From Pseudomonadota bacterium (lineage in GTDB: Bacteria; Bdellovibrionota_B; Oligoflexia; Oligoflexales; CAIYRB01): DNA of 36,973 nucleotides. Below, one piece after another: positions 1-36,973 of this stretch. The position numbers and the translations under genes are program-made. The stretch is taken from assembly GCA_026390435.1 (NCBI GenBank), contig JAPLFY010000038.1, positions 1-36,973 on the forward strand, given 5' to 3'. Numbering within the stretch: the stretch's first letter is position 1; each line of letters starts with the position of its first letter. Under the pieces are notes generated by a model. It searched no databases and was not told where the DNA came from. It was given only the letters and a program-made list of their open reading frames with translations.

Positions 1-18
1 ATTAAGAGAAATTAGAAC

Positions 19-1200
19 TTACGATGGGTCTTTAGCTGTCTCACGGAATACTCTCTCAGCCCGAGCAAACTGCTCGAGAAAATGGTCGATCTGCGCATCG
101 TTCAAAGTCAGCGGTGGCATCAGTCGAAGGACAGCCGGGTCATCGGATGTCCCTGTAAGCACACCCCGGTCGAATAATTTTTTTTGCATGGATGCGGCAT
201 TACCGTGCAGTTTTAGACCAATTAAATAACCTTCACCACGCACTTCAGCTACGCTAGGAAAGGCCGCTAGCGCCTGCCTTAGACGCGGTGCGCGCGTGGC
301 AACCTGCGCGTAAATACCCTCCGAACGTAAAATCTCAATGGTCGCCCGCACAGCAGCTGAGGCCAGCGGTCCACCGCCAAATGTGGTGCCCAAATCACCA
401 GGACGAATAGTTGCCGCAACTTTTTCATTGGTTACTGCGGCACCTACCGGCAGTCCCGAGGCTATACCCTTACCGAAGCTTATTAAGTCCGGCACGACAC
501 CATAACGCGGCGCAAATGTAAAACTGCCCGTACGACCAAAACCGGTCTGCATTTCATCATAGATTAGAAGCGCACCATGTTGATCACATAGAGCACGTAT
601 TGCACGAAAAAATTCCGGTGGAGCGGTTCTTGCGCCGGCTAGTCCCTGAACCGGCTCAACAATCACAGCAGCAACGTCGCCAGCAGCAAGCGCTACTGCT
701 ACCGCAGTGGAGTCACCAAACGGCACAAATGTGTGACCCGGTATCAATTCGGCAAGGCCCTTACGGTATTTGCTTAAACCCGTTGCCGCTTGTGCACCTA
801 AAGTACGCCCGTGGAAACCACCTTCGAAGCCCACTATGCGCTGTTTACCGGTAGCAATGCGGGCCATTTTGAGACAGTTTTCCACAGCCTCGGCACCAGA
901 ATTGACAAAAAACACGCGCGACAAGGGACGGGGCAGCTCATCAACGATCAGGGCTGCCGCCTCTTCTTGATGCTCAACGGCAACTGCATTCGAATAGAAC
1001 ACCAGCTTCTGTATTTGCGCTGTCAATGCCTGTACCAAGTGCGGATGGCAATGTCCGGTCGACGTCACAGCATGACCTGCATACATATCCAGATATGATG
1101 CACCGCTCTCGTCATAAACCCAGGCACCCTGACCACGCACTATTTTTACTGGCATACGTTTATAAACGTCAAGGAGCGCACTTTTTAATTCCGCGGTCAT
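19..1200 (-). CDS. argD: Acetylornithine aminotransferase (ArgD)
   Basis: PLP-dependent class III aminotransferase that converts N-acetylglutamate semialdehyde to N-acetylornithine in cytoplasmic arginine synthesis. The 393-residue product has the full family layout: NSGAEAVE near residue 100, GGFHGRT, then IYDEMQTGFGRTG and SFGKGIASG, where the Lys (about residue 244) should form the Schiff base. An in-frame ATG lies 21 bases further upstream (1221). I chose 1200 because GGAGGAG sits about 4-6 bases before it and its ATG overlaps the argC stop as ATGA. Last gene of the argR-X-argC-argD operon. ArgD/AstC/GabT-type paralogues look alike, but the argC partner makes the biosynthetic role the best call. 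Confidence 0.95.
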   Translation of the reverse strand: MTAELKSALLDVYKRMPVKIVRGQGAWVYDESGASYLDMYAGHAVTSTGHCHPHLVQALTAQIQKLVFYSNAVAVEHQEEAAALIVDELPRPLSRVFFVNSGAEAVENCLKMARIATGKQRIVGFEGGFHGRTLGAQAATGLSKYRKGLAELIPGHTFVPFGDSTAVAVALAAGDVAAVIVEPVQGLAGARTAPPEFFRAIRALCDQHGALLIYDEMQTGFGRTGSFTFAPRYGVVPDLISFGKGIASGLPVGAAVTNEKVAATIRPGDLGTTFGGGPLASAAVRATIEILRSEGIYAQVATRAPRLRQALAAFPSVAEVRGEGYLIGLKLHGNAASMQKKLFDRGVLTGTSDDPAVLRLMPPLTLNDAQIDHFLEQFARAERVFRETAKDPS

Positions 1201-2297
1201 GGGACTCCTCCAGCCTGCCAAAGCCCAGTAGTTTCAGGAAGGCTAAACATGAGATTCATATTCTGTACCGCCTGTCCGGCAGCACCCTTGCCGAGATTAT
1301 CCAGCGCTGCAAAGACACTCAGCTCTCTACCCTCGCAAACCCAGCCAATATCGACGAAATTGCTGCCGCGTGACCAATTGACATTTGGCGATCCGTCGAC
1401 CAGGCGAATAAATGCACTCTCCGCATAGGCTGATTTAAATGCAGCCGCCACCGTTGCTGCACCAACGGACGGTTTCAGCTGGCAGTAAATGCTGGCAAAA
1501 ATACCCCGCACGAGCGGCGTGCTGTGCGCCTGAAACACTAAACCTTCACCCCACCCCGGCGATAGCTGTGCCAAGGCTTGGCGAATCTCGGGCAAATGTT
1601 GATGGCTAAAGCTCTTGTACGCATACATGCTGTTTACGCGAGTCGCATGCTGCGTCGTAGCCGATGGCTTAGCACCAGATCCAGTGGATCCAGTTTTGGC
1701 GTCAACAATCACCCGGTCGTCGATCATTGCCGAGCGCACAAGTGGTGCTAAAGCAAGAATGACTGTAGTCGCAAAGCAACCGGGGTTTGCAACGAACTGC
1801 GCTGTGGATATCACACCTGCCCCAGTGGTTTCAGGTAATCCGTAGACAAATCTTTTTTGCCAATCCCGGTCAGCCGGTTGGGTGCCGTAATACTTGGCAA
1901 AGCTTTCTGCATCTGTCAGACGAAAATCACCACCTAAGTCGATTATTTTTGGCCCTAACGGCAATTTGGGCACCAAGTCACGACTGGCACCATGTGGCAG
2001 GCACAAGAACAGACAATCCAGCTCTGGCCAATCGGCAACAGTCTGCGGCACTGGAGATAGAGGCAACTTAGTCAGTCCACGCAGAGCCGGATGATGTTCA
2101 GCAATTAGCCTCCCTTCACCACTAGGTGAAGCAGCCAACACAACATCGACATGTTGGTGCCCAAGCAAAAGCCTAAGCAGCTCACCTCCGGCGTAACCGC
2201 TGGCTCCTAGGATACCTACACGCACCTTTGACGACGTGATCGAAACCCCAGATTCTGTGGCGTCCGCGGCTGAATTCGCTGACTGCCCAAATCTCAT
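1197..2297 (-). CDS. argC: N-acetyl-gamma-glutamyl-phosphate reductase (ArgC)
   Basis: NADPH-dependent reduction of N-acetylglutamyl phosphate to the semialdehyde, the step directly before ArgD. The 366-residue protein has the Rossmann motif GILGASGYAGGELLRLL near residue 28, the catalytic Cys in VANPGCFATT (C174), GSTGSGAKPS and the HQHLPEI motif with a catalytic-type His, as in type 1 ArgC. About 24 residues precede the Rossmann strand, a longer N terminus than most homologues; no other ATG lies between. Its ATG overlaps the stop of the upstream P-loop gene (ATGA at 2294-2297) and its stop overlaps the argD start, so translation is probably coupled across the operon. Confidence 0.95.
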   Translation of the reverse strand: MRFGQSANSAADATESGVSITSSKVRVGILGASGYAGGELLRLLLGHQHVDVVLAASPSGEGRLIAEHHPALRGLTKLPLSPVPQTVADWPELDCLFLCLPHGASRDLVPKLPLGPKIIDLGGDFRLTDAESFAKYYGTQPADRDWQKRFVYGLPETTGAGVISTAQFVANPGCFATTVILALAPLVRSAMIDDRVIVDAKTGSTGSGAKPSATTQHATRVNSMYAYKSFSHQHLPEIRQALAQLSPGWGEGLVFQAHSTPLVRGIFASIYCQLKPSVGAATVAAAFKSAYAESAFIRLVDGSPNVNWSRGSNFVDIGWVCEGRELSVFAALDNLGKGAAGQAVQNMNLMFSLPETTGLWQAGGVP

Positions 2298-3427
2298 TGC
2301 ATGGCCTCATCAGTGGTCGCCAGCAACCGAGATTCAACTAGTGCAAACAGCGCCGCGCCACCAGCGATCGCATTAGCTGCTGGCACACCCAACTCTTGAC
2401 GGATGTAATCAACACCCATGCGGCTATCAGTGGCTGCACCCGAGATAACATCTGGCCTCAGTCCATGCTGCTTGAGCAGCTCGATGCCACCCCATGCGCT
2501 GACAAAATCACCGGCGCAGAAGACCAGCGCCGCAAGACTATCGCGGACAATCTGGTCATTGAGTATGGAACTCACATTGTAGCCACCAAGAAGACCATCA
2601 CCGAGTTCAAGAATGATCACATCTGGAGAGGATGCACCCAGATGAGCAATGATAGACTGAGCCACTGGCGCCAAATCACTTACACCCACAGTCGAAGCGA
2701 ATCCGAGATCGAGAAAACTGAGCGTTTTAATCGCCCCATTGTCCCGCATCTCCAGAGTATCCCTGAGACAGGCGATGCCAGAGACTTTACCGGCGGCAAC
2801 TTTATAGCCCGCCCCAGTGAAGCGGCGCACAAGCTCAACCGCCACTCTAGTCTTACCCGCATGCATGCAACTACCGGCCACCGCGATCACCGGCGGCGAG
2901 CTAGCCCCAGGGGTAACCAACGGCAGAGCGTAATCAGCTATATTAAGCAGACTGCCATCCTGCATAACGGCACCTAAGTATTCTGTCCGCACCGGTTGGC
3001 CCATCGCTTGGTTAAAGCCAGTACAGCGGCCGAGCACACCACCCAGGTTTAAGATGTGCAATTCGTCGCCCACTGCGAGTTCTGCGGGAACATCTCCGAC
3101 ATAACCCTTAAGTGCCCGGCGGGCACCGATCACACCTATGAAAATATCGCCGACACTCAAACGAGCTAGACGCCCAGAGGGCAACTCCAGACGATCGTAG
3201 CCGGGATTCTCACTGAGCACTTTAACGGCGACGATATCGCCAGAGCGCGGCCGCAGGGTAACCATAGCAATGCGCACGTCGTTGCTCAGGCCAGCCGCAC
3301 CGGCTACTGAAGCCACTTTGTCAGCACGAATTTGCCTACGTGCCAAAGCTTGGCCACAGGCAACCGCAGGACTAACCGATGCTACCGGCAGATCACTCAC
3401 TCGTTGCAGCATGAGACTTCCCTTCAT
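2294..3427 (-). CDS. P-loop NTPase of BioD/DUF1611-like type, unknown function
   Basis: A 377-residue protein of unknown function. Residues 50-160 look like a small beta-rich domain. From about residue 178 it is a P-loop domain with Walker A GSCMHAGKT (185-193), then GKVSGIACLRDTLEMRD and LDLGFASTVG, and an acidic strand VIILELGDGLLGG where a Walker B should be. This resembles the DUF1611 C-terminal / dethiobiotin-synthetase-like NTPases seen in other phyla, none with a settled role that I can assign here. It lies between argR and argC with ATGA overlaps on both sides, so it is made together with arginine enzymes. A second ATG six codons in (3412) has GGGAAG before it and may be the true start. 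Confidence 0.75.
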   Translation of the reverse strand: MKGSLMLQRVSDLPVASVSPAVACGQALARRQIRADKVASVAGAAGLSNDVRIAMVTLRPRSGDIVAVKVLSENPGYDRLELPSGRLARLSVGDIFIGVIGARRALKGYVGDVPAELAVGDELHILNLGGVLGRCTGFNQAMGQPVRTEYLGAVMQDGSLLNIADYALPLVTPGASSPPVIAVAGSCMHAGKTRVAVELVRRFTGAGYKVAAGKVSGIACLRDTLEMRDNGAIKTLSFLDLGFASTVGVSDLAPVAQSIIAHLGASSPDVIILELGDGLLGGYNVSSILNDQIVRDSLAALVFCAGDFVSAWGGIELLKQHGLRPDVISGAATDSRMGVDYIRQELGVPAANAIAGGAALFALVESRLLATTDEAMQ

Positions 3428-3849
3428 TTTTTAAATATCGTAAAAATTTTCCGCATAACTTTGGACTGATCGTCGCGACTGCGCAGCGCAATAAAGATAG
3501 TGTCATCACCAGCGATCGTGCCGGCTACGCCATGAAGTTTCGCTCGATCTAGATGCAGGGCTGCCGACTGCGCATGGCCTGGGCCAGTGCGCAGTACAAT
3601 CAAGTGATCCCCAATCTTCTCCGCCGACAGGTGATCCACTAGCGGAGATTGCCCGGGCTCCAGCTGCGGCGCGCGGTACACACCGCCTACCTTAACTACG
3701 CCCATCTCGGTGAGATCGCGAGATACGCTGGCTTGCGTCGACTCGACTCCGGCTTTGGTAAGTTGCGCCACCAAGTCGGATTGGTTACGCACCTTAGCGT
3801 GACGAATGATCTCTGCAATCTTCTGCTGACGGCTCTGTTTATCCATCAT
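3424..3849 (-). CDS. argR: Arginine repressor (ArgR)
   Basis: Arginine-responsive transcription factor, 141 residues, normal ArgR length. The N-terminal winged helix carries TQASVSRDLTEMGVVKVGG (about 38-56), the hallmark DNA-binding motif. The C-terminal hexamerisation and arginine-binding part has GVAGTIAGDDTIFIALR, with the paired Asp residues that contact arginine in characterised ArgR. It heads the operon, and a perfect palindrome fills its own promoter spacer, which suggests autoregulation. The start has two adjacent ATG codons and only a weak ribosome-binding site. The stop overlaps the next start (ATGA). Confidence 0.95.
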   Translation of the reverse strand: MMDKQSRQQKIAEIIRHAKVRNQSDLVAQLTKAGVESTQASVSRDLTEMGVVKVGGVYRAPQLEPGQSPLVDHLSAEKIGDHLIVLRTGPGHAQSAALHLDRAKLHGVAGTIAGDDTIFIALRSRDDQSKVMRKIFTIFKK

Positions 3850-3922
3850 GGAGTCCGGCTACCTTATGGGCCGATCGCCTCGGCCTTACGCAATCTAAAC
3901 AAAATCTACACACAAAATTTAC

Positions 3923-3951
3923 ATTTTATGCATACAAGATGCATAAATCAA
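3923..3951 (-). promoter_or_regulatory. argR operon promoter with palindromic operator
   Basis: Read on the minus strand: a -35 box TTGATT (3951-3946), exactly 17 bases, then a -10 box TAAAAT (3928-3923). A perfect 9+9 inverted repeat, TTTATGCAT and ATGCATAAA around a 5-base centre (3925-3947), covers the spacer and touches both boxes. A bound repressor here would block RNA polymerase. ArgR is the natural candidate because it is the first gene. The half-site TGCAT differs from the E. coli ARG-box core TGAAT and the spacing is one base longer, so the regulator is inferred. Confidence 0.6.
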
Positions 3952-4221
3952 TTTACTATTCACATATATACGTTCTTTTTATTTTCCTGTAAACCCCGTC
4001 ACGGACGAACTTTTTAGCGGCTGCTGACGGCGAAAGCGTGGGAGGTAACAGGGATAGCAAAGCTTGGGGTGGTCGATTCAGCACCGCGACCGATCTGGCC
4101 GTGGAGACATTTTGACCTTTCGCGATGACCTTGAGGATGTGCACATGCACACTTGTAAAGAGTTAAAGTGATCTACACATTCCAGCACCTTAATAGTTTA
4201 GTAAAAGTCGACAATACTAGA

Positions 4222-4256
4222 TAAAAAGCCCCCGGTGCCAAATGACACCAGGGGCT
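4222..4256 (-). terminator. Rho-independent terminator of ahcY
   Basis: On the minus strand AGCCCC-T-GGTG and CACC-G-GGGGCT form a 10-pair stem with one internal mismatch and an 8-base loop, followed by TTTTTAT. It starts about 25 bases after the ahcY stop and has the classical form of an intrinsic terminator. Confidence 0.9.
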
Positions 4257-4280
4257 AATTCTACAAACTAAAAACTAGAC

Positions 4281-5642
4281 TTAGTACTTGTACTCGTCGA
4301 GTTTGTAAGGACCTTCCGCCTCAACCTTGATGTACTTCGCCTGAGCTGGAGTCAAACGAGTAATCACACCACCAAAGCCTTCAACCATGTTGCGGGCCAC
4401 TTCTTCATCAAGTTTCTTCGGCAGAACTTTCAGGAAGAGAGGCTCACTTTTCTTGTCAGCCCATTTTTTCTCGTAGAGGTACATCTGAGCCAGAACTTGG
4501 TTGGCAAAGGAGCCGTCCATGATGCGTGATGGATGGCCAGTTGCGTTACCGAGGTTCACCAGGCGACCTTCAGACAGAAGGATGATGTAGTTTTCCTCGT
4601 CTTTGCTGTCCCGGAAGATCTTGTGAACCTGCGGCTTAACTTCTTGCCATTCAAATTTCTCGCGAAGGAACTTCGTGTCGATCTCATTGTCAAAGTGACC
4701 AATGTTACAAACGACTGCGGCAGACTTCACAGCTTGCAGCATGAAACGGTCGCACACATCAATGTTACCAGTGGTGGTAACAATCAAATCGGTCGTGCCA
4801 AGAAGCTGTTTATCGATTCCAGCTTCCGTGCCGGTGTTGACACCATTAATGTACGGTGAAACTACTTCGTAGCCGTCCATGCAGGCCTGCATAGCGCAGA
4901 TTGGGTCAATCTCGGTGACCTTAACGATCATGCCCTCTTGACGCAGACTCTGAGCCGACCCCTTGCCCACGTCACCGTAGCCAATGACCAGAGCTTTTTT
5001 ACCGGCAAGCAGCATATCGGTGCCGCGTTTGATCGCGTCATTGAGACTGTGACGACAACCATATTTGTTGTCATTCTTTGACTTAGTCACCGCATCGTTC
5101 ACGTTGATAGCTGGAACTTTGAGCTCACCTTTTGCCAACATGTCCATCAGACGGTGAACGCCAGTGGTGGTTTCTTCGGTGATACCGTGGATCTTATTTA
5201 GCATCTGAGGATACTTATGATGGATCATCTCGGTGAGGTCGCCGCCATCATCGAGGATCATGTTCGCATCCCAAGGCTTACCGTCCTTCAGAATCGTTTG
5301 TTCGATACACCAGCTACCCTCTTCGTTCGTCTGGCCTTTCCAGGCGTAAACGGCAGTGCCACTCGCGGCCACAGCCGCAGCTGCATGGTCCTGGGTCGAA
5401 AAGATGTTACATGATGACCAACGAACTTCAGCACCGAGATCAACCAGAGTCTCGATCAGAACTGCAGTTTGAATCGTCATGTGGATACAGCCGATGATCT
5501 TCGCGCCCTTAAGTGGCTGCGCCTTTTTGTGCTTGCGACGCAGACCCATCAAGGCCGGCATCTCGCGCTCAGCAAGCTTAATCTCACGACGGCCGAAATC
5601 GGCAAGACTAATGTCCGCAACTTTGTAATCTGGCTTTGTCAT
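4281..5642 (-). CDS. ahcY: S-adenosylhomocysteine hydrolase (AhcY)
   Basis: NAD-dependent reversible hydrolysis of S-adenosylhomocysteine to adenosine and homocysteine, the recycling step after SAM-dependent methylation. The 453-residue product has the family signatures: [16 protein letters not shown] and [15 protein letters not shown] near the N terminus, the NAD-binding [31 protein letters not shown] and the C-terminal LDEYKY that contributes to the neighbouring active site in the tetramer. The start at 5642 is preferred over an in-frame ATG at 5717 because AAAGGGAT lies 8 bases before it, the family N terminus fits, and the longer version would run into the upstream gene. A terminator follows. 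Confidence 0.98.
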
Positions 5643-5673
5643 AAAATATCCCTTTCGATAAGTGAAATGCAGC

Positions 5674-6687
5674 TTAAGAGCCTGCACGAAACAATTGAAT
5701 TTGGATCTGAAAACCATTTTTTAATCCAAGGTAAAGGCTTTGCGGTTCGCCGAATCCAGCGCCCATAGCCCATTCGCGCAACTCCTGAGGCTCAAACCCT
5801 AACCACACATCACCGCAAGAACTCTTCACCCACTCTTGATCGTGCGAACACAAATCAGCAATAAGCAGACAACCACCCGGACGCAGCAACTCGCGTAGCC
5901 TATAAAAAGCTTGGCGTGGGGAAGCCAGGTGGTGGAGTACCATATTGAGCACGACTGCATCGACGGGCCCAAGATCGACCTGAAAATCCTCGAGCGAGGC
6001 ACTCACAAATTGAATCTGCGCACGCTGAGCCGCACTTAGGCGCTGGCGGGTAAGACTCAGCATCTCTTCCGAGTTATCAAGAGCGATGACTTGCTCGTAG
6101 CGCTTGGCGAGCTCACGCAGTAGCTCGCCCTCGCCTGGTCCAACTTCCAGCACTCGACTAGAGCGCGGCTGCTCCATGATGTCGAGAAGTTCGCGCAAAT
6201 TTGGCAAGTAGTGACTAAGCTCACAGAGTTGGCCTTGATTCTCGCTAAACTTTTCTGCATTGCGCGCAAAAAACAGGCGCGACTGAGCTGCACGTTCGGC
6301 ATGTACTTTCGCTATACTTGTCCGCAAAGACTCACTCAGCGACAACTCTTCAATCGTGGCAAACAGACTAGTCAGAAACTCAGGGAGCGCGTCGTCGCCT
6401 CTCAGAAGAGCTCGCCGATAGAAGATGCTATTACCCTGGCGACGCGTATGGACCAGTTCAGCTTTCGCCAAAATTTTAAGGTGATGACTCATCCCAGGCT
6501 GCGGCATGCCAAAGATGCGGGCGAGCTCCTGGACGCCGAAAGAATCACTACTAAGCACTCGCAAAACTTCAAGCCTCAGAGAATCTGCCACCGCCTTGCA
6601 TATCGCCACGAGCCGGCCGGCACTCGGCACAGACGAGGCCGCAGGCATCGAAGTCTTCTCTTTTGGAGTACTGAGCGGGGCCAACAT
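5674..6687 (-). CDS. ArsR-family regulator fused to SAM-dependent methyltransferase domain (SahR-like)
   Basis: A 337-residue protein with an ArsR winged helix-turn-helix (about 28-95, with [14 protein letters not shown] as recognition region) and a class I methyltransferase-fold domain (about 140-330, motif [14 protein letters not shown] at 178-190). This is the architecture of SahR, the S-adenosylhomocysteine-responsive regulator of the SAM cycle in proteobacteria. It sits 31 bases upstream of ahcY on the same strand, the expected target. The ArsR metal-binding cysteines are absent, so a metal sensor is unlikely. The domain probably binds SAH/SAM as a signal rather than methylating. The start is supported by AAAAGGA 8-9 bases upstream. 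Confidence 0.85.
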
Positions 6688-7062
6688 GAGGCACGTCCTT
6701 TTGGGTCCAGTTCTAGATCCTAAACCCTCATCGGCACAAAAGCAAAACTATATTAAAGTTTTTTTATATACATAATCTTCAATATTCCATTCGAGCGTTA
6801 CTTTTATTTCTAAGATGCTGATTTTACATAACAACAAATAAAACAAGGGGGCCGACCTCCCTCGCAAAAATCCCCTCCTTGGCAGCAACGAGCCGATTTC
6901 ATCCCCAGCAGAGTGATAAGCACCCTGAATCAAAGACAAAAACAGAGCATATTCACGAGACCCTAAAGTTTTAGTCAGTCTAGTCGATCTAATAGACGAG
7001 CCGCAGGGTCAATTCCTGACCGCAGGTTCGCACTCTTAAAGGCGCAGCTAACGCAGCGAAGT
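6688..7062. other. Divergent intergenic region
   Basis: About 375 bases between the minus-strand regulator and the plus-strand lipoprotein gene. Apart from the AT-rich inverted repeat at 6749-6786 I see no gene, RNA or clear terminator. A 63-codon minus-strand frame at 6748-6939 has no recognisable features. Confidence 0.5.
6749..6786. promoter_or_regulatory. Candidate operator upstream of the SahR-like gene
   Basis: Imperfect inverted repeat TATATTAAAG (6749-6758) and CTTCAATATT (6777-6786), 8 of 10 pairs matching around an AT-rich 18-base centre, about 60-100 bases before the regulator start. It lies where an autoregulatory site would be. AT richness makes chance similarity possible. Confidence 0.3.
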
Positions 7063-8550
7063 ATGATTCAACCTCAACCACAACTAGCCGATCTGAAGGT
7101 GACCAAGCGTGCTGAACATCGCCGCCTCGCCTTGGCACTAGGAGTACTTTTGATCGCGGCGTTAAGCGCTTGCAAGGGTGGGATCAAAGCGTTCATGACA
7201 GTGAAGCCCGCGACAAGCTGTGCCCCAGGCACTCTTACCGCTAAATGCCAGAATGGAACAGCGCAACCAAAGTTACTAATCGACAATGTTAAAAAAATTG
7301 TGGTCAGCCCTGGAGAAAGCCTCTCCCTCACAGGGAAAAACTTCCGCTCCTCTCTGCAACTTAGCGTCACAGGACCAACGGATCCAAAGACGCTAGGTGT
7401 GACAGTCGAAAGTCCGCACCGGCTAACCATCAGCATTCCCGAGCAACAGTCGTTCGGTATGCTAACTCTAAATTTTTCCCAAGACGGAACAACTCAAAAC
7501 ATAAACTTGTTTTCTAACGGCGGCAAAACAGATCTACCGATTATCACGGTCGACCCAAATCTAATTTGCTCAGAAATGACGTTCTACGATGTGATGGGTA
7601 CTTTGCAAGTCGGCAAAAGAGCCTGTGGCTCCTCTTCGGGTCAGCCCAAATGCTCCAGTGATGGACTAATTGGCTGCACCACCGTTGCTGGATTCCCCTC
7701 AGCCCAACTATCAAACATCACTGCATCAAGCGTCGTGAGTGGCAAGACTATCGCCGGGGTCAAAGGCACCGCTAAAGTGAGCTCAGACTGCACTACTGAT
7801 GGGCAGCAAAACTGCGCTGTTAGTGGAGACTTTAAGGCAGCCAATGTTACGGCAATCTCGACCTGGGACTTGCGCGCCGGCAAAACTCTCGCCGGCGTCA
7901 ACGGTGAGCTAAAAATCAACTGTCGCAACGCGGTGAGTGTCGCCAAGTTTAACTACGACGGCACTGTTAGCGGACTGCCGAACACGGCAACCACGACGGG
8001 AGGAACTAACTATGATTACTGGGACACTATCGATGATTACGATGGCCTTGCACCCAGCAAAGTGACTAATTGGCCAGCGGATACCTATTGCGACAGCTCA
8101 GCTTGGGCAGATGTCACAACGACAAACGGCGGCACGTCGGTGATTACTTGTGGCGGCGACCCGCCTTACACCTGCATCTATAAAGATAAGATTAGCAATC
8201 TGCAGGTCACCGATCCTTTGGACGTGACCGGTAAAACGACTGACCCAGCAGCACCTGCCCACCACGACTGGGCTGCGGCCATTAATACCTGTAACAGCTC
8301 AACTTACGGCGGCTACCCGGCTGGAAGTTGGCGCTTGCCAACCCAGAAGGAACTGATGTCACTTTATGAGCACGGCATGGTTTCGTTGAAGGCGGCAGAC
8401 GCTGCCTCCCTCACCAATCTGCAAGCTTACTTTTGGTCCTCGTCGACTGATGCGCAGGACCCGTCCCGGGCTAATTCGACCACATTGTCCAACGGCAGAA
8501 CTTCCACTACTAGCAAAGTGACTACGTTATACGTCGTTTGCGTCAAGTGA
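7063..8550 (+). CDS. Lipoprotein with TIG-like domain and DUF1566 (Lcl) C terminus
   Basis: Predicted 495-residue surface or periplasmic lipoprotein. A basic stretch and hydrophobic helix end in lipobox LSAC (Cys 37). Residues about 70-155 resemble an IPT/TIG Ig-like fold (VVSPGESLSLTGKNF). Then come two copies of a Cys-containing repeat with the core SGKTIAGVKG / AGKTLAGVNG (about 200-285). The C terminus is DUF1566: WRLPTQKELMSLYEHG and AYFWSSST. DUF1566 is related to Fib_succ_major-type domains of unknown role, common in secreted proteins of Oligoflexia-like bacteria. The start is uncertain because no strong ribosome-binding site precedes the ATG. Confidence 0.8.
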   Translation: MIQPQPQLADLKVTKRAEHRRLALALGVLLIAALSACKGGIKAFMTVKPATSCAPGTLTAKCQNGTAQPKLLIDNVKKIVVSPGESLSLTGKNFRSSLQLSVTGPTDPKTLGVTVESPHRLTISIPEQQSFGMLTLNFSQDGTTQNINLFSNGGKTDLPIITVDPNLICSEMTFYDVMGTLQVGKRACGSSSGQPKCSSDGLIGCTTVAGFPSAQLSNITASSVVSGKTIAGVKGTAKVSSDCTTDGQQNCAVSGDFKAANVTAISTWDLRAGKTLAGVNGELKINCRNAVSVAKFNYDGTVSGLPNTATTTGGTNYDYWDTIDDYDGLAPSKVTNWPADTYCDSSAWADVTTTNGGTSVITCGGDPPYTCIYKDKISNLQVTDPLDVTGKTTDPAAPAHHDWAAAINTCNSSTYGGYPAGSWRLPTQKELMSLYEHGMVSLKAADAASLTNLQAYFWSSSTDAQDPSRANSTTLSNGRTSTTSKVTTLYVVCVK

Positions 8551-8637
8551 TTTGGGCTAGCCATACCCCCACCCGCCCGACTATATGTTACGGACCGGGT
8601 GTAAATGACTTGCCTATAAAATTAGGGAACTTGCGAG

Positions 8638-9345
8638 ATGCGTACTAGAGCGCTGCTATCTGCCATGCATTGGGAAGCCCCCCACATTCATTCAAAGCTA
8701 CTGAGCAGCATGGGCGTCGAGCACGGTTTTTTCGGCCGAGACGATTCGGCGCCCGAGTCACACCATGTTCGGCAGGTGCACGGCACACGAGTCGTCAGCT
8801 CCGGAGCGGAAACCACGAGCCCGCGCGCCACCAAACGGGTTGAGGCGGACGGCATCTATACCATCGAGCCAGGCACGACCATTTCGGTCAAAACAGCTGA
8901 TTGCATCCCCGTCTTATTAGCAGTCCCAGGGGAAATCGCCGCAGCAGTCCATGCCGGATGGCGCGGCCTGACCAGCGGCATCATCGAAGAAACCCTGCTT
9001 AAAATCGCAGAAGCAAAAGTCGATCCTAAAAAAGTGTACGCCGCCGTGGGCCCCACCATCAGTCGCGAACGCTTCGAAGTCGGCCCAGACGTGGTCGATG
9101 CGCTATTGACTCCTGCTTCGGGCTTAAATACCGAACATGCGGCTTTCGCACTTTCAAAAGGTCGCGGTGATCGCTGGCATCTTGATCTTGCTGTGGCCGC
9201 AGCACTGGCGCTGGCCAATGCTGGCGTCCCGCCGGAGCAAATCAGCATCATCCAAGCCTGCACTTTTGCCAACACAGGTTGGCACAGTTTCCGCCGCGAC
9301 ATCAAAAATGCAGGGGTAAACTGGAGCTGGGTTACCTTCAAATGA
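8638..9345 (+). CDS. YfiH/PgeF-family multicopper polyphenol oxidase / purine nucleoside phosphorylase
   Basis: A 235-residue member of the YfiH (DUF152) family. The conserved metal-binding motifs are all present: RQVHG (His 48), KTADCIPVL (Cys 89), AAVHAGWRG (His 105) and GPTISRERFEVG. Family members have purine nucleoside phosphorylase/adenosine deaminase-like and laccase-like activities; PgeF in E. coli also edits peptidoglycan precursors. An AGGGA is found about 12 bases before the ATG and a TATAAA at 8615. It ends 10 bases before the convergent aroQ stop. Confidence 0.9.
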   Translation: MRTRALLSAMHWEAPHIHSKLLSSMGVEHGFFGRDDSAPESHHVRQVHGTRVVSSGAETTSPRATKRVEADGIYTIEPGTTISVKTADCIPVLLAVPGEIAAAVHAGWRGLTSGIIEETLLKIAEAKVDPKKVYAAVGPTISRERFEVGPDVVDALLTPASGLNTEHAAFALSKGRGDRWHLDLAVAAALALANAGVPPEQISIIQACTFANTGWHSFRRDIKNAGVNWSWVTFK

Positions 9346-9355
9346 TCTGATGAGT

Positions 9356-9832
9356 TTAACTCTGCGCTTCACTCAAATGGCAAAGTAGGCCACTTAGTCC
9401 TAGAGCGTATGAATTAATTCCAAAACCTTGCACAACTCCAGCCGCCAAAGGCGCTGTATATGAGTGGTGCCTAATGGCCTCGCGAGCGGCAGTGTTAGAA
9501 AGATGCACCTCAACAAAGGGCAACTTCAGACCGGCGAGCCGATCAGCTAGCGCTAGTGAAGTATGTGTCCAGGCACCAGGATTGATGACGGCGCCATCCC
9601 ATCCTTGACTGAGCGCCGCCAAGTATTCGGCCTCGGCGTTTGTTTGGAAAAAATTAAGTTCAGCAATCTCACCAAATTCAGATTGGAGGAGTGCCTCCAT
9701 ATCAGCCAGAGTCTGACTGCCGTAAAGATGCGGCTCACGCATACCCAACAGGTCTAAGTTAACGCCACTAGCAATTAAAATACGCCACGGCTGGGGCTTC
9801 GACTTTTTTTTCTTTGTTTTTGTAGCGTTCAT
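9356..9832 (-). CDS. aroQ: Type II 3-dehydroquinate dehydratase (AroQ)
   Basis: Dehydrates 3-dehydroquinate to 3-dehydroshikimate in the shikimate pathway. The 158-residue protein has the flexible-loop motif NLDLLGMREPHLYG with the catalytic Arg and Tyr (R32, Y37), FFQTN, INPGAWTHTS with the catalytic His (H90), VEVHLSN and RHHSY. A Lys-rich tail (KTKKKKSK, residues 5-12) precedes the first strand, which is unusual. The usual His after QTN (QSNHEG) is Ala here. The start overlaps the stop of the upstream TPR gene (ATGA), so it is translationally coupled to the end of the pilus operon. Confidence 0.93.
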   Translation of the reverse strand: MNATKTKKKKSKPQPWRILIASGVNLDLLGMREPHLYGSQTLADMEALLQSEFGEIAELNFFQTNAEAEYLAALSQGWDGAVINPGAWTHTSLALADRLAGLKLPFVEVHLSNTAAREAIRHHSYTAPLAAGVVQGFGINSYALGLSGLLCHLSEAQS

Positions 9833-10812
9833 TTCAAACGACTCAACAATTCGTTGTAAAACCGCATTTGGCGGTTGATGATTTCGACACTCTCGATGAC
9901 GTCTACAAGACCTGGATCCAGCGTCAAATCAGTATCGCGCTGTTCTCTATCAAGACGCAGCAACTCCGCCATTTTGGTCCGCAGAGCATCGCTGCCCGGC
10001 GACTGTTGAAGGAGACGGCGGTAAATTTCCAGCGCCCTACTGTAGTGGTGCTGCCGTATATAAATTTCTGCCAAAGTGGTCGAATCGAGTTCGATTCCAC
10101 CGCTCCCCCCTTGCCTTGCACCCGGTTCATCGCCTGGACGAAATATCTCATCCAGAGGCACAACGTGAAAAGCAGCTAAAGTCGACTCATCCGCAAAAAT
10201 ATCACTAGATAGATAAGCTGATGCTGCCCCAAGGGTAGGACCACTATGTACTGGTGAGGCGACAGCCGCTGATATTTCTGCTGACGCTAAATTTGCCACC
10301 GCTGGTGCGGGTAATATTAATTCGATACCACGTTCTGAAAAGTCGCGGAAAAGCGCTGCCTGAGCCGCTGCTATACCACTCACTTCCAGCAATTCGCCTA
10401 ATTTCTTGCTATCCAGGTCCTGCATCTGCTGGAGTTTCAGGTGCTGGTTCGTAGCTTTTGCTGCAGCCTCATCCCCGATGAGTAGAGTTAATTTTAGGCG
10501 CAATTTCTGCGCTAAAACATTATCGCGCAAGGGCTCTGGCGACTGTTCGAGAACTTGCCAAGATTCTGACACCAAACCCTTACCGAGCAACTCTCGCACC
10601 AAAATAACCCGTGCGACCGTGAAATTTGGATGCTGCTGCAACCCCTGCGTCAGCAATTCTAGGCTTTCATCAATCAGTCGGTGCGCCCGCAAAATATCGG
10701 CAACGGGGAGAAATCCGCGCCCAGAGGCCTCCTCACGAAAGCGCTTGATCGTCGCACGCTCAGCGCGCGAAAGCGGTAACGAATTTAGTAATGGTGTCCA
10801 AGCGTCAGCCAT
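9829..10812 (-). CDS. TPR-containing protein downstream of pilQ
   Basis: A 327-residue, apparently cytoplasmic protein of helical repeats. Residues 35-115 form TPR-like hairpins (ESLELLTQGLQQHPNFTVAR). A C-terminal TPR is clear at about 240-285 (LAEIYIRQHHYSRALEIYRRLLQQSPGS). The middle (about 165-235) is low in predicted order. There is no signal peptide. It lies 60 bases after a small lipoprotein gene that follows pilQ and overlaps aroQ by 4 bases. A role as assembly or scaffolding factor for the pilus is inferred from context only. Confidence 0.75.
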   Translation of the reverse strand: MADAWTPLLNSLPLSRAERATIKRFREEASGRGFLPVADILRAHRLIDESLELLTQGLQQHPNFTVARVILVRELLGKGLVSESWQVLEQSPEPLRDNVLAQKLRLKLTLLIGDEAAAKATNQHLKLQQMQDLDSKKLGELLEVSGIAAAQAALFRDFSERGIELILPAPAVANLASAEISAAVASPVHSGPTLGAASAYLSSDIFADESTLAAFHVVPLDEIFRPGDEPGARQGGSGGIELDSTTLAEIYIRQHHYSRALEIYRRLLQQSPGSDALRTKMAELLRLDREQRDTDLTLDPGLVDVIESVEIINRQMRFYNELLSRLK

Positions 10813-10872
10813 ATGTGATTACACCTCTAATATTTCCTAATGGCGCGCAAAGATGCGGTCAAGACATTATTT

Positions 10873-11484
10873 TTACTGACTATTAGACAACGTGACTTCT
10901 GTTGACTCGGGTTGTGAGACGGAACCGCTAAGAACACTGGTCGTCACTTTCTGTCCGCCTTTGACGCAATTTGGCCACACCTCGAAGGTCATTACGCCGC
11001 AGGAATCAGAGCACCACTCACTCGGAGGAGTCACGATACCGCCATATTTGGCAGGGTTTACATTACCGTCGCTGCCTTTAAAATCAGCAACTGTTTTATC
11101 CAAAGCCATGCTGCCATAGATCACTGGCTCGAAGCCAATGCCTGCGGCCGGTATGGTGGACGGGTTGGTATTAGCCGGGCCGGTAGTGGCTCCCCCCGCG
11201 GCCGCCGCTGGGCTTGAGAAGGTCGGCACTACATCCTGATAAATTTTGTAACGAACCGTGATTGGCGAACCTAATGCAACTTCCGACTTAGTCGAAAAAT
11301 CCCCAACGCAAGCAAGTGTAACCGCTTGTTGCAAGGCAACGATCTTAAATTCAGCACCTCCAATGCGTGAGCCCGAACAACTTAGCTTGCAAGCCCCACC
11401 AGCGCCCCCCTCGGGCTGAGCCGAACAACTGATCAGTGTGAGGACCAAACTAATCAGACACCTATTTTGGCTAAATTTACTCAT
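10873..11484 (-). CDS. Small Cys-rich lipoprotein overlapping the 3' end of pilQ
   Basis: A 203-residue product starting at an ATG (11484) that overlaps the pilQ stop by 8 bases. The frame is open to 11580, but that extension reads the Gly/Asn-rich tail of pilQ out of frame. From 11484 the product has a good lipoprotein signal: SLVLTLISC with Cys 20. The mature part has further Cys residues (CKLSCSGS, LACVGD, WCSDSCG, PNCVKGG), suggesting disulfides. No known domain is recognised. Position directly after pilQ suggests a pilus-associated outer-membrane lipoprotein, possibly a secretin helper; this is inference. Confidence 0.7.
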   Translation of the reverse strand: MSKFSQNRCLISLVLTLISCSAQPEGGAGGACKLSCSGSRIGGAEFKIVALQQAVTLACVGDFSTKSEVALGSPITVRYKIYQDVVPTFSSPAAAAGGATTGPANTNPSTIPAAGIGFEPVIYGSMALDKTVADFKGSDGNVNPAKYGGIVTPPSEWCSDSCGVMTFEVWPNCVKGGQKVTTSVLSGSVSQPESTEVTLSNSQ

Positions 11485-14400
11485 TAGCATTGCCCCCGCC
11501 ATTGCCGCCATTGCCAGCATTGGCATTGGAGCCACCATTGCCCTGAAAATTACCACCATTAGCGTTAGCGTTAGCAGCACCCGCTCCGCTCAAGTTGGTG
11601 GCAATACCGCCTCCGCCAAGACCTGGTGAATCTGCTGGGGCAGCACTCGCGCCTGGGCTAAATCCGACGTCACTCGCCGGCGCAGCAGCATTATCAAAAG
11701 ACTTAGTGTTGGTTAAAATGGTCGGGGTAACCATGACCATTAACTCGCGTTTTGAATCGTTACTCTCTGAGCTGCGAAACAATGCTCCAATAATCGGAAT
11801 GCTGGACAAAAACGGAACGCCGCGGACCGACTTACCTCTTTCGGTATTATAGATCCCCCCAATCACTGCAGTCTCTCCACTCCGCCGATTCAGTTTAGTC
11901 GTAATTTGGCGGTTATTTTTCGCTGCCGTGGCTCCCCCGGTTGAAGGGGTTGGTGAGTCACTCTGAATATCCAACTCCATCTGCACCGACCCATCAGACG
12001 TGATATGAGGCTTCACCTGTACCGTCAGGTTGTATTTTACCTCATCAAGGGTGTTGCCAGCTGCAGCACCTCCTCCCGCTCCTGCGATAACCTGCGGCCT
12101 AAAGAAATCACTACGACCCGCTATGATCGTGGCCTTCTCATTGTCCTCAACAATCAAATTACTAGATTGCAAGACCTCAGCAGTATTACGCGACTCTTCC
12201 GCACTCAATGCCAAGTCGAGTGCCATTGAATTATTGGAACTGCCAAAAAAGAAACGCGAGCTACCGGCGAGATTTTGTTGACCTCCAGCATCGATACTAA
12301 AGCGCGACAGCATCGAATTTGGAAACACCAAGTTGCCAAATCCTAAGCCGCGACCTTGGTCAATATTTAAAGGCGTTCCCCAGCTAATACCAAAACGATT
12401 AGCCATATTTTTCTGGAGTTCAACAATTCTCGTAGCGATCCGGACTTGCGGCGTCTCTAAGTCAATGCGTTCGAGCAGTGCTTTGACAGTCGATAGATCG
12501 CCGGCAGGAGCATTGATAATCACAGCATTCGTCCGGGCATCGACCTGGACCTTGACACGCTTATCCTCTGTTGCAGCTGCTCCCAGAATTTCGCCGAGCA
12601 TCTTTGCTGCGTTCTCAGCTTTAGCATAGGAAAGGCGGTAGACTAGCAATTTTGTCGGCCGTATTTTTATCTCAGATTTACGTCTCTTCTCCTCTTGCTC
12701 GCGATCCTGCGCTAGCCGCTCAAGAGTGTCGATACGAACGAGATTTGGACCTATAGAGACCATCCCCAAACTATTTGCACCGATAATCGCCTGCAAAGCG
12801 TCGTTAAATGGCACGCCGTTTAAGCTGAGATAGATAGGTTTCGTGCCTACATCTGGCGGCAAGATGAAATTTACTTTGCTTTCTGCGCTAAGCATCCTAA
12901 TGACCTCGGTCAATGGAGCACCGCGAAATTCAAGTCGAATCGGCCTGCCGCCCAGGCTGCCGGGAGATGCATCCGCACCAGTACTGACCCCTTCACTTTC
13001 GGCACCAGCGAGATCGGGTGCACCCTCTATCGGTGGCTCCTTAGGAGCTGGAGGCGGAGTTAACATTAATGGAGGCGCTGCAACTGAAGCGGCTGCGGGC
13101 GGTTGAACTGCAGCATTAGCTCCAGCACTCCCTCCCGCTGCATTACCACCCAAAAGATCCTCGCTTCCGCCGGTATTTGCAGGTGCTGCAGCAGCAGGAT
13201 TCACTGCCGGCGCAGCGCCGTTGCTGAGATTGCCATTGCTAGGACCCGCAGCATTCCCCAAAATATTGCCATTACCGGCTGCTGGATTAGGATTATTAGT
13301 AGGCGCATTAGCGTTGCCGATATTATTTGCATTAGTCGTAGCATTAGGATTTTGTGCACCATTGCTACTTGCTGCATTATTACCCGTTACATTATTACTA
13401 GTCGCAGTATTGCCGGCGTCTTGTACTCCTTCAAAATCATCATCCTGCGCCACACCGGCGATGGTGAATGACCCAGTGACGACGAAATCCTCGGTCGTAG
13501 AGGTTTTCTCACGCACATCAAATTTATCTATAGTTTCTGAACTCTCACCTTTACCATTGTCGAAGTTTTCGGGGTTTTCCTCATCAGGTCCCTTACTGCC
13601 GTTTGTGTTAATCGCGGGAGTGGAAGTGGGATTGGCAGTGGGAGCCATAGATGGACCGGTAGGTGCCGGCAAAAAAATTGCTGTGGGCTGCTGTGTAGGC
13701 ATCATCATACCGCCCATGGGCGGCTGCGGGGTCATTTGCGGCTGAACCAAAGGTGCCGGGATCAACTGAGTGGCCGTTGGGCTACCGCCCTGCGCCGACG
13801 GAGATGTTAACGGAGATGCTGTAGTTGGTGGAACGTTATCGGCACCTACACTTGTGGACTGAGTCTGGACTGAAGCCGGCGCGGCCTGTGGCAGAATCTC
13901 CTGCACGTCCGTTGGCGCTGCTAGAACTGGGGACAGCTCAGTTCCCGCGTCCATCGGAGTATTTTTAAAGACCGCGGCCCCTGGGTCGTTAATAAACGGC
14001 TTCGGTGTGCTCCCATTAGTCGGCAGATCACTGCCCTTGGCGAGCAATGGTAAGACATTCGCTGTGGCTAGTAATTCGGCCTTAGTGACCGGCGAATCAC
14101 CAATCGAGTTATTCCCGAAGTAGCGGTCGGGTATCGCGAACGTCAACATCACGTTACCAGATTTTGTAAAAATGTGTGGCCGAACTACGTCACGCAAGGT
14201 CATGATCACGTCAACTGAAGAGTCGACAGCTTTCGGCCGCAGCCTTACAAATGCGACTGGCGAGCGAAATTCGCGAGCATCTATATCGCGCCGAATTTTT
14301 CTCCGCATGACAGTGTTAAAAAAACGCACCACAAGCTCAGGCTGATCAGCACGATTTCGCTCTTGAAATATTTGAAACTTTGGCTGGCCCTCGGTGACCA

Positions 14401-14971
14401 TCTCGATCCGGATGATCCCGTCCTTTTCAAGATAGTCGTATCCAACCCATTTCAATTTGGACGAAGCGGTTTTACTCACAGCTTGAGCAGCAATTGGTGG
14501 TGAAGGTAATGTGTTTGTTGCAGGAGGAACAGTCGAAGTAGTGGCGGGATTGGTACCTGCTGAGACCGCATTATTTGCTTGTTGCGGTTCACCTGGCAGC
14601 TGATTCACTAGGGCATTGGCGACTGTTGCCGGATTATTGGTGAGATTACTACTCGCCGTTGAATTAGCTCCTGCAGACCCGAACATTTCTGCATTACTAG
14701 GCGCTTCAGCATTAGTCACAACATTGGCAGGGGCACCTGCATCAGATTCAGCACCGTCGCCGACTTCAGCAAAGTCATCGCTCTCAGCGCCATTGCTATT
14801 AGCTTGATTTTCGCTAGTATTGAGATCGACATCACTCGCATTGTCGCCATCACCCGAACATGAGGTAGCGATGAACAGCGCAATTATAGAGGGCAGAAAG
14901 TTACATGTAACTCGCGCTCGCACCGAGGTAAGTGCGACTTGATCTCGCGCAAGATTCGGTTTTATGCTCAT
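11477..14971 (-). CDS. pilQ: Type IV pilus secretin PilQ, probable lipoprotein form
   Basis: Outer-membrane secretin channel for the type IV pilus, 1164 residues, much longer than the usual 700-900. Order: signal peptide with possible lipobox ATSC (Cys 38), Asn/Ala/Ser-rich stretch, AMIN domain (about 172-285, peptidoglycan binding), a long Pro/Asn/Ala-rich linker (about 290-665), a secretin/STN domain (about 672-755, GRPIRLEFRGAPLTEVIRML), a secretin N domain (about 770-845), the secretin pore domain (about 860-1090, with VPFLSSIPIIGALFRS), and a Gly/Asn-rich tail. AGGAGG 7 bases before the ATG fixes the start. The linker and tail are unlike typical PilQ. The possible acylated N terminus recalls liposecretins. 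Confidence 0.93.
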   Translation of the reverse strand: MSIKPNLARDQVALTSVRARVTCNFLPSIIALFIATSCSGDGDNASDVDLNTSENQANSNGAESDDFAEVGDGAESDAGAPANVVTNAEAPSNAEMFGSAGANSTASSNLTNNPATVANALVNQLPGEPQQANNAVSAGTNPATTSTVPPATNTLPSPPIAAQAVSKTASSKLKWVGYDYLEKDGIIRIEMVTEGQPKFQIFQERNRADQPELVVRFFNTVMRRKIRRDIDAREFRSPVAFVRLRPKAVDSSVDVIMTLRDVVRPHIFTKSGNVMLTFAIPDRYFGNNSIGDSPVTKAELLATANVLPLLAKGSDLPTNGSTPKPFINDPGAAVFKNTPMDAGTELSPVLAAPTDVQEILPQAAPASVQTQSTSVGADNVPPTTASPLTSPSAQGGSPTATQLIPAPLVQPQMTPQPPMGGMMMPTQQPTAIFLPAPTGPSMAPTANPTSTPAINTNGSKGPDEENPENFDNGKGESSETIDKFDVREKTSTTEDFVVTGSFTIAGVAQDDDFEGVQDAGNTATSNNVTGNNAASSNGAQNPNATTNANNIGNANAPTNNPNPAAGNGNILGNAAGPSNGNLSNGAAPAVNPAAAAPANTGGSEDLLGGNAAGGSAGANAAVQPPAAASVAAPPLMLTPPPAPKEPPIEGAPDLAGAESEGVSTGADASPGSLGGRPIRLEFRGAPLTEVIRMLSAESKVNFILPPDVGTKPIYLSLNGVPFNDALQAIIGANSLGMVSIGPNLVRIDTLERLAQDREQEEKRRKSEIKIRPTKLLVYRLSYAKAENAAKMLGEILGAAATEDKRVKVQVDARTNAVIINAPAGDLSTVKALLERIDLETPQVRIATRIVELQKNMANRFGISWGTPLNIDQGRGLGFGNLVFPNSMLSRFSIDAGGQQNLAGSSRFFFGSSNNSMALDLALSAEESRNTAEVLQSSNLIVEDNEKATIIAGRSDFFRPQVIAGAGGGAAAGNTLDEVKYNLTVQVKPHITSDGSVQMELDIQSDSPTPSTGGATAAKNNRQITTKLNRRSGETAVIGGIYNTERGKSVRGVPFLSSIPIIGALFRSSESNDSKRELMVMVTPTILTNTKSFDNAAAPASDVGFSPGASAAPADSPGLGGGGIATNLSGAGAANANANGGNFQGNGGSNANAGNGGNGGGNANE

Positions 14972-14996
14972 CTATCTGCCTCCTAAACACATTAGA

Positions 14997-16268
14997 CTAA
15001 AAAACTTTTCGAACTGCATTACCCGCATCTGGTGGAGCTTTTTCTGACGGAGCTTTTTCTGGCACATCTATTTTCTGTGCTGCATCTGATACCTTGTCCG
15101 ATTGTAAATCGCGAAATGCTGTCGCACCCTTTTCATCAGCATTAGGTTGCCCAGTCTGCTGACCTGCCTCTTGGGCTCCAAGAGCGCCTTTGGCTCCTTC
15201 ACCACCCATCAGCATCTTTTTAACCAAGTCCAGCACGCCTTCCTTGTCGGCAGCGGCAGGCCCACCAGCGGCACCTCCTGCTTCAGGCCCACCCACTGGC
15301 CCACCCACGGGAGCGCCTACGGGCGCAACTAAGAGCGGATTTACCGGATTTAATGGTTGATCACGCCCCGGGTCAAGGGCACCTGGGTTCAGTTTCTTAC
15401 GCTCCTCAATCATGATCTTTTCGAAATCAACATCATTTTCTTTCACCAAAGTGGTACGTGCGGCACCAGGTGTGAAGCGAATCTTGCGCGGGAGTTCCTC
15501 GGCCTCTTTTTTGCCCATTTGCATCTTTTGGTCCAGGTATCTGCGAGAACCATCCGGCGCCAACATAAACTCGCGCACATTGACAGACTCTTCGCCAATT
15601 GACGTGATCTTGCCCCCCCGATTACCGACCGGATCGCCAGTCTTGACGATGATACCCTGGCCGGATCCCACACCGGTTGCTGGAGCCAAAATCATTGCCT
15701 TACGCTCACCAGTAGTGAGCTGCCAAACACCTACAACATTAAGTTGATTTAGTTCGTACTGCTGTAGGGGGCTCACAATCGGAATTTCGATACTACCCGG
15801 TTGCGCCTTGAGCATCGCTCCTGAAACTTTAGTACCCTCAGGGCTAGTAATCAACGGCGGCAAGAACGGATCCGATTTCTCAGACCCAACGTAATGGAAG
15901 TCAGATGGATCCTCGGCAATCTCTTCAAACCGAGATCTAGCTGAGACATCTTTTGCGACACTTACCCCATCATCTGCAGCGTCGTTTTCATCAGGAACAT
16001 GAGCCACATCTTTTGCCGTCTTCGCTGGTCCTTGGGGCATTGCTGGCGCCTTTGGGCCATTCATGGATTTCGCCGCACTTGGCTGGGCCTCTCGTTTGTT
16101 CGCGGTTCGTTTTGCCAAGAGTTTTGCAGAATCGGCGTGTTTTGCCCAAGGTTGAGCCATGGCGCTTTGGATAGTTATGCCGAAGCCACCGATCCAAAGC
16201 AGCAGTCCTGCGATCATACGGATCGCCACTGATCTGGGTAAAGTTGGCTTTACTTGCACTTGGACCAA
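14997..16268 (-). CDS. pilP: Type IV pilus inner-membrane lipoprotein-like protein PilP
   Basis: PilP links the inner-membrane PilNO complex to the PilQ secretin. The PilP core lies at about residues 130-265: DPFLPPL, IVSPLQQYELNQLNVVGVW, RKAMILAP, GDPVGNRGGKITSI. It has a signal peptide ending AMA but no lipobox, whereas classical PilP is a lipoprotein. It carries a long extra C terminus (Gly/Pro-rich VGGPVGG segment plus charged tail) and is about twice the usual length. The frame opens with GTG at 16277, but GAGGAG abuts that codon. A TTG at 16268 has the same GAGGAG at 8 bases, so I prefer it. Confidence 0.85.
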   Translation of the reverse strand: MVQVQVKPTLPRSVAIRMIAGLLLWIGGFGITIQSAMAQPWAKHADSAKLLAKRTANKREAQPSAAKSMNGPKAPAMPQGPAKTAKDVAHVPDENDAADDGVSVAKDVSARSRFEEIAEDPSDFHYVGSEKSDPFLPPLITSPEGTKVSGAMLKAQPGSIEIPIVSPLQQYELNQLNVVGVWQLTTGERKAMILAPATGVGSGQGIIVKTGDPVGNRGGKITSIGEESVNVREFMLAPDGSRRYLDQKMQMGKKEAEELPRKIRFTPGAARTTLVKENDVDFEKIMIEERKKLNPGALDPGRDQPLNPVNPLLVAPVGAPVGGPVGGPEAGGAAGGPAAADKEGVLDLVKKMLMGGEGAKGALGAQEAGQQTGQPNADEKGATAFRDLQSDKVSDAAQKIDVPEKAPSEKAPPDAGNAVRKVF

Positions 16269-16286
16269 GCTAAACACTCCTCGGCC

Positions 16287-17123
16287 TTAAATTTTGGATT
16301 TTGCAATTTTAGGAGCAGTCATTAATTTTCCGACATTTTGAGCCGCTGAGCTTTCCGAATTATTAGTTTTCTTTTTGTCTTCGTCGGACTGATTGTTCGC
16401 TTTTGGGCCATTCTGCTGCTCGGGCTTACCCGCTCCATTTGCCTCAAGACTAGTCATTGACCTATATACAACTAACTCAAGATGGGTTTTGAGCCTCATA
16501 TTTGACCTTGCATCTTTGGTCTTTTGAAAAAGACTGCGCTTATCTTGATCAGAGTTAAATTTACCAGCAGAGTCTCCGTCCTGAAGCGCGGCTAAGTCGC
16601 GAGCTTCAGCCCTATTTATCTGCAGATTACGCAGAAAAATGGTCCCTTCTAAATGAACTAACTGATCCAGAAAGTGTGCAACTTGGTCAAAGGTTCCCAG
16701 CACTTCAATAACGATCGGCAACTCTACGAACGGATATGGCTGCTGATGCTTAACCTCTTCTGTAGGATCAAAGAGAGACATGATTACGCCATTGCCTTTG
16801 GCAAACGTAGCAACCTTCTCGAGAATAAGCTCAATTTGGTAGGTGTCGGGAAGTTTTTTCTTTGCTTTGACTAGTTGCTGTTGAGTGGATTGAAGCTGCT
16901 CTTCCAGCTTTGGCAAGTTCGAATGTTTTTGACTTGCTTGAGTGAACTTCTGCCGAGAATCATCGACCTGCTGTTGCAGAGTTTTTTGCGTCTCCTCTAG
17001 AGTCGCTCCTTCATCTAAGTAAATATATAGAGCGGGCAGCAAGCCTAAGGCGCCTACTAGTAGTAGTCGCCCCGCCAGCGGCAGCAGTTTGTATCTCTCT
17101 CGCAACTCCACCAGTGCAGACAT
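16287..17123 (-). CDS. pilO: Type IV pilus assembly protein PilO
   Basis: Inner-membrane partner of PilN in the pilus alignment complex. Short cytoplasmic N terminus, one transmembrane helix (about 17-36), coiled coil (about 40-92), then the periplasmic ferredoxin-like PilO domain (FVELPIVIEVLGTFDQVAHFLDQL). The C-terminal 50 residues are a Gln/Asn/Lys-rich tail not typical of PilO. AAAGGA precedes the ATG by 6 bases. Gene order pilN-pilO-pilP confirms identity. Confidence 0.9.
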   Translation of the reverse strand: MSALVELRERYKLLPLAGRLLLVGALGLLPALYIYLDEGATLEETQKTLQQQVDDSRQKFTQASQKHSNLPKLEEQLQSTQQQLVKAKKKLPDTYQIELILEKVATFAKGNGVIMSLFDPTEEVKHQQPYPFVELPIVIEVLGTFDQVAHFLDQLVHLEGTIFLRNLQINRAEARDLAALQDGDSAGKFNSDQDKRSLFQKTKDARSNMRLKTHLELVVYRSMTSLEANGAGKPEQQNGPKANNQSDEDKKKTNNSESSAAQNVGKLMTAPKIAKSKI

Positions 17124-17135
17124 CGCATTCCTTTG

Positions 17136-17939
17136 CTAAAAATTCCGACTTTCCTGATTTTTACGGAGATCGCCTAGACGCATAGCATCTTCATCTAAGT
17201 ACGGAGGATCACTGACAGCTGTCGGTGCGGCGTCGTTTTGCTTCACGGGCAGCTTTGTTGCTGGACGCTCAGCAAAACGGCCGTTAAGAATAAACGACGG
17301 GAATTTACCCATTTCAGCAAAATCCCCTGAACCCTGCGACTTGCCAATTTCAGCTTGCTTCAAGTCTAAGTCGGAAAAATAGATTAGAGTACGTGGGTCT
17401 GCAGCATCCGCATCCTGACTACCCGTCGAACGGATCGCCGTAATGTACTCTGCAGTCAATATATTGTCATAAGCCTGACCGTTTATTTCGAAAGTCTCAT
17501 CGTCCCCCATTTTTTCGGGATTTAACGCTGGTGCTCCAACTGGAGCATCGGATTTTTTGCCGTCTGAGCCAATTCTGAGCGAATTTAACCACACACCATC
17601 TGGTTTTAAATTATGAAGATGTTCAAGCACGATAAGACTTTTATATTTGGCCACACGCGACACAGTAATCGCTCGCAAAGCTTTTACCTTGGAATCTAAT
17701 TCAGAAATTTCAGATCCTAAGTTTTTGAAGCGTTCGAGGTCCGGCATTAGCTTGTTGATGCTCTCAGTTTTACTCTGCTGTTCAGCGGTTAACTTATCCA
17801 TCTCTTCTCGCAAACCATCGTGATAGTAGTTGACCCCAGCAAAAGCCATGATCCCAACCAACACAAGCACTACCAAGTCTGGTACATACCAATATTGGTT
17901 TTCGAGCTCGTCTATAGGGCAAAGGTTAACTTTAATCAT
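17136..17939 (-). CDS. pilN: Type IV pilus assembly protein PilN
   Basis: Starts MIKVNLCPIDE, matching the conserved PilN N terminus (I-N-L-x-P) that docks into PilM in the cytoplasm. One transmembrane helix (about 20-40), a coiled coil (about 42-90), and a periplasmic domain with a KPDGVWLNSLRI strand typical of PilN. At 267 residues it is longer than most PilN proteins, with an insertion around residues 128-190 and an extended C terminus. It follows pilM by one base and precedes pilO. Confidence 0.92.
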   Translation of the reverse strand: MIKVNLCPIDELENQYWYVPDLVVLVLVGIMAFAGVNYYHDGLREEMDKLTAEQQSKTESINKLMPDLERFKNLGSEISELDSKVKALRAITVSRVAKYKSLIVLEHLHNLKPDGVWLNSLRIGSDGKKSDAPVGAPALNPEKMGDDETFEINGQAYDNILTAEYITAIRSTGSQDADAADPRTLIYFSDLDLKQAEIGKSQGSGDFAEMGKFPSFILNGRFAERPATKLPVKQNDAAPTAVSDPPYLDEDAMRLGDLRKNQESRNF

Positions 17940-17940
17940 A

Positions 17941-18996
17941 TCAGCTGTGATCTCCTAAGCTGCGCAGGCTCAGGCCGACAGCCACCCCATAAAGCGGCCC
18001 TTGTGTAAGGATGTTTTCCATTTTAAAGATTTTGGAATTGATATTGATCCGTTGAAACGGATTAATAATTTGCACTGGGACGTGAAGAGTTGCAGCAATT
18101 GCGGCGTCTAGACCAAGAATGCGAGCTCCACCGCCAGTCAAAAAAACACTGGTGATGACACCGACGTTTTGACTCTCCTGGAGGAAATAATCAATTGTTC
18201 CCTGCAATTCGGCAACTAATTGCTCGTTAATCTCACCTATAATTTTATTCACTTCAGCTGGCAAATTCTCCTCGCCCTGTGACGACGAGACCTTGAGCGA
18301 CTCCGCATTGTCACGATCGACGTTTAGCGCCTCCTTCAGCCGTCGCGAGTACTCGTCGCCACCAATTGGAATCTCACGAGCGTAAACATAGTCGCCATTG
18401 AACAGCAGCGAGACTTGCGTCACAGAAGCCCCGATTTTGGCGACAGCGCTTAGTCCTTGAACGCTACCGTAGTTGTACTCAAACATGTTAACGGTGCTAA
18501 ACGCCGCGCATTCCACGACTCCAGTACGCATTCCAAGTTTTCGAATCAGAGCTATGTACTGCTCTACCATATCCCGCTTAGCTCCGACCAAAAGCACAGG
18601 CTGCGGCTTCCCTACTTCCACCGCACCTTCGACGGGGAAGAAATCTACGTAAATTTCCGACATATCAGCCTGAAATTGCTGTTCGGCTTCGTAATAAACC
18701 TGCTCAGCCAACTCGTTATCTTTAGCTAAGACGTCGATCCGCTTAATCAATACTGCACTGCCGCTTAAAGCTAACGCCGCCCTGCGCCCTTGCGGACGTA
18801 TTTTGAGCCGTTTAAGTAGCGTGCGTAAAGCTCCCTCGACGATTTCGGGATCTTGCATTAACCCGTCAACGACTGCCCCTGGGGGTAGCAATTCAAGCCC
18901 CATTTTGCGTAGTTTTTTTTGATTACCACCGGAGATCTCGACCACTTTAATGGACGATGACCCTATGTCGATGGCGACGAGAGGCCGACTGAACAT
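17941..18996 (-). CDS. pilM: Type IV pilus actin-like ATPase PilM
   Basis: Cytoplasmic actin/FtsA-fold protein that binds the PilN N terminus. The 351 residues show the phosphate-1 motif VAIDIGSSSIKVVEI (about 7-21), AKIGASVTQVSL (phosphate-2-like) and the adenosine motif VFLTGGGARILGLD. First gene of the pilMNOPQ run. The 208 bases upstream (18997-19204) should hold the promoter, but I do not see a convincing one. Only a weak GCGGAA precedes the ATG. Confidence 0.95.
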   Translation of the reverse strand: MFSRPLVAIDIGSSSIKVVEISGGNQKKLRKMGLELLPPGAVVDGLMQDPEIVEGALRTLLKRLKIRPQGRRAALALSGSAVLIKRIDVLAKDNELAEQVYYEAEQQFQADMSEIYVDFFPVEGAVEVGKPQPVLLVGAKRDMVEQYIALIRKLGMRTGVVECAAFSTVNMFEYNYGSVQGLSAVAKIGASVTQVSLLFNGDYVYAREIPIGGDEYSRRLKEALNVDRDNAESLKVSSSQGEENLPAEVNKIIGEINEQLVAELQGTIDYFLQESQNVGVITSVFLTGGGARILGLDAAIAATLHVPVQIINPFQRININSKIFKMENILTQGPLYGVAVGLSLRSLGDHS

Positions 18997-19204
18997 GCTG
19001 GTTCCGCAGATTTGTTAATGATGGAATGGTGAGTAAACGGATGAACGACAAATTTAAGACAGGCAGACGTGACCTAGACTAATTGTTTCATTTCCAACGC
19101 TATGGCGTCAATGATCCCACAGTCAGGCGGCGACAATGTTTTGACGGAACTCTCCGAATTAGAGGGAGCAACGCAGAAGGAACACGTTGAGATATGGGGG
19201 GAAC

Positions 19205-19567
19205 TTAGCGTTTCGCGTTTAGGAAGCGGGCCAATTCATCGGCTAAACTCTCGCCCTTTGGGGAGGTTACCTCTGTCGAGCCAGCGTTCTTAGCAAACAA
19301 GGCATCCAGCTTAGCCCGAGCACGGTCTACCTGGGCGGTCGCGCCCTGGACCCCAGGGGTGAAGTAACTACAAAAATTCGCCCGGTCCTTTTCTTTAACC
19401 CACTCAGCCTGCTCCTCACGGCAGCCACGTGCGGCCGTCGTTGAATAAAAGGCACAGTTTAAGCAAACCCTTACATCCCGGCGGCAGGACGGGCATTCTG
19501 TGGCTCGCGCTAGCGGTGGGACGAAGGTCCAGCTATGCTGACAATGATGGCACTTGATCTCAGACAC
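19205..19567 (-). CDS. Small zinc-ribbon protein, conserved hypothetical
   Basis: A 120-residue cytoplasmic protein with two Cys clusters: C6-x2-C9 with C25-x2-C28, and C35-x2-C38 with C49 and C66. Together they suggest two zinc-binding sites. The block VCLNCAFYS...GCREEQAEWVKEKDRANFCSYF is a recurring signature of a bacterial conserved hypothetical family without assigned function. A charged helical tail follows. GTG start with a distant GGAG. It is upstream of pilM in the same direction, with 208 bases between. Confidence 0.75.
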   Translation of the reverse strand: MSEIKCHHCQHSWTFVPPLARATECPSCRRDVRVCLNCAFYSTTAARGCREEQAEWVKEKDRANFCSYFTPGVQGATAQVDRARAKLDALFAKNAGSTEVTSPKGESLADELARFLNAKR

Positions 19568-19730
19568 TTCGGCGTAAAACTCCAGTAATTTCCCTTGGCA
19601 CCGCTAGCAAAAACACGTAAAAAACGCAATAAGCCGCAATGTATCAGGGTATTAGTCACGAACTAACAAATGAACGCAGTCGGCACAGGCCGCATCGGCA
19701 AGTCACATAGCTTCAATAAAGGGTGCTGGC

Positions 19731-21086
19731 ATGATTTTCAACTCGATTCTGGAAACGATAGGCCGCACCCCCATGGTGAAGTTGAATCGTGTCGGTGCCA
19801 ACCTGCAGTGCAATCTTTATGCAAAGTGTGAATTTCTTAATCCCGGTGGTTCGATCAAAGACCGGATCGGTTACCAAATGGTGGCCGACGCTGAGCGCTC
19901 AGGGCGGATTAAGCCGGGCGATACACTCATCGAGCCTACCAGTGGTAACACCGGTATTGGCATTGCCCTTGCTGGGGCTATCAAAGGCTACCGCATTATT
20001 ATCACCATGCCGGAGAAGATGAGCCGCGAGAAGCAGGTGGTGCTGGAGGCACTTGGAGCTGAAATCATCCGTACTCCAACAGATGCTGCCTGGGATTCCC
20101 CAGAAAGCCATATCGGCGTCTCGAAACGTCTCCAAAAGGAGCTGCCGAATGCCCATATTCTCGACCAGTACTCGAACCCATCGAATCCAAACGCACATTA
20201 TAACGGCACCGGCGTCGAGATCCTCAGCGATATGAACGACAAGGTAGATATGGTAGTCATGTCCGCCGGCACAGGTGGCACCATCACAGGCGTGGCGCGC
20301 CGCATCAAGGAACGTCTACCCCATTGCCAAATCGTTGGCGTCGATCCAGTCGGCTCGATTTTGGCTGGGCCAGGGCCGATCCATTCTTACAAAGTTGAGG
20401 GCATTGGCTACGATTTCGTGCCCGATGTCTTCGATCGCAGTTTAGTCGACACCTGGGTCAAGACCTCCGATCGCGAGTCCTTTCAGTTAGCCAGACGCTT
20501 AATTTCCGAAGAGGGTTTACTCTGCGGTGGGTCTAGCGGCTCGGTGATATATGCGGCTTTGAAAGAAGCCAAAAATCTCTCGAAAGGCCAAAACTGCGTC
20601 GTCTTGCTGCCAGACGGCGTCCGTAACTATATGACTAAATTTATCGACGATAAGTGGATGCGCGACAACCGCTTCACAGGGGTCAGTGCCATCAACGGTA
20701 ACGTCGGACTCCTTCTACACTCTAAGTCGACGGTCATCAGCCTGGGACATACTGCAACAGTCAAAGATGCAATCGCCCTGATGACAGATCGTGGCATCTC
20801 GCAGATACCAGTAACCCACGCAGGTAGCCTCATCGGAATGGTCCGAGAAGACGACCTCCTGCGCTACCTATCCACCGGCGAAATTGATTCTACATCCACC
20901 CTGGGCGATCTCATGGATCGCAATGTTCCGACCGTCGAAGAATCCACGCCAGTGAGCGCACTTCAGGAGATCCTGATGCATTCCACTTGTGCCGTGGTGA
21001 TCGATGATCGTCGCCGGCCGTTGCATATTGTGACCAAAATCGATGTGGTCGACTGGCTAGTGAAAAACCCAAGGCAGCTCGCTTAA
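19731..21086 (+). CDS. Cystathionine beta-synthase with C-terminal CBS domain pair
   Basis: PLP enzyme expected to condense serine and homocysteine to cystathionine. The 451-residue protein has the PLP Lys in GGSIKDR (K43), EPTSGNTGIG, GTGGTITG and LLCGGSSGS. Residues 1-325 closely follow the human CBS catalytic core as I recall it (IPT-type block EIIRTPTDAAWDSPESHIGV, DQYSNPSNPNAHY, KVEGIGYDFVP, RNYMTKFIDDKWM). The N-terminal haem domain is missing. Residues about 335-451 form two CBS modules that may bind an adenosyl ligand. AAAGGG lies 7 bases before the ATG. Ties to ahcY, which makes homocysteine. Could also act as cysteine synthase. Confidence 0.92.
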   Translation: MIFNSILETIGRTPMVKLNRVGANLQCNLYAKCEFLNPGGSIKDRIGYQMVADAERSGRIKPGDTLIEPTSGNTGIGIALAGAIKGYRIIITMPEKMSREKQVVLEALGAEIIRTPTDAAWDSPESHIGVSKRLQKELPNAHILDQYSNPSNPNAHYNGTGVEILSDMNDKVDMVVMSAGTGGTITGVARRIKERLPHCQIVGVDPVGSILAGPGPIHSYKVEGIGYDFVPDVFDRSLVDTWVKTSDRESFQLARRLISEEGLLCGGSSGSVIYAALKEAKNLSKGQNCVVLLPDGVRNYMTKFIDDKWMRDNRFTGVSAINGNVGLLLHSKSTVISLGHTATVKDAIALMTDRGISQIPVTHAGSLIGMVREDDLLRYLSTGEIDSTSTLGDLMDRNVPTVEESTPVSALQEILMHSTCAVVIDDRRRPLHIVTKIDVVDWLVKNPRQLA

Positions 21087-21089
21087 AGA

Positions 21090-21114
21090 GTCGGGCGTCG
21101 GGCGTCAGGGTATG
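21090..21114 (+). repeat. Heptamer-type repeat after cbs
   Basis: Directly after the cbs stop, two tandem copies of GTCGGGC and a third variant lead into GGGTATG. Positions 21095-21114 match 18 of 20 bases, in inverted orientation, with 25387-25406, and share the heptamer core with the array at 25827-25896. Confidence 0.6.
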
Positions 21115-21116
21115 AA

Positions 21117-21159
21117 GCGGACACATAGGTAACAAAACAGACCGGAGACATAGGTGACA
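21117..21159 (+). repeat. Tandem 18-base motif, likely insertion-sequence terminal remnant
   Basis: Two direct copies, GCGGACACATAGGTAACA (21117-21134) and CCGGAGACATAGGTGACA (21142-21159), agree at 15 of 18 positions with a 25-base period. From memory such ACATAGGTRACA repeats occur at ends of some IS481-type elements. No transposase is nearby, so only an end may remain. Confidence 0.45.
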
Positions 21160-21234
21160 CAATTAGGCCGTCCTACAGCACCTCTGACTACTCAGACACC
21201 AACCTGAAGAACGACCACAAGATCCTCGCGGCTT

Positions 21235-22404
21235 CTAAGTCTTAGACCGCAGGAATAACTCGTTCAAGGCATCTCGCCAGTGAATGTGAAGAACTCCGTC
21301 TTCGACGCTTCTGATTTCGTCCTGTGAGACCACCATCAATATTGGATTTTCGAAGTCATCACGGAATCCCGTCAGGTGCCGAGCATGGGTCGTGCTTTGT
21401 AGCAAGCTCGATTTGATCTCTATCAGGACTGATGATTGGCCCGGGCGCTCAACAATGAGGTCTATCTCTGCTCCGGCCTTAGTTGTTAGATAGGAGAAGC
21501 GGTAGCCTAGCTCTAAATATTGATTTAGCTTCACACATTCCATCACAAAAAACTGCTCAAATAGGTGCCCGAATTCACCTGTAGATTGGTTGAGTTTCGT
21601 ACCAACCGCCAGAGATAAAGTGCGCGCAATGCCAGTGTCCACAAAATATAGGCGAGGCGCTGCGTGAACCTGCTGCCGTACCGAGCGCGAGTAAGGTTCA
21701 ATGAGGACAGCGAGGTGCGTTTCCTCGAGGATTTGAAAGTAGGTTTGCACCGTCTTCACATCAACCCCGACGACAGCTGCGATTCGCGAATAATTGATCA
21801 AACGGGCATTTTGTTGGGCTGCGACGTCAAGAAATTTGCGAAAGGGCTCGAGCTTGCGCACCAAGTGCTCCGCCCATACTTCTTCTTTTAGATAAGTCTG
21901 CCCGTAGGCGCGCAGGAAACGAATGATGGCCTGATCACCCGTCCGCTGCCACACAGCAGGCAGTAACCCGAAGCTGAGTGCTTTTTGAAAATCAAACTTG
22001 TCGCCGAGTTCTGCAAAGCTGAATGGGTACAAGTTGAAATACAGGGCTCTACCAGCCAAAAGATTGGCTCCAGCCATCTTAAGTTTGCGTGCACTAGAGC
22101 CCGTGAGGATAAATTTCTGTGGTACCTTCTTGTCCTCGATCAGATGATGGACGACGTCACAAAGCTTAGGGACTTTTTGAATCTCATCGATGAAGACGTG
22201 AGTGATCTGATCGCTCAGCGCTGTGACTTCGCCAATTAAGAGGTCAGGATCGCGAGCGAGCCTCTCTTCGTGACGAGAGAGTAACAGGTTAATGGTGTAG
22301 GCATCGGGGAACAAGGACTTGATCAATGTGCTCTTGCCGACTCCTCTAGCCCCGAATAGAAAAAAACTCTCGTCATTTGGTATACTTACAAGTCTTTTGA
22401 GCAA
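21235..22404 (-). CDS. AAA_14 / DUF4143 family ATPase
   Basis: A 389-residue P-loop ATPase of the mobile ExeA-like family found scattered across bacteria and archaea. Walker A GARGVGKST (18-26), Walker B HVFIDEIQKVP, sensor ILTGSSARKLK, then the DUF4143 part with a winged helix (about 195-240) and a PD-(D/E)xK-like core (GAEIDLIVERPG...VLIEIKSS). Its biological role is not settled. It begins with TTG, with GGAG 9 bases upstream inside a large palindrome. Probably acquired; neighbours are lineage-specific. Confidence 0.88.
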   Translation of the reverse strand: MLKRLVSIPNDESFFLFGARGVGKSTLIKSLFPDAYTINLLLSRHEERLARDPDLLIGEVTALSDQITHVFIDEIQKVPKLCDVVHHLIEDKKVPQKFILTGSSARKLKMAGANLLAGRALYFNLYPFSFAELGDKFDFQKALSFGLLPAVWQRTGDQAIIRFLRAYGQTYLKEEVWAEHLVRKLEPFRKFLDVAAQQNARLINYSRIAAVVGVDVKTVQTYFQILEETHLAVLIEPYSRSVRQQVHAAPRLYFVDTGIARTLSLAVGTKLNQSTGEFGHLFEQFFVMECVKLNQYLELGYRFSYLTTKAGAEIDLIVERPGQSSVLIEIKSSLLQSTTHARHLTGFRDDFENPILMVVSQDEIRSVEDGVLHIHWRDALNELFLRSKT

Positions 22405-22445
22405 GACTATACTCCAAATTTAGCGCCTAAGTATGGAGTATAGTC
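22405..22445. promoter_or_regulatory. Palindrome covering the translation start region of the DUF4143 gene
   Basis: Perfect 12-base inverted repeat GACTATACTCCA (22405-22416) and TGGAGTATAGTC (22434-22445) around 17 bases, touching the TTG start codon. The GGAG ribosome-binding site of the gene lies inside one arm. It could be an operator, an RNA hairpin hiding the ribosome-binding site, or a mobile-element-type terminal sequence. Confidence 0.65.
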
Positions 22446-23053
22446 TATGGTTGGGCGGTTGACAATGGCATCGTTAAAGCCACCTAAATCATCCCACCCA
22501 TGCCGCCAGTTGCAAATGGCCCCGGCCGCGATTGGTGCCAATTAGTATTGGTCAATTGGGAGCTGCTATGCGCCGCCGGCAATCTTCTCTTCACAGCACG
22601 TCGCGCATTTGAGCCGGATAAATACAGAATCTTTACTAATATCCGCAAAAATTGGGCACATCAAACCCGATAGCCACCCCCGATCTTACGGACGTAATTG
22701 CCGGCATTAGGCCCAAAGGCGATTTTGCCGCTAATCGAAGCGGCAAGTAGGTGGGCAAGGAAACTTACTCCGAATCACGATTGGCATCTTTCATGTCAAT
22801 GAATGAGGCCAAGACCCATTCAGCGCCATCTGGTTATTCTTTCGAGGGCGTTGCGGCTTTCAATGATTTCTGAGGGACCGGGGTGACAAAGTCGCTTCGT
22901 ATTTACACACAAGCGGTGACGCAACTCGAAATTGACTTTGTTCGAACCGACCTAATTACCTGTTATGATTCATGGAATCAATTTTTTTAATATTATCTAA
23001 ATTTTTTTTCAAAAATGCCGAAATAAAGAAATCACATTAAACGAAGCATCTAG
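22446..23053. other. Gene-free stretch upstream of lipoprotein pair
   Basis: About 600 bases with no frame that reads as a known protein on either strand. The left part (22446-22620) has a coding-like base composition and may be an eroded gene or element, but I cannot identify it. The right part (22970-23050) is very AT-rich. A possible extended -10 box TGTTATGAT lies at 22961-22969. Confidence 0.5.
22961..22969 (+). promoter_or_regulatory. Possible extended -10 promoter element for the lipoprotein pair
   Basis: TGTTATGAT fits a TGn-TATNAT extended -10 box about 85 bases before the first lipoprotein start, next to an AT-rich region. No good -35 at standard distance is seen. Confidence 0.3.
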
Positions 23054-24136
23054 ATGCGAAAAATTAAAATTCTGTGGCAAGAGCACATGAAATTATTACG
23101 AAGACCAGCTATGTTTAGAGGCATAATCAATTCAAGAAATGCGCTGGGAATAGTTGTATTCACGCTGTCTGTCAGCCTGTCGGCAATCACCATAAGCTGC
23201 TCGAGTGGTCGGAGTACTGTTTTTTCGGAGAATACAGTTTCCCCATCTTCGGCCGCGTTATTTCAAGCCTATAATCAAAATATAAATTCTGCCGACTTTG
23301 CGACACAGCTTAATAAGGAGCTCGAGCAACCCGATGTATCGCCACGCGCGGAACTGCCGGAATCAGGCCAGATTGCAGGTCGGAACTTTCCGGACCTCAG
23401 GCTGAGATTGAAAAGAATGATAGCCGACTCGGTGCCAGGCCCAAAACTTAAAAGTAACTTGAGGACTTTTTTTCGTGCTGAAGGTGTCCTAGGACTGCAA
23501 CTAACAGTAGAAGATTTTCAACTGGCAGAGGGTTATATTGGTGCAAAGCTTGACGCCGTCAACAGCCCAGTTGCTGAAGCCGAGCTAATCGCCAAATTCC
23601 CCCCTAAACAGGTCATCCGAGCGCTTTACACGATCACTGTGATACGCGCTCTAGATCGCCACCACGACAAGTCTGCATCCTTGGCTCTAGGTGAAAAAGG
23701 GATAAACGCGGAAGTTAGTGCCAAGATTAACCTAGATTTTGCAGCTACGATCGCTGCTATTTCTGGCGCATTCAATAGTGGTATCACTTGCAATTCAATG
23801 GTCAAGCCATGTCGTGACGCACAAAAAAATTACATTAAAAATGTTGGCAAGTTCAACGATAACGCTGTCGACATAGATATATGTGCACCCCAAACACACG
23901 ACCAGTGCACTTGGGAAAAAAATGGCAAGGACCTAGAATTTATAGCTGATATCTGCAAAAAATTTCAACTTTGGAAGTGTGAGTGCAAGCAAGAGAACGA
24001 TGGGCCAGCACCTGCAGCTAATTCGTCTGCTGGGTGCAGTGCCGTGCAAATTATCGCTGCTCAAAATCGACCAATAGACAGGACAGCGGTCGATGCTGCA
24101 TGCGTCGCCATCAAGGAATGTGCCGGCGCAAAGTAA
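23054..24136 (+). CDS. Cys-rich putative lipoprotein, paralogue A
   Basis: Unrecognised 360-residue exported protein. The hydrophobic signal lies at about 30-48 and ends TISC-SS (Cys 49). The lipobox is weak because Thr is at -3. An internal ATG at 23111 would give a more usual signal peptide, so the start is uncertain. The mature part has no known domain. It shares with the next gene an early TVFS/TTFS motif, LPESxxxAG, an FQLAExY motif in the middle, CxxAQxNxxKN, a WKCECK/WSCDC block and a Cys-rich end ACVxxxxxxxxCG. It is a tandem paralogue of unknown role, with AT-rich codon use compared with the flanks. Confidence 0.65.
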   Translation: MRKIKILWQEHMKLLRRPAMFRGIINSRNALGIVVFTLSVSLSAITISCSSGRSTVFSENTVSPSSAALFQAYNQNINSADFATQLNKELEQPDVSPRAELPESGQIAGRNFPDLRLRLKRMIADSVPGPKLKSNLRTFFRAEGVLGLQLTVEDFQLAEGYIGAKLDAVNSPVAEAELIAKFPPKQVIRALYTITVIRALDRHHDKSASLALGEKGINAEVSAKINLDFAATIAAISGAFNSGITCNSMVKPCRDAQKNYIKNVGKFNDNAVDIDICAPQTHDQCTWEKNGKDLEFIADICKKFQLWKCECKQENDGPAPAANSSAGCSAVQIIAAQNRPIDRTAVDAACVAIKECAGAK

Positions 24137-24195
24137 AATTAAGGCATTAGTGTTCTTCTGTGTTGGGTCTACAAGATAAATTCAAGGCACAGTCA

Positions 24196-25227
24196 ATGAC
24201 CAAAGCAATCCGACTACTGTATATCCTTGTTGTGGAGATCGGCCTGACAGCACTGGCAATTGGCTGCTCAAGTCCAGCCTCTACAACTTTTTCAGACCAA
24301 TCCTACTCACAAAACGCCACAATCCTTTTTGAAAGTTACAGATCGAATGCCGAGAACGCCGCATTCAACAAGGTTTTGGCAGGTTTACTGGCTGCTCCTG
24401 ACCTAAAAGCACATCAAAATCTACCTGAGTCGGAGACCGTTGCTGGCATCTTGGTTCACGACTTCAACAAGAAAGTGAAAAAAATATCATCTGCTGGCAA
24501 CTTTAACTTTTCCGGAACACTTGGGGAATTTTTTTCACTGACGAAAATTAAGGGATCAAAGCTAAATATTAAGGATTTTCAACTAGCAGAGGAATACGCT
24601 GTTGATCTTTTGTGGAGTATTGATGACGAAGTAAAAATGAAACTACTTTACCGGAAGTATACCCCGGAGCAGATGAACAAATCAGCGTATGTCGCCGTGA
24701 TTACATCTGCTTTAACATCGGCAAATACAAAAAAAGACTCATTAAGTCTAGCCTCAGCCAGCGATATTGTATGCTACCTATTTACGCCATGTGCCCTAGT
24801 TAAAGGTACCGGGGAGTTAATCAAGGCGGTATCCAAAAAGCGAACCTGCAACATGCAGGCAGGTAGTTGTAAATCAGCGCAAGAAAATCTGAAAAAAAAT
24901 GATAATAAGAAGGATGATATAGTCCAGAACAACGACGCTTGCATGAATATCAGCCCGCCAAGCTGTACTCACGGTATCGCTAGGAGTATAGGAGAAATAG
25001 CCGGTGGTTATCAATGCTCGTGGAGAACGTGGAGCTGTGATTGCCGTGAAAAGTACGTAAAAGTAAATGATGACTATAAACACAGTAATGATTCGACGGA
25101 GCATTGCGAGACTGAAGATAAAAATAAAAATCCGCCCGAGCTGGTAGAGCTCAATAGGGATGCTTATAAAATGGCCTGCGTCGAGCAAGAATCTGCACTG
25201 AGAGCCTGTGGTCAAAATTTCAAGTGA
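24196..25227 (+). CDS. Cys-rich putative lipoprotein, paralogue B
   Basis: Unrecognised 343-residue paralogue of the preceding gene. The frame opens with GTG at 24160. I chose the ATG at 24196 because AAGG lies 8 bases before it and the protein then begins MTKAIRLLYILVVEIG, a textbook signal peptide ending AIGC (Cys 24). Shared landmarks with paralogue A are TTFS, LPESETVAG, FQLAEEY, CKSAQENLKKN, WSCDCREK and ACVEQESALRACG. About ten Cys lie in the second half, so disulfides are likely. It is 59 bases after paralogue A and probably co-transcribed. Confidence 0.68.
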   Translation: MTKAIRLLYILVVEIGLTALAIGCSSPASTTFSDQSYSQNATILFESYRSNAENAAFNKVLAGLLAAPDLKAHQNLPESETVAGILVHDFNKKVKKISSAGNFNFSGTLGEFFSLTKIKGSKLNIKDFQLAEEYAVDLLWSIDDEVKMKLLYRKYTPEQMNKSAYVAVITSALTSANTKKDSLSLASASDIVCYLFTPCALVKGTGELIKAVSKKRTCNMQAGSCKSAQENLKKNDNKKDDIVQNNDACMNISPPSCTHGIARSIGEIAGGYQCSWRTWSCDCREKYVKVNDDYKHSNDSTEHCETEDKNKNPPELVELNRDAYKMACVEQESALRACGQNFK

Positions 25228-25386
25228 ATTCAGCTGATTTTGGTTCGCTGGTACAACCGAGCCATCAACATGGGCGAGATGGATCAGGCTCGACGCTGAA
25301 CTCTCCCTGCTCGTATCTAAGCGATGCACGGGGCGGAGTCTCGTAGTCTAGGCCGACAGGCTTTAGGTAGCGCCTTACCTGATACC

Positions 25387-25406
25387 CATACCTCGACGCC
25401 CGACGC
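25387..25406 (-). repeat. Inverted partner of the 21095-21114 repeat
   Basis: The minus strand reads GCGTCGGGCGTCGAGGTATG, matching 21095-21114 (plus) at 18 of 20 bases. The pair brackets the DUF4143 gene and both lipoprotein genes, about 4.3 kb. Confidence 0.55.
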
Positions 25407-25414
25407 TGACCTCG

Positions 25415-25834
25415 CTAAACGCAGTCCCCGGCCCACAACCTTTTTAGAAACGTTTCCCAAGGCAAGATTTCAATCCCATCCTCGGTCCGGCGTTCAGTCT
25501 CCACGTCACAAACTAAGAGAAACCGTTTAAAAATACGCTCTTCAGCGAGGGCACGAAGTCCTTTGAGATGCTTAGCTGTTGGGTTACTGGTCGTAGCAAT
25601 GCTTTCGACAAGACTTGCGACTTCGTCATCAGTGAGCCGGTCTAGATTTCGAAATTTCGCAAAGTCACCGTATCTGCTGTAAACACTGTCGATACAGATG
25701 ATGTGTAGGTGGGGGTTTAAGTTTAGTGCCGATCCCCAGCGCTGGGTGAAAGCGATACTTCCTGGTGTGGCATCTCTGATGCCAGCAGCATGGGCCTTGG
25801 CGATGTAGTACCGATGAATCTCGGCATCGGGCAT
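25415..25834 (-). pseudogene. Fragment of an IS91-type (Y2) transposase
   Basis: A 139-codon frame whose first part (residues 8-60) contains FTQRWGSALNLNPHLHIICID, the conserved His-rich block of IS91-family transposases. The N-terminal zinc-binding part and the two catalytic Tyr region are missing. The first codons (MPDAE) are encoded by the heptamer repeat at 25827-25896, so the 5' end has been cut and joined to repeat DNA. A non-functional remnant. About 100 residues with LTDDEVASLVESI follow before the stop. Confidence 0.75.
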
Positions 25835-25896
25835 CGGGCATCGGGCATCGGGCGTCGGGCGTCAGGCGTCAGGCGTCAGAAATCGGAAATCGGAAA
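25827..25896 (+). repeat. Tandem heptamer array
   Basis: Ten consecutive 7-base units: TCGGGCA x3, TCGGGCG x2, TCAGGCG x2, TCAGAAA, TCGGAAA x2, with partial units at both ends. Every unit starts TCRG and the last three bases change stepwise. It lies between the transposase remnant and the cNMP-binding gene. Confidence 0.9.
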
Positions 25897-25923
25897 TCAG
25901 CACAGTTCCTCCGGAAGAACCCT

Positions 25924-26427
25924 TCATTCCTTAGCTTCGGCCCGGCGCAACGCGTGCTTCCACAGTTGTTGCTGGGCCGTGATGTAATCCTGATTCACGC
26001 GGCGCATCCTGACAGCAAGCTCTTCTGAACAGGCACGGTAAAAGCGCAGCGGCAAATCTCCGGATAATTTTTCAAGCCACCCATGAAAGCGGTCGGCATT
26101 GAGAAAGAACAACTGACAAGCCGTTTCAGCTATGACGGTTGCTGATCTCGGCGCCTGGTCCACAAGACTCAATTCGCCGAAATTAGCTCCCTCGTCCAGC
26201 AATGCCAGACGGCTCATAGATGTAGAACCTGGCTCATTACGGTAAACGGAAACTTGCCCGGACATGATCACAAAGAGTCCACGCGTTGGCTCGCCCTCGA
26301 TAATGACATGAGCGTGTGGACGCACGTGGATCGACTCTCCGAGATGCCAAAGAGCCTCTATCTCTTCCTTAGTGAAGCGCGCAAATATCTTGATGGAAGA
26401 GAGACTAAATGCTGATTGGTCGCTCAT
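25924..26427 (-). CDS. Stand-alone cyclic-nucleotide-binding domain protein
   Basis: A 167-residue cytoplasmic protein with one cNMP-binding domain (about 10-125). The phosphate-binding cassette FGELSLVDQAPRSATV (83-98) has the Glu and Arg that hold the cyclic phosphate, so ligand binding looks intact. There is no helix-turn-helix as in Crp and no kinase or channel part. A helical C terminus (about 125-167, VNQDYITAQQQLWKHALRRAEAKE) may bind a partner. The ATG overlaps the stop of the FliG-like gene (ATGA), which argues for a linked function: cAMP or c-di-nucleotide input to that protein. Ends close to repeat DNA. Confidence 0.88.
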   Translation of the reverse strand: MSDQSAFSLSSIKIFARFTKEEIEALWHLGESIHVRPHAHVIIEGEPTRGLFVIMSGQVSVYRNEPGSTSMSRLALLDEGANFGELSLVDQAPRSATVIAETACQLFFLNADRFHGWLEKLSGDLPLRFYRACSEELAVRMRRVNQDYITAQQQLWKHALRRAEAKE

Positions 26428-28898
26428 GCTGCTACTCCAGACAGCACGCCTGTATCACCTCTTTCCATAGTCTCCGCTTCCAGCGGTTCCGCCTCACTAC
26501 CGAACACTAGATCATTCAGGGTCAACAAGTTGATTGAGCCACTCTTAGCAAGGTTACGAATCCGACTGGTCACCTTCATCTCAACAAACTGATAATTCTG
26601 CTCACCACCGGTGAAGTTTTCTAAATCTTCCACCCAACTGGAGGCTAATTCAGGCGGTGCTTTGCTCAGCAGCAGTTCACGAATATGCTCTGGTGAGCCC
26701 GCGAGGAAGCAGAGTAAATCTTCACGTTCCATACCAAGGACAATCTCCAGCAAGTGGCCATCTTTGAGGAACGGCATCAGCTCGACAGTGACCAATTTAA
26801 GCTTAATGCCTCGCGCACCCTCAGGATTAGTGCGCATGAGGTTATGCATGAGCGAGCGCTGTTCATCGAGTGTGGCCTTGTCCATAAGATCGAACAGAAT
26901 CTCGGATGAACGAAGATTTTCCACATCAAATTCAGGTCTAGCCGTAACTTTGCGCTGCAGCACCACAGCAATGTTGGCAAGAAATTCCTTAGGAATTGGT
27001 TCACCGCGACAAAGCTCCTGCATCAAGTCGACTTTCGGCTGACCAGCATACATATCAAATACAGACCGGCGCCGTTTCGGATCGAGCTGAGTCATGCAGA
27101 TCGCTTGGACTTGCGGTTTCTCATCGATGATCAAGTTGTAAATTTGCACTGCATCTAACTGTAGAAGGAAATCAAATCGCTCAACAGAGCGCCTCGTTAA
27201 AACACGGATTTCATTGGCAGTTACGCGGGTTTTTAGCGTTGTTAAGAGGCGATTTTCCTGCTCTGCCGTAAAATCAAACGATGACTTGTGATAGTACTCA
27301 CTAAGTTCATAGAGTTCGCGTTGAAGATTGGGGTCGGCAAGCAGTTCAAAGACTACTATTTGCCCGAAGATATGGACATAGCGTGCCGTTGCCTCGACAC
27401 CATCTTCGGTCAATAGTCGTGAGAAGGTCTCTTTCGCAAGCCGTGGTTGCTCGACAAAAATCCGGCTAAGTTCAGTACGCAGCTCCTCATTTTTGAGGCG
27501 CAAACCGATATCTCGACGCACATCAATATCAGCCTCTTTACGCCCAGCCTCGCCCCCTTCAGAGGCACGCGGGCGATCTTCCGCAGCGGCAGCTGGTGCA
27601 AGACGAGCGCCCCCCATTCCATTGGCCTGGGCTTCATACATCATCATTTTCGCGTCGCGGTTAGCGTGCGCATATTTCAGAAGAATAAATAAGATAATAC
27701 CCGTAAGCAGAATAAATCCGGCTAGGTACGCCATCCATTGCCAGATGGGAAGGCGCTGCTCTTTGTCGGCTGCAGCTGCAGCCAATCGCTCACTCGAGTA
27801 CTTGTCCAGCTCAGTCTTAGTTAGAGTGGAGTCTTTAGTCAGCGTCTTGGTATTGGTATTGGTGTTGGTATTGAGTTGACCCTGAATTTTGCTGTTACTC
27901 TCCTCACGCGCACTTTCTTTACTGCTACTAGTGTCTCTCGAATTGTTGTTGGAGCTATTCGCACTCGTGCTTGTGGTGCTGCTATTATTCGTGGTCAAAA
28001 TCTCTTTCGTTCCCGCCATCTCACGAAAGATTTTCAGAGTCTGGCGCAGTTTCTCCAAACCATACGGATCATCCCCGATTTTTTTGTCTTTATCCTGCTG
28101 GCGAGCAAATGACTCAGGAAACGGTGCCACATCTACGGATAAGTTAACAGGCTGAGCAAAGCGCGTTTTAGCCTGAATTAGCTTAGTAATGCGTGCCCGA
28201 GTAGTGGCTGGCAAATTTTCATTCATCGCGACTTCAATCTCAATGCCATTCACATGGAGAATCGCGTCACCGCTGCGATCACGCACCAACTCCTCGCCCG
28301 GATATCCCGAAGCTTCATCGGGTGTCACTAGTTTGCCATCGACCAATACCTGGGATAATACGCAGTCTTCAGGGCAATATAGATCAATGACCTTATTGAC
28401 CGCCGCTGTCATGCGTCTTTCGAGTTCATGCCTAAGTTGTTCTTCTTTCGCTGCTGACTGACCAAATTGAGGAATGGTTACTGGACGCCAGACCATGTCC
28501 ACAGGGACTCCCAGATCCTGAACATTGGTCTGGAGGATTTTCATCAGCCGATCGCGATTGATACTGCTAACGCGGTCATCGACCTGCATGCCCACTACAA
28601 CACGACTGACGTTAATAATCTTTGCCGCGGGTGTACCCTCGACCCCCTCGAAGCCAAGATCGTCGGACTCAATATTGTCTTCATCGAGCGTCACGTTTAC
28701 GTCGACTATGGAACAGGCTTCCTTACAATACTGGGACAGCAGCGGCGTGAGGCGGTTCTTCACGTTCTGCACCATCTCAAGTTTAACTCGCTCCAGACTA
28801 GAAGCCTGTGCCAACGCCTGGTGACTGCCGATGACGGCCATAAATATGGCTGCCAGAATGGCGCGCAGTAGTCCTGGAATGGCATCAGATCTGATCAC
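26424..28898 (-). CDS. Membrane-anchored FliG-like protein with periplasmic repeats (FliF/FliG-like fusion)
   Basis: An 824-residue protein. Order: signal peptide (about 8-31), periplasmic repeat 1 (about 35-140, C58-x3-C62), repeat 2 (about 155-262, C175-x3-C179), a Ser/Thr/Asn linker with NTNTNTNT (about 302-365), one transmembrane helix (384-408), a cytoplasmic linker, a helix LSRIFVEQPRLAKETFSRLL (478-497) resembling the FliF C-terminal tail, then FliG middle-domain-like (about 578-650, with EKPQ at 593-596 for the FliG EHPQ motif) and FliG C-terminal-like (about 662-790). Repeat 2 ends VDVAPF, recalling the FliF strand before its second membrane helix. No other flagellar gene is visible. 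Coupled to a cNMP-binding gene. Confidence 0.75.
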   Translation of the reverse strand: MIRSDAIPGLLRAILAAIFMAVIGSHQALAQASSLERVKLEMVQNVKNRLTPLLSQYCKEACSIVDVNVTLDEDNIESDDLGFEGVEGTPAAKIINVSRVVVGMQVDDRVSSINRDRLMKILQTNVQDLGVPVDMVWRPVTIPQFGQSAAKEEQLRHELERRMTAAVNKVIDLYCPEDCVLSQVLVDGKLVTPDEASGYPGEELVRDRSGDAILHVNGIEIEVAMNENLPATTRARITKLIQAKTRFAQPVNLSVDVAPFPESFARQQDKDKKIGDDPYGLEKLRQTLKIFREMAGTKEILTTNNSSTTSTSANSSNNNSRDTSSSKESAREESNSKIQGQLNTNTNTNTKTLTKDSTLTKTELDKYSSERLAAAAADKEQRLPIWQWMAYLAGFILLTGIILFILLKYAHANRDAKMMMYEAQANGMGGARLAPAAAAEDRPRASEGGEAGRKEADIDVRRDIGLRLKNEELRTELSRIFVEQPRLAKETFSRLLTEDGVEATARYVHIFGQIVVFELLADPNLQRELYELSEYYHKSSFDFTAEQENRLLTTLKTRVTANEIRVLTRRSVERFDFLLQLDAVQIYNLIIDEKPQVQAICMTQLDPKRRRSVFDMYAGQPKVDLMQELCRGEPIPKEFLANIAVVLQRKVTARPEFDVENLRSSEILFDLMDKATLDEQRSLMHNLMRTNPEGARGIKLKLVTVELMPFLKDGHLLEIVLGMEREDLLCFLAGSPEHIRELLLSKAPPELASSWVEDLENFTGGEQNYQFVEMKVTSRIRNLAKSGSINLLTLNDLVFGSEAEPLEAETMERGDTGVLSGVAA

Positions 28899-28997
28899 CG
28901 CTTAACTCCGTAAAGGGTGTTCCCTCATTAGAGATATCGGCATCAAGATCAGTTACTTAACGGGAAAAAATTGCCTAGTGCCGTAGCGGTGGGTCGC

Positions 28998-30002
28998 CTA
29001 CTTACCTAGACTCTTCTTAACCGACTTTTCCAACTCAACAAGATCGTGACTTTTCACGCGACGACCATTGATGAAAATGGCTGGCGTTCCGACAATGCCG
29101 ATTCGCTCGCCTTCGGCTTTGCTCTTAGTGACGCGCGCTATTGCAGCTGCGCCCTTTAGACAGTTCGCAAACTTTACTTCATCCAGCTTCAAGGACTTTG
29201 CCAAATTTGTCGGAGCATCGCTAGAACCTAGCTCCTGCTGCTTTTCAAAGGCGAGATCATGAAATTCCCAGTACTTATGCTGCTCGCCGGCGCAGTACGC
29301 ACCTTGCGCCACGGACTCCGACGACACGCCCCTGATCGGAAAATCAGCAAAGACAAACTTAACTTGCGTCGGATACTTCTTCACCAGGGCTTCGAGAGTC
29401 GGTGCGACCGTTTTACAATGAGGGCACTGGTAGTCAGCAAACTCAACTATTGTAACCTTAGCGGCAGCTGCACCTTGCGTCGGCAGGTCCTTAACATCGA
29501 TCGAGACGACTGGAGCTTCTGGTTCCTTCAAAAGCGGCACGAACTTACCATCTGCTTTTAATTTTGCTAGCAGCGCTTCCCGCTTCTCTTTTGCCGCCTG
29601 ATCTTTTAGCAGCGTCTTAATCTCACCAGAGACCTTATCTAAGGTGTAACCGGGAGGTATGCGGCTCTTGTTTTGTTCAAACCAATCGGCAGCCTGCTTG
29701 TCGGTAGGCTCGGCGACATTAAGCACCGCTGCCTCAACTTCACTCTTCGACTTGCCGGTCTTTTTCGCCTCGTCACCAAAATACACGTTTAGGGCTGCCT
29801 GATGCGCTAAGAGCAGTCTGCGATTGTATTCATCACTCTCGATGTCAAAGAGAGCCTGCTGATCAGCTACGGATAGATCGGTAGCCTTGTACACTTTACC
29901 GCCAAATTTAAAGATATCCGCCTTGGCTGAGCTAGCGAGCAGTAGGTTGCTCGAAATCGCAATGAGGATACACGCTTTGCTCACTGTACGCCCTGCGTTC
30001 AT
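28998..30002 (-). CDS. DsbA-like periplasmic thiol oxidoreductase (Thioredoxin_4 type)
   Basis: A 334-residue periplasmic protein with a signal peptide (about 9-28), a helical N-terminal region (about 40-155) recalling SurA/PpiC N domains, and a DsbA-type thioredoxin domain from about 180: YQCPHC (C193, C196) and cis-Pro loop VGTPAIFING (P307). Two further Cys (237, 281) are typical of the Thioredoxin_4 branch. The CPHC centre is that of an oxidant such as DsbA. GAGG lies 6 bases before the ATG. It sits 99 bases upstream of the FliG-like gene, whose periplasmic repeats have C-x3-C pairs, a plausible substrate. Confidence 0.9.
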   Translation of the reverse strand: MNAGRTVSKACILIAISSNLLLASSAKADIFKFGGKVYKATDLSVADQQALFDIESDEYNRRLLLAHQAALNVYFGDEAKKTGKSKSEVEAAVLNVAEPTDKQAADWFEQNKSRIPPGYTLDKVSGEIKTLLKDQAAKEKREALLAKLKADGKFVPLLKEPEAPVVSIDVKDLPTQGAAAAKVTIVEFADYQCPHCKTVAPTLEALVKKYPTQVKFVFADFPIRGVSSESVAQGAYCAGEQHKYWEFHDLAFEKQQELGSSDAPTNLAKSLKLDEVKFANCLKGAAAIARVTKSKAEGERIGIVGTPAIFINGRRVKSHDLVELEKSVKKSLGK

Positions 30003-30016
30003 TTCGACCTCTGCGC

Positions 30017-31054
30017 TTATAAATTCGGTGATTTCTTATCTTTGCTACCGCCGCCCCCTGCACTTGCATCAGACAGCAAGGCCAATTCAGCATCGGTAAA
30101 GGTCATAAACTCAAACCGCCGATTCTCGAACACTTCGCGACGAATGTTCCACTCACCTTTTTCATTACGCTCCCAGTACAGCGCCTTACGACCGATAGAA
30201 CTAAAGCGCCCATCTCCATGGAAGTCCTGATTGAAGAAGGCTACGGCGTACTTCGGATGAGTCACCACGCGCAGGTTATCAAAAGTCACTTTCATGTTCT
30301 TATAGCTACCAAAGACTCGGCGCTTGAAGTCAGAATAAGCCGAAAGATCCATCCTACCGAAACGGAAATCCGTCCGATAAAACTTCACGTAATCGTCCAC
30401 CTTACGATCCGCCCACGCCTTCATCCAAGCCAGAGTGCGAGACTCAACGGCAGTTAAATCGTCGTTACGATTTACGTCTTGAATATCCTTGGCAATGACC
30501 ACGACACCCTGGTAGCCCTTGAGCCAATTAGCCAAACTGGAAATGTCGGCATTATAAAAAGCGACGCAACCCTCAGTGACCTTGGCCTCGTCGACTCGGT
30601 CGTCATGATCAACGCCGTGGAGCCAAATGCCGTGACCGGTCTTGCCCGATGCCCGATCGATTGGGTTCGGAAAATCAATCGGTATGGCCTTCCGACCATA
30701 CTTCATTGGGAGTTTTTCGCCTAAAATATGGCTCTGCGCGAAGTAGATGCCTTCTGGCGTGCGATTGTCGCCTTCCTGCTGCTTATCGCCCTCAGCTTTA
30801 CCGATGGCGATCCGGAAACGCTTCAAAAGTGAGGCTGCCGCTGGGTTCTGCGGCCAAGTCTTAAGCTCGGCTTGCAGAGCCTTTTTATCGACAGTCAATA
30901 TGATCATGTCACTGTGACGAGCCGCAGCAGAACTAGTCATTATAGGAGACGCCGGCGGCTCCGCGTTTGCTTGCGCAGGCGACAAGAATTCCGTCATTAG
31001 AAATAGGCTACTGGCTATCACCAGATGAAGCGCTAGGTGCGAGCTTTCTGTCAT
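30017..31054 (-). CDS. L,D-transpeptidase/L,D-carboxypeptidase with NTF2-like domain (Csd6-like)
   Basis: A periplasmic peptidoglycan enzyme of 345 residues. Signal peptide (about 8-30), YkuD catalytic domain (about 50-192) with HGIWLHGVD (His 146) and the catalytic Cys in TEGCVAFYN (Cys 163), then an NTF2-like domain (about 200-320, WMKAWADRKVDDYVKFY, WERNEKGEWNIRREVFE). This pairing is that of Csd6 of Helicobacter pylori, an L,D-carboxypeptidase needed for helical cell shape, and of many LdtA-like proteins in deltaproteobacteria. Whether it cross-links or trims is unknown. It ends 14 bases before the thiol oxidoreductase. Confidence 0.88.
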   Translation of the reverse strand: MTESSHLALHLVIASSLFLMTEFLSPAQANAEPPASPIMTSSAAARHSDMIILTVDKKALQAELKTWPQNPAAASLLKRFRIAIGKAEGDKQQEGDNRTPEGIYFAQSHILGEKLPMKYGRKAIPIDFPNPIDRASGKTGHGIWLHGVDHDDRVDEAKVTEGCVAFYNADISSLANWLKGYQGVVVIAKDIQDVNRNDDLTAVESRTLAWMKAWADRKVDDYVKFYRTDFRFGRMDLSAYSDFKRRVFGSYKNMKVTFDNLRVVTHPKYAVAFFNQDFHGDGRFSSIGRKALYWERNEKGEWNIRREVFENRRFEFMTFTDAELALLSDASAGGGGSKDKKSPNL

Positions 31055-31124
31055 GGCTCGTCAAACTCCAAGAGGTAGCGGGCTATCATGGTCCAATTTA
31101 TATTCTTACTTAATACTAAGATCA

Positions 31125-32162
31125 TCACAAGTCCCAGCGAAAAGGAGCAAGGACTTGGAGTAAATCACAAAAATCTTCAGGAAGCGGAGCCGTGAAGGAG
31201 CATTGCTCCCCACTGACAGGGTGCTGGAAGCTCAACTCCGAGGCATGTAACATTTGCCTTGAAATTTTAGATACTTGAGTTCGAATTTCAGGGGGAAAAA
31301 CAAGCGGCAATTGAATGGGCCGATGATATAGAGGGTCACCGACGATGGGCAGGCCCAGCGCCTGAGCATGGACACGAATTTGGTGCGTGCGCCCGGTATA
31401 CAAGCGGATCCGCCCCAGGGTGAGGCGCTGTCCAAAGAGAGCCTCGCGGGTAAAAAGGGACCTCGCTAAACGCACGCGACTTGGACGCTGTCGCTCACTC
31501 AACGCGCCGTAGGCTGTTTCCGTCATGGAGGCAAAACGCAAGCGATTGGCCGGATCTCGAAAGAGGTAACTGGTATACAGCCTCTCGCTCTGTTGCATGG
31601 CACCGTCCATGAGGGCCGTATACTCGCGCAGCAGAGTTTTCTTTTCTTGAAACTGCTTGGCCAGGGCAGCATGAACCCTGTCCGTTTTAGCACAGACCAT
31701 GACTCCGGTAGTGTCCTTGTCGAGCCTATGCACTATCCCTGGGCGCACCATCGCCCCTTCAGGGCTACTACCTGCACTAAGTTGACCGCAGTGATACAGA
31801 AGGCCCTGCACCAAGGTCGGACCAGTGTCACCAGCCCCAGGATGGACGGAAATTCCCGCCGGCTTATTCAGGACAATTAATTCATCGTCTTCGTACATGA
31901 TGACTAACGGCATGGCCACAGGCTGCAATGGCGAAGGCGCGACGGCAATCGCCCAGGTCACCTTGACCTCGTCCCCAGCCACCAGTCGTTCTTTCGCCCG
32001 CGTCGGCTTACCATTCAGACTCACTGCTCCGGCGGCAATAAGCTGCTGAATTTTTGCTCGACTTACCCCTGAAGCGCGTTTAGCGAGATAAACATCGAGG
32101 CGTTCACCCGCATCCGCAGCTTCAGCAACAAAAGAGTCTAGCTCTTGCGATTCGCTTGCCAA
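31125..32162 (-). CDS. RluA/RluD-family 23S rRNA pseudouridine synthase
   Basis: Isomerises uridine to pseudouridine in large-subunit rRNA. An S4 RNA-binding domain (about 19-70, RLDVYLAKRASGVSRAKIQQLI) is followed by the RluA catalytic domain with HRLDKDTTG (catalytic Asp 148), LNKPAGISVHPG and GRTHQIRVH. The N terminus is uncertain: the frame starts with TTG at 32162, overlapping the upstream gene by 25 bases, with no strong ribosome-binding site. Length and S4 domain fit RluD best, but RluC-type targets cannot be excluded. Confidence 0.92.
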   Translation of the reverse strand: MASESQELDSFVAEAADAGERLDVYLAKRASGVSRAKIQQLIAAGAVSLNGKPTRAKERLVAGDEVKVTWAIAVAPSPLQPVAMPLVIMYEDDELIVLNKPAGISVHPGAGDTGPTLVQGLLYHCGQLSAGSSPEGAMVRPGIVHRLDKDTTGVMVCAKTDRVHAALAKQFQEKKTLLREYTALMDGAMQQSERLYTSYLFRDPANRLRFASMTETAYGALSERQRPSRVRLARSLFTREALFGQRLTLGRIRLYTGRTHQIRVHAQALGLPIVGDPLYHRPIQLPLVFPPEIRTQVSKISRQMLHASELSFQHPVSGEQCSFTAPLPEDFCDLLQVLAPFRWDL

Positions 32163-32962
32163 TCCATCAGCCTCGCTGAGAAAGCCTGCACTAATTTATC
32201 GGCCTCGGGTAGGTCGAGGTAGCGGCAGTAACTACGGAGAAAACCCTTGACGAAGACGCCTTGGGGGAGCCGGTCAAAGCGGTTGGCCTCGATAGCTTGA
32301 ATGTAGGCGACGCTAACTTTGGTACGTTCTGAAATTTCCTGTTCGGATACGTCGCAAGCCTCTCGCATGCGCCGCAGCAAGTCACCGTCACCTGGGTCTC
32401 CAGACTGAAGGATCTCAAGCAGCAACTCTCGAACATCTGTAGCAGTAGCCTTATTAGCCTTGAGTTTGATGATGGTCAACATAGAGCGTGTGGTACGGAT
32501 CACTGCCTCTGGACGCAGCTCTTCAGCGCCTAAGTCCCCTGCCTCGGTGGGGCCCCCGTTAGCTCCATCTAAGTCGACATAGCCAGCGAGAGTCGCCGCG
32601 ACTAAATCATCCTGCGAAAAACCAATGTTTACCTGATTAACGGCACCCTGCCGCTGATTCCCGCGCTTGATTCCATACTCACGGTCGTAAGCGCGTCGTG
32701 CAACTTCGTCACTCAAGACGCGAAAGGCAGCCTCTATTTGCGCCATCTGAGCACTAGCTTCCTCTTTAGAAAGCAGGGAATACAAGGCTGCGCTGCCACT
32801 GCCGTAGGCATTCTTCAGGCGAAGATAAGCCTCCCTTATGGTCATGCGCGACGCATTCGGCTCGACGTCGAGCACCCGGTAGTAGTTGACCTCGAGGGCG
32901 TTGTCTTGCTGATGCGAGGCCGACACATGGTTTCCGGCGGCTTTCGGTTCGGTTTGATGCAC
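32138..32962 (-). CDS. J-like domain fused to RodZ-type HTH_25 domain
   Basis: A 274-residue cytoplasmic protein. Residues 26-97 look like a J domain (NYYRVLDVEPNASRMTIREAY, AFRVLSDEVARRAYDREYG), but the HPD motif needed to stimulate Hsp70 is absent: the loop after helix II reads NAYGSGSAAL. Residues 196-262 form an HTH_25 domain as in RodZ (LRRMREACDVSEQEISERTKVSVAYIQAIE, FVKGFLRSYCRYL). No transmembrane helix follows, unlike RodZ. GTG start with GGGAG 6-7 bases upstream. It is 15 bases after the MinD-like gene and overlaps rluD. Possible role in polar localisation or regulation together with the ATPase. Confidence 0.82.
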   Translation of the reverse strand: MHQTEPKAAGNHVSASHQQDNALEVNYYRVLDVEPNASRMTIREAYLRLKNAYGSGSAALYSLLSKEEASAQMAQIEAAFRVLSDEVARRAYDREYGIKRGNQRQGAVNQVNIGFSQDDLVAATLAGYVDLDGANGGPTEAGDLGAEELRPEAVIRTTRSMLTIIKLKANKATATDVRELLLEILQSGDPGDGDLLRRMREACDVSEQEISERTKVSVAYIQAIEANRFDRLPQGVFVKGFLRSYCRYLDLPEADKLVQAFSARLMDWQANRKS

Positions 32963-32977
32963 GGTCTCTCCCTTTCA

Positions 32978-34072
32978 TCAAAAACCTAGATTACTCAGCA
33001 CTAGTCGTGACAGCTCAGAAAAACGCTTTGACAGCACTGAATGTGGAAAATCAACTACCAGAAGACGCCGATTGCGAAGCGACTTCCAGGCCGCCTCATC
33101 ATAGTTCAAATAGCCGCAACTGCGACAGTTGAAACCGAAATACCGCTCGGCTATCAGCTCCATCGACTTACCAACGTCGATATCTTTCTGGCTTCTCACC
33201 TGATTGACTGCGATTCCCAAAGTACGTGACTGAACAGCACTACGCAAGCTTGCTATAAACTCAGGGTATTTCGCACCGATAAGACGCAGATGATCCCCGT
33301 ACCCACCCTTTCGGGCTTTATCTGGTTCCACGAGCAGGTCACGTACGATTAATGCAATATCCTCTTGCTTCAACTGATCACCCACATTGCGGACTAGCCG
33401 AAACAAAGCCGTCTTGAGAAAAAGGTACGCATTCTCAATCGACGTGGGCTCTGGCAAAACCGTCAGGATGCCAAGATGGGCCGCTAAGTAGCAGTCTAAG
33501 GTCAAGCCATGCGTCCCCGCCCCGAGATCGAGAAGGATGATGTCGGCAAGGTCCTTTTCCTGAACTTCAATAAATGATTCGAACAAGCGCCCCATGGCAG
33601 CCTGATCCATGGCAGCAGCGCCACCCCAAACCTCTTCATTACCCCCCGCCACCAGGCTCACCCCAGTTGCGTTGGTAGTAACCATGACATCGGCCAAACT
33701 ACTGCGCCCGTAGACAACTACGTCAGCTAGGCCGCGCGTTGGCGTTAGAAGGCCGAAGTAAGTGTGCAAATTAGCGCCACCGATATCCATATCAATGGCC
33801 AAAACTCGCCATCCAGAAGCAGCCAACTTGACTGCTAAATTGGCACTCACCAAACTTTTGCCAACGCCACCTTTACCGCCCCCAATGGCAATGATAGGTG
33901 GCGGGCGCCTACCGCTCAAATCAGTATAGCCTGGCAAGCCGAGTTCCCAGCCACGCTGGCGTGCTGCCATACGTGCCGCAATAACCGTCGGATCTGGCTT
34001 TGGCCCACGCAAGCCCATCATACCTCTGGCAGCGGTAGCCTCACTGACGCGATCAAAGATTTTGGACATCAT
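32978..34072 (-). CDS. MinD/ParA (FlhG-like) ATPase
   Basis: A 364-residue deviant-Walker ATPase. Residues 61-73 give IAIGGGKGGVGKS with the signature Lys of the MinD/ParA/FlhG superfamily (K67, K72), then AIDMDIGGANLHTYFG and DIILLDLGAGTHGL as switch-like motifs. A 60-residue extension precedes the P loop, and a CRSCGYLNYDEAAW block (possibly one metal or structural Cys pair) lies near the C terminus. No clear C-terminal amphipathic helix as in MinD. FlhG members control flagellar number and placement; here the downstream FliG-like gene makes such a role worth testing. Two ATG codons in a row, GGGAG 7 bases before the first. Confidence 0.88.
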   Translation of the reverse strand: MMSKIFDRVSEATAARGMMGLRGPKPDPTVIAARMAARQRGWELGLPGYTDLSGRRPPPIIAIGGGKGGVGKSLVSANLAVKLAASGWRVLAIDMDIGGANLHTYFGLLTPTRGLADVVVYGRSSLADVMVTTNATGVSLVAGGNEEVWGGAAAMDQAAMGRLFESFIEVQEKDLADIILLDLGAGTHGLTLDCYLAAHLGILTVLPEPTSIENAYLFLKTALFRLVRNVGDQLKQEDIALIVRDLLVEPDKARKGGYGDHLRLIGAKYPEFIASLRSAVQSRTLGIAVNQVRSQKDIDVGKSMELIAERYFGFNCRSCGYLNYDEAAWKSLRNRRLLVVDFPHSVLSKRFSELSRLVLSNLGF

Positions 34073-34181
34073 GCAAAGGCTCCCAAATATCGCGAGGCAT
34101 AGAGCTCGTTACCACCTGAATGCTGACCATGTCAGGTACCAGGCCATGTCAACTTGGCGACGGAACAACGAGCAATTCCCG

Positions 34182-34199
34182 AGATATTTTGATATATCT
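34182..34199. promoter_or_regulatory. Possible operator between the divergent MinD-like and SthA-like genes
   Basis: AGATAT and ATATCT separated by 6 bases form a small inverted repeat in the 253-base divergent region (34073-34325). It is AT-rich and short, so it may be a chance match. No other feature is seen there. Confidence 0.25.
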
Positions 34200-34325
34200 T
34201 AACAGATGACTCCGCTTAATCAAACGAATATTGCGCGACGTCAAGCTATGGCGTAGGGACTAAGGCATCTGCGCTTTCCTACCGATAACATTCACAGTAG
34301 GTCCCGCAGCTCGAGGAGCAATGGC

Positions 34326-35756
34326 ATGGCGGAGTCTGACAAGATTTACGATTTGCTTGTGATTGGTAGCGGCCCGGCCGGCTACCGAGCCGCCGTGCAA
34401 GCCGCAAAAATGAAACGATCGGTCGCCATCGTCGAAGCGACCCCCGGCCGATTGGGCGGGGCCTGGATTCATACCGGCACGGTCCCCTCTAAGTCCATGC
34501 GCGAGTCCATGGATGCCATTAACAATATAAGATTTCACGCTGGAAGTAAGTGGGTCGAGCGCATCATTCGCGATCTGCCAGCTGCGAAGCTAATGGCGCG
34601 TGCCCATAAAGTGTCGCAGTACGAGGAAAGCATCGTCAGACGGTATTGCGACCGCTACGCCATAGAGATTATCGAAGGCTTCGCCTCGATTGAAGACGCA
34701 AATCATGTACTTGTGAAGAGTGCCAATGGTGACGAATTCATCGCGCAAGCGCGCTGCATTTTGATCGCTACTGGGTCGAGGCCGCGGCGCCCGGCCGATG
34801 TTCCCTTTGATGGTTGGCGCATCGTGGACGCCGACGAGTTACTCAAGCTCGAGAGCGTACCGAAAAGCGTGCTGATTTATGGCGCTGGCGTGATTGGCTG
34901 TGAGTATGCCTGTATTTTTGCCGCACTGGGAACTGAGACCACAATCATCGATGGCCGAAATACCATCATGCAGTATGCCGATCATGAAATCGCAGCCGCA
35001 CTCAAGAAGACTCTTGAGGACGAGTCCGGTGTTAAATTCGTGCTTGGATCGAAGATGGCGCACGCCAAGGCAAACAGCACAGGAGCGCAATTAACACTAG
35101 AAAACGGCGATATACTTGAGGGCGAAGTTTTATTTTTTGCTGCTGGTCGAGTGCCAAACACTGAAAAAATCGGCCTTGAAAAAGTTGGGATCGCCACTAC
35201 AGAACGAGGCGAGATCATCGTCAACAGCCACTTCCAAACAAATGTCCCCAATATATATGCCGCCGGTGACAATATCGGCGCTCCGGCGCTAGCTGCTACG
35301 TCTGCGGTACAGGGCCGCTACGCGGCGCGACACATGTTTGGCAAGAAGGCGATTGAGTACCCCAAGGTTTATCCAATTGGTGTTTATACCATCCCCGAAT
35401 TATCAAGCGTTGGCCGGACTGAGCAGGATCTCAAAGAACACAACGTCGACTACGTGGTCGGCAGAGCTCACTGCTACGAGGTTGCCCGCGGCTATATTCG
35501 AGGCGATGAGCATGGACTGCTAAAATTGCTAGTGTGCCGCAAAACGCACAAAATTCTCGGCATCCACATACTAGGCCCAGATGCCTGTAATCTAGTTCAC
35601 GTCGGACTAGTGATCATGCAAAAGGGCGGGCACGCACAAGATCTAGTCAACATGGTGTTCAACTACCCCACCCTCGCCGAGGCCTACGGGATAGCTGCAT
35701 TCAATGCACTGAACAAGATCTTCCCCGACGGCGAAATTTGCGACCCGCCGCTTTAG
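34326..35756 (+). CDS. SthA-like soluble pyridine nucleotide transhydrogenase flavoprotein
   Basis: A 476-residue class I pyridine nucleotide-disulfide oxidoreductase-fold enzyme. FAD motif VIGSGPAGYRAAVQAA (near 12), NAD(P) motif IYGAGVIGCEYACIFAALG (near 185), FAD-binding YAAGDN. The CxxxxC redox disulfide is lost (GGAWIHTGTVPSKSMRE) and the C-terminal His-Glu dyad is replaced by FNYPTLAEAY, as in SthA. This fits an NADPH/NAD+ transhydrogenase rather than a lipoamide dehydrogenase. In E. coli SthA one Cys remains (GGGCTHWG); here none. An AGGAG precedes the ATG. Confidence 0.85.
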   Translation: MAESDKIYDLLVIGSGPAGYRAAVQAAKMKRSVAIVEATPGRLGGAWIHTGTVPSKSMRESMDAINNIRFHAGSKWVERIIRDLPAAKLMARAHKVSQYEESIVRRYCDRYAIEIIEGFASIEDANHVLVKSANGDEFIAQARCILIATGSRPRRPADVPFDGWRIVDADELLKLESVPKSVLIYGAGVIGCEYACIFAALGTETTIIDGRNTIMQYADHEIAAALKKTLEDESGVKFVLGSKMAHAKANSTGAQLTLENGDILEGEVLFFAAGRVPNTEKIGLEKVGIATTERGEIIVNSHFQTNVPNIYAAGDNIGAPALAATSAVQGRYAARHMFGKKAIEYPKVYPIGVYTIPELSSVGRTEQDLKEHNVDYVVGRAHCYEVARGYIRGDEHGLLKLLVCRKTHKILGIHILGPDACNLVHVGLVIMQKGGHAQDLVNMVFNYPTLAEAYGIAAFNALNKIFPDGEICDPPL

Positions 35757-35821
35757 CCCTACACCCAACAGCCGTGGCGTGAGTCGATCATGCCCACAGC
35801 GATGCGAAGCAATACCTTTTC

Positions 35822-36277
35822 CTAGCCAGCACGGTCATGCCTCGCGTCACTGACAATCATCTCAAGATCAAAATCAGGGAACACTGCCTTTACCCTCACA
35901 ATTAGATCCAGCCGAGGGTTGGTATTCCTTGCGCTTTCCAATCTCTGGTAGCTGTAGATGTTTTTAAATCCCAGCATTTTCGCAGCTTTTGTCTGGGTCA
36001 CCCCGGCCCTCAGGCGCACCTGACGCAACAGAAAAGCAAAGGCCACGTTAGGTCGCACTGCTACTTTCAGTATATTGCGCCCTCTCACGATTGCATGGGG
36101 GAGTTCGAAAACCAGCTTTGATTCGCCCGGCTCGTCAAGCATCGTGTTGAGCGCGTCCTCCATATTGACCTGCAGCTCATCCATGGTATCGCCCTGCGTG
36201 ATGCATCCGCTGATTTCCACGCATTGAGCCCAATAGCCGCCCTCTTTTGCCTTCTTATATTTGAAGTGATACTTCAC
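35822..36277 (-). CDS. hicB: HicB-family antitoxin with C-terminal helix-turn-helix
   Basis: Antitoxin of a type II toxin-antitoxin pair, 151 residues. N-terminal HicB fold (about 1-60, FKYKKAKEGGYWAQCVEISGC, the partly degenerate RNase H-like core) and C-terminal HTH (about 85-130, RLRAGVTQTKAAKMLGFKNIYSYQRLE) for autorepression. GTG start with GGAG 5 bases upstream. Lies 11 bases after hicA. Confidence 0.85.
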   Translation of the reverse strand: MKYHFKYKKAKEGGYWAQCVEISGCITQGDTMDELQVNMEDALNTMLDEPGESKLVFELPHAIVRGRNILKVAVRPNVAFAFLLRQVRLRAGVTQTKAAKMLGFKNIYSYQRLESARNTNPRLDLIVRVKAVFPDFDLEMIVSDARHDRAG

Positions 36278-36288
36278 TTCTGCTCCGT

Positions 36289-36474
36289 CTATTTAATCTT
36301 TAAATTCATCTGCTTACGAATTGCCAGTTCGGTGCCCTTCTTGAGTTCGCGATGGTTTGGAATCGATACCGTCTTGCCATCTTTTTCTAAAATCATATGG
36401 CTACCCGATTGCCGTTTGAACACCCAACCAGCGCGTTCTGCCAGTCTTCGCAGCTCTTTTCCGCTGATCGCCAT
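36289..36474 (-). CDS. hicA: HicA-family mRNA-interferase toxin
   Basis: A 61-residue toxin with the double-stranded RNA-binding-like fold: GKELRRLAERAGWVFKRQ, catalytic His in GSHMIL, TVSIPNHRELKKGT. It cleaves mRNA and is neutralised by HicB. The frame extends to 36534, but the ATG at 36474 has GGAG 5 bases upstream and matches the family N terminus. Toxin first, antitoxin second, the usual hicAB order. Confidence 0.88.
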   Translation of the reverse strand: MAISGKELRRLAERAGWVFKRQSGSHMILEKDGKTVSIPNHRELKKGTELAIRKQMNLKIK

Positions 36475-36973
36475 ACGCTCTCCGAATACACCTTTAGGTT
36501 GTTTACCAATAAAACTTGGTAAAGTCAGCACCAATTAGGAATACGGTCCATTCCACATTCCAAGTTGGCAACACGATGATCGATGACTGCGGGAAACGCC
36601 AACGACATCGCCCCCCCGGGGTCAGGTACTTGCAGCAACCCACTGAAAACACTGAGCTATGCGCTTTTCCGTTGATTTTAAAACGGAATGACATCGGTGG
36701 CTACCTGTTTAGGGCCTTCCGGAGGCAAATCCCGTGCCAATACACTGCAAGCTGAAACCAACCCAATAATATCCAAGATATTATGTGTTTATAAACTCCC
36801 CTCAATTTTTGTGAAATAAAACCGATTCCAAACTTAGGCCAATAGAGTGGAACCATCCGCCGACCGCTGCATGTCGGATGGCATTTAGGCTCACTCATGC
36901 TGGAACGGTTTTATAAAACTAAACATAAACTAAGCCTACGGATAGCCGCTGGCTTTCTGTGCTGCGCGCTTTT
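36475..36973. other. Right-edge region without recognised gene
   Basis: About 500 bases upstream of hicA. Frames of 63-79 codons exist on both strands but show no recognisable domain or ribosome-binding site. I see nothing that I can support here; a gene may begin beyond the edge. Confidence 0.4.

Follow-up and report, generated by a model that had tools for sequence, protein, structure and literature searches.

Co-inheritance of a FliG-like membrane protein and a stand-alone cyclic-nucleotide-binding protein suggests a signal-controlled accessory module in flagellated bacteria

The window, by which we mean the whole analysed stretch of 36,973 nucleotides, contains two overlapping genes, one for a large membrane protein with FliG domains and one for a small protein with a cyclic-nucleotide-binding (CNB) domain. 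This raises the question of whether the two proteins work together and, if so, in the flagellum or in another system of the cell envelope. The genes and their junction are:

25924-26427, minus strand: stand-alone cNMP-binding (CNB) protein, 167 aa from ATG (open reading frame, Pfam PF00027)
26424-28898, minus strand: FliG-like membrane protein, 824 aa from GTG (open reading frame, Pfam; family found in 28 of 58 genomes)
26424-26427, minus strand: ATGA overlap of the FliG-like stop and the cNMP start (junction sequence)

The ATGA overlap reported in the initial annotation was seen both in the reading frames and in the junction sequence, with the cNMP start lying inside the stop of the FliG-like gene. 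The end then given for the cNMP gene, 26430, is 3 bases past the ATG, and the reading frame ends at 26427. Comparison with the sister genome G002 gave dN/dS values of 0.07 for the FliG-like gene and 0.08 for the cNMP gene, and thus both look like real genes under constraint.

The small protein is a stand-alone CNB protein, as originally described. It matched the Pfam family cNMP_binding (PF00027) with 65.7 bits (cut-off 27.5), and Pfam found this domain alone in the 167 aa, with no helix-turn-helix and no PilZ domain. The lack of a DNA-binding part was thereby corroborated; the CRP equivalog was not reached either (37.6 vs 266 bits), and the helix-turn-helix typical of CRP/FNR proteins was not found. 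Two elements of the protein are strongly conserved:

26134-26181, minus strand: phosphate-binding cassette FGELSLVDQAPRSATV, with F-G-E and P-R invariant in 28 of 28 orthologues
25948-26010, minus strand: family-specific C-terminal helix motif (R.R..N.DYI..Q..LWKYAL), with Q152, L155 and W156 invariant in 28 of 28

The binding cassette is intact, in agreement with the first description: F83, G84, E85, S87, D90, P93, R94 and A96 are identical in all 28 aligned orthologues, which includes the conserved Glu (E85) and Arg (R94) of the PF00027 family, and the residue following the Arg is Ser in 27 of the 28. Profile matches in the PDB were to the regulatory domains of PKA and PKG and to bacterial CNB proteins, and since they span all of these, cAMP and cGMP are not distinguishable as the ligand. 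The C-terminal helix that follows the CNB domain is a candidate contact surface. CbpA of Pseudomonas aeruginosa is presumably also a stand-alone CNB protein without a DNA-binding part; the present protein differs from CbpA-like proteins in having its own family-specific C-terminal helix and in being co-inherited with the FliG-like protein.

The large protein consists of a periplasmic and a cytoplasmic part:

28824-28889, minus strand: N-terminal signal/anchor segment (hydropathy)
28449-28796, minus strand: periplasmic repeat 1, alpha-beta-beta-alpha-beta, C58 and C62 invariant (alignment, hydropathy, model)
27999-28457, minus strand: periplasmic repeat 2, homologous to repeat 1, C175 and C179 invariant (HHalign, alignment, model)
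27660-27746, minus strand: second transmembrane helix (hydropathy; helix of residues 356-389 in the model)
26940-27146, minus strand: FliG middle domain (PF14841, 36.2 bits, cut-off 25)
26526-26843, minus strand: FliG C-terminal domain (PF01706, 28.9 bits, cut-off 23.3)

The cytoplasmic part is clearly related to FliG. The FliG_M and FliG_C domains were detected in 25/25 family members at E<=0.01, while Pfam found no FliG N domain in any of these 25. Profile matches of this part in the PDB were to FliG, down to E 2e-16, and when its model (pLDDT 48) was searched with Foldseek all ten hits with E<0.001 were FliG. The protein nevertheless differs from canonical FliG, with which it shares the M and C domains, in being anchored in the membrane, in its altered M/C motifs and in falling below the canonical FliG equivalog TIGR00207 (48.6 vs 226.7 bits for the window protein). 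In the seven family rows compared with the canonical FliG of their own or related genomes, EHPQ, GGxG, MFxF and the charged torque helix are altered, although the GG is kept in the rows of family f12. These motifs are, as we take them, the FliM-binding and torque motifs of FliG. The partner named FliG-like in the initial annotation thus has FliG M and C domains above the cut-offs, but it is a membrane protein with RBM-like repeats and not the FliG of the C ring, and the genome has canonical FliG proteins and FliF in addition. The protein ends in [V/A/I/L]-Ala (window 26427-26432) in 27 of 28 FliG-like proteins, a 29th row, the N-terminal fragment of one gene, having been left out, and the tail preceding these residues is variable. 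Such an end may be likened to a degron of the ssrA type or to a tail for peptide docking.

In the periplasmic part, bounded by the N-terminal segment and by the helix that hydropathy places at about residues 385-413, the two repeats are homologous to each other (HHalign probability 98.7). Their four cysteines (C58/C62 and C175/C179) are invariant in the family, and each repeat likely holds a disulphide. An AlphaFold2 model built from three sequences (pLDDT 49, pTM 0.25) shows the order alpha-beta-beta-alpha-beta in both repeats, and in a Foldseek search of the PDB with this model all 4 hits with E<0.001 were FliF, with a large whole-chain rmsd. With VIA the MS ring was matched with Z 10.1 over 97 residues and an rmsd of 2.9; the first eight rows were FliF (Z 9.4-10.1, repeat 1), with unrelated folds at about 9.3 and the model at pLDDT 49. 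Homology to FliF was not found by sequence: when the repeats were compared with 13 FliF sequences by HHalign the probability was <2, the score of 21.6 compares with 21.2 for the best of 40 column-shuffled controls, and YscJ_FliF_C (PF08345) was not matched in the 25 FliG-like members. It is thus the predicted fold that supports the likeness to FliF. The repeats likely have an RBM-like topology, and it is RBM3 of the MS ring protein FliF that the predicted repeat topology and fold resemble, without a PF08345 match or profile similarity.

The nearest precedent in the accessible text of the literature is the FliF-FliG fusion of Chlamydiaceae (PMC4768692). Going by its description there, this fusion and the FliG-like protein have in common a signal segment, about two RBM-type periplasmic domains, a second transmembrane segment and homology to FliG M. 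The chlamydial fusion is about 330 aa long and occurs in bacteria thought to be non-flagellated, and in the text available only FliG M homology is reported and no cNMP partner is described (PMC4768692). Unlike the Chlamydiaceae, as far as that text covers them, the FliG-like carriers studied here have kept canonical FliG and nearly all of them canonical FliF.

The occurrence of the two genes was determined in 58 genomes of the window's class, with a FliG-like profile of 25 full-length proteins (the partial frames L054 of G014 and L058 of G040 being left out) and a cNMP profile of 28 proteins. The FliG-like gene, called at E<=1e-20, was found in 28 of the 58 genomes. The line for cNMP orthologues was set in a gap between the scores of the orthologues (at least 207 bits) and those of other CNB proteins (at most 80.6 bits), again giving 28 genomes. 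Both genes were present in 26 genomes and both absent in 28, while two had only the FliG-like gene (G040, G056) and two only the cNMP gene (G024, G042; Fisher p 1e-11). Among genomes at least 90% complete the numbers were 21 with both, 0 with FliG-like only, 1 with cNMP only and 18 with neither, and for 30 genera 18, 1, 0 and 11, respectively. The observed concordance of 54/58 was not reached in 100,000 shuffles of labels within families, of which the best gave 50. Families f1, f6, f8, f11 and f12 each hold carriers and non-carriers, even inside the window's genus. The pairing proposed from the window was thus found to be conserved in related genomes, and with the cNMP gene in 26 of the 28 FliG-like carriers, homologues regularly without it were not seen.

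The four discordant genomes include incomplete ones. G040 is 75% complete with its FliG-like gene at a contig end, G056 is 83% complete in 1060 contigs, and G042 is 66% complete with a contig of just 3.9 kb carrying the gene of the DsbA-like neighbour. G024 also lacks this neighbour, which G013, G035 and G042 have, and its FliG-like region may be unassembled. A mirror-tree comparison was discarded as evidence for the pair, as the value for FliG-like and cNMP (0.885, n=25) was not specific when set against that for FliG-like and FliF (0.926, n=17). We consider a functional association of the two genes highly probable.

The surroundings of the genes bear on the nature of this association:

28998-30002, minus strand: DsbA-like protein with a thioredoxin domain; its position upstream of the FliG-like gene is conserved (Pfam, neighbourhoods)
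19731-21086, plus strand: synthase of the CysK type with CBS domains; its place beside the cNMP gene is conserved (neighbourhoods)
21087-25925, no strand: insertion of 4.8 kb that separates the cNMP gene from CysK and is missing from the sister genome G002
11477-18996, minus strand: cluster of the pilMNOPQ type (PilM identified with Pfam PF11104; the names N, O, P and Q are presumed from the gene order)

In the recurrent order, pilQPONM occupies one strand, CysK lies on the opposite strand with cNMP after it, and a block of DsbA-like, YkuD, RluD, DnaJ-HTH and ParA genes, which includes the FliG-like gene, completes the arrangement. In G029 the pil, CysK, DsbA-like, YkuD, RluD, DnaJ and ParA genes are kept, and the FliG-like and cNMP genes are missing exactly between CysK and DsbA-like; G003, which belongs to the window's genus, retains CysK and DsbA-like with other genes between them. 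DsbA-like and CysK were therefore rejected as obligate partners, both being retained where the pair is lost. The insertion codes for an AAA_14/DUF4143 ATPase and for two hypothetical proteins that resemble each other by eye, and also contains a Y2_Tnp-like fragment, and at its edge, directly downstream of the cNMP gene, there is a tandem repeat of about 7 bases (CATCGGG/CGTCGGG/CGTCAGG, window 25820-25893).

Translational coupling, which had been proposed for the pair, is present in the window but is not general. The cNMP gene starts at, or at most 4 bases after, the FliG-like stop in the same direction in 6 of the 26 pair genomes, five of f1 (G000, G002, G004, G005, G006) and one of f9 (G014). 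In three further pair genomes, of f2 and f6 (G007, G011, G022), the two genes adjoin convergently. In other families the cNMP gene follows CysK, with the FliG-like gene either convergent to it or distant, and since CysK-cNMP is the more widespread arrangement, the ATGA coupling in f1 would be a derived, local feature. It is conceivable that the proteins belong to one pathway and never touch, the sensor acting elsewhere and both genes being lost along with a common way of life. As such a pathway would allow, many genomes carry them unlinked (in G013 about 258 kb lie between them), and their adjacency is partly inherited synteny with CysK and the pil genes. Adjacency in two orientations, the placing of the sensor in the FliG-like operon in f1 and the near one-to-one joint absence while neighbours remain speak against it, and we regard it as improbable.

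The position of the cNMP gene also suggests service to the type IV pilus, with the membrane protein forming a basal ring or clamp of the pilus and with pilus activity gated by the sensor. The cNMP gene is near pilM in 17 of 28 neighbourhoods, compared with 9 of 28 where it is beside the FliG-like gene; in 16 of 28 a pilM homologue is within about 2.1 kb of it, the 6.9 kb between the two in the window being due to the insertion, and the PilM-CysK order is retained even where the pair is lost. However, PilM_2 was matched in 58/58 genomes, with or without the pair, so that the pilus does not predict the pair and was rejected as the cause of its pattern. In the four neighbourhoods of f12 that were examined, no pil genes lie close to the cNMP gene, and the FliG domains of the membrane protein point to the flagellum. 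With the eight FliG-less genomes described below all having PilM_2 matches and none the pair, a role in the pilus seems hardly probable.

Canonical FliG was found in 50 of the 58 genomes, including all 26 with the pair, and canonical FliF (PF08345) in 47 of 56; the window's own genome has two other canonical FliG-type genes and FliF. None of the 8 genomes without canonical FliG has either gene of the pair (p 0.0055 for pair absence by random draw with phylogeny ignored), which gives the pair the appearance of an accessory of cells with flagella. As 24 of the 50 genomes with canonical FliG lack the complete pair, it is dispensable for flagella. The divergent FliG motifs, the canonical FliF and FliG that the genome has in addition, and the family's own conserved C-terminal tail together with its four invariant periplasmic cysteines could also point to a membrane machine or scaffold distinct from both flagellum and pilus, which would re-use folds of the FliF and FliG type and whose FliG part would no longer make stator contact. 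Such a machine is unlikely given the absence of the pair from all eight FliG-less genomes; in the neighbourhoods examined no further dedicated component was found near either gene, and the occurrence of the second FliG paralogue does not follow that of the pair.

We tentatively interpret the pair as a cyclic-nucleotide-responsive accessory membrane module, a second-messenger-controlled part of the flagellum, and would give this reading a little less than an even chance. Both genes would encode one module. The large protein would be an inner-membrane FliF/FliG-like chimera, probably forming a ring or oligomer, in which a transmembrane helix joins two RBM-like periplasmic domains to the FliG M and C domains in the cytoplasm, and the small protein would be its soluble sensor of cAMP or cGMP. 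When ligand is bound, the sensor may alter the way in which the FliG-like domains in the cytoplasm interact with the flagellar motor or with what surrounds it; physical contact, ring formation, ligand, target and direction of control are what we infer here. It is rather doubtful whether the chimera is a new kind of ring or rotor element in the membrane that works beside the ordinary rotor and is directly gated by cyclic nucleotides, with the small protein as its dedicated subunit. Class III cyclases were matched 12 times in the window's genome and in 54 of the 58 genomes, commonly also where the pair is absent. We counted for the flagellar module the co-occurrence, the score gap, the gap in G029, the adjacency, the restriction to genomes with FliG, the FliF and FliG fold matches and the class III cyclases, and against it the dispensability, the altered FliG motifs, the lack of a profile link to FliF, the low pLDDT, the proximity to pilM, the unspecific mirror-tree and the presence of cyclases without the pair.

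The known direct control of the flagellar rotor by second messengers is mainly exerted by c-di-GMP and PilZ proteins. If our interpretation is true, a sensor of cAMP or cGMP with a FliG-like membrane protein as its dedicated partner would provide a second route of rotor control, and a FliF/FliG-type fusion beside canonical FliF and FliG would show how modules of the MS ring and C ring recombine. By analogy, the logic would be similar to that of the flagellar brake YcgR (PMC10140304), the common trait being a small protein that senses a second messenger and would act on a partner of the FliG type. The present protein differs in having a CNB instead of a PilZ domain and a dedicated partner, and its contact with this partner is putative; a braking action as in YcgR-type proteins, which bind FliG or MotA and slow rotation, would be hypothetical here. 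No description of a cNMP protein paired with a FliG-like protein was found in the literature texts searched. The almost constant joint inheritance of the two genes suggests that they form a signal-controlled module of flagellated bacteria that has not been described before. The close co-inheritance makes the pair directly testable.

Other FliG-type genes were also noted. On contig C149 of the window's own genome (L123, 12071-13069, minus strand) a second canonical-type FliG of 332 aa is located beside ABC exporter-like genes and not flagellar genes; it was rejected as a third partner, as it is present in the pair-less G001 and G003 and in others. G021 has a FliG of 334 aa at a distance of 1.5 kb from its FliG-like gene. 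The sister genomes G001 and G003, which are without the pair, contain open reading frames of 581 and 579 aa (L126 on contig C36 and L127 on contig C87, respectively) with a weak likeness (20-22%) to the TM-FliG part.
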